Below are positions 1 to 45,458 of a stretch of DNA of 45,458 bases, one piece after another. Within the stretch, counting starts at the first letter, position 1. The number at the start of each line of letters is the position of its first letter. The notes below the pieces were generated by a model. It saw nothing but the letters and a program-made list of their open reading frames with translations, did no database searches and had not been told where the DNA came from. The position numbers and the translations under genes are program-made. The stretch comes from Phycisphaerae bacterium (GTDB taxonomy: Bacteria; Planctomycetota; Phycisphaerae; Sedimentisphaerales; Anaerobacaceae), in contig PWDX01000221.1 in assembly GCA_003553245.1 (NCBI GenBank), positions 1 through 45,458 of the forward strand, written 5' to 3'.

Positions 1-633
1 CTCGGTGTAAACATCTCGCCAGGACCCGAACTGGTTCGAAAATCAATAGAGCAGGCCGGAATAGGATTTATGTTTGCGCCGAATTTCCACCCCGCGATGA
101 AATTCGTTCAGCCGATACGGAAAGCTCTGGGCTTCCGCACCATCTTCAACATACTCGGCCCGCTGGCAAACCCGGCCAGAGCAAACGCTCAGGTGCTCGG
201 TGTTGCCCAGCCGCATCTTATGGAATTGGTGGTCGAATCGTTACGCCTTATGGGCAGTGACTATGCGATGGTAGTACATAGTGAGGGAATGGACGAGATA
301 AGTACTGCTGATATCACAAAAGTCGCTCAGCTAAAAGAGGATCAGATAAACTATTTTGAAATAGACCCTGCGACGCTCGGTTTCGCAAAAGCCGATTTTG
401 GCCAGCTTAAAGCCCTCGACGCAAAATCCAGCGCGGAGAAAATAAAGAACATAATAACCGGCAAAGATAGCGGCCCGGCCAAAGATATAGTTGTGTTAAA
501 TGTCGCCGCAGCCATAATAGCCGGGAAAATCGCGGATAATTTTTCCGACGGCATCAAGATAGCAAATGAATCTATAAAAACTGGAAAAGCCAAAGCGGCT
601 CTTGAGGAACTTGTTAAAATTTCTAACCAATAA
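1..633 (+). CDS. trpD: Anthranilate phosphoribosyltransferase, C-terminal part (5' end outside window)
   Basis: TrpD transfers phosphoribose from PRPP to anthranilate, the second step of tryptophan synthesis, in the cytoplasm. The reading frame is open from the first base, so about 210 codons of a roughly 340-codon gene are present. Visible family features are GFMFAPNFHPAMK, the segment R-K-A-L-G-F-R-T-I-F-N-I-L-G-P-L-ANPA and a G-M-D-E-I loop that in the family helps bind metal and substrate. The glycine-rich PRPP loop of the N-terminal half lies upstream of the window. trpF follows after 23 bases, so this is the upstream end of the visible trp operon. No trpC lies between trpD and trpF. Identification is secure. 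Confidence 0.96.
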   Translation, partial: LGVNISPGPELVRKSIEQAGIGFMFAPNFHPAMKFVQPIRKALGFRTIFNILGPLANPARANAQVLGVAQPHLMELVVESLRLMGSDYAMVVHSEGMDEISTADITKVAQLKEDQINYFEIDPATLGFAKADFGQLKALDAKSSAEKIKNIITGKDSGPAKDIVVLNVAAAIIAGKIADNFSDGIKIANESIKTGKAKAALEELVKISNQ

Positions 634-656
634 AATATATTCGGGCAGACAGACAA

Positions 657-1286
657 ATGCACATTGTTAAAGTAAAAATATGCGGACTGACAAATTATGC
701 CGACGCGAAAGCAGCGATGGATATGGGAGCTGATATTCTCGGGTTTAACTTCTATCCGAAAAGCCCACGCTATATCGATGTTGAGCGGGCTGCTGATATC
801 ATCGCTCGCCTGCCGGCATTTATTGACATTTGTGCCGTATTCGTCAATGAGAAAATGGAAGAAATAACAAAGGCATTCAGGATGTGCCATATGGACTGGG
901 TGCAGCTTCACGGAGATGAAACACCCGAATTCTGTGACCAGTTTAAAAATATAAATGTCCGCACAATAAAAGCTGTCAGAATAGCGAGTGATCAGGATAT
1001 TGAATATGTAAAGAAGTACTTCACCGACTCTCTGCTTCTCGATACTTTTGATCGCGATCAATACGGCGGAACCGGCAAGCAATTTGACTGGAGACTGCTT
1101 GGGCATGTCGATATCGACAAACGCATTTTACTGGCAGGAGGGATTACGCCGGAAAACGCACCCGAAGCTGTAAAAACCGGTGTGTATGGCATAGATATAT
1201 GTAGCGGCATCGAATCAGAACCGGGAAAAAAAGACCACAAAAAGATGGAAGAACTGTTCGAGAACATCAGACACTTGAAAGGCTGA
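657..1286 (+). CDS. trpF: Phosphoribosylanthranilate isomerase
   Basis: TrpF catalyses the Amadori rearrangement of phosphoribosylanthranilate to CdRP, third step of tryptophan synthesis. It is a single-domain TIM barrel of 209 residues, normal for the family. The N-terminal strand VKICGLT carries the catalytic cysteine (C9), and the general acid aspartate is D129 in LLLDTF. The FNFYPKSPRYI segment and the C-terminal phosphate-binding region LAGGITPENA followed by GIDICSGIE are also typical. The start at 657 places KICGLT at the usual distance from the N-terminus; no strong ribosome binding site is visible, so translation may be coupled to trpD. trpB begins 3 bases after its stop. Confidence 0.97.
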   Translation: MHIVKVKICGLTNYADAKAAMDMGADILGFNFYPKSPRYIDVERAADIIARLPAFIDICAVFVNEKMEEITKAFRMCHMDWVQLHGDETPEFCDQFKNINVRTIKAVRIASDQDIEYVKKYFTDSLLLDTFDRDQYGGTGKQFDWRLLGHVDIDKRILLAGGITPENAPEAVKTGVYGIDICSGIESEPGKKDHKKMEELFENIRHLKG

Positions 1287-1289
1287 AGA

Positions 1290-2462
1290 ATGAAATATCC
1301 GGGAAGATACGGCCCATACGGAGGTTTCTATGTCCCTGAAGTACTTATACCCGTACTCGAGGAACTCGAAGAAGCCTTCTACAATTTCTATCAGGACAAG
1401 CGGTTTATAAAAGATTTGCAATTGCTCAACCGGGATTACGCCGGCAGACCGACGCCGCTTTACCACGCCTCCAGACTCAGCGAACATCTTGGCTGTCAGC
1501 TCTTGCTAAAACGAGAAGACCTTCTCCACGGCGGAGCGCATAAAGTCAACAACTGCCTCGGCCAGGCGCTTCTGGCAAAATATATGAAAAAAACAAAACT
1601 CATCGCCGAAACCGGCGCCGGTCAGCACGGCTTGGCGACCGCAATGATAGGCGCTCTTTTCGGAATGGAAACAAAGATATTTATGGGTGCTGTAGATGTT
1701 GAAAGGCAGAGCGTCAATGTCCACAAAATGAAGCTCTGCGGCGCCCAGGTCATACCCGTAGAAGGCGGAACCGGCACACTAAAAGACGCCATCAACGAAG
1801 CACTACGATACTGGACTGCCAATGTTTCCGATACTTTCTACCTGTTCGGTACTGCCGCCGGGCCGCATCCGTATCCGACCATAGTCAGACACTTCCAGAG
1901 CGTAATCGGCACAGAAGCCAGACAGCAATGCCTAGAACAGACCGATCGACTGCCCGATAAAGTGATCGCCTGCATCGGCGGCGGAAGCAACGCCATCGGC
2001 ATATTCAGCGGATTTGTCGATGACAGGCAGGTCGAGCTTATCGGAGTCGAAGCAGGCGGAGAAGGGCTAACCGCCGGCAAACATGCCGCCACACTCGTAG
2101 CGGGACGAGTCGGAATACTCCACGGAGTAAAATCATACCTGTTGCAAAACTCCGAAGGCCAGATAGCCGAAACCGAATCAATAAGCGCAGGTCTGGACTA
2201 TCCCGGCGTCGGCCCTGAACACTGCCAGCTAAAAGACTCCGGTAGGGCAAAATATGTCGCCCTAGAAGACGAAAAAGTCCTTGACGCATTCGAGCTGCTT
2301 TGCCGATGTGAAGGGATACTGCCGGCGCTTGAAAGCTCACACGCACTGGCTTGGCTGATGCAGCAAAAAGAAAAATTCCAAAAAGACCAGCTAATCATCC
2401 TGAACCTGTCAGGCAGAGGTGACAAAGATGTCGGCATCGTTGAAAAATACAGAAAGTTATGA
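1290..2462 (+). CDS. trpB: Tryptophan synthase beta chain
   Basis: TrpB is the PLP enzyme that condenses indole with serine in the alpha2-beta2 tryptophan synthase. The 390-residue length is standard. K85 in [11 protein letters not shown] is the Schiff-base lysine, E107 in AETGAGQHG is the catalytic glutamate, and [10 protein letters not shown] is the PLP phosphate loop. The C-terminal LESSHALA and NLSGRGDKD blocks are intact. The wording [11 protein letters not shown] resembles the enterobacterial and chlamydial TrpB type that pairs with TrpA, not the TrpB2 type. A GAAAGG ribosome binding site overlaps the end of trpF. Its stop overlaps a GAGGA motif that probably serves trpA. Confidence 0.98.
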
Positions 2463-2473
2463 GGACAGTATTT

Positions 2474-3268
2474 ATGAAAACTTACGCTGATGTTTTTTCC
2501 GGCCTTAAAAGGGCGGCTCTAATTCCATTCTTTGTAATAGGCGACCCCGGCTACGACGCCGGCCTTGCAATTGTAAAAGACGCCATCGACGCCGGCGCCG
2601 ATATTCTCGAACTTGGAATATCCTTCTCCGATCCTATCGCCGACGGCCCGACAATACAAAAAGCCGATATCCGTGCCGCCAAAGCCGGGATGAATATGCA
2701 AAAAGCTCTTAGATTTATCCGTGAGATTAAAGACTATCGTGACATACCCATCGGTCTGCTTATATACTACAACCTTATCTACCAGTATCCGGCCGAGAAA
2801 TTCTTCGCCGATGCCGCCAAAGCCGGAGTCAACAGCGTACTAATCGCCGATATGACAATCAACGACGCAGACGAAGTCACACACATGGCAAAACAGGCCG
2901 GCCTGGACACCGTATTTATGGTAACCCCTAATACCTCCGACAGCCGAATAAAAGAGATTACCGAACGAATCACCGGCTTTGTGTACACCGTCTCGGTGCT
3001 CGGCGTCACGGGCAGCAGAGACCGGCTTTCATCCACGGTCGGCGATTTAATCGCCAGAATAAAAGCCGTTACCAATATCCCCGTGTGTGTTGGATTTGGC
3101 ATCAGCAGTCCCGATCATGCAAAAACCGTCGCCCAGGCCGGGGCCGACGGCGTCATTATCGGCTCAAAAATTGTCTCAATGATCGAAAAAAATCTGGACA
3201 ACCCGCAAAAAGCGCGCGAAGATATATCCGGATTTATTAAGCAGTTGCGCAAAGCACTCGAAGAATAA
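2474..3268 (+). CDS. trpA: Tryptophan synthase alpha chain
   Basis: TrpA cleaves indole-3-glycerol phosphate to indole and glyceraldehyde 3-phosphate and channels indole to TrpB. The TIM-barrel protein has 264 residues from this start. Catalytic glutamate E46 and aspartate D57 lie in LELGISFSDPIADGPTIQ; the phosphate-binding loop VGFGISSPDHA and the later GVIIGSKI are also present. An ATG at 2459 overlaps the trpB stop in the same frame, but the ATG at 2474 has a GAGG ribosome binding site nine bases upstream and gives the usual family N-terminus, so 2474 is preferred. trpB and trpA are coupled closely, as expected for partners made in equal amounts. Confidence 0.96.
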   Translation: MKTYADVFSGLKRAALIPFFVIGDPGYDAGLAIVKDAIDAGADILELGISFSDPIADGPTIQKADIRAAKAGMNMQKALRFIREIKDYRDIPIGLLIYYNLIYQYPAEKFFADAAKAGVNSVLIADMTINDADEVTHMAKQAGLDTVFMVTPNTSDSRIKEITERITGFVYTVSVLGVTGSRDRLSSTVGDLIARIKAVTNIPVCVGFGISSPDHAKTVAQAGADGVIIGSKIVSMIEKNLDNPQKAREDISGFIKQLRKALEE

Positions 3269-3296
3269 TTGAAATTTCGGTTAAAGGGAGGTTACT

Positions 3297-3926
3297 ATGG
3301 CTAAATTATTATACATTTGCGCTTCACCGTTGGAGGATTTGAGCTTTTCAAAAGCCGTTGCAGATGCGTTTGTCGATGAATACCAAAAACAAAATCCTTC
3401 GGACAAGATTGATAGGATGGAACTTTTCAAGGCCGATCTGCCCGATTTTGACCTGGCCGCGGCGTCCGCGAAATATAAGATAATGCACCAGCTCGACCAT
3501 TCTGCGCAGGAAAAGCAGACCTGGGCCAATATTGAAAAAGTAATCGACCATTTCAAGAGCTTCGATAAATACCTCTTTGCTGTGCCTATGTGGAACTTCT
3601 CAATCCCGTATCGCCTAAAACAATACATCGACATTCTTGTCCAGCCCGGCCACACATTTACTATTGACCAGCAGGGCAGTTACAAGGGTCTGGTTACCGG
3701 CAAAAAAGCGATAGTCGCATACGCCGCCGGCGGAGATTACAGCAGCGAACAAACAAAGAGCTTTGATTTCCAGAAACCCTATATGGATTTGTTCTTTGGT
3801 TTTATAGGCATTACCGATGTTCAAAAGCTGATATGCGAACCGACACTCCAGCAGGGCCCCGAAGCCGCCAAAAATAAGAAAGCCCAAGTCATCGAAAAGG
3901 CAAAAAAATTAGCAGGGAGTTTCTGA
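3297..3926 (+). CDS. azoR: FMN-dependent NADH-azoreductase / quinone reductase (AzoR family)
   Basis: A 209-residue flavodoxin-fold oxidoreductase. Family members use FMN and NADH for two-electron reduction of quinones and, incidentally, azo compounds. Visible features are the N-terminal strand and phosphate loop LLYICASPLEDLSFS, the FMN-contacting VPMWNFSIPYRLKQYID block (PMxNFxIP is the AzoR signature), and YAAGGDYSS before the C-terminal helix. A strong AGGGAGG ribosome binding site precedes the ATG. It lies 28 bases after trpA and could share its transcript, although the function is unrelated to tryptophan. A role in quinone detoxification is inferred from the family only. Confidence 0.9.
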   Translation: MAKLLYICASPLEDLSFSKAVADAFVDEYQKQNPSDKIDRMELFKADLPDFDLAAASAKYKIMHQLDHSAQEKQTWANIEKVIDHFKSFDKYLFAVPMWNFSIPYRLKQYIDILVQPGHTFTIDQQGSYKGLVTGKKAIVAYAAGGDYSSEQTKSFDFQKPYMDLFFGFIGITDVQKLICEPTLQQGPEAAKNKKAQVIEKAKKLAGSF

Positions 3927-4055
3927 TACCAGACAACCTTTAACCGTCACTTAGGCTAAGAGTTTGCAAAACTAACTGTGCAACTGGCCTTTTTATTATA
4001 TTTGAAACAGATACTCTAATTTGGTCGTAAACTGACCATATCCGCTGCAAAATAC

Positions 4056-5453
4056 TCATGCGTTTGCCGAAACTGAAGTTTCGATATCGGATTGCTTGAG
4101 ATTGTATTGCTTTACCTTGGCGTATAGGGTTGCTCGGGTTATTCCAAGCAGCGAGGCGGCTTTGGTCTTTTGCCAGCCTGTTTCATAAAGCGCTCTTCTT
4201 ATGAGCTGTTTTTCGGCTTTGGATAGAGAGAAATCATTGAAGTTTTCTTTCGGGGCTATAGGCGGATGTTCGTCTTCGATGTTGTCACAGTTGAATATTA
4301 TACTGCTGCACCCTATCTTATCGGTTGTTTCGAGCATAATAGCTCGTTCTATAACATTTTTCAGTTCGCGCACATTGCCTGGCCAATGATGTTGTGATAA
4401 TTGTTCGGTCGCCAGGTTTGTCATCGATTTAATCTGGTCGGCCTTGCCGGGACATACCATAGATGTCCTGATGAAATAATCTGCCAGCAGAGCGATATCC
4501 TGTTTTCGCGAGGGAGCCCGTAACGGGGGCAGATTGACCGGGCAGATGTTGAGGCGATAGTACAAATCTCTGCGAAACTCGTTTTTTTCGATTTGTTTTA
4601 CCAAATTTCTATTGCTCGAGGCGATGATAGTCGCTTTGCAGGTTATATCGGCAGTGCCGCCTACCTTTCGGAATGTCCTGTCCTGCAGGACTCGCAGCAG
4701 CTTTGCCTGCAAGTCAACCGGCATTTCGCTGATTTCATCGAGCAGAAGTGTTCCGTCTCCGGCCAGTTCGAGCAGTCCGGTTTTTTCTCGCTCGGCGCCT
4801 GTGAATGCCCCCTTTACATGGCCGAATAATTCACTTTCGAGCAGGTTAGCCGTCAGGGCGGCACAGTTTACAGCTACGAATTTTTTATTGCCGTGGCGCA
4901 GGTAATGCACCGCTCGTGCAGCCAGTTCCTTGCCTGATCCTGTTTCGCCGACTATTAAAACCGGATTGCACCGGCTTTCGGCTACGAGTTTTATCATTTG
5001 GAAAGCTTTTCGCATAGCCGGGCTTGTACCGACCATCGAAACGGCCTGTGCGGCTTCATCACAGAAATACTCTTTCTTAGAGGGAATTGTTTTTTCATTA
5101 TCCTGTTTTACGGCAAAAGCGATATCCCTTAGACGATTAAAATCTGCTGTGCCGTTGATAATGTCGTACAGTCCCGCTGCAAGGAGCTGTTCTGTCTGGT
5201 TTTCCGTCAGGTTGTCGAGGCTTACAGCGACAGTTGGCACAGGGCTTGTTGCAACGGCAGATTCCCGAATGAACGCCCTTATCCTGTCAGAATCAAAGCG
5301 ATGATCGAGAATAACCATATCCGGCTCAACTGTTTGTGTAATATCGACTGCTTCGCCAAGCGTGTCGGCCTGGAACATCTGTCCAGCGACATCCGCCGCC
5401 ATTTGCTGGATTCTGGTTTCCGTACTTGCTACAACAATTCTTTTCAGTGCCAT
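4056..5453 (-). CDS. Sigma-54-dependent transcriptional activator with degenerate receiver domain (FleQ/FlbD-like position)
   Basis: A 465-residue three-domain bacterial enhancer-binding protein. Residues 1-115 look like a receiver domain, but the acidic pair after the first strand is replaced (VVAST) and the conserved lysine region reads INGTAD, so only the acceptor-like D50 (VILDHRF) survives. The central AAA+ domain has Walker A GETGSGKE (169-176), the sigma-54 contact motif GAFTGA (215-220), Walker B LLLDEI and the NNVRE-like PGNVREL block. Residues 426-452 form a Fis-type helix-turn-helix. An upstream in-frame ATG at 5531 lacks a ribosome binding site, so 5453 is preferred. It is divergent from the flagellar operon that begins with a sigma-54 promoter, and is therefore the probable activator of flagellar genes (inference). 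FleQ proteins likewise have degenerate receivers. Confidence 0.93.
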   Translation of the reverse strand: MALKRIVVASTETRIQQMAADVAGQMFQADTLGEAVDITQTVEPDMVILDHRFDSDRIRAFIRESAVATSPVPTVAVSLDNLTENQTEQLLAAGLYDIINGTADFNRLRDIAFAVKQDNEKTIPSKKEYFCDEAAQAVSMVGTSPAMRKAFQMIKLVAESRCNPVLIVGETGSGKELAARAVHYLRHGNKKFVAVNCAALTANLLESELFGHVKGAFTGAEREKTGLLELAGDGTLLLDEISEMPVDLQAKLLRVLQDRTFRKVGGTADITCKATIIASSNRNLVKQIEKNEFRRDLYYRLNICPVNLPPLRAPSRKQDIALLADYFIRTSMVCPGKADQIKSMTNLATEQLSQHHWPGNVRELKNVIERAIMLETTDKIGCSSIIFNCDNIEDEHPPIAPKENFNDFSLSKAEKQLIRRALYETGWQKTKAASLLGITRATLYAKVKQYNLKQSDIETSVSANA

Positions 5454-5916
5454 CCGTGCTCTGGAATTAATTACAAATTTATAATATTCAGTAATGCTCA
5501 ATAAATTAGATAGTGTCCCATAAATCGACATTCGATGTGATGTGACTTTAATTTTTTTATAGGACGGACCAATAAAAAGTTTATTTTTACGCTGTTATCG
5601 GCACACTCGGGAGAGAATTTACAGATTATAGGACTTAAAAAAGTCAAAATCTCGGCAAGAAAGACAAGAAGTTTTCCGGCCTGCATCGAGTTCGGAAAAA
5701 ATCTCCGCCTGTAGGAAAATTTGTCCCTTTAAGCAAATCACTGTACAGGTCTTTACCATTGTTACCTTATGCATTGGAGCCGTAAGTTCTTTTTTAGAAG
5801 CAAGTTAGGGGGCTCGATTGCGCTATTTTTTATTGGTGGCACAGCAATTGCATTGTTAAGCCTCAGACCGAGAACTGTAAATAAAAATTTTAAAACAGCT
5901 TTGCCGAGGAAATGAT
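5454..5916. other. Gene-free regulatory region between sigma-54 activator and flgD
   Basis: About 460 A/T-rich bases with no convincing coding frame. It contains the sigma-54 promoter at 5837-5851 and must carry the promoter of the divergent activator gene. A perfect 8-base palindrome CTGTACAG at 5741-5748 lies about 95 bases upstream of the -24 element, the distance at which sigma-54 activators usually bind; calling it an activator site is speculative. A low-quality open frame on the minus strand (5498-5686) shows no family features. Confidence 0.6.
5837..5851 (+). promoter_or_regulatory. Sigma-54 (-24/-12) promoter of the flgD operon
   Basis: TGGCAC at 5837-5842, five spacer bases, then TTGC at 5848-5851, with GG and GC at the strict sigma-54 spacing; this matches the consensus TGGCAC-N5-TTGC fully. 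The predicted transcript start near 5863 gives a leader of about 54 bases before the flgD ATG. The divergent neighbour encodes a sigma-54 activator with an intact GAFTGA motif, which supports the call. Confidence 0.88.
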
Positions 5917-6528
5917 ATGAGTGCTTTAAGCGGTTTAAAAAGTGCCAGTGACATTCAGATGGATTATATGAAGCTGCTGGTAACTCAGCTTCGTAACCAG
6001 AATCCTATGGAACCGCTGGACAATAACGATATGGCTTCTCAACTGGCTCAGTTTTCTTCGCTTCAGCAGCTCGAAAGTATCAGTAGCAATTTCAGCGATG
6101 TGCTTTCGGCAGTCGAGCAAAGCTACGGTAGTGGCCTGATTGGCAAGGAGGTCCGTTATTTCGGCAAGCAGGAAGACGGGGAAAAGGAAGTATTAAAGGG
6201 CGTTGTCCAGGGCATGTTCAAGGACATAGACGACAACAACAAAGTAAAGCTTGTCGTTGATGAAAATATAGTCGAGTTGAAGGATATTGTGGGGGTGAGT
6301 AATAATGAAGGTTCAGCCCAGTTGGACGCGATAAGTTCCGGCTTTGATTACATGCTCGGAACAGTTCAGAGAGATTACGCAAATTCGCTTATAGGGCGCG
6401 AGGTTACATTCGGCCCCGAGGGCAACATAGGAACAGTTGAGCGGGTTTTCGAGGGCGAGCAAGGGCTTAGGCTCGTTGTGGACAGTAACGAACTAAGTCT
6501 TTCGGATATAACGGGCGTAAATATTTAA
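5917..6528 (+). CDS. flgD: Flagellar hook-assembly scaffold FlgD with duplicated C-terminal module
   Basis: FlgD caps the growing hook and is needed for polymerisation of FlgE outside the cell. Residues 12-60 match the conserved N-terminal region (MKLLVTQLRNQNPMEPLDN, then SQLAQFSSLQQLESI). The rest is made of two similar modules, residues 59-127 and 142-201, each starting with an S-x-L-I-G-[KR]-E-V strand and ending L-V-V-D-x-N-x-x-x-L-x-D-I-x-G-V. Many short FlgD proteins have one such module or an FlgD_ig fold; two copies are unusual. A GAGG ribosome binding site lies close upstream. It is the first gene after the sigma-54 promoter, and flgE follows after 44 bases. Confidence 0.92.
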   Translation: MSALSGLKSASDIQMDYMKLLVTQLRNQNPMEPLDNNDMASQLAQFSSLQQLESISSNFSDVLSAVEQSYGSGLIGKEVRYFGKQEDGEKEVLKGVVQGMFKDIDDNNKVKLVVDENIVELKDIVGVSNNEGSAQLDAISSGFDYMLGTVQRDYANSLIGREVTFGPEGNIGTVERVFEGEQGLRLVVDSNELSLSDITGVNI

Positions 6529-6572
6529 CCAACAAATATTCAGGAATATCTTAAAAATAAGGAGCAACAGCT

Positions 6573-8279
6573 ATGAGTTTTGCTTTAGGCGCCGGAGTAA
6601 CAGGTTTGCAGGCACACCAGAAGATGCTTGATGTAGCGGGCAATAATCTTGCGAATATGAACAGCACCGCCTATAAGGCTAAGAATATTACCTTTGCCGA
6701 GTTGCTAAGCCAGACTCAGAGGTCGGCTACGCAACCAACAGGCACTGTCGGTGGTACTAACCCCCATCAGATGGGAACCGGCGTAGGCATAGCGAATATC
6801 AATGCTAATATGACACAGGGAGATATCGACAGCACGGGCAATCCTCTCGATATGGCAATAGAGGGTGAGGGGTATTTTGTTCTAAGTGACGGTCAGCAGA
6901 ATGTTTTCACCCGAGCAGGAGAATTTGGCGTCGATTCAGCTTCAAATCTTGTTGACCCTGCCACCGGTTATAAGGTTCAGCGAATAGGTTCTACTGGCGA
7001 GGAGGACAATTTCCAAGTGCCTGGCGACAGTAATATTCGCATTCCTTATGATGCGGCGATGCCGGCTAAGGCGACCGAGTCTATAAGACTGGCAGGTAAT
7101 CTAAGCGCCGATAATGTTCTATCCACAACGCAGACACAAATGCTTGATTCGGCTGTAAGTTACAGCTTCGACGGCAGCACTGCAGACGGTTCAAGCAGAA
7201 TTGACGATTTAGACCAGTTCACGGGAGGACAATTAGGGGCCGGCCAAAGCGGAATCATCAGCATAGCTGGTATAACTCGCGACGGCCAGTCACTGTCCGA
7301 CTATATCATTGACAGGGACGGCAATGATAATGCTCTGAGTTTTGAAATTGATGAAAACGGTCAAACTCTAAATGATTTCATCGACCATCTTAATAATGAT
7401 GTATTTGATGGTATCGCCACCGCGGAGCTTGTCAACGGCAGGATACGCGTTACAGACAGCCAGAGCGGGTACAGCAAGCTGGATATGGACTTTTCATACA
7501 GCGGTGACGGTAATCTCCAGACACCGAGCTATTTCGAGATGACCACAGTGGGCGGCGATGAAGTTCAGAATATCAATATTACGACCTACGACAGTCAAGG
7601 TAGCAAGCAGGTTCTTGCAGGTTCCTTTGTTCGGACCAACACCGAAAATGTATGGGATCTGGTACTGACCTCAATCACCGGGAATGTGCAAAATATCGAT
7701 ATGTCGGACAGGCGAATCGAGCAGATTAATTTCGATTCACATAACGGAGCTTTTATGGGGGTCGAAGGTGACAATGATGAGTTTACGATCACATTTGGAC
7801 ATGATACCGATAATCCTCAGAGAATATCGCTTGATATGGGCACTGCAGGCCATCTTGATGGACTGACTCAATTTGCCGGTGACAGCACTGCGGTCGCCAG
7901 AGAGCAGGACGGTTATGAAGCCGGAAGCCTTTCAACGGTTTCGGTCAGTAATGAAGGTATAATTATCGGTGCATTTTCAAATGGTATCCGTAAGGATATA
8001 GCGGCTGTTCAGATAGCACAATTTCAGAATCCTGCGGGACTTGAGAGTGTAGGTGATGGTTACTTCCTTTCTTCGGCAAATTCCGGCGAACCCGTAGCGA
8101 CCCAGGCTATGGCCGGCGGCGCGGGGACTATTCATGGCAGCTCGCTTGAAAAGTCAAATGCCGATGTTGCCAGTGAGTTTGTCAATATGATTCAGGCCCA
8201 GAACGGATTTCAAGCCAATGCAAGGACTATTCGGGTAGCTAACGATGTACTTACTGAATTAACCAATCTGATAAGATAA
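6573..8279 (+). CDS. flgE: Flagellar hook protein FlgE
   Basis: FlgE forms the hook, the universal joint linking rod and filament. The 568 residues begin with the axial-protein signature (GLQAHQKMLDVAGNNLANMNSTAYKA style; here in full at residues 11-35) and end with a heptad-rich D0 helix (SSLEKSNADVASEFVNMI and LTELTNLIR). It is longer than the roughly 400-residue enterobacterial hook protein because of surface domains. Residues 208-328 form an inserted module that is clearly similar to residues 218-323 of FliD encoded at 18992. A GGAG ribosome binding site precedes the ATG. The LAGNLSAD and FMGVEGDND regions fit the D1/D2 hook domains. Confidence 0.95.
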   Translation: MSFALGAGVTGLQAHQKMLDVAGNNLANMNSTAYKAKNITFAELLSQTQRSATQPTGTVGGTNPHQMGTGVGIANINANMTQGDIDSTGNPLDMAIEGEGYFVLSDGQQNVFTRAGEFGVDSASNLVDPATGYKVQRIGSTGEEDNFQVPGDSNIRIPYDAAMPAKATESIRLAGNLSADNVLSTTQTQMLDSAVSYSFDGSTADGSSRIDDLDQFTGGQLGAGQSGIISIAGITRDGQSLSDYIIDRDGNDNALSFEIDENGQTLNDFIDHLNNDVFDGIATAELVNGRIRVTDSQSGYSKLDMDFSYSGDGNLQTPSYFEMTTVGGDEVQNINITTYDSQGSKQVLAGSFVRTNTENVWDLVLTSITGNVQNIDMSDRRIEQINFDSHNGAFMGVEGDNDEFTITFGHDTDNPQRISLDMGTAGHLDGLTQFAGDSTAVAREQDGYEAGSLSTVSVSNEGIIIGAFSNGIRKDIAAVQIAQFQNPAGLESVGDGYFLSSANSGEPVATQAMAGGAGTIHGSSLEKSNADVASEFVNMIQAQNGFQANARTIRVANDVLTELTNLIR

Positions 8280-8284
8280 CGGAG

Positions 8285-9574
8285 ATGACAACATTACCTG
8301 AGACAGCTACGAGATGGTTTATTCTGTCTTTGACGCCTCTTGAAAGGCTGGAAGCGGCCACAAACCTGGCAGGAGGTGATCTTCTGCGCCAGCGATGGTT
8401 CATTGCATCAGGGCTGGTCACTATCGCTGTCCTGGGTGTTCTGTTTTTTATTGTAACATATCGACGAAAAAGTCAGGATTACCGAGCCAGTGAAGCTGCA
8501 TTTTATGCGTCGGCACAAAAACGCGGATTAAATTCAGATGAATGTAAGATACTCCGCGAGATTGCCGAGCGTGCGGGTCTGTCACAATACGAAACCATAT
8601 TTACAATGGACAAAGCTTTCAATGTTGGAGCAAGTCTGATTATAGAAGAGGCATTACTTCGCAAGCCTGGCCGACAAAGCGCCAATCTCCGTCGCAACAT
8701 TGCTTTTCTGCGTCAGAAACTCGGCTTTCAGGAACGGACAAGCTATGCGATGAAAATGAAGAAACTAAGCAGCAGGCAAATCCCCGTTGGTAAAAAGCTT
8801 CATATCACTCGTCGTTTAAACCCGGACCGTCAGTCAACGGATTTGGAATGTACTCTTATACGAAATAATGAAATGGAGCTTGTTATTCGCCTGCCTTTAC
8901 GGGTTGAGACCGAGCCGGGCGAGTTTTGGCGTGTTTATTATCATCTGGGAGCCTCGGTATGGGAATTTGACAGCACGGTCGTCGATTATAATGGCTTTGA
9001 GCTTTCACTTAGCCATAGTGACGAAATCCGCTACATCAATCGGCGTAGATTCTTGCGTGTCCCTGTGCGTAAGCAAGGCTTTATAGGTAAATTCCCGTTT
9101 CAAAAAATTCATCGTAAATCTGTAAAAAAAATCGACATTCCACCTGTTGACAGAACAAGCTTTGGAGAGGTCGCAGACTGGGGTCTCCCGAAGTTTGTGC
9201 CTGCTATTATTACCGAACTTGCCGGGCCGGGACTTAGAGTAGAAGCAGATATTGATGTGAAAGTCGGCGACAGAGTTCTTGTTGCTTTCAAAATCGATGA
9301 AACACCTGTCAGGAATAAAAGAGGAATCAAGCAAGAACAACTGGTTGATGTAAAATTGTTTGAGGAGTTAGGGCATGTTCGCCATATTCAGCAGGCTGGT
9401 GAAGGGATTTCAATAGCGGTTGAGCTTGCGGTCGCAACAGACGCTGCCGTTAATGAGCTTATTCGAGCGACAAACGCCGAGGCTGTTCGCGCTCACGCCG
9501 AACATCAGGATCAGATTGAGCACGACGCTGCGGAATCGGAAGTAGTGCATGCATCGGGAGGAAGCGATGTCTGA
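8285..9574 (+). CDS. Membrane-anchored PilZ-domain protein, putative c-di-GMP receptor
   Basis: A 429-residue protein that I recognise only by its PilZ region. Residues 39-58 form one transmembrane helix (FIASGLVTIAVLGVLFFIV). Residues 60-160 are charged and helical. Residues 165-245 resemble the N-terminal barrel of YcgR-like proteins. The PilZ signature follows: R254-x3-R258 in NRRRFLRVPV, and ELAGPG (311-316) in place of the usual [DN]-x-[SA]-x-x-G, so c-di-GMP binding is likely but has E in place of D/N. It sits between flgE and flgF in the hook operon and overlaps flgF by 8 bases. YcgR proteins brake or bias the motor; a similar role is an inference. The GGAG motif touches the ATG, so translation may rely on coupling from flgE. 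Confidence 0.82.
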   Translation: MTTLPETATRWFILSLTPLERLEAATNLAGGDLLRQRWFIASGLVTIAVLGVLFFIVTYRRKSQDYRASEAAFYASAQKRGLNSDECKILREIAERAGLSQYETIFTMDKAFNVGASLIIEEALLRKPGRQSANLRRNIAFLRQKLGFQERTSYAMKMKKLSSRQIPVGKKLHITRRLNPDRQSTDLECTLIRNNEMELVIRLPLRVETEPGEFWRVYYHLGASVWEFDSTVVDYNGFELSLSHSDEIRYINRRRFLRVPVRKQGFIGKFPFQKIHRKSVKKIDIPPVDRTSFGEVADWGLPKFVPAIITELAGPGLRVEADIDVKVGDRVLVAFKIDETPVRNKRGIKQEQLVDVKLFEELGHVRHIQQAGEGISIAVELAVATDAAVNELIRATNAEAVRAHAEHQDQIEHDAAESEVVHASGGSDV

Positions 9575-10292
9575 GATGATAAAACAAGTAGGCTCAAGTA
9601 TCGAAGCTCTTCGCAAAGAGTTCGAAACCATAACACATAATCTGGCCAATGTAAACACGGCCGGGTATAAAAGACGCACCAACAGTTTTTCGAGAATACT
9701 TCAACAACACCTCGGTGAAAAAGAATCTGGTGGTGAGATTCAGCTCGAAGGCAGCTTCGATTTTAATCAGGGCGCATTAACCCAAACTCACCGCTCGCTG
9801 GATATGGCAATATACGGCAAGGGGTTTTTCGTTATCGAGACACCCGACGGGCCTGTTTATACGCGAAACGGGAGCTTTCAATTGAACCAGAACGGCCAGC
9901 TTGTTGACGGTTTAGGCAGGCTGGTCGCCGGTGAGGCAGGGCCTATTGGTTTACCGGCTGACACCGAGGTGTCACAAATTACGATAAGTAAGGACGGCGC
10001 GGTATCTTTTGACGGCGCAGAAGCAGGGCGGCTTAGGATAGTTGATTTCGGAGAAGACGAAAAAGAGCTTGTGCCCTGCGGACATAGCAGCTTTCGAGCG
10101 CGTAACGACGCCGAACCGGAACCAGCACAAAATGCTGTGATCAAACAGGGCTATCAGGAAGCAAGCAATGTCCAAATGATAGAAGAGCTTGTTGATATGA
10201 TTATGGTAAGCAGACTTTACGAAGCGAATATGAAAATGATAACAGGCACAACCGAAGCCACAAGAAGCCTTATGAGCGTGGCCATGGGATAA
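9567..10292 (+). CDS. flgF: Flagellar basal-body rod protein FlgF
   Basis: FlgF is a proximal/distal junction rod subunit of the flagellar basal body. The 241-residue protein starts with the axial D0 segment ETITHNLANVNTAGYKRR and has the GALTQTHRSLDMAIYGKGFF block common to FlgF/FlgG, then a C-terminal D0 helix (SNVQMIEELVDMIMVSRLYE). It is shorter than FlgG in the next gene and lies before it, the usual flgF-flgG order. The ATG at 9567 has a GGGAGG ribosome binding site five bases upstream, which decides against an in-frame ATG at 9549. The start overlaps the end of the PilZ gene. Confidence 0.9.
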   Translation: MSEMIKQVGSSIEALRKEFETITHNLANVNTAGYKRRTNSFSRILQQHLGEKESGGEIQLEGSFDFNQGALTQTHRSLDMAIYGKGFFVIETPDGPVYTRNGSFQLNQNGQLVDGLGRLVAGEAGPIGLPADTEVSQITISKDGAVSFDGAEAGRLRIVDFGEDEKELVPCGHSSFRARNDAEPEPAQNAVIKQGYQEASNVQMIEELVDMIMVSRLYEANMKMITGTTEATRSLMSVAMG

Positions 10293-10325
10293 TTGTGTTT
10301 CTGTTAAATCGTTAAGGAGAATCTT

Positions 10326-11111
10326 ATGTTAAGAGCTTTTTCAACAGCGGCAACGGGAATGTCGGCACAGCAGCGAATGGTCGATGTAACCTCACATAAT
10401 CTTGCGAATATTAATACATCTGGCTTTAAGCGAAGCCAGATAAACTTTCAGGATTTGTTATATGATAAGATGCGCCAGCCCGGTGCGGAAGTTGCATCCG
10501 GAATAATATCACCAAGCGGAAAGGAAATTGGAAGCGGCGTAAAAGTAGCCGGGACAGTCAAAGTTTTCTCACCCGGAGAGCCTCAGAATACCGGCAGAAA
10601 GATGGATATCGCCATTCAGGGTGACGGATTTTTGCAGGTAAGCACCCCTAACGGCGACCTGCGTTATACGCGCGACGGTGCGCTTCAAATAAATGCCGAT
10701 GGCCAGATAGTTACCGGAACAGGGTATATTGTTGAGCCTTCAATATCAGTTCCTCGTGACGCTGTATCGGTGGATATCGGAAAAGACGGAACAGTCAATG
10801 TAACCGACCAAAACGGTAATACCAGCTCGGTGGGGCAACTGCGTCTGGCAAAATTTATAAATCCCTCCGGCTTATCCAGCGAAGGCGATAATCTACTTGC
10901 CGAGACCGAGGCAAGCGGATCGCCTACAGAGGGAACCGCCGGAGAAAGAGGTTTCGGTACTATACAATCCGGCTTTCTTGAAAAGTCCAATGTCGAAATG
11001 ATAACCGAGCTTGTTAATCTCATCACGGCTCAACGGGCTTATGAAACTAATAGTCGTGCAATACAGGCCGGTGACGGAATGCTGCGCACGGCAAACCAGA
11101 TAGTAACTTAA
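10326..11111 (+). CDS. flgG: Flagellar distal rod protein FlgG
   Basis: FlgG builds the distal rod of the basal body. At 261 residues it has exactly the usual length. Features are the N-terminal TAATGMSAQQRMVDVTSHNL helix, NLANINTSGFKRSQINFQDLLY, the LDI-type GRKMDIAIQGDGFLQV block, and the C-terminal QSGFLEKSNVEMITELVNLI followed by QRAYETNSRAIQ. AAGGAG lies in front of the ATG. It is followed at ten bases by flgA, an order (flgF-flgG-flgA-flgH-flgI-flgJ) common in bacteria outside the enterics. Confidence 0.97.
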   Translation: MLRAFSTAATGMSAQQRMVDVTSHNLANINTSGFKRSQINFQDLLYDKMRQPGAEVASGIISPSGKEIGSGVKVAGTVKVFSPGEPQNTGRKMDIAIQGDGFLQVSTPNGDLRYTRDGALQINADGQIVTGTGYIVEPSISVPRDAVSVDIGKDGTVNVTDQNGNTSSVGQLRLAKFINPSGLSSEGDNLLAETEASGSPTEGTAGERGFGTIQSGFLEKSNVEMITELVNLITAQRAYETNSRAIQAGDGMLRTANQIVT

Positions 11112-11121
11112 AAGGTGTTTT

Positions 11122-12087
11122 ATGAGAAAATATAGAAAACTTATACCTCTGATGACACTGCTTTTTTTGTCGGCATCCGCTGTTAAAGCCCAAGACACTG
11201 CAACCGTGTATCTGCCGCGAGAAGTAACGGTTAATAGCAGCGATGTTGTCCTCGATGATGTAGCTATCATATCCGGAGATAACGAAATAGCTCAAGCTGC
11301 CGGGGCGGTATCTCTGGGAAACTTTAATCGTGCTGACCAGAATCTTGTTCTGGACAGAGCCGTGATTATGAGCAGGCTCAGTTCAGAAGGCATAAGCAGA
11401 AATTCCTTTCGGATAACAGGGGCCAAGCGTGTTACAGTAAACAGAAAAAATAAAGTAATAGATTCCGAGAAGATCATCGCTGGCGCCAGGCGATATTTGA
11501 AAAACAATTTTGAGTCTTCAGGTTGGGCAGAACTTGCCCAGGTCGGTTCCTGTGATGACCTTACCGTGGGTGCGGGTGTTGGTGAATTGGAGCTTTATTA
11601 CAGGCTTGTCAGCGCCGACGAAAACAGTGCTGCCGTAGGCGTTGATATTTATGCCGACGACGAAAAGCTTGCAGAGCGTGTAATCCGCTTCCGGGGTAAA
11701 TACGAAAGGCGTGTAGCAATAACTAAAGAGAGAGTCCAGACGGGGGAAGTTTTAACCCCGGAAAATGTGAAGATAGAAAAAAGACTTTCCGATACTCCTC
11801 AATCCGGCGGTTGGCGAGAGCCTTTTGGAATGGTGGCAAGGCGCGACCTCGCCCCCGGCACAGAGCTTAATTCGCAGGTTACCGGCAGGGCGGAATCGCC
11901 GAAGGTTGTCGAGCGTAACGAGCGAGTCGTGATAAAAATTAACACCGGCGGACTGAAAATTACCGCCCAGGGTCAGGCTTTACAGCAAGGACGGGTCGGT
12001 GAGCAGATATGGGTTCGTAACAGTGATTCACAAAAAAGGCTGCCGGCCATAGTAAGAGAAGACGGAAGTGTTGAACCGGTATTTTAA
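11122..12087 (+). CDS. flgA: Flagellar P-ring assembly chaperone FlgA
   Basis: FlgA is a periplasmic chaperone that helps FlgI assemble the P-ring. The 321-residue precursor has a signal peptide ending near AVKAQD (residues 20-25). The C-terminal part contains a SAF-type domain, with VQTGEVLTPENVKIE and the DLAPGTELNSQV stretch, ending in the FlgA-typical IKINTGGLKITAQGQALQQG. The N-terminal half (residues 30-190) is less conserved and longer than in Escherichia coli FlgA (about 220 residues in total). Position between flgG and flgH-flgI supports the assignment. Confidence 0.9.
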   Translation: MRKYRKLIPLMTLLFLSASAVKAQDTATVYLPREVTVNSSDVVLDDVAIISGDNEIAQAAGAVSLGNFNRADQNLVLDRAVIMSRLSSEGISRNSFRITGAKRVTVNRKNKVIDSEKIIAGARRYLKNNFESSGWAELAQVGSCDDLTVGAGVGELELYYRLVSADENSAAVGVDIYADDEKLAERVIRFRGKYERRVAITKERVQTGEVLTPENVKIEKRLSDTPQSGGWREPFGMVARRDLAPGTELNSQVTGRAESPKVVERNERVVIKINTGGLKITAQGQALQQGRVGEQIWVRNSDSQKRLPAIVREDGSVEPVF

Positions 12088-12100
12088 CAGGAGCAGTTTT

Positions 12101-12715
12101 ATGTTGAAAAAAATGATATTATTAACTCTGATTGGTCTGTTTCTTTGCATTCAGGCAGAAACCTCGGCAAATTCAATATGGGCAAGACGAAGCAAAGACG
12201 CTCCGATGCCTTATGCCGATGATACTTCAAGAAATATCGGCGATGTATTGACGATTTTGATCGATGAAAGAAGCGCAGTTGAAAATGAGGTTGAAAGGCT
12301 TCTCGATCGAAGCGCCCAGCGAGAGCATAATTTTGACGGAAACCTTAATATAGATAATATTACTCCAAGAATGCCTGGCTTTACTATGGAGGCAAGCTCC
12401 AGCAATACACTTGACGGCAGAGCCGAATATGAGGATGCGCGGCGTTTTACAGATGCTATAACTGTAACGGTCATAGATGTTTTACCTAACGGTAATCTTG
12501 TCGTGCTGGGCGAGCGAAACAGGGAAACCGGCGGAGATCCGCATGTTCTGGAAATAAGCGGAATCGTAAGACCAAGCGATATTGGTTATGATAACACTAT
12601 TGAGAGTCAGCGTGTCGCCAACTTCAATGTAGTTGCCAGAGGGGACGGAATCTCCGAACCTTACACCAGGCCAGGCTGGCTTGGAAGGATATTCGATGTT
12701 CTCTGGCCGTTCTGA
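12101..12715 (+). CDS. flgH: Flagellar L-ring protein FlgH
   Basis: FlgH forms the outer-membrane L-ring bushing. Typical features are SIWARRSKDAPMPYADDTSR, the NIGDVLTILIDERS strand-helix, the DVLPNGNLVVLGERN block and SGIVRPSDIGYDNTIESQRVA (all FlgH signatures). The start at 12101 is chosen because an AGGAG motif lies 7-8 bases upstream and because it exposes a signal peptide at the N-terminus; an in-frame ATG at 12068 lies inside flgA. FlgH is usually a lipoprotein, but here the only early cysteine is in LFLC-IQ, which is not a good lipobox; cleavage by signal peptidase I near TSA-NS looks more likely. The protein has 204 residues. Confidence 0.93.
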   Translation: MLKKMILLTLIGLFLCIQAETSANSIWARRSKDAPMPYADDTSRNIGDVLTILIDERSAVENEVERLLDRSAQREHNFDGNLNIDNITPRMPGFTMEASSSNTLDGRAEYEDARRFTDAITVTVIDVLPNGNLVVLGERNRETGGDPHVLEISGIVRPSDIGYDNTIESQRVANFNVVARGDGISEPYTRPGWLGRIFDVLWPF

Positions 12716-12747
12716 ACCACAGCGAGCATAGCTTAGAAGGGGATAAT

Positions 12748-13851
12748 ATGAAAAGCCATTTAATCGCGATAGTCTTAGCTATCCTGTTGTCCGGCGCTGC
12801 TAATGGCGAGAGGATAAAGGATATCGTGGAAGTTCACGGCGTAAGAGGCAACCCTCTTACCGGTATAGGTCTGGTTGTGGGTTTGGCTGATACAGGCGAT
12901 ACATCGCTGCCTTCACGACAAATGCTTAATAATATACTTCGCAGGTCAGGCCAGGTACTAACTCCCGATCAGATCGAGGGCGGAAATATCGCGATGGTAA
13001 TGGTTACGGCTGAGCTGGGTCCCTTTGACAGAGAAGGTTCTCGGATTGATGTAAATGTTTCCTCGATTGGCGACGCCGACAGCTTGCAGGGCGGAGTATT
13101 GCTGCCTACCCCACTGGAAGGACTTGACGGGCGAGTTTACGCTGTCGCACAGGGCGGGCTGTCACTGGGTGGATGGCGAGCAGCAGGCGAAGAAGCGGCT
13201 ATTACAAAAAACCATCAGACCGTAGGCAGAGTGCCCGGCGGGGCAACTGTCGAGCAAAGTGCACTGGCTAATTTTATTAATTATGCTCAGGGAAGGCGAT
13301 ACATCAAACTCAATCTGATAAACAATGATTTCACAACCGCCCAGCGAATCAGCGAAGCGATAAACCATGACAACAACGATGCCGCGACGGTGCTGGATGC
13401 GGGCACGGTTCGTGTTCAAATCCCCGACAACATAGCCGACAGAGATGTGATAAAGTTTATGACCGAGATTATGGATCGTCGCGTTGTCGTGGATATGCCT
13501 GCCGTTGTGGTGATTAACGAGAGAACCGGTACGATAGTTGTTGGTCAGAATGTTGGAATATCACAGGTGGCAATTTCGCAGGGAAGCCTTGTAGTAACGG
13601 TTCAGGAAACGGCCAGGGTCTATCAGCCGACCGCGCCTTTCTCTGACGCAGGCACCACCGAGGTTGTCCCCGAAACACTTATAGAGGTAGAGGAGCAGGA
13701 ACAAACGCTCATACCAATGCCCGAAATAGTGACGGTCTCAGAACTTGCGACAGCACTGAACGCAATAGGAGCTACACCGCGTGATCTTATAGCTATATTC
13801 AACGCTTTGAAAGAGGCCGGTGCGCTTCAGGCACAATTGAAAATAATGTGA
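12748..13851 (+). CDS. flgI: Flagellar P-ring protein FlgI
   Basis: FlgI forms the P-ring around the rod in the periplasm, implying a peptidoglycan layer beneath an outer membrane. The 367-residue precursor has a signal peptide (residues 1-20, ending NGE). The mature start RIKDIVEVHGVRGNPLTGIG and the following LVVGLADTGD are family signatures, as are VSSIGDADSLQGGVLLPTPL and the C-terminal TVSELATALNAIGATPRDLI. AAGGGG precedes the ATG. It sits between flgH and the rod-binding gene. Confidence 0.97.
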   Translation: MKSHLIAIVLAILLSGAANGERIKDIVEVHGVRGNPLTGIGLVVGLADTGDTSLPSRQMLNNILRRSGQVLTPDQIEGGNIAMVMVTAELGPFDREGSRIDVNVSSIGDADSLQGGVLLPTPLEGLDGRVYAVAQGGLSLGGWRAAGEEAAITKNHQTVGRVPGGATVEQSALANFINYAQGRRYIKLNLINNDFTTAQRISEAINHDNNDAATVLDAGTVRVQIPDNIADRDVIKFMTEIMDRRVVVDMPAVVVINERTGTIVVGQNVGISQVAISQGSLVVTVQETARVYQPTAPFSDAGTTEVVPETLIEVEEQEQTLIPMPEIVTVSELATALNAIGATPRDLIAIFNALKEAGALQAQLKIM

Positions 13852-13860
13852 GGTATAATT

Positions 13861-14226
13861 ATGGATATAAGCAAAACGCTGCTTATGGAGCAGATAGGCC
13901 ATTCTAGTAAATTGCCTAACGCGGACAACCACCAGAATCTCGAAGAAGCTCGAAAGAAAGAAATAGCGAAAGAGTTCGAGAGCGTTTTAATCGAGAAGCT
14001 GATGGATAATGTAAAAGACAGCGTCAATTGCATCGGAGAAGAGAAAGACGCCGCCGCACAGCAGATTGACGGAATGTTCTGGAGTCTGCTTGGAAGGGAG
14101 CTTGGACAACAGGGTGGCTTTGGGCTTTGGAAAGATGTTCATCAGTTTCTTGAGGACAATGCCGGTCAGGTAGAAAATAATCAGGCCGAGTCCGAACAGG
14201 GACAATCAATAGACAAGGTCGGGTAA
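13861..14226 (+). CDS. flgJ: Rod-binding protein, FlgJ N-terminal domain only
   Basis: A 121-residue protein matching the rod-binding domain of FlgJ: KEIAKEFESVLIEKLMDNVK and the AAQQIDGMFWSLLGRELGQQGGFGLW stretch (residues about 65-90). The muramidase domain found in enterobacterial FlgJ is absent, which is normal for many phyla where a separate enzyme opens the peptidoglycan. The C-terminus is a polar Glu/Gln-rich tail. GAGG lies upstream of the ATG. Its stop codon overlaps the flgN start by one base (TAATG). Confidence 0.85.
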   Translation: MDISKTLLMEQIGHSSKLPNADNHQNLEEARKKEIAKEFESVLIEKLMDNVKDSVNCIGEEKDAAAQQIDGMFWSLLGRELGQQGGFGLWKDVHQFLEDNAGQVENNQAESEQGQSIDKVG

Positions 14227-14741
14227 TGACAGCCGATATGATACGACAAAAAACATCCCAATTGCTCAGTGTGCTTGATAAGGATATCGAGCACATTGAG
14301 CAGACATTGTATCGTCTTGATGAATTAAGGTCTCTGGTGATAAAGCGGGACGCAAAGTCTCTTGAAGTCCTGCTTGAGAACATTCAGGTCGATGCCGACG
14401 GCTATGCTCAAACAGAAGCCCAGCGGCATCAGTTGAGATGCGAAATTGCCGAGCTTCTTGGCCGCGATGTTAATCGGTTTAGGCTCGGTGAATTGGCCGA
14501 GATACTCGGTGAGCCTTCGGCAACGCCGCTTATGAAAAAGCGACAAACTCTGCGACAACTGGCAGAAAAGCTGATAACCGAGCATAAAGCAACTGCGATG
14601 CTGTTGGCCGAATGCGCCAGATTCAATGGAGAGCTTTTGAGCAGACTGATTCGTGCGGTGTCAAATAATTCGGTAACATACGGGCGAACAGGGAAAACAA
14701 GTAAGCAAAACGAAGCGGCATTTATGAATATGGAGTTTTAA
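14226..14741 (+). CDS. flgN: FlgN-like export chaperone for hook-associated proteins
   Basis: A 171-residue, largely helical protein without signal peptide. Sequence conservation of FlgN is weak; the call rests on size, helical heptads (residues 8-70 and 100-145), and position directly before flgK and flgL, whose products FlgN escorts to the export gate. Translation is coupled to the rod-binding gene by a TAATG overlap. FlgN normally docks on the cytoplasmic domain of FlhA, which is not encoded in the FlhA-like gene of this window, making this chaperone's docking partner an open question. Confidence 0.75.
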   Translation: MTADMIRQKTSQLLSVLDKDIEHIEQTLYRLDELRSLVIKRDAKSLEVLLENIQVDADGYAQTEAQRHQLRCEIAELLGRDVNRFRLGELAEILGEPSATPLMKKRQTLRQLAEKLITEHKATAMLLAECARFNGELLSRLIRAVSNNSVTYGRTGKTSKQNEAAFMNMEF

Positions 14742-14749
14742 GGTATCTG

Positions 14750-16717
14750 ATGGATAGTTTCTCAATAGGCATAAGCGGACTCGGCGCCGCCCAGAAAGGG
14801 CTTGATATTGTCGGCAACAATATCGCTAACGCCGCGACACCGGGCTACCATCGCCAGCGGATAAATCTTAACCCCAGCAGGCTCGTTGAGATGGGTGATA
14901 CGCTTATCGGAGGCGGAGTCGATTTTGCCGGGACAACGCGTATTGTAGATTCATTTCTTGAAGGCGAGATAACCCGCCAGCAATCAACTCTCGGAGAAAT
15001 CGACCAGCAGCTTCAGACGCTTCGCACATTGGAGACTGCTTTTGGAGAATTATCAGCGGGCGAGGGTCTTAGTGAAGCAATAGATGAGTTCTATAATTCG
15101 GTAGAGGAACTTAGCAGATATCCTAATGACAGTATCTGGCAAAATAATGCCCTAAGCTCGGCAAAAGCGATGACGGGCAAGTTTCGCAATCTCTCTGCCT
15201 CCATAAGCGACCTAAAGCAACAGTCGGCGCTGGAGGCCAATGGAACCATCGACCAAATAAATACTCTTGCAGGACAGATTGCCGAGTTGAATTCTGAGAT
15301 ACAATCCGCCGCCGTCCAGGACACCACATTAAATAACACAATGGACCAGCGGGATCAGAGAATTAAAGAACTTGCCGAACTTATCGGTATTGATACTATT
15401 GAGCGGCCTTATGGCGTTATTGATGTTGCTGTAAGCGGAATACCGCTTGTTTCAGGCACCAGTGCCACAGAACTTAGTGCAGGATTAAATGATCAGGGCA
15501 AGCTCGGCCTGGCGGTCGAAGGCGAGGTTGATTTTCGCAGGTTGGCCACCGGTGGGACACTCGGCGGATTGATGAAGCTTCATAATGAACACTTGACAAC
15601 AGCGCAAAGCGATCTCGACAAACTCGCTAATACAATAGCCGGTAGCCTGAATGAATTGCACACAATGGGAGTCGGCTCTTCGGGCTCTTTTACCAACCTG
15701 ACCGGCGACACAACGCGAAAAGAACAGCTTTCTCAAATGCAGCCGCCTATAAGTGACGGAACAATATATATACGAGTTACCGACACCGAAACCGGCCAGA
15801 TCACTCGCCAGGAAGTGCCGATTGATGCAGCTAATGATACTCTTTCCGATGTAGCTGATTATATAACGAACAATATCGACGGAATAAATGCCAATATTGT
15901 TTCATCTCAACTTAAAATCCAGGCCGAGTCGGGATATGAATTTGATTTTATGCCGGCTGTTCTGCCTGAACCAACGAGTGTTTCATTCAGCGGGGATGTT
16001 GAGCAGCCGGAGATTTCACTGTCCGGTGTTTACAGCGAGATGGCTAATAAGACTTATACATTTGAGGTCAGCGGCAGCGGCTCCGTAGGAAATGGGGAGC
16101 TAAAGCTCCAGGTTACAGACAGCAATAATGAAAATGTCACTGAGCTTGATATTGGATCAGGCTATGCGGCAGGGACAAAGCTTGATGTTGGAAACGGAAT
16201 AAAAATAGCCCTTACACCGGGGGAGTTTGAGGCCGGTGACAGCTTTGAAGTAGCTGCCACAGGCATTACAGATACTTCTGGGCTGCTCACTGCCGCCGGT
16301 ATTAACACCTTTTTTACGGGCAGTAAAGCTTCGGATTTATATGTGCATGACGATATAATCGATGCACCCGACCGTATCGCGACATCAATAGGCCCTGGCA
16401 AGACCGACAATGAAAATGTATTGCGAATGGCCGCCCTGAAAGACCGCAACTTTGAGGAACTTAACAGGCTTAGCCCGAGAGAGTTTTACCGAAGAATGGT
16501 TACAGAAATAGGCCAGGAAATAGAATCTCAGAGCATGCGTCGTGATAACACCGAAGCCGTTATCAAAAACCTTGATAACCAGATACAGGAAATCAGCGGT
16601 GTGGATATAAACGACGAAGCAGCGAAAATGCTCCTTTATCAGCAGATGTTTCAGGGAATGTCACGATATTTGAACACTGTCCAGGGTTCACTGCAAACCT
16701 TGATGGAAAGCATGTAA
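14750..16717 (+). CDS. flgK: Flagellar hook-associated protein 1 FlgK
   Basis: FlgK is the first junction protein between hook and filament. The 655-residue protein has the N-terminal axial motif GLGAAQKGLDIVGNNIANAA with the TPGYHRQRINLNP extension and the C-terminal D0 helix with GVDINDEAAKMLLYQQMFQG. Residues 331-398 form a beta-rich insert that resembles Flagellin_IN-type modules (DGTIYIRVTDTETG followed by a LSDVADYITNNIDGI helix), related in style to the inserts of FlgE and FliD. An AAGG motif precedes the ATG. flgL follows after 25 bases. Confidence 0.95.
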   Translation: MDSFSIGISGLGAAQKGLDIVGNNIANAATPGYHRQRINLNPSRLVEMGDTLIGGGVDFAGTTRIVDSFLEGEITRQQSTLGEIDQQLQTLRTLETAFGELSAGEGLSEAIDEFYNSVEELSRYPNDSIWQNNALSSAKAMTGKFRNLSASISDLKQQSALEANGTIDQINTLAGQIAELNSEIQSAAVQDTTLNNTMDQRDQRIKELAELIGIDTIERPYGVIDVAVSGIPLVSGTSATELSAGLNDQGKLGLAVEGEVDFRRLATGGTLGGLMKLHNEHLTTAQSDLDKLANTIAGSLNELHTMGVGSSGSFTNLTGDTTRKEQLSQMQPPISDGTIYIRVTDTETGQITRQEVPIDAANDTLSDVADYITNNIDGINANIVSSQLKIQAESGYEFDFMPAVLPEPTSVSFSGDVEQPEISLSGVYSEMANKTYTFEVSGSGSVGNGELKLQVTDSNNENVTELDIGSGYAAGTKLDVGNGIKIALTPGEFEAGDSFEVAATGITDTSGLLTAAGINTFFTGSKASDLYVHDDIIDAPDRIATSIGPGKTDNENVLRMAALKDRNFEELNRLSPREFYRRMVTEIGQEIESQSMRRDNTEAVIKNLDNQIQEISGVDINDEAAKMLLYQQMFQGMSRYLNTVQGSLQTLMESM

Positions 16718-16742
16718 ATAATAACATTTTTCGAGGCTGAAT

Positions 16743-17930
16743 ATGAGCGGTACGCTTAGCAGTATGTATAACAATGTGAGCTACTCACTATCTTCTCACA
16801 TGCGTGCAATCTCACGGCTCCAGGAGCAGGCTGCCACAGGTTCGCGCGTCAATCGCGCCTCGGACGCTCCTTTTGACGCCTATCGTGTCCTTGGTCTGGA
16901 TTCACAAGAGAGGGACTTGTCAAGTTATATTCGCAATCTTGATGACATGACTAACACGCTGGAATTTTCAAGCTCTATAGTCGAGGATATGCTTTCGTCT
17001 GTCGCTGATGTTCATACCCAGCTTACACAGATCACCAGTGGGACATATAACGAAGAGGATCGCCAAAGAATGGCCGAAGGCTTTAATGACATAATCGAAC
17101 AGACATTATCATTGGCCAATACAAAATATAAAGATCAATATCTGTTCAGTGGAGACAGCACCGCTAAGACCCCTTATGTCGCGGTTCGAGACGACCAAGG
17201 CAGAATAGTCGGGATAGAATACCAAGGCAGTGACCAGACCAGAACCACGACAGTCGCCGCCGGAGTTGCCGATTCGCCTTATTTTGTAGGTTCGGAGGTT
17301 TTCGGGGGCCGTGGTTCCGGCCAGGTAGAATTTCTCGGTGATACCGGAGTAAAAGCCGGCACTGGAACATCCAGCACAGCAGGCTACACTTGGCTGGATG
17401 TTACATATAACGAAACCGATGAAGTCTATGAGTTATCAATCGATGGCGGCCAAACCAAAATTCAGGCCGATGGAACCGATAATCAGGCAATAACTCATGG
17501 CCAGACAGGGGATGTTTTATATGTGGATACAACTTCCATCTCACAGACAGGAACCGAACTGGTAAGCACTCAGGGCAGCCACGATGTTTTTGAAACATTA
17601 ATTACAACTCGTGACATACTACAGAATGACCGAGGCCTGTCCGAAACACAAATAAAACAAATGCGAAATCACTCACTAAAAGCATTGGACGAGGTAAAAA
17701 AGACTCTTTCCAATCAGACCGTGCGGACCGGCGCCAAAATTGGTTTTCTGGACAACCTCAAACACAACCTGGACAACATGCAATTCAATGCCGAGTCTGA
17801 AAAAGCCACGATATCCGAAGCTGATATAGCTCAGGTTGTTATAGATATGACCAGGCACCAAAACCTTTACCAGATGTCCCTTGCAGTGGCTGGCAATATG
17901 ATGTCAATGTCATTGTTGAATTATATCTAA
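16743..17930 (+). CDS. flgL: Flagellar hook-associated protein 3 FlgL
   Basis: FlgL is the second hook-filament junction protein and a flagellin homologue. The 395-residue protein has the flagellin-like N-terminal coiled region (ISRLQEQAATGSRVNRASDAP, here residues 24-44, with a DDM and FSSSIVEDML helix) and the C-terminal helix SEADIAQVVIDMTRHQNLYQ with LAVAGNMMSMSLLNYI. LANTKYKDQYLFSGD is the FlgL/FlgE-like hallmark that distinguishes it from FliC. A GAGG motif precedes the ATG. It is followed after 20 bases by a TPR gene, where many bacteria have fliW and csrA instead. Confidence 0.95.
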   Translation: MSGTLSSMYNNVSYSLSSHMRAISRLQEQAATGSRVNRASDAPFDAYRVLGLDSQERDLSSYIRNLDDMTNTLEFSSSIVEDMLSSVADVHTQLTQITSGTYNEEDRQRMAEGFNDIIEQTLSLANTKYKDQYLFSGDSTAKTPYVAVRDDQGRIVGIEYQGSDQTRTTTVAAGVADSPYFVGSEVFGGRGSGQVEFLGDTGVKAGTGTSSTAGYTWLDVTYNETDEVYELSIDGGQTKIQADGTDNQAITHGQTGDVLYVDTTSISQTGTELVSTQGSHDVFETLITTRDILQNDRGLSETQIKQMRNHSLKALDEVKKTLSNQTVRTGAKIGFLDNLKHNLDNMQFNAESEKATISEADIAQVVIDMTRHQNLYQMSLAVAGNMMSMSLLNYI

Positions 17931-17950
17931 GAAATCAGGAATTATTAATA

Positions 17951-18589
17951 ATGGAACAAATACCCCGCGATATCGAAGAATACTGTGATTGGCCTCGGGA
18001 TTATAAACAGCTCCAGCAACTGGGAGACTGTTACCGATCAACAGGTGATCTTCGCAAAGCCAACGATTGCTATAACCGCGCCGCATCAGCCGATCCAGAC
18101 CAGCCGGCGCCGTATGTGGGGCTGGGAATGGTCGCTTTTCAAAAGGACGAGCCGGAAAACGCTGATATTGCGTTTCGAGTCGCTGCCAGACTCGATCCCA
18201 ACTGCTCAAAGGCATATATGGGCATTGCGATGGTGGCCCAGCAGAAAGGACTGTATAAGCAGTCTTTTGACATGTATCTTAAATCTCTGGAACTGGACAC
18301 TGATAATCTGACTTCCCTGCTGGGGCTTTTCCAGGCGTCTTGCCAGATGGGTTCTTTCGCACGGGTAATACATTTTCTCGAAGTCTATCTGAAAACACAT
18401 CCTTCGGACACTTCTGTTATGTTCTCGCTTGCGACGCTTTATATGAAAGAAAACCGCCTCGAACAGGCGGAAAAACTGCTGCAAAATATAATCCGACTCG
18501 ATAGCCAAAACAGCGATGCCGCTGATTTACTTGAAGAAGTTCAGCATGACATTGCCTGTAAAAACGCACCGGAGGTACTTGCGGTATGA
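17951..18589 (+). CDS. Cytoplasmic TPR-repeat protein of the flagellar operon
   Basis: A 212-residue protein without a signal peptide, made of about five tetratricopeptide repeats from residue 18 on; clear units are YKQLQQLGDCYRSTGDLRKA, APYVGLGMVAFQKDEPENA, AYMGIAMVAQQKGLYKQS and VMFSLATLYMKENRLEQAEK. TPR arrays bind other proteins, and TPR chaperones are known in type III secretion systems. Its place between flgL and a small helical gene ahead of fliD suggests a chaperone or assembly role in export of late substrates, but that is an inference from position. AGGA lies upstream. Its stop overlaps the next start (ATGA), so the two products are probably made together. Confidence 0.8.
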   Translation: MEQIPRDIEEYCDWPRDYKQLQQLGDCYRSTGDLRKANDCYNRAASADPDQPAPYVGLGMVAFQKDEPENADIAFRVAARLDPNCSKAYMGIAMVAQQKGLYKQSFDMYLKSLELDTDNLTSLLGLFQASCQMGSFARVIHFLEVYLKTHPSDTSVMFSLATLYMKENRLEQAEKLLQNIIRLDSQNSDAADLLEEVQHDIACKNAPEVLAV

Positions 18590-18903
18590 TAAGTCGGACT
18601 CAACCAGACAAACTTTTTGACAAGCTAAAAGAAAATCTGTGCCGCCAAATCTCGGCAGTAGAAAGAGATGATCTGGACTGCCTCGATAATGAACTGGCCG
18701 AGGCAGGGCAAATAGTGAAGCTTTTATCGGAACAAAATTGCTTTGATGATCCTGATTTTACCAGCCAGAAAGAGAATCTGAACGCACTTTACCGAAAACT
18801 GGAGCTAAGCATCGCCGTTCGGAAAACGCAAACCGATGAACAGATAAAAGAAATCAAGCGTGCCGGAAAAATGATACGGACCTACGACCAGCGATCAATA
18901 TAA
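18586..18903 (+). CDS. Small helical protein, FliT-like chaperone candidate
   Basis: A 105-residue charged, almost entirely helical protein that I cannot assign by sequence signature. Two amphipathic helices (residues 6-50 and 57-97) with Leu and Ile heptads and a Lys/Arg-rich tail resemble the build of flagellar export chaperones FliT, FliS and FlgN. Its start overlaps the TPR gene by four bases, and fliD, the client of FliT, follows after an 88-base gap. A FliT-like role is plausible from size and neighbourhood only. It could equally be a partner of the upstream TPR protein. Confidence 0.6.
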   Translation: MISRTQPDKLFDKLKENLCRQISAVERDDLDCLDNELAEAGQIVKLLSEQNCFDDPDFTSQKENLNALYRKLELSIAVRKTQTDEQIKEIKRAGKMIRTYDQRSI

Positions 18904-18943
18904 TCAAATTATTTATACTAACATTTACCCCAAAATTTGACGA

Positions 18944-18968
18944 TAAACATAATATTGTGAGCCGATAA
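18944..18968 (+). promoter_or_regulatory. Candidate sigma-28 (FliA-type) promoter of fliD
   Basis: GCCGATAA at 18961-18968 equals the sigma-28 -10 consensus, with TAAA at 18944-18947 as possible -35. The spacing between them is 13 bases, two shorter than the usual 15, so the call is tentative. It lies 23 bases before the fliD ATG, in the only sizeable gap (88 bases) of the plus-strand flagellar cluster, where a late-gene promoter makes sense. Confidence 0.42.
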
Positions 18969-18991
18969 AAATTTTTGGGCAGGGACAAATT

Positions 18992-21064
18992 ATGAGTACA
19001 ATAAATCTACCGGGCCTTTCGACCGGCATTGATACAGGACAAATCATCCAGCAGCTTATGGCTGTACAAGGCCGCAGAAAGGCCAACTACCAGGTGCAGC
19101 AGGGTGAGATGGAAGAAAAAGTAAGCGCATACAGTAACCTTCGAAATGCCATACAATCTGTTAACGGCGCCGTCGATCAGGTTTCATCCTCGGAGAATCT
19201 GACATCATTTAATACACGAGTAAGCAATGACGATGTTCTGGCGATAAGTACATCTTCAAGTGCCAGCGAAGGTACGCACAATGTACAGGTAAAACAGCGT
19301 GCCGCATCTGAGACATGGATAAATGACGGTTCAGATTTTCGGTACAAAAGCGACTATGTCGGCCAGGGGAGATTTATCTACTCATATAATGGATATGAGC
19401 GAGTTATTTCGACAGTCGAGGACGAGACCACACTTGAAGACCTCGTAAATCTTATAAATAATGACGAGAATAATCCGGGCGTAAGCGCAAGTCTTCTTAA
19501 TCAAGGCGGCAGTTACCATCTTATGCTAAGCGGAAGGCAGACCGGCACAGATTATAACATTTCTATAAATCAGAGCAACACCGAGCTTTGGACCACAACA
19601 TCCGAGCTGACTACCACGCAGGGCAGAAGGGCAGAGCTTTCTACTCGTATAAACAGGCTGGAGCAGTTCAGCGGCTCGCTGGAAGGCGGTGAGTCCATAA
19701 CAATCAGCGGAACGACTAATGACGGCACCACCGTAAGTCACGATATTGAGATACACGAAAATACAACCGTAGAGCATTTGCTCGATGGAATCAACGATGC
19801 CTATGATGGAACCGCCACAGCTGTTCTGGATCGAGGCAGGATCCGTTTGCTGGATAGCACCAGCGGTGAAAGCCTTATGACATTTGAACTCGAATACAAT
19901 CCTGGCAGTGGTGAAAGCTCATTCGACATTCCATCAACTACTCAGTCAACCGTAGGCGGCAGCGTCAATGCGGACCTGGACAGTTTTGAACCTGAGTCTT
20001 TTCTCAAAACACAGTCCGCACAAGACTCCCTGATAAAGGTAAATGGCTATCCCCCCGGCGAGGATAACTGGATAGCAAACAGTACTAATACAATAACGGA
20101 TGTTATAGGCGGCGTAACATTAGACCTTAAATCCGCTTCCGAGTACAATGAATCAACCGGCACATATCAGCCTGTCGATATCGCCATAAATAAAAACACA
20201 TCCGCTGTAAAGGATAGGCTCGAAGGTATGGTTTCGGCTTATAATGAAGCAATAAAGCTGATACTGGAGAAGACCGAATATGACCTCGAAAAGGAAGAAG
20301 CCGGAATACTCTCAGGTGAAAGCAGTGTCAGTTTTATGCGAACCAATATGCGGGCTCCGTTTGGTCGTATTGCTACCGGCTTTATAGAAACACTCGACAG
20401 CTTTGTGCAGGCGCGGGACATAGGCTTAACTGTTGACGGCAGAGGAATGCTCGAACTGGACACCGACCAATTGGAACAGGCTATTAATGAAGATTATGAA
20501 GGTGTTGTTGACCTTCTGGCCGGTAGCGGAATCGGAACCAGCAGCAACTCATCGGTGCAGTTTTACAACGCATCGGACAGAACCGAGCCGGGAACCTATA
20601 ATGTCCGTGTAGAATGCGATGACGCCGGAAATGTTACCGGAGCATGGATAAAAACCTCCTCTCAAAGCGAATGGCGAGAAATGAATGTTCAGGGTGATGT
20701 TATGCAGGGCCCTCTGAATCTTAGCAGCGATGATCCCGAACGAGGCCTTCAATTAATGTTTCATTGGGACGGTCAGGAGCATACATCCGAGAACCCCATA
20801 GAAGCGACTATAAGAGTAAAAGAGGGAATCGCAACATCACTGGACAGAACTCTCGACGAATTTCTCGAGTCAGACGGACGAATAGCTATCAGTCAGGACA
20901 ATCTCAATCGGCGGATAGACAATCTACAGGACAGAATCGACCGGGAGCAAAGACGACTCGAAACCGAGGAAAACCGATTAGTAATGCGCTACGCCAGGCT
21001 TGAAAGAACGCTTACCGAGATGCAGCAGCAAATGGAGGCAGCGGGCCTGATGGGGGGGGCTTAG
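18992..21064 (+). CDS. fliD: Flagellar filament cap / hook-associated protein 2 FliD
   Basis: FliD caps the filament and folds flagellin as it is added. The 690-residue protein starts with the family signature STINLPGLSTGIDTGQIIQQ and has the KANYQVQQGEMEEKVSAYSN coiled region; the C-terminal 60 residues form a strong coiled coil (RRIDNLQDRIDREQRRLETE). The middle contains two Flagellin_IN-like modules, residues about 130-192 and 218-323; the second is similar to the FlgE insert encoded at 6573. It is longer than the 450-500 residues of enteric FliD. AGGGA lies upstream of the ATG. A run of eight G at 21052-21059 falls in the last codons, so slippage would alter only the C-terminus. The gene ends 8 bases from a convergent gene. 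Confidence 0.95.
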   Translation: MSTINLPGLSTGIDTGQIIQQLMAVQGRRKANYQVQQGEMEEKVSAYSNLRNAIQSVNGAVDQVSSSENLTSFNTRVSNDDVLAISTSSSASEGTHNVQVKQRAASETWINDGSDFRYKSDYVGQGRFIYSYNGYERVISTVEDETTLEDLVNLINNDENNPGVSASLLNQGGSYHLMLSGRQTGTDYNISINQSNTELWTTTSELTTTQGRRAELSTRINRLEQFSGSLEGGESITISGTTNDGTTVSHDIEIHENTTVEHLLDGINDAYDGTATAVLDRGRIRLLDSTSGESLMTFELEYNPGSGESSFDIPSTTQSTVGGSVNADLDSFEPESFLKTQSAQDSLIKVNGYPPGEDNWIANSTNTITDVIGGVTLDLKSASEYNESTGTYQPVDIAINKNTSAVKDRLEGMVSAYNEAIKLILEKTEYDLEKEEAGILSGESSVSFMRTNMRAPFGRIATGFIETLDSFVQARDIGLTVDGRGMLELDTDQLEQAINEDYEGVVDLLAGSGIGTSSNSSVQFYNASDRTEPGTYNVRVECDDAGNVTGAWIKTSSQSEWREMNVQGDVMQGPLNLSSDDPERGLQLMFHWDGQEHTSENPIEATIRVKEGIATSLDRTLDEFLESDGRIAISQDNLNRRIDNLQDRIDREQRRLETEENRLVMRYARLERTLTEMQQQMEAAGLMGGA

Positions 21065-21072
21065 GTGTGATA

Positions 21073-22554
21073 TCAACGCGGCTGTTTACGCGGTGGTTTT
21101 AAAATTTGTATTCCAGCTTCTGATAAGAGTTTCTTCAGTCTGTTATATCTTTTTTCCTTGGGATTATTGCCAAAAATCATTGCCGCGTTAACTCCTTCAA
21201 GATGCCTTTTTTGAAATGAATCATCCAGCGACGGCGCATATATAATTATATGCCGGTAGCGGTGTCGCAGTTGGGTCAGGACCTTTGAAAGATACTTGGC
21301 ATTGCCTTTGAAATTACCGGCAGGCCAGAGCGAAAGGTTTTCGACGCCGCTTCTAATCGGCCTCAATCGATCTGATTCTGCTTTAATATCGAACACTTTC
21401 GAGACTGAATCACGCTTAATATCCATATCGACAAGCAGCGTCTTGCCGGACTGATCCGCCAGCGACACAGCCAGATTCACAGCAACTGTAACCGGCAAGT
21501 CCTCCGTACCAAGCGCAGCGGCCATAACTATCCGTGTCTTGTCACCACCCTGCCGCAACATATTAATCGTCGCCTGATAATCATCCTGTGAGTTATCTCC
21601 CAAAACAACGGCATTCCACAATGGAACTTTGCTGTCATTGGCCATAGCGTCTGGTTTTTCCAATCCATCATTTTCCATTTTATCCGCCTCGACCTGGCTT
21701 GCCTCGACCTTTATTCTACTGTATTTATCCTTATAAGAGTCGCTTATAGCCTCGTCGCCAACCTTTGTCAACAAAGCCCTTCGCAATATAACCCAGCATG
21801 CAAGCGTCATCATAACAAGCTTGGCCTGGCATATCAGAGCCAGTGCCGCTGCCGGCGACCAATGCTGAGCGCTTGGCAAAAGCGATTGTGCCTGCAAAGC
21901 CGCACCTGCGGCCGCAAAGGCGAAGATAAAAGGTTCCACAATGGCATCGACTACCACAAAACCGGCGGTGGCCGAAAAAGCTCTCAAAAACCCCGCCTCA
22001 CGCTCGATGTCGGCGCCAACGGTTTGGGCATCGTCAAATGTAAGCACACCTGCTGATACTTCACTTTGAAGGGCCATCTGCTTGAGTGGTGTCTCGATTT
22101 CTATTTTTTCTTTGGCGAAGCGTCGAATCCATCTAACCGTCCACAGAACAACTACTAAACAAATAATCACTAAAACCGAGACAGCCAATGAAAAAGCAAC
22201 TGAGTTTTCGCTGCCAGCTGCCTGGCCAACGGAGTCGATTATCCTTCCCGTATCAGCGGCGGTGACGATCCGCCTTGCACCTGCCAAGGCCGTAAATAAT
22301 CTCACCGCCGTAGCCAAAACTATCAACAAAGGAAACCCGCTGACCTGTAGTATCCTCCTTGCTGAAAAAGTTATCGCCACAATCCCCAAAGTCAGTGACA
22401 AGCTGAAAATAAGCACAATATCCAGCACATGACCTCTCAGCGGTACCACCAGCGCCGCTATAATCGTAACAAACGCTGTCGCGAATAAAAAATCATAACG
22501 GCCGGCGCCTCTGCCCAACTGGCCTGCACTGTCATTTTTATCATAGTCTGCCAT
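21073..22554 (-). CDS. FlhA membrane domain fused to a degenerate BY-kinase/ParA-like domain (FlhA_C absent)
   Basis: A 493-residue protein occupying the flhA place after flhB. Residues 20-266 align with the FlhA export-gate membrane domain: first helices at 23-39 and 44-65, GFPLLIVLATAVRLFTALAG (73-92; FlhA has FPSLLLxxTLFRLxLNV), a helix at 118-141, the FHIPEP loop PLKQMALQSEVSAGVL (156-171; FlhA PGKQMAIDADLNAGLI), IEREAGF, VVDAIVEP (FlhA GDAIAG) and a helix ending at 258. FlhA's IDAD reads LQSE here, so the Asp equivalent to Salmonella D208 is Glu. Residues 310-462 resemble a BY-kinase/MinD fold: LAVSLADQSGKTLLVDMDIK (Walker A') is kept, but the Walker A lysine position is V355 (LPVT) and the Walker B aspartate position is Y439. 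The FlhA cytoplasmic domain is missing. Whether it replaces or assists a normal FlhA encoded elsewhere is unknown. Confidence 0.85.
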   Translation of the reverse strand: MADYDKNDSAGQLGRGAGRYDFLFATAFVTIIAALVVPLRGHVLDIVLIFSLSLTLGIVAITFSARRILQVSGFPLLIVLATAVRLFTALAGARRIVTAADTGRIIDSVGQAAGSENSVAFSLAVSVLVIICLVVVLWTVRWIRRFAKEKIEIETPLKQMALQSEVSAGVLTFDDAQTVGADIEREAGFLRAFSATAGFVVVDAIVEPFIFAFAAAGAALQAQSLLPSAQHWSPAAALALICQAKLVMMTLACWVILRRALLTKVGDEAISDSYKDKYSRIKVEASQVEADKMENDGLEKPDAMANDSKVPLWNAVVLGDNSQDDYQATINMLRQGGDKTRIVMAAALGTEDLPVTVAVNLAVSLADQSGKTLLVDMDIKRDSVSKVFDIKAESDRLRPIRSGVENLSLWPAGNFKGNAKYLSKVLTQLRHRYRHIIIYAPSLDDSFQKRHLEGVNAAMIFGNNPKEKRYNRLKKLLSEAGIQILKPPRKQPR

Positions 22555-22590
22555 AACTTGTTAAAAGCCTTGCCGCCTTGCATTGTTTTC

Positions 22591-23661
22591 CTAATTGCCG
22601 CCTTTGCCTTTCATCCGGTAAATCATAGCCAGTATTTCTGCCACGGCCACGAAAAGATTCTGCGGTATCGGCTGGCCCGGCTCGACCGAGGAATAAAGCG
22701 TTCGTGCAAGTTCCGGCCTTCTTACAATCGGAACTCCGTGACCGCGTGCAATCTCACGAACCTTTTCTGCCATTAAGTCCGCGCCTTTGGCAACGACCAT
22801 CGGACAATCCATTTCGCCGGGATTATACTTTAATGCCACCGCCACATGCGTCGGGTTAGTCAATACCACATCGGCCTTGGGGACTTCCTGAAGCATCCGC
22901 TTTCGCACCATCTCTGTCTGAAGCTGCCTTATGCGAGATTTAACCTCGGGCGAACCATCGCTATCACGGTGTTCTTCTTTGACCTCCTGCTTGGTCATCT
23001 TCAGTTCCTGTATGTACTTCCAATGCTGATAAATCGCGTCAATGACAGCAATAGGAATCAGCGCAACACATATTCTTATAAGCATCCCCAGGCAAAGAGA
23101 AGCGATACCAGCTATTATTTCACTTGTCCAGGCATATCTAAGGCGGGTCATCTCGTCAAGTCTGTCACGCATATAGAAATAGACTATCAGCGCGACAACG
23201 ACCATCTTAGCTATGGAAATGCCAAGCTTAACCAAAGCTCGAACATCGATAAGTTTCTTAGCTCCCTCAATGGGATTTATCGCCTCCGGCTTAGGAGCAA
23301 GAGCCTGCGTCGAATAATTAAAGCCCGAAATCACAATACATGCAAGTACCGAACCGACCGTCAGGAATAATAGCAGAGGACTAATAGCGAAAACCATACC
23401 GATTATTTTAGAGTTGAAAAAAGCCGTAAATCTATCACCCGATGAAAACACCGAATTATCAATAGCCATCGCATCTTTCATCTGCTCGGTCATCCACCCC
23501 AGCATCGAAGGCCCAAGTAAAGCAAGCCCGAGCATAAGCGCAACAATACACACAGATGCGGGAAGCTCCTCGCTTCGGGCAACCTGGCCTTTTTCGCGAG
23601 CTTTTTTGAGCTTTCGCTGTGTTGGCTGTTCTGTCTTTTCAGCTGCTGGTTGTTCTGCCAT
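22591..23661 (-). CDS. flhB: Flagellar export switch protein FlhB
   Basis: FlhB is the export-gate subunit that switches substrate class from hook to filament. At 356 residues it has the usual length. It shows the N-terminal KTEQPTQRKLKKAREKGQVA segment, four transmembrane helices (about 33-52, 86-112, 143-163, 183-208), and the autocleavage site N269-P270-T271-H272 in LTNPTHVAVALKY, at the same residue number as in Salmonella. The YKPGMD-like region reads YNPGEMDCP. The cleavage residues are intact, so the switch should work. It lies 36 bases upstream of the FlhA-like gene and 17 bases after fliR. Confidence 0.97.
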   Translation of the reverse strand: MAEQPAAEKTEQPTQRKLKKAREKGQVARSEELPASVCIVALMLGLALLGPSMLGWMTEQMKDAMAIDNSVFSSGDRFTAFFNSKIIGMVFAISPLLLFLTVGSVLACIVISGFNYSTQALAPKPEAINPIEGAKKLIDVRALVKLGISIAKMVVVALIVYFYMRDRLDEMTRLRYAWTSEIIAGIASLCLGMLIRICVALIPIAVIDAIYQHWKYIQELKMTKQEVKEEHRDSDGSPEVKSRIRQLQTEMVRKRMLQEVPKADVVLTNPTHVAVALKYNPGEMDCPMVVAKGADLMAEKVREIARGHGVPIVRRPELARTLYSSVEPGQPIPQNLFVAVAEILAMIYRMKGKGGN

Positions 23662-23678
23662 TTATTTATCCCGTTTTT

Positions 23679-24446
23679 CTATATCGGAAGCAGTAAAGCC
23701 ATCCAGTCGGCGAATATATTAACATATCCGCTGAGAAAAGGAAGCATTACCGTCGCCAACAGAAGTCCCATCGCTGTTTTCATAGATAGCGAAATAAACA
23801 GAATGTTCATCTCCGGCACGACCCGTGCCAACACAGCCAGCACCAAAAGCAAAAGCACAAATGCCGCCAAAAGAGGCGCTGAAAGCCTAAGACCGGCTAT
23901 AAGCATAGTCGCACCAGCCTGAACAACACCTTGTGACAATATCTCCACATGGGGCATAGACCCTGCCGGAAAAGCCTGGTAGCTCTGCGAAAGCACTAAC
24001 AGAAAAAGATGATGTCCGTTGGCGGCCAGAAACATCAAGATGAAAATCATTTCATAAACCAGCCCCAGCGGCTGAACGCTCTCGCCGGTCATCGGATCAA
24101 GAATGTTGCTCATTGCAAGTCCCATCTGCCGCTCAACTATTCGCCCGGCCACCTGCACCGCAGCGAATACCAGCGTAACTATCAAGCCCATCGCAAGGCC
24201 GTAAATCGCTTCGTTGCTAAGCAGCAAAACCGCCTCGAGAGGGCTGACCTGTGAGGGGTCAATTCCGAAAGAATGCACTGCAGTGAAAAACCCCGCGGTT
24301 ATTACAGTGATGGCGACTTTGATATTGACCGGAATATTCATTGCCCCGAATACGGGCAAAATCAGAAAAAAAGCCGAAGTGCGAGTCAGCACCAAAGCAA
24401 ACCCCAGCAGTTTTTCTATTGTCAAATCCACAACTTCACGGCCCAA
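23679..24446 (-). CDS. fliR: Flagellar export-gate protein FliR
   Basis: FliR is part of the FliP5-FliQ4-FliR1 core of the flagellar type III export gate in the inner membrane. The 255-residue hydrophobic protein has about six membrane segments, with the conserved RTSAFFLILPVFG region, the AAVQVAGRIVERQMGLAMSN motif (FliR signature around GxxID/IxxQMG) and the PEMNILFISLSMK C-terminal block. Its start overlaps the end of fliQ by 11 bases, so the two are translationally coupled. Confidence 0.96.
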   Translation of the reverse strand: MGREVVDLTIEKLLGFALVLTRTSAFFLILPVFGAMNIPVNIKVAITVITAGFFTAVHSFGIDPSQVSPLEAVLLLSNEAIYGLAMGLIVTLVFAAVQVAGRIVERQMGLAMSNILDPMTGESVQPLGLVYEMIFILMFLAANGHHLFLLVLSQSYQAFPAGSMPHVEILSQGVVQAGATMLIAGLRLSAPLLAAFVLLLLVLAVLARVVPEMNILFISLSMKTAMGLLLATVMLPFLSGYVNIFADWMALLLPI

Positions 24447-24705
24447 AATTCTGCATCATTGAGAATATATCATGAGTGTATGACAAGAGAGTCTGGAGCA
24501 TCCAGTTGCCGAATAAAAGCGCGACGAATCCCATTGCCAGCAACTTAGGCACAATCGTCAGCGTCATATCGCGTATTGATGTTACCGCCTGGAAAATCGT
24601 AACCACCACACCGACGACCATACAGGTAATCAGAAGCGGCGCCGAAACTATCAGTCCCGTTTCGAGCGTGTATCTGCCTATATAAATAACATAAGAAGAA
24701 TCCAT
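24436..24705 (-). CDS. fliQ: Flagellar export-gate protein FliQ
   Basis: FliQ surrounds the FliP ring in the export gate. The 89-residue protein is two hydrophobic hairpin helices (about 15-40 and 53-76), with the FliQ signatures LIVSAPLLITCMVVGVVV and QAVTSIRDMTLTIVPKLLAM (family QExTLxFxPK). Length is standard. It starts 14 bases after fliP and overlaps fliR. Confidence 0.96.
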   Translation of the reverse strand: MDSSYVIYIGRYTLETGLIVSAPLLITCMVVGVVVTIFQAVTSIRDMTLTIVPKLLAMGFVALLFGNWMLQTLLSYTHDIFSMMQNFGP

Positions 24706-24719
24706 AATTTACCTCGAAT

Positions 24720-25541
24720 TTATAAAAACCCCATACTCAAGCTTTCAGCCAGAAGCGTCCATCCGTCAACGAGAATAAAGAGAACCAGCTTCAGCGGCAA
24801 TGACACCATCACCGGGGGAAGCATCATCATACCTGCACTTAAAAGGACACTTGCAACAACCAAATCTATCAACAAAAACGGTATAAACAGCAAACAGCCC
24901 ATCTCAAACGCCGTACGAAACTCGCTTATTACAAAGGCAGGCACAACAATATGAAGTCCCAGATCACGCATCGACTCAGGCTGAGGAATCTCCGCCATCC
25001 GCACGAATAAGGCCACATCCGACTCTCTGCTCTGCCTGAGCATAAACTCCTTTATTATTTCCGAAGCGTTTTCGCCGGCCGTCTGGAAAGTCATTTCGTC
25101 CTCCAGATAAGGCTGAACGGCGTATTCGTTCATTAGTGATAATGTCGGCGCCATCGTGAAAATTGTCAAAAACAGAGCCAGACCGATAATCGCTATCGTC
25201 GGCGGGATTGTCTGCGTCGTAAGGGCTCGCCGCACAAAAGAAAGCACGATAACAATCCGAGCAAAAGATGTCATCAAAACAAGCAGCGACGGCAGTATCG
25301 CCAATCCCGCGAAAATAATCGCGATTTTTACCGGCGTTGACCAGTCATCATCAGCTTCTTCCTCGGCCTCAGTTGCTTTGTCAAGCAGTTCCGTAATATC
25401 CATCAATGAAGGCAGACCAGCCACATTGCTAAGCTCGGCATCATCAGTGCCGGGAAAATCAATCTCCTGAGCGTCAGAACCGGCGCCGAAAGAGAGAAAT
25501 ATCAAAATTATTAAAAATACTGTAAGTGATTTAAGGTTCAT
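24720..25541 (-). CDS. fliP: Flagellar export-gate protein FliP
   Basis: FliP forms the pentameric core pore of the export gate. The 273-residue protein starts with a cleavable signal peptide (through SDAQ, residues 1-25), then an acidic linker (37-68) longer than usual, and the FliP membrane core with SLLVLMTSFARIVIVLSFVR, QTIPPTIAIIGLALFLT, FMLRQSRESDVALF, the VISEFRTAFEMGCLLFIPFL block and GMMMLPPVMVSLPLKLVLF. All family blocks are intact. The start overlaps fliO by 11 bases. Confidence 0.97.
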   Translation of the reverse strand: MNLKSLTVFLIILIFLSFGAGSDAQEIDFPGTDDAELSNVAGLPSLMDITELLDKATEAEEEADDDWSTPVKIAIIFAGLAILPSLLVLMTSFARIVIVLSFVRRALTTQTIPPTIAIIGLALFLTIFTMAPTLSLMNEYAVQPYLEDEMTFQTAGENASEIIKEFMLRQSRESDVALFVRMAEIPQPESMRDLGLHIVVPAFVISEFRTAFEMGCLLFIPFLLIDLVVASVLLSAGMMMLPPVMVSLPLKLVLFILVDGWTLLAESLSMGFL

Positions 25542-26013
25542 TGGGCTTTTGCTCTGCCTTTTGGTTCTGGTCTGCTAATACCGCGGAAAAGTCGTTAAGG
25601 TCGGCAAGTCGGGTGATCTGTTCATTTGTAACACCGATGATTAAAGTCCTCTCACCTGCCTGTATCAGGTGAATCGCACGGCGGGAGCCAAGATGCAGCG
25701 TCTCGATTATCCTCATCTGCTTGCTCGAAGAAGCACCGAGCTTCGGAACAAACCTTTTCGAGACATAAACCCCGATCACAGCCAGCGCAAGCAGCAACGC
25801 CAGCGAAATAACCATTTGCCAAAACAGCCGAGTGGTGCTTACTTGCCTTTCCGGCTGCTGGTTATCCTCCAGTCTCTGGCGGAGACTCTCGGAAATCTCT
25901 CGAGCAGCTTCATTGGGCTCATCGGCACGAACCTCTTGCGCATTGCAAATCTGCACCCAGAAAGGCACAAGCAGGGCAATCAACAGCACATTTATCAGTC
26001 TTTTCTCGAACAT
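25531..26013 (-). CDS. fliO: Flagellar biosynthesis protein FliO
   Basis: FliO helps assemble the FliP ring. The 160-residue protein has an N-terminal signal peptide (ending NAQE), a polar stretch, one transmembrane helix (about 65-85, LFWQMVISLALLLALAVIGV) and the FliO domain with KQMRIIETLHLGSRRAIHLI and the RTLIIGVTNEQITRLAD strand pattern. FliO is poorly conserved, but position before fliP and these blocks make the call safe. It is the first gene of the minus-strand export operon and lies about 26 bases from the predicted sigma-54 transcript start. Confidence 0.9.
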   Translation of the reverse strand: MFEKRLINVLLIALLVPFWVQICNAQEVRADEPNEAAREISESLRQRLEDNQQPERQVSTTRLFWQMVISLALLLALAVIGVYVSKRFVPKLGASSSKQMRIIETLHLGSRRAIHLIQAGERTLIIGVTNEQITRLADLNDFSAVLADQNQKAEQKPNEP

Positions 26014-26417
26014 ACCAAGGGCCCCGAAATTCCGACATCACCAGACATTTGCAAATTTCGTGCCTGAACCCCTGAATGCTCGTTTACGCCGCATTCACAG
26101 CCCTTTGGACTAAGGCTGTGTAGAAAAACTATACACTTTCCAAGAGCAATTATAATCAGCAAAGCGGTTTTGCGGGTGCAGACCGCGGCTGAAAAGTTAT
26201 AACGGAAATTGCTTGATTTTTCACAACCTTGATAGTAAATATGAAAACAGTGAGTCAGTTGCAATACTCTTTTTCGAGCTAAGAACTATAAGTGTTTATT
26301 TGGCAAGGCTTTGCAAGCGGGATGGCAATTTCTGATGTTTGGTTCGGGTGCGAATTATCCTTGGCGTATTTGGGGTCTGCTTAACAAACTTTTTAGGTGA
26401 TTTTCAGGATTTAGCGG
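26014..26417. other. Gene-free region between fliO and hisA
   Basis: About 400 bases between divergent genes. It contains the sigma-54 promoter of fliO at 26051-26065; the remainder should hold the upstream activator sites for fliO and a promoter for hisA, which I could not pinpoint. No coding frame with family features was seen on either strand. Confidence 0.6.
26051..26065 (-). promoter_or_regulatory. Sigma-54 (-24/-12) promoter of the fliO-fliP-fliQ-fliR-flhB operon
   Basis: On the minus strand the sequence reads AGGCAC, five bases, TTGC, matching TGGCAC-N5-TTGC with one mismatch at the first position. The GG and GC doublets are at strict sigma-54 spacing. The predicted start near 26039 leaves about 26 bases before the fliO ATG. 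A second site of this kind in front of the other flagellar operon makes chance unlikely. Confidence 0.8.
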
Positions 26418-27140
26418 ATGTATATAATACCGGCGATTGATTTACGCGGCGGCAAGTTTGTTCGTCTTATACAGGGCGACTATGAGCGACAGATTGACTA
26501 TCGTGATGATCCGGCGGCTCAGGCGGTAGAGTTTGCCCAGGCAGGGGCGCGATGGCTTCATGTGGTTGACCTTGACGGTGCAAAGGCGGGCAGGCCGGTC
26601 AATACTGCCGCGATAGCAAATATCGCCGCAACCGGCAAACTTCGTATCGAAGTAGGCGGAGGAATACGCGATGATGCCTCTATTGAGCAGTTGCTTCGGC
26701 TGGGTATAGAGCGAGTTATCATCGGAACAAAGGCCGTCAATGATTTTGAGTGGTTCGCTGCGATGGCGAGCAAGTATCCCGGCAGACTTGTACTAGGACT
26801 GGACGCTCGCGGCGCTACTGTTTCTACCGAGGGATGGACTCAGCAGGCAGGCAGGTCGCTGATTGATTTCGCGATTGAGGCTGCCGAGCTTCCCATCGCG
26901 GCAATAATTTATACCGATATTGACAGAGACGGGATGATGTCCGGGCCTAATCTGGAGCGGACGGCGGAGTTGGCCAAAATGGTGCAGGTTCCGGTAATCG
27001 CCTCGGGCGGGGTTAAGGAAATCGGTGATATTTACAGGCTCTCCTGTATCGGCGTAGAAGCGGTTATTGTAGGCCGCTCGCTTTACGAGGGCACTTTGAA
27101 TCTTGCCGATGCCATAAAAGCGACTCAAGGGTCGGCTTGA
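26418..27140 (+). CDS. hisA: Phosphoribosylformimino-5-aminoimidazole carboxamide ribotide isomerase
   Basis: HisA catalyses the Amadori rearrangement of ProFAR to PRFAR in histidine synthesis. The TIM barrel of 240 residues has the catalytic aspartates D8 (PAIDLRGGK) and D129 (LGLDARG), and two phosphate-binding loops, EVGGGIRD and ASGGVKEI with VGRSLYEG. The IYTDIDRDGMMSGPN block is the HisA hallmark that separates it from HisF. No other his gene is adjacent. A weak AGG-type ribosome binding site lies upstream. The TrpF activity is encoded separately at 657, so this is not a bifunctional PriA by necessity. Confidence 0.96.
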   Translation: MYIIPAIDLRGGKFVRLIQGDYERQIDYRDDPAAQAVEFAQAGARWLHVVDLDGAKAGRPVNTAAIANIAATGKLRIEVGGGIRDDASIEQLLRLGIERVIIGTKAVNDFEWFAAMASKYPGRLVLGLDARGATVSTEGWTQQAGRSLIDFAIEAAELPIAAIIYTDIDRDGMMSGPNLERTAELAKMVQVPVIASGGVKEIGDIYRLSCIGVEAVIVGRSLYEGTLNLADAIKATQGSA

Positions 27141-27153
27141 AAAATCACCGCGT

Positions 27154-27173
27154 ATTAGCTAAAAACAGCTAAT
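27154..27173 (+). other. Stem-loop downstream of hisA
   Basis: ATTAGCT and AGCTAAT form a perfect 7-bp stem around a 6-base loop, 13 bases after the hisA stop. There is no T-run after it, so it is not a clear intrinsic terminator; it may protect the mRNA end. Confidence 0.4.
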
Positions 27174-27207
27174 GTCGTAGGCGGACCGTAAAATTGTTTG
27201 TTTGCCC

Positions 27208-27235
27208 TTGACTGTGAAAGCAAAATCAGTATCAT
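27208..27235 (+). promoter_or_regulatory. Candidate sigma-70 promoter of the TPR lipoprotein gene
   Basis: TTGACT at 27208-27213, 16-base spacer, TATCAT at 27230-27235. It lies 89 bases before the start of the lipoprotein gene, downstream of the hisA stem-loop. Moderate match by eye. Confidence 0.42.
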
Positions 27236-27324
27236 TGGCGGTTGACTTATGCGTTGTCTCGGTGTAAGCGGCTTGCATCGCAGAATAGGCGTTAAACCAG
27301 CTTAACTTATCAAGGAGGCCTGTT

Positions 27325-28107
27325 ATGGCAAAGACGATTCTCATCATTACAGCAATCATAATTTCAACGGTTTTGAGCGGTTGCGGTCCTACCGATATGG
27401 ACTCGGCTCAACGGCGTCCACGCTCAAGAGAACTGACGGCGCAAATTGATGCGGCTACGGCAAAAGAGACCGACCTTGTCGAGGGTTTGATTCACCATCG
27501 CCGGGGTTATCAACGCTCCCTGGAGGAACTTGCCAGCTATTATGAGCAAACCGGCAATGATATGAAGCTTCAATGGGCACAGCAAGAGCTTCGCGATTTT
27601 GACCAAGCAAATCAGTACGACTATATTATTGAGGCTGTTGTGGCCGGTCCTGATTTGCGAGGCGATCGCTCGATAGCTGAGGCTGATTTGCTTTTCCGTG
27701 AGGCCAGAGATATAGAAGCCGGTGCAAGGCGTGTTATAGGCTATGACGGTGATGAACTTCGCCGTGCGTTGGATAAGTACAATGAGCTTATCCGACGGTA
27801 TCCCAACAGCGATAAGATAGACGACGCGGCCTATCATGCCGGTCAGGTATATGAGCGTTTCCGTGACTGGCGTCTGGCGGCGATTTATTTCCAACGGGCT
27901 TATCAGTGGAATCCCGATACGCCGCATCCGGCTCGATACAGAGCGGCGCATGTTCTTGACCAGCGGCTTGCGCGGCGTCAGGAAGCGCTGGAGCTTTATC
28001 GTGAGGCACTGGAAAAAGAAGACCTGCGGTCCTCGCAGCGTGACTTCGCGGAAATTCGCATTGGGCGGCTGACTAAGCGCGAGCAGCAGCTTGAGCGGGA
28101 TATGTAA
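27325..28107 (+). CDS. TPR-containing lipoprotein (BamD/YbgF-like architecture)
   Basis: A 260-residue envelope protein. The signal peptide ends in a lipobox, TVLSGC, with C20 as the lipidated residue. Residues 120-235 hold tetratricopeptide-like helices (ALDKYNELIRRYPNSDKIDD, AYHAGQVYERFRDWRLAAIY, ARRQEALELYREALEKE). The spacing of the ELIRRYPNS type is typical of the outer-membrane lipoprotein BamD/YfiO and of YbgF, but I see no feature that fixes the exact family. Anchoring in the outer or inner membrane facing the periplasm is inferred. A strong AAGGAGG ribosome binding site precedes the ATG. A terminator follows. Confidence 0.8.
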   Translation: MAKTILIITAIIISTVLSGCGPTDMDSAQRRPRSRELTAQIDAATAKETDLVEGLIHHRRGYQRSLEELASYYEQTGNDMKLQWAQQELRDFDQANQYDYIIEAVVAGPDLRGDRSIAEADLLFREARDIEAGARRVIGYDGDELRRALDKYNELIRRYPNSDKIDDAAYHAGQVYERFRDWRLAAIYFQRAYQWNPDTPHPARYRAAHVLDQRLARRQEALELYREALEKEDLRSSQRDFAEIRIGRLTKREQQLERDM

Positions 28108-28140
28108 TTGTCACAGCGTGGAACTTTAACAGCACTATCA

Positions 28141-28175
28141 GGGCGGGCCGGTCAAAAAACCGGCTCGCTTTTTTT
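28141..28175 (+). terminator. Intrinsic terminator ending exactly at the tilS start codon
   Basis: A 12-bp stem with a few G-T pairs (core GCCGGT/ACCGGC, 28141-28152 with 28159-28170), a CAAAAA loop, and a run of seven T at 28169-28175. The T-run touches the tilS ATG at 28176. It probably ends the lipoprotein transcript and, if also present in a tilS mRNA, would cover its translation start. Confidence 0.78.
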
Positions 28176-29618
28176 ATGCCCGATGATTTTGAAAAAACAG
28201 TAGCGCATTTCGTCGCCGAGCATAATCTGTTTGACGATGCCGAAGGTATTGTCGCGGCGGTTTCCGGCGGTGCGGATTCGGCGGCGTTGCTGGAAATTTT
28301 GGCGGCTCTTTCGGATAAGGGGCTGATGAATGCCAGGGTAATTGTCGCGCATGTTAATCACCGATTGCGAGGAGCCGACGCCGATGCCGACGAAGCGGCT
28401 GTGGTAACGCTTGCCCGACGGTATAGGCTGGAGGCTTTTGTACGGCGTGTAGATGTGCCTGCCCTTGCGAAATCGCGGAAGCTATCAATCGAAACAGCCG
28501 CTCGGCAGGGCAGGTTGGCAGCTCTTATGAAACTGGCGACAGAGCATAACTGCTCAGCCATAGCTACGGGACATCACAAGGACGACAACACCGAAACAAT
28601 GATACAAAGGCTCGCCCGAGGAACGGCTTTTCGCGGTCTCGGCGGGATATGGCCGAGACGACAATTCGACAACGGCGTGACATTTGTCCGTCCGCTGCTT
28701 TGCGTTGGCAGAAGTCAGATTGAGAAGTATCTAAACAGCAAAAACCTGCCATGGCGAACCGACCACACCAATGCAGAAATTGATTATCGCAGGAACTTCA
28801 TCCGCCATCGGCTGCTGCCTGAGTTGCAAAAAGACAGTGACAGTGACCTCGCTGGAAAACTGTTTTGCCTTTCGGCTAAAGCGCGGAGCTATTACAAAGC
28901 GGGGCGGCAAAAGGCCGAGGATTTCTGGGCGGATGCGGCTGATATTGCTAAGGGGCAGGTTCGCCTGGATGTCGCGGCCTTTACGAAACTGGCTCAGCCT
29001 GTAAAGGCCGAGCTGATAACGATGGCGATGACAGCCCTTGATACTGGTCTTGGGGATTTGCGGCAGGAGCATTTCGAGCGGACGATTATGCTGGCCGATG
29101 AAAATATCGGTGGAAAATCCGTCCAGCTTCCTCAGGGCATAACGGCGGTGCGACGGCACGACAAGCTGATCTTCAGCCCAGCCAAAACCGCCCGCACAGC
29201 GACTCGCCCGACCAGCAGCGAGCCAGGGCGACAGGCCAGGCAAATTCATATTCCCGGACGCACAAGCTTCGAGGCAGTTACTATCGAAGCGGATATGTTA
29301 GACATAGATAATTCCTATCTTGAAAACTTCAAGCGGGACAAAACAGCGGATATCGAATGGTTCGATTACGACAAGCTAAAGCCGCCGCTGATTGTGCGTT
29401 ATCGGCGGGCAGGTGATAAATTTTATCCGCTGGGTCTGTCTGCCGAAAAGAAAGTCGGCAAATTCATCACCGATAAAAAAGTGCCTTACGAGCTTCGCGA
29501 AAAGCTGAGGATAATTGCCGATGCCGATGAAATTCTCTGGCTTGCGCCGGTGCGGATAAGCGAAAAAGCAAAAGTCACCAATTCGACAAAAACTATCCTG
29601 CAATTAAAAATCACATAG
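28176..29618 (+). CDS. tilS: tRNA(Ile)-lysidine synthase
   Basis: TilS converts C34 of the CAU-anticodon isoleucine tRNA to lysidine using ATP and lysine, an essential decoding modification. The 480-residue protein has the PP-loop S30-G-G-A-D-S35, the HVNHRLRGADADAD block, the ATGHHKDDNTETMIQRLARG motif and the YRRNFIRHRLLPEL segment. The C-terminal substrate-binding domain (RYRRAGDKFYPLG, KKVGKFITDKKVP) is intact. The start gives the usual distance of about 25 residues before AVSGG, but no ribosome binding site exists because a terminator hairpin sits directly upstream; translation might initiate on a leaderless or refolded message (inference). It converges with the cupin gene at 7 bases. 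Confidence 0.94.
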   Translation: MPDDFEKTVAHFVAEHNLFDDAEGIVAAVSGGADSAALLEILAALSDKGLMNARVIVAHVNHRLRGADADADEAAVVTLARRYRLEAFVRRVDVPALAKSRKLSIETAARQGRLAALMKLATEHNCSAIATGHHKDDNTETMIQRLARGTAFRGLGGIWPRRQFDNGVTFVRPLLCVGRSQIEKYLNSKNLPWRTDHTNAEIDYRRNFIRHRLLPELQKDSDSDLAGKLFCLSAKARSYYKAGRQKAEDFWADAADIAKGQVRLDVAAFTKLAQPVKAELITMAMTALDTGLGDLRQEHFERTIMLADENIGGKSVQLPQGITAVRRHDKLIFSPAKTARTATRPTSSEPGRQARQIHIPGRTSFEAVTIEADMLDIDNSYLENFKRDKTADIEWFDYDKLKPPLIVRYRRAGDKFYPLGLSAEKKVGKFITDKKVPYELREKLRIIADADEILWLAPVRISEKAKVTNSTKTILQLKIT

Positions 29619-29625
29619 ACAGTTC

Positions 29626-30138
29626 TTACCTCGCTTTTGTCAGCTTTGTTATAAGCTCTTTCCGGTCGGGGTATTTTTCAACGAGAATGTCACGCTCGGC
29701 CAGTTCAAAATCGGCAAACTCAAAACCGGGCGACACCGTGCAGCCCATAAGGGCGAATTCGGCGTCTTCATCTTCCAGACAGCAGCCCTGCCAGACTCCC
29801 TTTGGCATCAGTAACTGCGGCTGATGTCCGGCTGCAATATCGTTACCGAGAGTAACGGTTTGCGAGCTGCCGTTTGGAAACAAAAGCAGAACTTTTACAG
29901 GCCCGCCCGTATAAAAGTGATAGATTTCATCGCTTTTGAGTTTGTGCATCGCCGAGAATACGCCCTTTTTCAGCAGGAAAAATATGGATGTGCCAAAACA
30001 TCTGTCCGAGTCGTACCTCTCAGGCAGGGCCGATTTGCCTATCTTTTCCTCACTGCGATACACTTCATTGTAATATCCGCCCTCTTCAGGCAGCGGTTTC
30101 AGGTTGAAATGTTGTATAATCTGCTCAGCCGTCTGCAT
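29626..30138 (-). CDS. DUF985 (Cupin_5) family cupin protein
   Basis: A 170-residue single-domain cupin of the DUF985 family (yeast YML079w relatives). Visible blocks are LKPLPEEGGYYNEVYRS near the N-terminus, TSIFFLLKKGVFSAMHKLKSDEIYHFYTG in the first cupin motif (His and Glu residues present), KGVWQGCCLEDEDAEFALMG and the TVSPGFEFADFELAERDIL C-terminal block. The family is thought to bind a small nucleotide- or sugar-like ligand, but no activity is settled, so none is assigned. It is a lone gene facing tilS. Confidence 0.88.
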   Translation of the reverse strand: MQTAEQIIQHFNLKPLPEEGGYYNEVYRSEEKIGKSALPERYDSDRCFGTSIFFLLKKGVFSAMHKLKSDEIYHFYTGGPVKVLLLFPNGSSQTVTLGNDIAAGHQPQLLMPKGVWQGCCLEDEDAEFALMGCTVSPGFEFADFELAERDILVEKYPDRKELITKLTKAR

Positions 30139-30477
30139 AAATTTTTTCCTTTTAAGAGGTTAGTAATACAGGCTGACCTCGGTTATAATTTCAACGAGGG
30201 TAATGTCAAGATGATAATTTCTCAAACTCAGGGGGTTTTCTTGTAAGTGGTTAATGAGTAAATACTTATGTATCCACAGGCAGTATTTATTGCTTCTGTC
30301 AGAGCTGATAAAAAACGGTATGCACCGAGATCAGGCCGCCTTAAACGAATATTCTTCTCAAAAAGCTTTTTAAAACCCTGAGCTTTAGTATCACAGCTAT
30401 TGACTTTAGCGGTCTTTTATAGTAGAATACCTTTTAGGAATGAGAAAACTATTTTAACTCAGGAGTAGGGGACAATT
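30139..30477. other. Gene-free stretch between the cupin and secreted-protein genes
   Basis: About 340 A/T-rich bases between divergent genes. A strong sigma-70 promoter lies at 30400-30428 for the rightward gene. Nothing else is recognised; the short open frames there show no family features. Confidence 0.6.
30400..30428 (+). promoter_or_regulatory. Sigma-70 type promoter of the secreted-protein gene
   Basis: TTGACT at 30400-30405, exactly 17 spacer bases, TAGAAT at 30423-30428. Both hexamers are one base from consensus. Predicted start near 30435 gives a leader of about 43 bases that includes a CAGGAG motif at its end region. Confidence 0.65.
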
Positions 30478-31305
30478 ATGTTTTACCTCAAAAAGCACAC
30501 TTTTTTAGCAATCACCGCCGTTTTTCTGCTCGCAGGCGTGGTCAACGCAGGATTTGAGCGAATTCCGGAGGGTATGACGGCAGGCGAATTTGAAGTTGCC
30601 CGGCAACAATTAATAGAGCAGGGCTATCAAACGCGTCTGAGAACACTCAAACATCAGGCCCAACTCAAAGTCCAAAGGCTCACAACAGCAGAAAGAGCCC
30701 TCTGGGTGGAGTTTATGCGGATGAAAGGGGCTAAAATAGGCCCTCAGGAGTATTTTCGCGATATTCTGCTCTATGCAGGGGAATTGCCCTTTAACATTAC
30801 CGAAGACGCTTTTTTCCGCCAGGACTTGATACAGGAGTATTTCAGGCAGGAAGCGGCCCAAATGCTGCTGGACAAACAAGCCTACCGCAGAATCCTCTCA
30901 ATAATTGAAGACCCGAAAATCAGGAAGGATTCTCCGTTGTGGAAAAAAGCCTTTCGTGTTCAGCAGCTAATGCAGCCGTTCCAGCTAAAGTTAAATGCCA
31001 TCGAAACCCGCAGGGCGTATCAACTCGCTAAACTGGCTGAGCTTATAGAGCAGCATGATTCTGAGCCGGTCCATATTATGACCGAGCCGGTGGCTGATGA
31101 GCAAAGCGAGCTTGTCGTCAGTGCGATAAGCTTTGGCGATGAGCCTTCGGCGATGATAGCCGATAAGCTTATACGACAGGGAGATACCATAAACGACCTG
31201 AAAGTTACCAAAATTTACCAAAACAGCGTCGCTTTTGAGTCAGAAAGTGCTTCCTGGACACAGGAAATCGGACAATTGCCGCCCGAGAAGACTGCTTCAA
31301 AATAG
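30478..31305 (+). CDS. Secreted protein with GspB-like C-terminal segment
   Basis: A 275-residue protein with a signal peptide ending VVNA-GF (residue 24). Residues 30-205 are helical, charged and unrecognised. Residues 213-268 (VVSAISFGDEPSAMIADKLI, RQGDTINDLKVTKIYQNSVA, then a F-E-x-E and W-T-Q-E strand) resemble the periplasmic domain of GspB/PulB and MshK type II secretion or pilus proteins, which share an I-x-F-x-x-x-P-S...G-D...V-x-x-I pattern. No secretion-system genes are nearby, so function is unassigned. It has its own promoter, and rsmE follows about 100 bases later. Confidence 0.7.
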   Translation: MFYLKKHTFLAITAVFLLAGVVNAGFERIPEGMTAGEFEVARQQLIEQGYQTRLRTLKHQAQLKVQRLTTAERALWVEFMRMKGAKIGPQEYFRDILLYAGELPFNITEDAFFRQDLIQEYFRQEAAQMLLDKQAYRRILSIIEDPKIRKDSPLWKKAFRVQQLMQPFQLKLNAIETRRAYQLAKLAELIEQHDSEPVHIMTEPVADEQSELVVSAISFGDEPSAMIADKLIRQGDTINDLKVTKIYQNSVAFESESASWTQEIGQLPPEKTASK

Positions 31306-31407
31306 CTGACAGAGGCTGCACCTGCTCGCAAACGGCACATAATCATTGACCGCCGGTGATTATCAGATAGGATATTGGCCGGTTATGGTTATGTTGTCGG
31401 AGAGCGT

Positions 31408-32142
31408 ATGCACAGGTTTTTTGTTTCAACTGCCGATTTTCAAGGTGACATCGTCCGTTTTGACGCCGAGCAGGTCCATCAATTGCGAAAGGTCTTGCGA
31501 TTTGCGCCGGGTCAGCGCGTAATCGTACTGGACAACACCGGCAAACAATATGAAGTCGAGCTTGCAAAAGACCTTAGCCATGCTCGCATCATCGCTCAGA
31601 AATGGGTCGAGGCCGAGCCGAAAGTCAGCGTTACGCTGTTTCAATCCCTGCTAAAACGCGAAAAATTTGAACTGATACTACAAAAATGCACGGAAATCGG
31701 CATATCTCGATTCGTGCCGGTGGTTACATCAAGATGTCTGATCCAGGACACACGCCTGAAACAAAACAAAATTCAACGCTGGCAGAAGATTCTAAAGGAG
31801 GCCGCCGAGCAGTGCGGCAGAGGCTGTGTGCCGGAGCTTGCCCCCGCTGTTCGGCTGGATGAGGCGGCAGAGCAATTCGGCAAATTAGAGCGAGTCATTG
31901 TGCCGTGGGAAGAAGCTGCCGAAGGAGATATTCGCAGTGCTTTACTGCCGCAGCGGCCTCAGCAGGTGGGCATTCTAATAGGCCCCGAAGGAGGGCTAAG
32001 TCCGCAAGAGATAAAGACCTGCTGCGAGAACGGGGCGGTTGTGGCAAGTCTTGGCAAACGAATACTGCGAACAGAAACCGCTGCCATCGCGGCAGGGGTT
32101 CTGGTAATGGACGCTCTGGAGGGAGCCGCCGGCGATGAGTGA
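31408..32142 (+). CDS. rsmE: 16S rRNA (uracil-1498-N3)-methyltransferase
   Basis: RsmE methylates U1498 of 16S rRNA with S-adenosylmethionine. It is a SPOUT enzyme with an N-terminal PUA-like domain ([23 protein letters not shown]) and a knotted catalytic domain with [32 protein letters not shown] and [12 protein letters not shown], all family motifs. An ATG at 31375 is in frame, but the ATG at 31408 has GGAGAG upstream and gives the standard MHRFF start, so 31408 is used (244 residues). Its last 8 bases overlap rsmI. Confidence 0.95.
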
Positions 32143-32815
32143 GGGGACTTTATATCTTGTGGCCACGCCGATAGGTAATCTCGGTGATATGAGCGAGCGG
32201 GCGATAGAGACTCTAAAGAGCGTGGATTTTATCGCCAGCGAGGACACTCGCAAGACCGGAATACTGCTGAAGCACTTCGGAATAAAGCAAAGGCAGATTT
32301 CATTTCACGAACATAACGAACGCCGCAAGACCGAGCGGATTGTTAATATGCTGCTGTCGGGTCAAAACGCGGCAGTGGTCAGCAATGCCGGCACTCCCGC
32401 GATTTCAGACCCAGGCTACAGGCTTGTCCGAGCCTGCATAGATGCGCAGATTGAGGTTACAATGATACCCGGAGCAGCGGCTTTTGTTATGGCGGTGGTG
32501 CTCTCGGGGCTTGCCGCGGACAGCTTTGTCTTTCGAGGGTTCGCCCCCAGAAAAAGCGGCAAACGACAGACATTTCTGGCAGTCGATAAAGACAGTCCTC
32601 ATACACTTGTATTTTATGAAAGTCCCTACCGTGTAAAAAAATTCCTCACCGACGCTCTGGAAGTTTACGGCGACCGCAAAGCAGCCGTAGCAAAAGAACT
32701 GACCAAAAAATTCGAGACAATTCACCGTGGACGAATATCAGAACTGCTTGACCAACTCGACGAAAAACTAAAAGGCGAATATGTAATAGTCATCGAGGGA
32801 AAGACATCGGATTAA
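32135..32815 (+). CDS. rsmI: 16S rRNA (cytidine-1402-2'-O)-methyltransferase
   Basis: RsmI 2'-O-methylates C1402 in the ribosomal decoding centre. The 226-residue tetrapyrrole-methylase-fold protein shows [20 protein letters not shown], the [16 protein letters not shown] block, [15 protein letters not shown] (SAM-binding loop) and [13 protein letters not shown], all RsmI hallmarks. The start overlaps the rsmE end, so two ribosomal RNA methylases are translationally coupled. It is slightly shorter than the E. coli protein (286) because the C-terminal extension is absent, common in other phyla. Confidence 0.95.
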
Positions 32816-32840
32816 ATACTTTGAGACTGGTCGAAAGTGA

Positions 32841-34958
32841 CTAATCTGAGTTTTCCGTTTCCGGCCAAGTTTCTTTTATTCGCTTTAGAAGTCTTTCGGC
32901 ACAGTCTTTGTCGATATCCCGAAGGATTTGGTACTGTTTTACAGCAGCTTCTTTGTTGCCATTGTCCACATAGACGGTTCCAAGTTTGTAATTTATGGTA
33001 GCGTCATCAGGGAAGAAAGTTAAAGCCTTTTTATATGCTTTTATTGCATTAGTGGTTTGCCCGAGATGATTGTAGGAGCATCCCAATACATGATATGTGC
33101 TTTCGAAGTCTGGATCTAAAACTTTCGCCTGCTTGAGGGGTTTAATGGCTTCTTCATATCGTTCAAGTGATGCATAAGACAACCCTAATCCATAGTAGGC
33201 ATCAGTCCAGTCAGGTTTATTTTCAATTGCCTGCTTGTAAGCATTGGCGGCTTCTTTATGTAGACCGAGATGGTGATAAGCAATGCCCATGCCGTAATAA
33301 GCATGGGCATAATCCTGTTTTATTTCAATTGTCTGCTTGTAAGCATCGGCGGCTTCTTGATATAGACCGAGATGGTGATAAGCATTGCCCATGCCGTAAT
33401 AAGCAGAGACATAATCCGGCTTTATTTCGACTGCCTGCCTGTAAGACTCGATGGCTTTTTGGTGTTGGCCGAGATTTTGATACGAGCTTCCCAGTCTGCG
33501 ATACGCATGAGCGTAGCCAGGTTTATGTTCAATTGTCTGCTTGTAGGCATCGGCGGCTTCTTGATATAGACCGAGATTGTGACAAGCAATGCCCATGCCG
33601 TAATAAGCAGAGGCATAATCCTGTTTTATTTCGACTGCCTGCCTGTAAGACTCGAAGGCTTCTTGGTATTGGCCAAGACGGAGATAAGCGTTACCCAGTC
33701 CGTAATAAGCAGAGGCATAATCCGGTTTTATTTTGATTGCCTGTCTGTGAGACTTGAGGGCTTGTTGGTATTGGTCGAGATGGGCATAAGATTTACCCAG
33801 GTTATGATAAGCAGAGGCATGATCCGGTTTTATTTCAATTGCCTGCTTATATGCATTAACAGCTTTTTGATACTGGTTCATCCTTTGGTAACACCACCCA
33901 ATATTCAAATAAGCACTTAAATACTGTGGATTTACTCTAATTGTTTCTTGATAAGCTTTTATTGCATCCTCAATTCTTCCAAGATTCCGATAAGCTTGAC
34001 CAAGATTAAAATTTGCAACATCCAGATTTGGGTTAAGTTCAATGCTTTTTTTTGCTGCGATAATCGCACTTTCATAATCTTTCCACCGCAAATAAACAAC
34101 TGCGACATTATTATGCGCGAAATCGAAATCCGGACTTATCTCGATGGCTCTTTTATGCGCGTCCATTGCCTTCTGATCTTGGCCGAGTCTGCCATATACT
34201 ATTCCGAGGTTATTATGTGCCAGCGTAGCGTTCGGGTCTATGGCGATTGCTTGTTTATAGGCATCCACGGCTTTGTTATCCATGTGCAGCCTGTCGTAAG
34301 CTCTGCCAAGGTGATAAAATGCGCTAGAACTTTTCGGGTCGAGAGTAACGGCCCGGCTGCATGCTTCTATGGCGTCTTGATATAGATTCGCATCATCGAT
34401 ATATATTTGCCCCAACGCCAGATGCGCATCAAAAAAATCCGGATTTATTCGGGTTGCTCTTTTGAAAGCGGCAATAGCGTCTTCGGTACGATCAAGCTTC
34501 TCATAGATACGACCCAGAAACAAATACGCCTCAGCAGAATTAGGCAGTACTGTGATAAGACGATTAATTATTCTTGCGGCTTCTTCGGCTTGATCGAGCT
34601 TTATATGTATGGCAGCAAGTGTGGCATACGCTTCGGGCGTCAGCGGTCTTATTCGTATTACCGCATTGAATGCCTCAATAGCTTCCTCGTAGCGTTTTAA
34701 TTCAAGTAAACAGGTTCCTGCCAGTGAATAAGCAAACGCGTCTCTGGAATTTTTGTCAAGAACCTTTTGGGAATACTCAAGAGCCTTTTCATACTCGCCG
34801 GCTTCAAGATGTGTAATAGCAGATTCATAAAGCTCTTGTACGCGTTTGGCCAATTGCTGCTCGGCGTTTGCGATGCAACTGTTTGAGGTAAATTCAGATG
34901 ATGCCAGAACCAGCAAAACAACGAGAAATACAAATTTTGTTCCCATTGCTAATCTCAT
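32841..34958 (-). CDS. Secreted TPR-repeat protein (about 18 repeats)
   Basis: A 705-residue protein made almost wholly of 34-residue tetratricopeptide repeats after a signal peptide that ends near SCIANA-EQQ. Repeat units such as AYYGMGNAYHHLGLYQEAAD and AYRRLGSSYQNLGQHQKAIE carry the canonical G/Y/A pattern. The ATG at 34958 is chosen since AAAGG lies 7 bases upstream; a GTG at 34973 would add five residues. Two consecutive 204-base blocks (33301-33504 and 33505-33708) are nearly identical, so part of the array arose by recent duplication. Such proteins are protein-binding solenoids; partner and role are unknown. A TATAAT promoter precedes it. Confidence 0.88.
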   Translation of the reverse strand: MRLAMGTKFVFLVVLLVLASSEFTSNSCIANAEQQLAKRVQELYESAITHLEAGEYEKALEYSQKVLDKNSRDAFAYSLAGTCLLELKRYEEAIEAFNAVIRIRPLTPEAYATLAAIHIKLDQAEEAARIINRLITVLPNSAEAYLFLGRIYEKLDRTEDAIAAFKRATRINPDFFDAHLALGQIYIDDANLYQDAIEACSRAVTLDPKSSSAFYHLGRAYDRLHMDNKAVDAYKQAIAIDPNATLAHNNLGIVYGRLGQDQKAMDAHKRAIEISPDFDFAHNNVAVVYLRWKDYESAIIAAKKSIELNPNLDVANFNLGQAYRNLGRIEDAIKAYQETIRVNPQYLSAYLNIGWCYQRMNQYQKAVNAYKQAIEIKPDHASAYHNLGKSYAHLDQYQQALKSHRQAIKIKPDYASAYYGLGNAYLRLGQYQEAFESYRQAVEIKQDYASAYYGMGIACHNLGLYQEAADAYKQTIEHKPGYAHAYRRLGSSYQNLGQHQKAIESYRQAVEIKPDYVSAYYGMGNAYHHLGLYQEAADAYKQTIEIKQDYAHAYYGMGIAYHHLGLHKEAANAYKQAIENKPDWTDAYYGLGLSYASLERYEEAIKPLKQAKVLDPDFESTYHVLGCSYNHLGQTTNAIKAYKKALTFFPDDATINYKLGTVYVDNGNKEAAVKQYQILRDIDKDCAERLLKRIKETWPETENSD
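33301..33708 (-). repeat. 204-bp tandem duplication (two TPR units each) in the TPR gene
   Basis: The block 33301-33504 and the block 33505-33708 read nearly the same, and each equals two 102-base TPR units. Neighbouring units on both sides are similar but more diverged, as expected for repeated unequal recombination. Array length may vary between strains. Confidence 0.85.
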
Positions 34959-35003
34959 TTTGTTGCCTTTCACCTGTTTACTCTCAACACGCTATATAAT
35001 AAA

Positions 35004-35031
35004 ATTATACCGCCTTGGCCGATAAAGACAA
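35004..35031 (-). promoter_or_regulatory. Sigma-70 type promoter of the TPR-repeat gene
   Basis: On the minus strand TTGTCT (35031-35026), a 16-base spacer and a perfect TATAAT (35009-35004). The predicted start near 34997 leaves a leader of about 40 bases to the ATG at 34958. Confidence 0.6.
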
Positions 35032-35161
35032 AGCTTTTTTGTAATTTAAACAGGCGATTTATCATATCGTTTTAACTTCGCCGGAGCCGGTGGTTGACGG
35101 CGGGGGTGGGCGGTCTTATAATCGCCGCTTTAATCAGATTTTACCAATCAGGGAAACAGCT

Positions 35162-35626
35162 ATGGCCAAGAAGAAAAAGAAGAAAAAAAGCAATTTGTGT
35201 AAAAAATGCACGGGTATGTGCTGCCGCTATGTGGCTTTGCCTATTGAAACGCCGGAGGATAAAGAAGATTATGACGATATTCGGTGGTATCTGGCGCATA
35301 AGGACATCACGGTTTTCGTTGAGGACGGCGACTGGTATGTCAATTTCAAGACCACCTGTCGGCATTTATCCACAGAGGATTACAAATGCACAATATACGA
35401 AAAGCGCCCCAAAATCTGCCGTAAATACAAGGCCGACGACTGCGATTTTATTGACGGCGAATACGATTACGATCTTCACTTTACCAATGATAAGCAGATG
35501 GAAGAATATATCAGAATAAAATTCGACAACAATGTAATCGAAAAGCCTGTCAAATCTAAGAAGAAGAAAAAGAGAAAGAAAGCCAAAAAATCCAAATCCA
35601 GACAAAAAGCCGGAGCCGCTCGATGA
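35162..35626 (+). CDS. YkgJ/UPF0153-type cysteine-cluster protein with Lys-rich ends
   Basis: A 154-residue cytoplasmic protein. It carries the cysteine pattern of the putative zinc- or iron-chelating CxCxxCC family: C-x2-C-x3-CC (CKKCTGMCC), a single Cys in TTCRHL, C-x-I-Y-x-x-R-P-x-x-C (CTIYEKRPKIC) and DDCDF. The core is flanked by extremely lysine-rich ends (first 10 and last 30 residues), suggesting RNA or ribosome contact, which is speculation. The ATG at 35162 has AGGGA upstream; a GTG at 35090 is less likely. It overlaps hisS by four bases (ATGA), so it is probably co-translated with histidyl-tRNA synthetase. Confidence 0.8.
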   Translation: MAKKKKKKKSNLCKKCTGMCCRYVALPIETPEDKEDYDDIRWYLAHKDITVFVEDGDWYVNFKTTCRHLSTEDYKCTIYEKRPKICRKYKADDCDFIDGEYDYDLHFTNDKQMEEYIRIKFDNNVIEKPVKSKKKKKRKKAKKSKSRQKAGAAR

Positions 35627-36906
35627 AGATACCACCGGTAAAAGGTACGAGAGATTTTTACCCGCCGCAGATGAACAGGCGCAACTGGATAATCGACGGC
35701 TGGAAGAGTGCTTCGCTCCGCAACGGGTTCGAGGAATATGACGGGCCGATATTCGAGCATTTGCAGATGTATCAGATTAAAAGCGGCGATGAGATTGCCG
35801 AGCAGCTTTTTTCGCTCAAAGACCGAGGTGGACGCGACCTTGCTATCAGGCCGGAAATCACCCCGACGCTGGCGCGGATGGTCAATCAGCAGATTAACAC
35901 GCTGGCCAGGCCTATTAAGTGGTTTTCCGTGCCGCGGCTGTGTCGGGCTGAAAGGCCGCAAAAGGGCAGGCTGAGGGAGTTTTTTCAGTGGAATGTGGAT
36001 GTCATAGGTGTTGATGATGTTCTGGCTGATGCCGAGGTGATTTTCTGTGCGGTGGATTATTTGCGGCAGGTCGGCCTCACGCCGGATGATATCGTGGTTA
36101 AGATTTCCAGCAGGAAGATGCTGGCAGAGCTGCTTATTGAGCTTGGTCTGGAGGAATCTCAGCTTGAGCCGGTTTATGCGGTGCTGGATAAGCGGGCGAA
36201 ACTACCTGAGGATGTTTTTGAAAAACTGCTGGCAGAGCAGGTCTCAGATGGTGACCGGCGAGAGAAGATATTATCGTTGATGGAGGCCGAATCGGTCGAG
36301 AAAATCAGCGAAATTGTCGAGCCTGACCGCAAGGCCGCCGAGGCGATTGAAGAAATGTCTCGTTTGTTTGAGATATTAGATCGGATGCAGATCGGTCAGT
36401 TCTGCAAATTCGATACGAGCATTGTCCGGGGGCTGGCATATTATACGGGCATTGTTTACGAGATTCACGACAAGGCAGGCCGGCTTCGGGCAATTGCCGG
36501 CGGCGGCAGATATGACAATCTGCTAAAGCAGTTCGGCGGTCCGGATGTATCAGCTACGGGCTTCGGAATGGGCGATTCGGTACTGGAGATATTGCTGGAG
36601 GAAAAAGGGCTTATCGGCAAAGAAGTAGAGCAAAGGAGTATTGATTATTTCATTGCTTTTGCAGATTCGAAGTATCGCGATAAAGCTATCGAGACCGCAT
36701 CGAAGATAAGGCTGGCCGGGATGTCGGCGAATTTCAGCTATAAAACGGCAGGGCTTGGTAAACAGTTCAAAGAAGCTGCCGCACAGAATGCCCGCAAGGT
36801 CGTAATAATAGGACAGGAGATTGAGGCCGGGCAACTGGCGGTTAAGGATATGGCCGCCGGACAGCAGCAAACCGTTACGGCGGAGGAGTTTTTCCGCAAG
36901 CTTTAG
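35623..36906 (+). CDS. hisS: Histidyl-tRNA synthetase
   Basis: HisRS charges tRNA-His. The 427-residue class II synthetase begins with the family start PPVKGTRDFYPPQM, has motif 1 around FEEYDGPIFEHL, motif 2 CRAERPQKGRLREFFQWNVD, the histidine-specific VRGLAYYTGIVYEIHD and AGGGRYDNLLKQFG, and motif 3 with TGFGMGDSVL. The anticodon-binding domain follows (residues about 335-427). The histidine-A motifs exclude HisZ. Start overlaps the cysteine-cluster gene. Confidence 0.97.
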   Translation: MKIPPVKGTRDFYPPQMNRRNWIIDGWKSASLRNGFEEYDGPIFEHLQMYQIKSGDEIAEQLFSLKDRGGRDLAIRPEITPTLARMVNQQINTLARPIKWFSVPRLCRAERPQKGRLREFFQWNVDVIGVDDVLADAEVIFCAVDYLRQVGLTPDDIVVKISSRKMLAELLIELGLEESQLEPVYAVLDKRAKLPEDVFEKLLAEQVSDGDRREKILSLMEAESVEKISEIVEPDRKAAEAIEEMSRLFEILDRMQIGQFCKFDTSIVRGLAYYTGIVYEIHDKAGRLRAIAGGGRYDNLLKQFGGPDVSATGFGMGDSVLEILLEEKGLIGKEVEQRSIDYFIAFADSKYRDKAIETASKIRLAGMSANFSYKTAGLGKQFKEAAAQNARKVVIIGQEIEAGQLAVKDMAAGQQQTVTAEEFFRKL

Positions 36907-36919
36907 CCGACACGGGTAA

Positions 36920-37435
36920 ATGAAGAAGGATTCTATCAATCATTACGAGAGGGCGTTTGGCAACTGGCTGATAGACAGCGGTTTGCGGTATGTGGCGATA
37001 GACGAGCAAAAGCGGGCGGCATTTGGACGCGGTGACCTCAAGAGTTTTGATTATCTGCTTTATCCGGCCAATCAGCCTGCCATAATTGCCGAGGTTAAAG
37101 GGAGGAAATTTACCGGCAAATCTCTGGCAGCATTGTCGGGGCTGCAATGCTGGGTTACCGCCGATGATATTGCCGGGCTGGTAGAGTGGCAGCAGGTGCT
37201 TGGCAATGGTCACGAAGCGGCGTTTGTGTTCGCTTACCATATTGAGCCGGTTGATGTTGATCTGGACGGCAGGGCGTTCTATGAATATGACGGTAGGCGA
37301 TATATTTTCTTCGCCGTGGCGCTGGAGGCTTATCGCAGGTATATGAAGCTTCGCAGCCCTCGGTGGAAGACCGTTACATTGTCGGCGGATGATTTTCGCC
37401 GTTGCGCAATACAAATGCAGGATTTGCTGTTATAG
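36920..37435 (+). CDS. HYExAFE-family protein, nuclease-like fold candidate
   Basis: A 171-residue protein that starts with H8-Y9-E10-R-A-F, the motif that names this family, which I associate mostly with planctomycetes. It also shows D44 in KSFDYLLY, then E58-x-K60 in IIAEVKGRKF, the arrangement D...ExK of PD-(D/E)XK nucleases, and a strand pair with FVFAYHI and RYIFFAV. A nuclease-like fold is an inference from these residues; no activity is known to me. It lies 13 bases after hisS and converges on scpB at 10 bases. Confidence 0.72.
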   Translation: MKKDSINHYERAFGNWLIDSGLRYVAIDEQKRAAFGRGDLKSFDYLLYPANQPAIIAEVKGRKFTGKSLAALSGLQCWVTADDIAGLVEWQQVLGNGHEAAFVFAYHIEPVDVDLDGRAFYEYDGRRYIFFAVALEAYRRYMKLRSPRWKTVTLSADDFRRCAIQMQDLLL

Positions 37436-37445
37436 CGTCAAACTC

Positions 37446-38270
37446 TTATTGCCAGTTTTCAACAGGGTCGTAGTCGTCCGGCGCTGCGTCATTATCATCA
37501 TCAGGCTGCTCTGGTTCGGCCTGTTCGGGCTTGACTGCATCATCCTGCTGGTGCTGGTTATCATCTTCGGCCTGCGGTTGGGGTTCTTCCTTTGGCTTGG
37601 GCTTTTTCAGTTCTTCTATCTTCGGCAGGTCTCTAAGGGTGTTCAGGCCAAAGACTTGCAGGAATTTTTTTGTAGTGCCGTAGAGCATCGGTCTGCCGAG
37701 GACATCAGCTCTGCCTACGATTTTTACAAGACCTTTATACATAAGCTGGCGAATCATCTCACCGGCGGCGACGCCGCGAATGGCTTCGATATCGGCGCGG
37801 ATAACAGGCTGTTTGTATGCTATTACCGCCAGTGTCTCCAATGCGGCGGGGCTTAGCTTGCTATCACTGCGAGCGCGGAGCAGCTTTTTGAGCCAGTGAT
37901 TATAGCCCGGCAGCGTAAGCATCTGATATCCCGAGGCGATTTTCTCAATGCGGAAAGCGTGATTGTTCTGCTCGTATTTTTCGTTAAGCGCTTCAATATG
38001 CTGTCTTACCTGTTGGTTGCCTGTTTCGGCAATATCGGCCAGGCGGGCAACGGTCAGCGGCTCATCACTTGCAAACAAAACGGCTTCTATAACCGACTCC
38101 ATCGTCGCTTCGCCGTCTTCTAAGTGCTTGAGTTCTTCATCAGCTTTGTCGGTCGATTCGACGGCGTTTTTCTCTTGCGCCTCATCGGTCTGGTTGTCGG
38201 GTTCGACGGGGTTTTGCTGTTGAGCCTCGTCGTCCCGGTCGTTTTGCTGGTTTATATTTTCATCGGTCAT
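37446..38270 (-). CDS. scpB: Segregation and condensation protein ScpB
   Basis: ScpB is the winged-helix kite subunit that pairs with ScpA and SMC for chromosome condensation. The core (residues 55-205) has ESVIEAVLFASDEPLTVARL, NNHAFRIEKIASGYQMLTLP, LSPAALETLAVIAYKQPVIR, DIEAIRGVAAGEMIRQLMYK and GRPMLYGTTKKFLQVFGL, all ScpB signatures. It has long acidic and Gln-rich tails at both ends, which make the protein 274 residues instead of about 190. The ATG at 38270 overlaps the nif3 stop (ATGA). scpA is not next to it. Confidence 0.95.
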   Translation of the reverse strand: MTDENINQQNDRDDEAQQQNPVEPDNQTDEAQEKNAVESTDKADEELKHLEDGEATMESVIEAVLFASDEPLTVARLADIAETGNQQVRQHIEALNEKYEQNNHAFRIEKIASGYQMLTLPGYNHWLKKLLRARSDSKLSPAALETLAVIAYKQPVIRADIEAIRGVAAGEMIRQLMYKGLVKIVGRADVLGRPMLYGTTKKFLQVFGLNTLRDLPKIEELKKPKPKEEPQPQAEDDNQHQQDDAVKPEQAEPEQPDDDNDAAPDDYDPVENWQ

Positions 38271-39379
38271 ATTGTTTTCCAATCAAACGGGTCGGCGTCG
38301 GATTTACTCAATTCGATATTCAGACCCTCGGTTATTTCATTTAACTGCCGACACAGCCGTGTCAGCATAAATCGTTCAGAGACAGTATGGCTCAGGCATA
38401 TACAGCTTAGCCCCGCTTCCTGGGCGGCCAGTGCCAGATGGTGTTTTAATTCTCCGGTCAGATATAAATCACAACCTGCCGATATTACAGAGCTTATTAT
38501 TTTCCCACACGAACCGGCACATACCGCCGCCGAGTTTACCGTCCTTTTTTTCGGACCTATAAAGCCCATATATTTAGCTGATGTGTGCTGTTTGATCCTC
38601 TCAATTATCTGTTCCATCTCCAGCGGCTGGGCGAGCGTGCCCATCCTGCCAAGACCAAGCACCGGCTCGGTGTGATACATTTTGAAAATATCAAATGCCG
38701 GCATTTCGTACGGATGAGCCTGTCGCATCGCTGCCACTGTCGCGTCGAGTTTATCAGCCGGGACGATAGTCTCAAAGCGAAGCTCCTCAACGGTCTCGAA
38801 TTTACCTTGCTGTCCGATAGCGGGCTTTGCTCCCTCCTGCGGCAGGAATGTTCCCTGGCCCTGTGTTCGGAATCCGCAGTTGCTGTAATTTCCGAGCTTG
38901 CCTGCGCCAGCTTCATAGACAGCCTGGGCGACTTTATCGGCGTGATCTTTGGGTGTGAAGACCACCAGCTTGAACTTATTCTCTGCCGGGTTCGCTACGA
39001 AATCGCCTACAGGTTTTGGCTCGACGATGCCCAGCATCTCGGCCAAAGCGTCATTAACTCCGCCACGGAGTATATCGAGCGATGTATGAATTGAATACAC
39101 CGCGATGCCGGCGCGGATAAGCTCATAAACAACCGACGCTTCGCCATCGGCGGTGATTTTCTTCAGCCCGTTCCAGATTACAGGATGATAGCTTATTATC
39201 ATATCGGCCCTGGCTTTTATCGCCTCTGCAAGAACTTCTTTTGTAATGTCGATAGTGAGCATTACATTGGTTACATTTTTCTCAGCTTCACCTGTCAGCA
39301 GCCCTACATTGTCCCAGTCCAGCGCAAGCTCGGCAGGCGCTATTGACTGAATCGCGGCAGCTATATCTTTTACTTTCAT
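38267..39379 (-). CDS. Nif3-like dinuclear metal-centre protein
   Basis: A 370-residue Nif3 family protein with the extra central PII-like domain (about 130-245) found in longer members. Metal-ligand motifs are SYHPVIW (H65; the first His of the usual HHP is Tyr, as in some other family members), HTSLD (H98, D102) and SHTVSER near the C-terminus, with GELKHHLA before it. GTP cyclohydrolase-like and other roles have been proposed for this family, but no substrate is certain. It starts 2 bases after pabC and overlaps scpB by four, fixing it in this operon. Confidence 0.9.
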   Translation of the reverse strand: MKVKDIAAAIQSIAPAELALDWDNVGLLTGEAEKNVTNVMLTIDITKEVLAEAIKARADMIISYHPVIWNGLKKITADGEASVVYELIRAGIAVYSIHTSLDILRGGVNDALAEMLGIVEPKPVGDFVANPAENKFKLVVFTPKDHADKVAQAVYEAGAGKLGNYSNCGFRTQGQGTFLPQEGAKPAIGQQGKFETVEELRFETIVPADKLDATVAAMRQAHPYEMPAFDIFKMYHTEPVLGLGRMGTLAQPLEMEQIIERIKQHTSAKYMGFIGPKKRTVNSAAVCAGSCGKIISSVISAGCDLYLTGELKHHLALAAQEAGLSCICLSHTVSERFMLTRLCRQLNEITEGLNIELSKSDADPFDWKTI

Positions 39380-39381
39380 AC

Positions 39382-40245
39382 TTATCCCTCACATCGCTGT
39401 TTAATATCGTTTTCCAGAAGCTCCTGCACTTTCCGTGTAACCGGCCCGACCTTGCCTTCATTGACCGGATGCTGTTCCAGACAATTTACCGCCATAGCTT
39501 TCATAACCACATTTGTCAGGAATATCTCCTCGGCGGCAAGAACATCGTCTATCGAAATATCGGTCTGTTCGGCGGAGATGCCGTTTTCGTCTGCCAGTTC
39601 CAACACCGCCTTTCGAGCGATACCCGGCAGCACCGGCGTGTCATCTTTGGGTGTAAGAAGTTTGGAGTCCTTGACGATAAATACATTGCTTATACACCCC
39701 TCAGCCAGCCGATTATCCAGCGTAAACCAGAGAGCTTCGGACGCCCGTTTTGACCGTGCCTGCTGAAGCGCCAGCATTCGCGAAAAATAGCTTGTTACCT
39801 TATGGCCTGTCAGAGGATCCGAGGGGTTCTGCCGAGAATCACACAGTACCGTGAAGACTCCATTTTCATAATACTCTTTCGGATAGTCCTGTGCTCTTGC
39901 CGCGGTAATCAGCAGCGTGCTTTGGGGCTGTTCCTGCTCCAGCGGTCCGCCCGAGACAGTTAGCCGAATGCGAGCGTCGGCCAGTTCGTTGGCTTGCAGA
40001 GTTTTGTATATCGCGGTTTTTATGTAGTCGCGATCGTATGTCAGATTTATCGAAAGGGCGGCGGAACTTGCCAAGAGTCGGTCAAGGTGGTCTTCGAGCC
40101 GCCATACCGTGCCGGAACAGCTTCGCATTGTCTCGAACAGACCCGCTCCATAAAGAAACCCGCTGTCACTGCATCCGATACAGGCTGCCTCCGAGTCGAG
40201 TATTTTATCATTTAGAAAAACTTTTCCGGTCATAGTCGCTTTCAT
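39382..40245 (-). CDS. pabC: Class IV PLP aminotransferase, probable aminodeoxychorismate lyase
   Basis: A 287-residue fold-type IV PLP enzyme. K149 in GHKVTSYFSRML is the Schiff-base lysine; GLFETMRSCSG, HLDRLLASSAAL, the cofactor loop RLAEGCISNVFIV and LPGIARKAVLELA are family blocks. The family includes BCAT, D-amino acid aminotransferase and aminodeoxychorismate lyase (PabC). Here it starts exactly at the end of pabB (TAATG, one-base overlap), so PabC, which releases p-aminobenzoate for folate synthesis, is the best reading. Sequence alone does not exclude another aminotransferase. Confidence 0.82.
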   Translation of the reverse strand: MKATMTGKVFLNDKILDSEAACIGCSDSGFLYGAGLFETMRSCSGTVWRLEDHLDRLLASSAALSINLTYDRDYIKTAIYKTLQANELADARIRLTVSGGPLEQEQPQSTLLITAARAQDYPKEYYENGVFTVLCDSRQNPSDPLTGHKVTSYFSRMLALQQARSKRASEALWFTLDNRLAEGCISNVFIVKDSKLLTPKDDTPVLPGIARKAVLELADENGISAEQTDISIDDVLAAEEIFLTNVVMKAMAVNCLEQHPVNEGKVGPVTRKVQELLENDIKQRCEG

Positions 40246-41675
40246 TAACTGTTGTATTCATTCACAGCCGCGATGCCCGCCAGCAGAGCTTTGGCCTTTA
40301 CATTGGTCTCTTCCCACTCGTCTTGTGGTCTGGAGTCGGCCACTATACCGCCGCCGGTCTGGACATAGGCGTTTCGAGCTTTGATAATAATGGTTCGTAT
40401 CGCGATATTCAAGCAGACATTGCCGTTTACCCCAAAAACTCCGATGCTGCCGGTATATGGCCCGCGCGCCGTCGGCTCAAGCCGATTGATTATCTGCATC
40501 GAGCTCAATTTCGGAGCTCCGGTGATTGAACCGCCCGGAAAAACCGCTCTCAAAATTTCCTCAACTGGCAAATCAGGTCTAAGATGCCCCGAAATCGTTG
40601 CCAGAGCGTGAAATACTGACGGATATTCGACGATAGTTCGCGGCTGGCTTACCGTTCGAGTGCCGGGCACGGTTATTCTCGCGATGTCGTTGCGCTCAAG
40701 GTCGATTATCATATTAAGCTCGGCCTGTTCCTTTGGGCTGTTCAGCAGGTCGTCATAATTGCAGGCGTTTTGCCGTTGAGCTTTCTCATTTTGCGGAGGA
40801 AGCCGCTTGCGAGTGCCCTTGATAGGTTGGGTGCTGATATTCCGGCCTACAATTTTTATAAACAGCTCCGGCGACGCGCTGACCAACTGATAATCACCGC
40901 CGTCAATATAAGCTGCGTAAGGACTCGGGTTATATTGGTTCTGCCAGTGAAAAAGCCGAACCGCCGGGCCGGAATACGGCAGGGACATCCGCCGGGAAAA
41001 GTTTACCTGATAAACATTGCCGTCATAAATTTCATCCAGTATCTGCCGGACGCTGTCCAGATAATAATCCCTGGTCATATTGCAAGTCGGCTTCTCGGCA
41101 TCGACATTTTCGCTTATCGCTTTGAATTTTTCTACTTTTGTCTTAGCCGCGCGGTTAAGCATATCCTCCAGCAAAGCGAATTTATCGTTTACTTTGGTCT
41201 GGCCTTGGAATTCCAGAGCCAACAGATAGAATACTTCTTCTTTGTGGTCGTAGCATATACTCTTATCGTAGAAATTCAGATCGGCAAGCGGCAGTTGCAG
41301 ATCATCGGTCGGAGCCTCCGTTACATTATCTATGAATCGGTTGAGGTCATAGCTTAGATATCCCATCCAGCCCGGCACACAGATATCATCGGGCAGCTCG
41401 GCAGAGCAATCCTCAACTTTGTATTTTCGCAGGCTAGCGCCAAGCTTTTCCAACGGCCGTTCTTCATTGGTAAGACGACAATGCTCGATAGGCTGAGCCA
41501 CCCAGTAGCTGAATCTATCGCAGGAAGGATTTGCACCAAGGATTACGGCCTGCGGCATTGACGCGAAAACATCAGAGAGGCTTTGCAGGTTGACTTTACG
41601 CTTAATTTTTTTGTGTCGCAATCGACAGGATATTGAAGGAGCGGTTTTATCTTTGGTATTGGTGCAAAAACTCAT
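40245..41675 (-). CDS. pabB: Aminodeoxychorismate synthase component I
   Basis: PabB aminates chorismate to aminodeoxychorismate for p-aminobenzoate and folate. The 476-residue protein has the chorismate-binding fold with YDGNVYQVNFSRRM, VSASPELF, PIKGTRKR (284-291; PabB has Lys where TrpE has Ala), ERNDIARI, FPGGSITGAPK and TGSIGVFG. The reading frame is open to 41912, but that stretch overlaps deoC; the ATG at 41675 overlaps the deoC stop by one base (TAATG) and gives the normal N-terminus, so it is preferred. The glutaminase partner (pabA/trpG) is not in view. Confidence 0.93.
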   Translation of the reverse strand: MSFCTNTKDKTAPSISCRLRHKKIKRKVNLQSLSDVFASMPQAVILGANPSCDRFSYWVAQPIEHCRLTNEERPLEKLGASLRKYKVEDCSAELPDDICVPGWMGYLSYDLNRFIDNVTEAPTDDLQLPLADLNFYDKSICYDHKEEVFYLLALEFQGQTKVNDKFALLEDMLNRAAKTKVEKFKAISENVDAEKPTCNMTRDYYLDSVRQILDEIYDGNVYQVNFSRRMSLPYSGPAVRLFHWQNQYNPSPYAAYIDGGDYQLVSASPELFIKIVGRNISTQPIKGTRKRLPPQNEKAQRQNACNYDDLLNSPKEQAELNMIIDLERNDIARITVPGTRTVSQPRTIVEYPSVFHALATISGHLRPDLPVEEILRAVFPGGSITGAPKLSSMQIINRLEPTARGPYTGSIGVFGVNGNVCLNIAIRTIIIKARNAYVQTGGGIVADSRPQDEWEETNVKAKALLAGIAAVNEYNS

Positions 41676-42364
41676 TAGTCCAAATCGGCCTGAAAATTTT
41701 CCATAATCGCCACGCCGCATGAAGTGCCGATGCGGTCGGCTCCGGCCTGTATCATCGCCAAAGCCTGTTCGGCTGTGCGAATACCCCCGGCAGCCTTTAC
41801 CCGGCAATCGCCCGCTGCGTCTTTCATTAGCTTTACATCCTCTATCCTTGCGCCGCCGGAGGTATGTAAACCGGTGCTTGTTTTTATGAAATCGGCCTTG
41901 CCCTGTCGGCATGCCGCACAGGCGAACATTTTCTTATCGACATCGAACGCCGCCGATTCAATAATCACTTTCAGGGTAACTTTAGGCGACATTGAATGGC
42001 ATACCCTTGCCAAGGCCTGTATTTGAGTGGTCAGATATTTTGAGTCGCCGGCTTCAATAGCCGCCAAATCGGCCACCATATCGATTTCATCTGCACCGTC
42101 CATAATCGCCTGGTGAGCCTGGCTGACTTTTATCCGGGTCGAGTCGGCGCCATGAGGAAAGCTAACCACAGAGCAGACATTGACCCGGCTGTTATTAAGC
42201 CTGTCGGCAGCAAGCGGGATCCATCGCGTATGAACACACACCGAATAAAACCTGTAGCGAACAGCTTCATCGCAAAGTGCGGCGATATCATCGGCCCCGG
42301 CCTGCGGCTGAAGCAAGGTATAATCAATCGAAGACGCTAATTGCTCTTTTGTAATCGCAGTCAT
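41675..42364 (-). CDS. deoC: Deoxyribose-phosphate aldolase
   Basis: DeoC reversibly cleaves 2-deoxyribose 5-phosphate to acetaldehyde and glyceraldehyde 3-phosphate in deoxynucleoside salvage. The 229-residue TIM barrel shows the Schiff-base lysine K161 in ADFIKTSTG, K190 in RVKAAGGIRT and D95 in DEIDMV, all catalytic residues intact. VVSFPHGADST is the family phosphate/active-site block. Its start overlaps the upstream fusion gene by four bases (ATGA), and the fusion gene has a deoxyribosyltransferase-like domain, consistent with deoxynucleoside metabolism. Confidence 0.97.
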   Translation of the reverse strand: MTAITKEQLASSIDYTLLQPQAGADDIAALCDEAVRYRFYSVCVHTRWIPLAADRLNNSRVNVCSVVSFPHGADSTRIKVSQAHQAIMDGADEIDMVADLAAIEAGDSKYLTTQIQALARVCHSMSPKVTLKVIIESAAFDVDKKMFACAACRQGKADFIKTSTGLHTSGGARIEDVKLMKDAAGDCRVKAAGGIRTAEQALAMIQAGADRIGTSCGVAIMENFQADLD

Positions 42365-43443
42365 TTAATATAGCCTTTTTCTCGGAAGAATTTTATCGCA
42401 GAGTCTTCATCTTTAAATACTTTCGTAGCCGTCTGCGTGACAAATACCGACGGCTGCTGACTGGCAGTCCAGATAACATAAACCTCCTTGGCTCCTTCGT
42501 GGGCGTGCTGAAGTTCCCGCTCTACGCCGGACGAAATTGCCGCCCGCCCGTCGGGCATAGGCGGAATCAGGCTTATTATCATATCGGCCTGGTCGATCAA
42601 CATAAAGTCACGAGCATATATCTGGCTGTTAATATCGCGTTCTATTTGCTGTATCTGTTCCAGAGGCAAGCAAACCTGCTTGCCAATCGCGGGCAGTTCG
42701 ATATGGTTTTTGCCATTCTGCTGGGCCTGCCTGGCGTGATTGGGAAGAAAAGATTCCTCAAGATCGGCCGGATCGAAGCAGATAAACTCTCGTTTCATAT
42801 GCTCTCTGAACAGGTCTATCCTTTGGCGCACCTGCTCTATGTCACTTACATGAGTCATTGGAAAGCTCAAATACGCTCTTTTGCGATCCCTCTGAAAAAC
42901 AAGCTTGTAAAAAGTCTCCACAGTCTCGCTGTCGTTGCCGCGAGCGATACAGTAAAACGGTGCTTTTTCATTGACACCCTTTTGCAGCATTTCTGTACCG
43001 ATGATTTCCTCCTCGCGCCAGACGATAAGGTCTTTCAGCGTATGGTCGATGTTATGCTCCTCAGCCAGGCGAGCGTGCATCGCGATAACGCCGTCAATAA
43101 CATTGATATACACATCAGCATTAAGCTGGCGCATCTGGTCGAAATCAACTGCCGGGAAAAGCCCGTGCCGCCACCGAAAAGTCGCGTGAGTATTGACGAT
43201 AAGGTTCTCGGAAGTTTTAGCCTTAGCGATGGCGTCTTTGAAAACGCTGCGGCGAAGCGAGCTTAAACGCTTCATTGAAATATCGAGTATCTTACCCGGC
43301 GGAATGTCCGGTGACTCGGCGTACATCATGTCACCGATATTGCACAAGTGAACATCTTTGCCGCGCTGCTTGGCAAACCGACAGACCTGCCGCAGGTATG
43401 TCTTTTTATCAACCCCCGTCATTCCCGTAACAACTACTATCAT
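42361..43443 (-). CDS. Adenylate-kinase-like P-loop domain fused to a nucleoside deoxyribosyltransferase-like domain
   Basis: A 360-residue protein of two parts. Residues 1-185 look like a small nucleoside or adenylate kinase: the N-terminal VVVTGMTGVDKKTYLRQV places a P-loop G7-x2-G10-x-D12-K13-K14-T15, where the usual Gly before Lys is Asp; N-T-H-A-T-F follows a strand as in archaeal adenylate kinases. Residues 188-330 resemble nucleoside 2-deoxyribosyltransferases: KRAYLSFPM, ARDFMLIDQADMIISLIPP and SSGVERELQHA, where E309 could match the catalytic Glu, then VYVIW. Translational coupling to deoC (ATGA) supports a deoxynucleoside role, but the function is unproven. GGGAG precedes the ATG. 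Confidence 0.68.
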   Translation of the reverse strand: MIVVVTGMTGVDKKTYLRQVCRFAKQRGKDVHLCNIGDMMYAESPDIPPGKILDISMKRLSSLRRSVFKDAIAKAKTSENLIVNTHATFRWRHGLFPAVDFDQMRQLNADVYINVIDGVIAMHARLAEEHNIDHTLKDLIVWREEEIIGTEMLQKGVNEKAPFYCIARGNDSETVETFYKLVFQRDRKRAYLSFPMTHVSDIEQVRQRIDLFREHMKREFICFDPADLEESFLPNHARQAQQNGKNHIELPAIGKQVCLPLEQIQQIERDINSQIYARDFMLIDQADMIISLIPPMPDGRAAISSGVERELQHAHEGAKEVYVIWTASQQPSVFVTQTATKVFKDEDSAIKFFREKGYIK

Positions 43444-43499
43444 TTCATACTCCCGGCTGGGATATTCACGATTGCTCAGCCTGAAGCGATAGGCCGATT

Positions 43500-44588
43500 T
43501 TATAGATTTTCCAGACGCTGCTGCTTGTCGTGTTCCTGAAGAGCCTCGATAACTTCGCTCAAATCACCGGCTATTATCTTATCAAGACTATACAGCGACA
43601 AGTTAATTCTGTGATCGGTCATTCGATTCTGCGGAAAGTTATAAGTCCTGATTTTCTGCGACCTGTCGCCTGAGCCGATAAGGCTCTTGCGCTGCGAGTC
43701 CCGTTCGAGGCGTTTCTGGCTTTCAAAATGCTCGTAAATCCTGGATTTGAGTATTCGCCAGGCTTTGGAGCGGTTTTTGTGCTGGCTTTTCTCATCACGC
43801 ATAGAGACGGTAATGCCGGTAGGGGTGTGTTCGAGCTTTATCGCGCTGTTTAGCTTGTTGACACTCTGGCCGCCGGGGCCGCCCGAACGGCTGACATGCT
43901 CTAAAACATCATTTGGGTCAATTTCTATGTCGATTTCTTCCGGCTCCGGCAAAACCGCGACCGTCGCCGCCGAAGTGTGAACCCTGCCCTGTGATTCGGT
44001 TTCCGGCACTCGCTGGACACGATGGCCGCCGGATTCATAACCAAGCTCCGCCCAAACGCCGGGCCCGCTTACATTAAAAATAACTTCCCGAAAGCCGCCA
44101 TGGTCACTGTCTCGAAATGAAAGCGGCTCAACTTTCCAGCCGCGATTCTCGGCATATTTGGCATACATACCGTAAAGGTCTTTTGCGAAAATCGCTGCCT
44201 CTTCACCGCCAGTGCCTGGACGAATCTCCACAATGACCGAGTTTATCGCTTCATCGTCGGCCATAACAAGCGTATCCTGCAACTGCTCCATAAGCTGTGC
44301 CTGTTGAGGCTCCAGCTTTTCAAGCTCCTGCTCGGCAAGCACGCGGAAATCCTCGTCAGACGATTCGTCATTGAGTATCTCCTGGGCCTCGCCAATACCC
44401 TCTTTGGCCTGGTTGTACTGTTCATACAGCGATACGACTTTTTTGAGCTTGCCCTGTTCTTTTGCAAGGGCGATCATCTTATTGTGGTCCGAGGCAATCT
44501 CCGGATCCTCAATTTTGCTCTGAATTTCGTCATATCGCGACTTCAACTCGTCGAGCTTGTTCAACAGGCTTTGTTTTTCTTCTATCAT
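43500..44588 (-). CDS. prfA: Peptide chain release factor 1
   Basis: RF1 reads UAA and UAG and releases the finished protein. The 362-residue protein has the codon-reading P195-E-T197 tripeptide (PxT of RF1, not SPF of RF2) and the catalytic GGQ (239-241) in SRSGGPGGQSVNKL. The N-terminal coiled coil (residues 5-105) and the C-terminal RTYNFPQNRMTDHRI block are intact. No methyltransferase gene (prmC) is adjacent. It is downstream of rpmE, a frequent pairing. Confidence 0.98.
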   Translation of the reverse strand: MIEEKQSLLNKLDELKSRYDEIQSKIEDPEIASDHNKMIALAKEQGKLKKVVSLYEQYNQAKEGIGEAQEILNDESSDEDFRVLAEQELEKLEPQQAQLMEQLQDTLVMADDEAINSVIVEIRPGTGGEEAAIFAKDLYGMYAKYAENRGWKVEPLSFRDSDHGGFREVIFNVSGPGVWAELGYESGGHRVQRVPETESQGRVHTSAATVAVLPEPEEIDIEIDPNDVLEHVSRSGGPGGQSVNKLNSAIKLEHTPTGITVSMRDEKSQHKNRSKAWRILKSRIYEHFESQKRLERDSQRKSLIGSGDRSQKIRTYNFPQNRMTDHRINLSLYSLDKIIAGDLSEVIEALQEHDKQQRLENL

Positions 44589-44645
44589 CGGTTAGTCGAA
44601 TACGAAAATGCAATGGACAGGTATTGTTGCTTAATATAAACAGAA

Positions 44646-44680
44646 CAGACCCGCAACCGGCATATTCCGGCACAGGTCTG
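44646..44680 (-). terminator. Stem-loop after rpmE, possible weak terminator
   Basis: On the minus strand CAGACC and GGTCTG pair around an inner CCGG...CCGG hairpin, followed by TTCTGTTTAT, a poor T-run. It lies between rpmE and prfA and may end or slow part of the rpmE transcript. Confidence 0.42.
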
Positions 44681-44703
44681 CGAGCGTGTGAACCGAGCAA
44701 TAG

Positions 44704-44925
44704 CTATTTCTTGTCTTTTTTGAAGTAGTCGCCGCCGTATTTCTTTTTGAATCGCTCAATTCGTCCTGCGGTATCGACATACTTCTGCTTACCCGTATAG
44801 AAAGGGTGGCAGCGAGAGCATATCTCGGCTTGAATCTTCTTTGCTGTGCTGCGGGTTTCAAAAGAGTTCCCGCAACCGCAATGCACCGTTACTTTGTCGT
44901 ATTTTGGATGTATTTTTTCTTTCAT
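44704..44925 (-). CDS. rpmE: 50S ribosomal protein L31 (zinc-binding type)
   Basis: L31 bridges the two ribosomal subunits near the central protuberance. The 73-residue protein has the four cysteines of the zinc form, C16, C18, C36 and C39 (HCGCGNSF and [19 protein letters not shown]), and a lysine-rich C-terminus. GGAG lies 10 bases before the ATG. The zinc-free YkgM-type paralogue would lack these cysteines. It opens the minus-strand gene row ending at scpB. Confidence 0.97.
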
Positions 44926-44957
44926 AATTAAAACTCTCCGAAAGCATAAAACTATTA

Positions 44958-44985
44958 ATGATAACGCTTATTCCACAGATTTCAA
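44958..44985 (-). promoter_or_regulatory. Candidate sigma-70 promoter of rpmE
   Basis: On the minus strand TTGAAA (44985-44980), 16 spacer bases, TATCAT (44963-44958). It lies 33 bases before the L31 ATG at 44925. Confidence 0.45.
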
Positions 44986-45140
44986 CATATTTTTCCATTC
45001 AAGCGCTCTCTAAAAAGCGTTTATCACCAATTTTTTCAGATTTTTGACGATTCAGGCTTAAAAAACACGATTGCAGAGAAATTACGCAAATTATCAGCCG
45101 CGGTTCAATTGCCCTTTAACCAAATATCAGGCCTTTATTC

Positions 45141-45169
45141 TTGTCAGCGGGGATTGCTGCCTGTATATT
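45141..45169 (+). promoter_or_regulatory. Sigma-70 type promoter of dapB
   Basis: TTGTCA at 45141-45146, 17 spacer bases, TATATT at 45164-45169. It lies 35 bases before the dapB ATG, in the divergent gap with rpmE. Confidence 0.55.
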
Positions 45170-45204
45170 CCTGAAAAGATGTTGTGCAATCGAAAGGATA
45201 GAAA

Positions 45205-45458
45205 ATGCCCGCAAAACTCGTTATTACCGGTGCGGCAGGGCGAATGGGTAAAAGAGTCGCAGCTCTGGCCGCCGAAGATGAAAATTTTGAAATAGCAGGG
45301 GCCATAGAAAGGCCCGAACATCCCGATGTAGGCAAGGATATTGGTTTATTGGCAGGGGTCGGCGAACTGGGGATCAATGTAAAAAGCCAATACCCCGACG
45401 ACGCCGATCTGGTAATTGACTTTTCCGAGCCCCAAATCGCCGAGAAAACGCTTGATTA
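45205..45458 (+). CDS. dapB: 4-hydroxy-tetrahydrodipicolinate reductase, N-terminal part (3' end outside window)
   Basis: DapB reduces HTPA to tetrahydrodipicolinate with NAD(P)H on the way to lysine and diaminopimelate. The 84 visible codons begin with the nucleotide-binding motif VITGAAGRMGKRVA, then VAALAAEDENFEIAGAIERP with E at the NADH-selecting position, and the family block DLVIDFSEPQIAEKTLD. AAGGA lies 8 bases upstream of the ATG. The frame runs off the window edge without a stop. Presence of a diaminopimelate route fits an organism with peptidoglycan. Confidence 0.93.
   Translation, partial: MPAKLVITGAAGRMGKRVAALAAEDENFEIAGAIERPEHPDVGKDIGLLAGVGELGINVKSQYPDDADLVIDFSEPQIAEKTLD

Follow-up and report, generated by a model that had tools for sequence, protein, structure and literature searches.

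What switches on the genes for the flagellar hook, rod and rings in a planctomycete of the class Phycisphaerae? The window analyzed here, the whole stretch of 45,458 nucleotides on contig PWDX01000221.1, carries a long run of such genes, a promoter element in front of them and a regulator gene facing away from them. Comparison with the corresponding loci of relatives makes it very likely that a conserved sigma-54 promoter with an upstream site switches on this long hook, rod and ring gene set.

A conserved sigma-54 promoter precedes flgD

The promoter element and the transcript start predicted from it are:

5837..5851, plus strand: sigma-54 -24/-12 promoter element TGGCACAGCAATTGC of the flgD operon; exact consensus, the same in relatives' loci
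5863, plus strand: predicted transcript start, 12 bases past the C of the -12 GC

The element reads TGGCAC-N5-TTGC, with the GG at -24 and the GC at -12 of a sigma-54-dependent promoter, and lies exactly as originally predicted, with a spacing of 65 bases to the flgD ATG (5917). It is the sole exact consensus match within the window, and from the -24/-12 spacing we infer that transcription starts near 5863. Counting motifs in the window gives, by itself, weak evidence for a promoter, because sites with up to one mismatch number five against a shuffle mean of 3.87 and are thus no more frequent than in shuffled sequence. Nevertheless, a chance consensus match is next to inconceivable. Flanking DNA was compared for the best 30 of the 89 genomes with flgD, among 119 searched, yielding 29 relatives' loci, one of which (L028) ends at a contig edge and was left out. 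The exact element stands 41–125 bases ahead of the FlgD match in all 28 remaining loci with upstream DNA, and this conservation argues against chance. Similarly, under a first-order model of the window only about 0.0005 exact matches would be expected in 250 bases (4 in 2 Mb).

The genome-wide scan proposed along with the original prediction was carried out and gave 11 exact TGGCAC-N5-TTGC sites versus 2 for the reversed control pattern. Seven of these lie at most 150 bases ahead of an ORF start; the other four (L002, L004, L005, L008) do not. The genome also contains the sigma factor gene on which the prediction depended, with one rpoN match (2e-61).

Gene content and extent of the hook operon

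Downstream of the element the following genes are encoded:

5917..6528, plus strand: flgD, hook cap (2.1e-17)
6573..8279, plus strand: flgE, hook protein
8285..9574, plus strand: orf429, membrane protein distantly similar to PilZ, encoded between flgE and flgF; the window's member has no PilZ match
9549..10292, plus strand: flgF, rod (TIGR02490, 178.6 bits, cut-off 178.5)
10326..11111, plus strand: flgG, rod (FlgE/F/G domains; named from gene order)
11122..12087, plus strand: flgA, P-ring chaperone
12068..12715, plus strand: flgH, L ring
12748..13851, plus strand: flgI, P ring (1.9e-114)
13861..14226, plus strand: flgJ-like (weak, 6.5e-4, under the curated cut-off)
14226..14741, plus strand: flgN, export chaperone
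14750..16717, plus strand: flgK, junction
16743..17930, plus strand: flgL, junction (TIGR02550, above cut-off)
17951..18589, plus strand: TPR protein
18586..18903, plus strand: orf105, function not assigned
18992..21064, plus strand: fliD, filament cap; co-directional, shared transcript uncertain

From flgD to the end of orf105 (18903) the genes overlap or are closely spaced throughout and cover 13.0 kb, in agreement with the roughly 13-kb operon of the original prediction. However, the co-directional run continues across an 88-base gap to the fliD stop (21064) and then measures 15.1 kb. No further sigma-54-like site (at least 9 of 11 positions, GG and GC intact) was found on the plus strand between 5700 and 21100. 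On both strands between 3900 and 21400 there are 38 sigma-70-like matches (shuffles 25.7, sd 4.7) and 24 terminator-like matches (shuffles 16.7, sd 4.3). The order flgD-flgE-orf429-flgF-G-A-H-I-J-N-K-L-TPR-fliD, with flhB and fliR convergent, recurs in 8 of 12 relatives' stretches (L193–L200). The stretches of L201, L202 and L203 end early, and in L203 the export genes lie beyond the activator rather than convergent; L204 contains flgD to the TPR gene, and fliD was not found in the following 4 kb. A single transcript of 15.1 kb is thus possible, and 13 kb is a guess.

Two membrane proteins at the locus caught our attention. By eye, orf429 has an RxxxR motif and is hydrophobic over an N-terminal stretch. 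PilZ was matched by 5 of 11 members of its family (best 8.7e-6) and PilZNR weakly by one, while the window's own orf429 matched neither; the alignment was built from 10 of 12 relatives (L195 and L200, represented by the wrong ORF, were left out). These family matches raise the possibility that orf429 is a c-di-GMP receptor inside the hook operon. Beside flhB, a 493-aa protein (21073–22554, minus strand) joins the membrane half of FlhA to a BY-kinase/MinD-like domain in which no normal Walker A motif is visible by eye. In its predicted structure (mean pLDDT 69.9) the C-terminal part resembles Wzc-type kinases and MinD. A full-length FlhA is encoded elsewhere in the genome (G000:C8). Similar fusions occur in 10 of the 11 relatives' loci read (L226–L234 and L236; L235 is the wrong ORF), seven of which were used for the alignment, and none was found in the 12 stretches L193–L204.

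The divergent gene encodes a sigma-54 activator

Upstream of flgD, and transcribed away from it, lies the following gene:

4056..5531, minus strand: divergent sigma-54 activator (enhancer-binding protein); Sigma54_activat 1e-61, HTH_8, GAFTGA

The protein has the composition of an enhancer-binding protein, with a sigma-54 interaction domain of the AAA+ type, a lid and a C-terminal Fis-type helix-turn-helix (PF02954, 2.3e-12), and the GAFTGA motif that it had been said to carry is read directly in its sequence. Its start is likely the ATG at 5453 (MALKR...), from where relatives' proteins align. Among the 18 relatives scored, the motif is GAFTGA in 8 and GSFTGA in 10. Matches from named organisms come from mixed phyla and reach at most 48% identity.

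For reference, two ordinary receivers encoded in the same genome were included in an alignment of the receiver, whose rows were the window's activator and four distinct relatives (L042 and L244 belong to a single genome), after 5 of 32 loci tried had passed the pattern. It retains the phospho-Asp, but the acidic pair and the Lys are absent in all six aligned rows, and the Thr/Ser position is occupied by Ser in the window's activator and by Gly or Asp in the relatives. Having lost the acidic pair and the Lys, the activator may differ from a classical two-component regulator.

Among 29 relatives, 22 have this gene divergent from flgD. The seven in which it does not lie beside flgD comprise three (L027, L028, L043) with at most 562 bases of upstream DNA, one (L030) with 958 and three (L046, L047, L049) with longer flanks, in which another gene adjoins flgD. 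Across 119 genomes, flgD and the activator occur together in 74, flgD alone in 5, the activator alone in 2 and neither in 38, counts that take no account of shared ancestry. This scoring takes flgD as lacking where its match was weak (E worse than 1e-8; ten cases), and the activator as lacking in G057, which has a partial fragment of it.

Tandem dyads form a candidate enhancer

Between the activator gene and the promoter element two dyads follow each other:

5693..5707, no strand: first dyad of the candidate enhancer, CGGAAAAAATCTCCG; 14.9 bits with the relatives-only matrix
5714..5726, no strand: candidate enhancer, second dyad, GGAAAATTTGTCC; centre-to-centre distance to the first about 20 bp, with a similar pair at the genome's own fliK

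Motif search covered 24 flgD promoters; in 22 the dyad lies between -144 and -163 relative to the promoter element, and in L032 and L033 further up, at -217 and -216. The Gibbs search assigns one site per sequence by design; shuffled k-mer counts, Markov resampling and held-out promoters served as controls. The commonest 7-mers occur in 14 of the 24 promoters versus at most 7 in shuffles. Using a matrix derived from 23 relatives, with the window excluded, we obtained 14.9 bits before flgD at -144 (window 5693), a score reached by 9 of 3000 Markov resamples. Before the genome's own fliK the same matrix gave 16.7 bits at -146 (6 of 3000), and there the tandem dyads CGGAAAGTATTTCCG and GGAAATTTCC likewise have centres about 20 bp apart. 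Pfam identified FliK in this genome as well as in two relatives (the G001 fliK copy, with masked bases, was left out). Five flgD promoters that had failed an earlier filter (L023, L026, L038, L048, L049) were used as held-out tests and yielded 23.9, 23.1, 21.4, 20.5 and 10.4 bits, the lowest from L048; the high scores are not independent, as three of the four come from one genus (g27).

At other sigma-54 promoters the matrix reaches at most 9.0 bits (27 chaperonin promoters) and 12.4 bits (30 fliO promoters). For the genome's own sites the best scores are at most 6.0 at glnA, hsp20, dnaK and the porin-like gene, 8.4 at groES (-246) and 10.9 at clpB (-240), the last being as rare in shuffles as the fliK match. 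By score alone the matrix is not specific, with 15.1 bits at position 532 of the window, inside a coding gene, and 14.8 at 30921. The dyads are probably an enhancer, for which 5693–5726 is our candidate, and the divergent activator probably binds this conserved site upstream of the flgD promoter. We also considered that the dyads are solely the promoter of the activator gene itself. This was rejected because in L046 and L047 both element and dyad remain with flgD although the activator is not its neighbor.

Further sigma-54 promoters precede fliO, fliK and chaperone genes

On the opposite strand, the window contains a second flagellar promoter of this type:

26051..26065, minus strand: second sigma-54 element AGGCACGAAATTTGC, 37 bases ahead of a fliO start
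26119..26135, no strand: dyad TGTATAGTTTTTCTACA upstream of the fliO promoter
22591..26013, minus strand: export genes fliO, fliP, fliR and flhB (fliQ expected between fliP and fliR)

The pattern [ACT]GGCAC-N5-TTGC is present at this site in all 29 relatives' loci, which belong to the best 30 of 89 genomes with fliP, the Pfam test for FliO itself covering the window. A dyad of the form TGTC-N9-GACA accompanies it in 17 of 29 relatives, and the motif is positioned at 89–92 bases in 25 of 29. Both arms of TGTATAGTTTTTCTACA depart from the commonest form of this dyad with the pairing kept. In the window, the gene upstream of fliO is a divergent His_biosynth gene, to whose promoter the dyad might have belonged. 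We rejected this explanation, as the longest upstream frame runs in the same direction as fliO in 26 of 29 relatives; of the other three, L137 has an opposite frame, and no frame was found in L133 and L146.

A third flagellar promoter, elsewhere in the genome, belongs to fliK. In the three relatives examined (G001, G012, G010), the sigma-54 elements before a fliK-type gene and before a flgB-like rod gene face away from each other; G001 and G012 also have such an element before a large TPR gene located downstream of the activator. Scores for the promoters of the flgB-like and TPR genes range from 4.5 to 11.8 bits under the fliO-type matrix and from 11.8 to 15.0 under the flgD-type one, so that both dyad types are matched there. 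In L237 and L244, a large gene of 871 aa and one of about 882 aa (a TPR protein) lie downstream of the activator, each with its own sigma-54 element; at this place the window has a flavodoxin-like gene.

How far, then, does one regulator reach? The original prediction assigned one regulator gene and one promoter to the hook, rod, ring and junction genes as a unit. Its core is supported by the conserved sigma-54 promoter and by the divergent activator that co-occurs with flgD, but the wording is too strong in view of the second promoter before fliO, the third before fliK and the different fliO dyad. Given that different dyad, one activator for all flagellar sigma-54 promoters is no more than a possibility. 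The enhancers might be split, with CGGAAA-type tandem dyads (flgD, fliK) recognized by a single activator that is linked to the flagellum and has a degenerate receiver, dyads of the TGTC-N9-GACA type alone (export genes) read by another factor, and the flgB-like and TPR promoters of relatives as joint targets. We consider this division rather doubtful, and it would not be clean, since both matrices give scores at the promoters of the flgB-like and TPR genes. If true, it would constitute a two-input layout unlike FlrA/FlrC, in which the hook activator is not a phosphorylated response regulator.

Outside the flagellar genes, sigma-54 elements of this genome precede groES-groEL, dnaK, hsp20, a clpB-type gene, glnA and a porin-like gene (L012, L011, L009, L215, L003 and L007, respectively), with the genes identified by Pfam and the porin-like one weakly. 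The groES site lies 71 bases before the gene, with no ORF of about 137 aa between them. In the relatives (L162–L190) a site is found 445–673 bases before groES in 27 of 29 loci, mostly ahead of such an ORF; the one tested matched Response_reg (5.9e-12). We considered, and dismissed, that groESL had newly come under sigma-54 control in this genome: the 29 relatives' loci have no site within 400 bases of groES, but 27 have one within 1500. A sigma-54 chaperone cluster has already been predicted for Planctomycetota, according to the accessible text of PMC12316311.

Proposed mechanism and alternatives

Promoter, activator domains, dyads, conservation and spacing can be read in the DNA; for binding, activation and the start and extent of the transcript we infer the following course. 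Sigma-54 RNA polymerase would occupy 5837–5851, while the divergently encoded activator would sit on the tandem dyads at 5693–5726, roughly 140–170 bp upstream of the predicted start. By looping over and spending ATP through its GAFTGA domain, the activator would open the promoter, giving a transcript from about 5863 through flgD to at least flgL and perhaps to fliD. The same activator probably drives fliK too, as similar tandem dyads lie there at equal distance. We hold this model, sigma-54 and the divergent activator on the dyads driving the flgD operon and probably fliK, to be quite probable. It is supported by the divergent position of the activator in most relatives and by its co-occurrence with flgD (74/5/2/38); against it stand the five further GAFTGA activators of the genome, any of which could bind the dyads.

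The model would need modification if transcription were divided among several units, with flgD to about flgL served by the sigma-54 promoter and later genes such as fliD by inner promoters of the sigma-70 or sigma-28 type. The overlapping or closely spaced genes from flgD to orf105 and the plus-strand interior without a second sigma-54-like site argue for one transcript, whereas several observations would fit a division: a weak sigma-70-like match (18924–18953) in the 88-base gap ahead of fliD, two FliA/WhiG-type sigma factors above the curated cut-off in the genome (at G000:C8, after flhA, and at G000:C109), some relatives in which additional DNA separates flgL from the TPR gene, and L204 without fliD within 4 kb past the TPR gene. 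We regard such a division as possible, if less than probable.

The sigma-54 promoter may also be real but be activated by another enhancer-binding protein on the dyads, with the divergent gene acting elsewhere, for example on the fliO-type dyad. Six GAFTGA activators in one genome and two distinct dyad types ahead of flagellar sigma-54 promoters would accommodate this. Yet the divergent activator is the neighbor of flgD in 22 of 29 relatives and its presence tracks that of flgD, and we find such an exchange of roles quite unlikely.

Comparison with known flagellar regulators

The predicted circuit belongs to the known control of flagellar genes by sigma-54 and enhancer-binding proteins. With FlrA and FleQ of Vibrio and Pseudomonas it shares the GAFTGA AAA+ core, the Fis-type helix-turn-helix and sigma-54 control of flagellar genes, and FleQ is second in the list of solved structures matching the activator, over the AAA+ part. 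Unlike FlrA/FleQ, the window's activator gene is divergent from flgD and the likely dyads lie before hook and hook-length genes. The two-component activators FlrC, FleR and FlgR control middle flagellar genes, and their target class of hook, rod and ring genes would be shared by the window's activator. It differs from them in its receiver, which lacks the acidic pair and the Lys and thus, in the six aligned rows, the full phosphorylation residue set of the FlrC/FlgR type, and in its score of 239.6 with the NCBIfam FlgR model, far under the cut-off of 750. Caulobacter FlbD, which acts at ftr sites, is likewise a sigma-54 activator of hook genes, but with the NCBIfam FlbD model the activator scores 280.8, again far under the cut-off of 750. 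As far as the accessible text of PMC3930126 goes, FlrA switches on the early genes (MS ring, C ring, export) and is a c-di-GMP-binding protein, and the control of flagellar gene classes by FlrA, FlrC and FlbD is reviewed there.

For Planctomycetota, the accessible part of PMC12316311 predicts sigma-54 control of flagellar and chaperone genes, classes with predicted sigma-54 promoters in our genome as well. It gives enrichment by class, and in that part of its text the dyads and the divergent activator of the window are absent. In the portions available, PMC3162934 ties sigma-54 to flagella in general and PMC10945688 does not mention rpoN. A literature search over titles and the beginnings of abstracts, covering few subscription journals, returned nothing on the divergent activator or the flgD dyads.

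The understanding of sigma-54 flagellar control is unchanged by this circuit. What the locus provides is a concrete promoter, a candidate enhancer and a candidate activator for the hook operon, conserved over many genera of one family, so that its motility circuit becomes testable with one reporter and one protein.

Follow-up and report, generated by a model that had tools for sequence, protein, structure and literature searches.

The hook protein FlgE and the filament cap protein FliD of an uncultured planctomycete with a genome of 2.39 Mb share a segment that is one homologous domain. It is an extended Flagellin_IN (IN) domain (Pfam PF07196), i.e. a known flagellar domain type and no new kind. 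The explanation that we consider probable as a whole is a single old transfer from flgE to fliD, after which the two copies evolved separately, with a role of the domain in outer contacts between subunits. The window, i.e. the whole stretch of 45,458 nucleotides that was analysed, contains a flagellar gene cluster with flgD, flgE, rod genes of the flgF/G type, flgI, flgK, flgL and fliD, and flhB-fliR-fliP are located beyond fliD on the opposite strand. The features that are relevant here are the following:

6573..8279, + strand: flgE, hook protein, 568 aa (Pfam and NCBIfam matches, AlphaFold2 model, Foldseek matches to solved hooks)
7134..7556, + strand: IN-type D3 module of FlgE, aa 188–328 (BLASTP, hhalign, PF07196 matches of relatives, model)
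15707..15937, + strand: looser IN unit in FlgK, aa 320–396 (PF07196, 18.0 bits, under the cut-off)
18992..21064, + strand: fliD, filament cap protein, 690 aa (FliD_N 11–106 and FliD_C 343–679, both over the cut-off)
19403..19531, + strand: first, diverged IN unit of FliD, aa 138–180 (PF07196 match over the cut-off)
19595..19960, + strand: IN-type module of FliD, aa 202–323, homologous to FlgE D3 (partial PF07196 match, 17.1 bits)

When the whole proteins were compared with BLASTP, a single strong segment was obtained, in which FlgE 201–328 and FliD 211–323 are identical at 52 of 131 positions (40%, E 3e-14). The Smith–Waterman score of the two module segments is 164, and 2000 shuffles gave 34.9±6.4 with a maximum of 72. 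Profiles of the two module families were built for the window's order from 45 FlgE and 44 FliD proteins, with the distant family f5 left out; they align over their whole length (hhalign probability 99.8%, E 7.8e-29, 38% identity over 124 columns), and this result was reproduced in a separate script. The presence of the same module in FlgE and FliD, proposed in a preliminary description of this DNA, is therefore confirmed by the E value and the score, and all of the motifs that it listed sit on the alignment (RIDDLDQFTG/RINRLEQFSG, a helix before DG, TAELVNGRIR/TAVLDRGRIR, SG and TVGG). The domains are slightly wider than the segments that it named (FlgE ∼188–328 and FliD ∼202–323), and in FliD it overlooked the first, diverged IN unit. 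The elements common to the FlgE and FliD modules are LDQFSG, IxIxG, DGT, TTLxxLIxxIN, ATAxLxNGxIxLxD, SGxS and (T)xGG, and the positions that are conserved in both families are mostly glycines and core hydrophobic residues.

The module is assigned to the IN type because FliD and the modules of many relatives match PF07196. The whole FliD protein matches in two stretches with 30.2 bits, over the gathering cut-off of 22.7 bits, and its second module alone scores 16.7–17.1 bits, under that cut-off. Among the relatives, 17 of 39 FliD modules match when scanned alone, as do 16 of 38 FlgE modules with E values no higher than 1 (best 7.6e-6). The window's own FlgE has no direct match to PF07196 and is linked to the family through its profile–profile homology to a member, the FliD module. 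The first IN unit of FliD has a similar predicted β-β-α-β-β core. The planctomycete unit differs from the 55-position Pfam model in its size (∼125 aa) and in its presence in FlgE as well as FliD.

In FlgE, the Flg_bb_rod, D1, FlgE_D2 and Flg_bbr_C domains are all over the Pfam cut-off, and the module splits D2, such that the FlgE_D2 profile resumes at residue 334 from profile position 24. In the AlphaFold2 model of FlgE, the module is flanked by strands E170–178 and E329–339, is predicted with a pLDDT of about 79–93 over most of its length and has the order β-β-α-β-β-β. By analogy with other hooks, it would be an outer domain D3 that is looped out of D2 and probably located on the surface. In FliD, where FliD_N and FliD_C score 67 and 133 bits, the module would correspond to a head (cap-plate) domain. 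The model of the FliD segment shows the same β-β-α-β-β-β order as FlgE, in a comparison that is partly circular because FlgE modules served as its alignment; the outcome named beforehand as contrary to a shared module, unrelated predicted folds, was thus not what the models gave. In Foldseek searches with full FlgE, hooks ranked first and the module itself was not isolated. Most of the top matches of the FliD segment were FliD, FliC and the Campylobacter hook-filament junction-cap complex, all of them weak (best E 2.2e-3).

An extra domain at this site has precedents, as the FlgE proteins of Caulobacter and Campylobacter also carry D3 within D2 (PMC5069557). The planctomycete module has its insertion site in D2 and its predicted position on the hook exterior in common with D3 and D4 of Campylobacter jejuni FlgE and with D3 of Caulobacter FlgE (PMC5069557, PMC5097172). 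These D3 domains were reported to differ from one another and to be without a PDB match at that time (PMC5069557, PMC5097172). The planctomycete module has no sequence similarity to any PDB chain: searches of PDB chain sequences with both module profiles returned chance matches only, and no solved planctomycete hook or cap structure was found. In three relatives (L080, L081 and L082 from genomes G048, G070 and G066), FlgE is 680–684 aa long, and its D3 module is interrupted between the TTL..LN helix and the ATA strand by a nested insertion of ∼115 aa.

The distribution of the module was examined in a set of 80 genomes, consisting of the window's own and its relatives; relatives collected by a FlgK search were metagenome-assembled genomes named Planctomycetota, Phycisphaerales and Sedimentisphaerales. 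An FlgE match was found in 62 of the 80 genomes and a FliD match in 58, and outside f5 the module is present in nearly all full-length FlgE proteins of this set, and likewise in FliD. The FlgE-module profile matches 59 of 246 sampled genomes of Planctomycetota, and most of the matches that were fetched are FlgE. In several planctomycete families, the length of FlgE suggests a second, diverged unit. A Balneola FlgE, from outside the phylum, also has the module (36 bits). The module is old and widespread in planctomycete FlgE, occurring in many Planctomycetota families besides those of the window's order. Outside the order, the FliD-module profile unexpectedly finds FlgE and not FliD (E 1.1e-19 in G229), and often outscores the FlgE profile in doing so. 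FliD itself was examined in 28 genomes, including two from f5, that belong to families with such matches or to neighbouring ones. No convincing module was found among them in FliD from outside the window's class, several of these proteins being only about 460–495 aa long, and FliD of f5 and f8–f10 has weak, repeated IN-like units instead. Family f5, although placed in the same order, combines a divergent FlgE D3 with tandem IN-like units in FliD and lacks the transfer pattern.

In a module tree of 110 rows and 135 columns, rooted on Balneola FlgE as one long outgroup branch and with unsettled bootstrap values, the FlgE and FliD modules of the order form one clade (99/95), and the other planctomycete FlgE modules are located outside it. 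Two long-branch rows of these other FlgE proteins are placed inside the clade. The FlgE and FliD copies form two nearly clean sets, with each group requiring two changes on the best tree. The similarity of the second FliD module to FlgE D3 (hhalign probability 99.8%) far exceeds that to the first IN unit of the same protein (25%); between the first unit and the FlgE module, the probability is 82%. These observations suggest copying from flgE to fliD. The direction rests mainly on the distribution, because the columns are few, the bootstrap values are unsettled and the outgroup is a single long branch. In the proposed sequence of events, the segment encoding FlgE D3 would have been copied into fliD before most families of the window's order separated and placed beside an IN unit that was already present there, and the two copies would afterwards have diverged independently. 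We regard as doubtful a more specific version, in which a single intragenomic transfer of the hook outer domain to the cap in this common ancestor left copies that perhaps still interact or act as templates for one another at the hook-to-filament switch.

The main alternative is vertical descent without any transfer: an ancestral axial protein would have had an IN domain that was inherited by both FlgE and FliD and lost or replaced in the FliD of other planctomycetes. IN-type domains do occur here in FliD, FlgK and FlgE, a fold shared by FliD, FlgK and FliC has been described structurally (PMC5072837), and the weak root of the module tree leaves room for this scenario. However, it requires repeated losses from FliD in other families, and it fits poorly with the tree, where modules from FlgE and FliD of the order cluster separately from the FlgE modules of other planctomycetes, and with the closeness of the FliD module to FlgE D3 rather than to FliD's own IN unit. 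We therefore regard vertical descent as rather improbable.

The presence of one domain in both FlgE and FliD has a partial parallel in Pseudomonas, in which the head domains of FliD resemble FlgK and FliC; cap, junction and filament proteins share domains there as well (PMC5072837). The Pseudomonas likeness is one of structure only, at 14–17% identity, and FlgE is unmentioned in the text of that report (PMC5072837), whereas planctomycete FlgE and FliD share their domain at the sequence level. Sharing of outer domains among axial proteins has previously been inferred from structures at such low identity, and here the hook and cap copies are 40% identical. No paper describing the relation between the FlgE and FliD domains was found in the literature searched, which was mainly open-access. 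The domain type is already known; its presence as D3 of FlgE, its sequence-level identity with the FliD head and its likely transfer from flgE to fliD were not found in these sources. If true, a single transfer would show at the sequence level that surface domains are exchanged between axial proteins on the two sides of the hook/filament boundary. Since the phylogenetic distribution suggests both the time and the direction of the move, domain transfer between axial genes becomes testable.

The preliminary description had also noted a looser version of the module in FlgK, and this version is real: residues 320–396 score 17.4 bits with the FlgE-module HMM and reach a probability of 93.5% in hhalign. 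The module HMM found no module in FlgL or in the one flagellin searched with it, and Pfam found none in FlgL or in either flagellin. The two flagellin genes of the genome are arranged in tandem (G000:C158:8370-8774 and 10577-10981) on a contig other than that of the hook-cap cluster. By eye, the D2 domain of flagellin looks faintly IN-like.

In the finished flagellum, the module would serve as a subunit–subunit contact domain at the outer radius, stabilising the hook wall and building the cap plate. Outer contacts of this kind are its likely role by analogy with known hooks and caps. In C. jejuni, the outer rings of the hook consist of D3 and D4 of FlgE, which make additional contacts within and between protofilaments; deletion of D3 and D4 was tested, and the authors concluded that the extra domains give stability and robustness (PMC5097172). 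FliD D2/D3 constitute the flat head of the cap, and the head domains of Pseudomonas FliD are dispensable (PMC8533109). The alternative raised in the preliminary description was a shared outer coat that binds glycan or a sheath, i.e. a common patch for glycan, sheath or surface along the hook, junction and cap. Such a patch would agree with the surface exposure of hook D3 domains (PMC5097172) and with the recurrence of one domain in FlgE, FliD and, weakly, FlgK. However, flagellins, which make up most of the surface, have no module by profile, the positions kept in both families look structural, and the role known for D3 domains of this type is contact between subunits. In addition, no homology of the module to any binding domain was found in Pfam or among PDB sequences. 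The proposal is left unsupported, and we consider a common binding patch very unlikely. The finding identifies what kind of outer domain planctomycete hooks carry, and it speaks against a patch dedicated to glycan or sheath.

Exchange between axial genes, as suggested earlier, is supported as one old event and not as a recent one. Under ongoing exchange or gene conversion within genomes, the flgE and fliD copies would be kept alike. The window's own pair is indeed unusually alike, each copy ranking second among all partners, and the pairing residual is positive in a few genomes (G049 and G075). Overall, however, pairs from the same genome show no significant extra closeness (permutation p = 0.066), and on the tree the FlgE and FliD modules of a given genome each group with the copies from the same gene. 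Furthermore, the window's flgE and fliD modules have no similarity at the DNA level, their longest exact match being 9 bases. Because own pairs are not significantly closer and no longer DNA run exists, nothing points to exchange in recent times. Recent gene conversion was rejected, and we consider continuing exchange highly improbable. Chance or compositional likeness can be dismissed: a composition rich in Gly, Thr and Asp is common to secreted axial proteins, but the FlgE–FliD score is ∼20 standard deviations above shuffles and the profile–profile E is about 1e-29 over 124 columns, which rules it out.

Across the phylum, FliD heads differ in size by a factor of more than two. FliD is 786–819 aa long in many relatives (e.g. 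L029, L031–L035), compared with 690 aa in the window, and its alignment with the window's protein is interrupted from about residue 355 onwards, which makes a further insertion after the module seem likely. In f5 and f8–f10 (L090–L093; L269, L271, L274, L280, L284, L286, L289 and L292), FliD reaches about 920–1200 aa, and most of these proteins have a series of several weak IN-like units; many other planctomycetes have the short form described above. Next to fliD, on the opposite strand and in line with flhB-fliR-fliP, the window encodes a 493-aa protein (21073–22554, − strand). In its first ∼210 residues, similarity is confined to the membrane part at the N terminus of FlhA (59.6 bits, positions 1–182 of 657), and its C-terminal half looks MinD/ParA-like by eye, without a clear Walker A motif. 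The full-length FlhA of the genome is encoded on another contig (G000:C8, 820 bits). Sequences similar to the 493-aa protein also adjoin fliD in several relatives (among L013–L019, L025 and L030).
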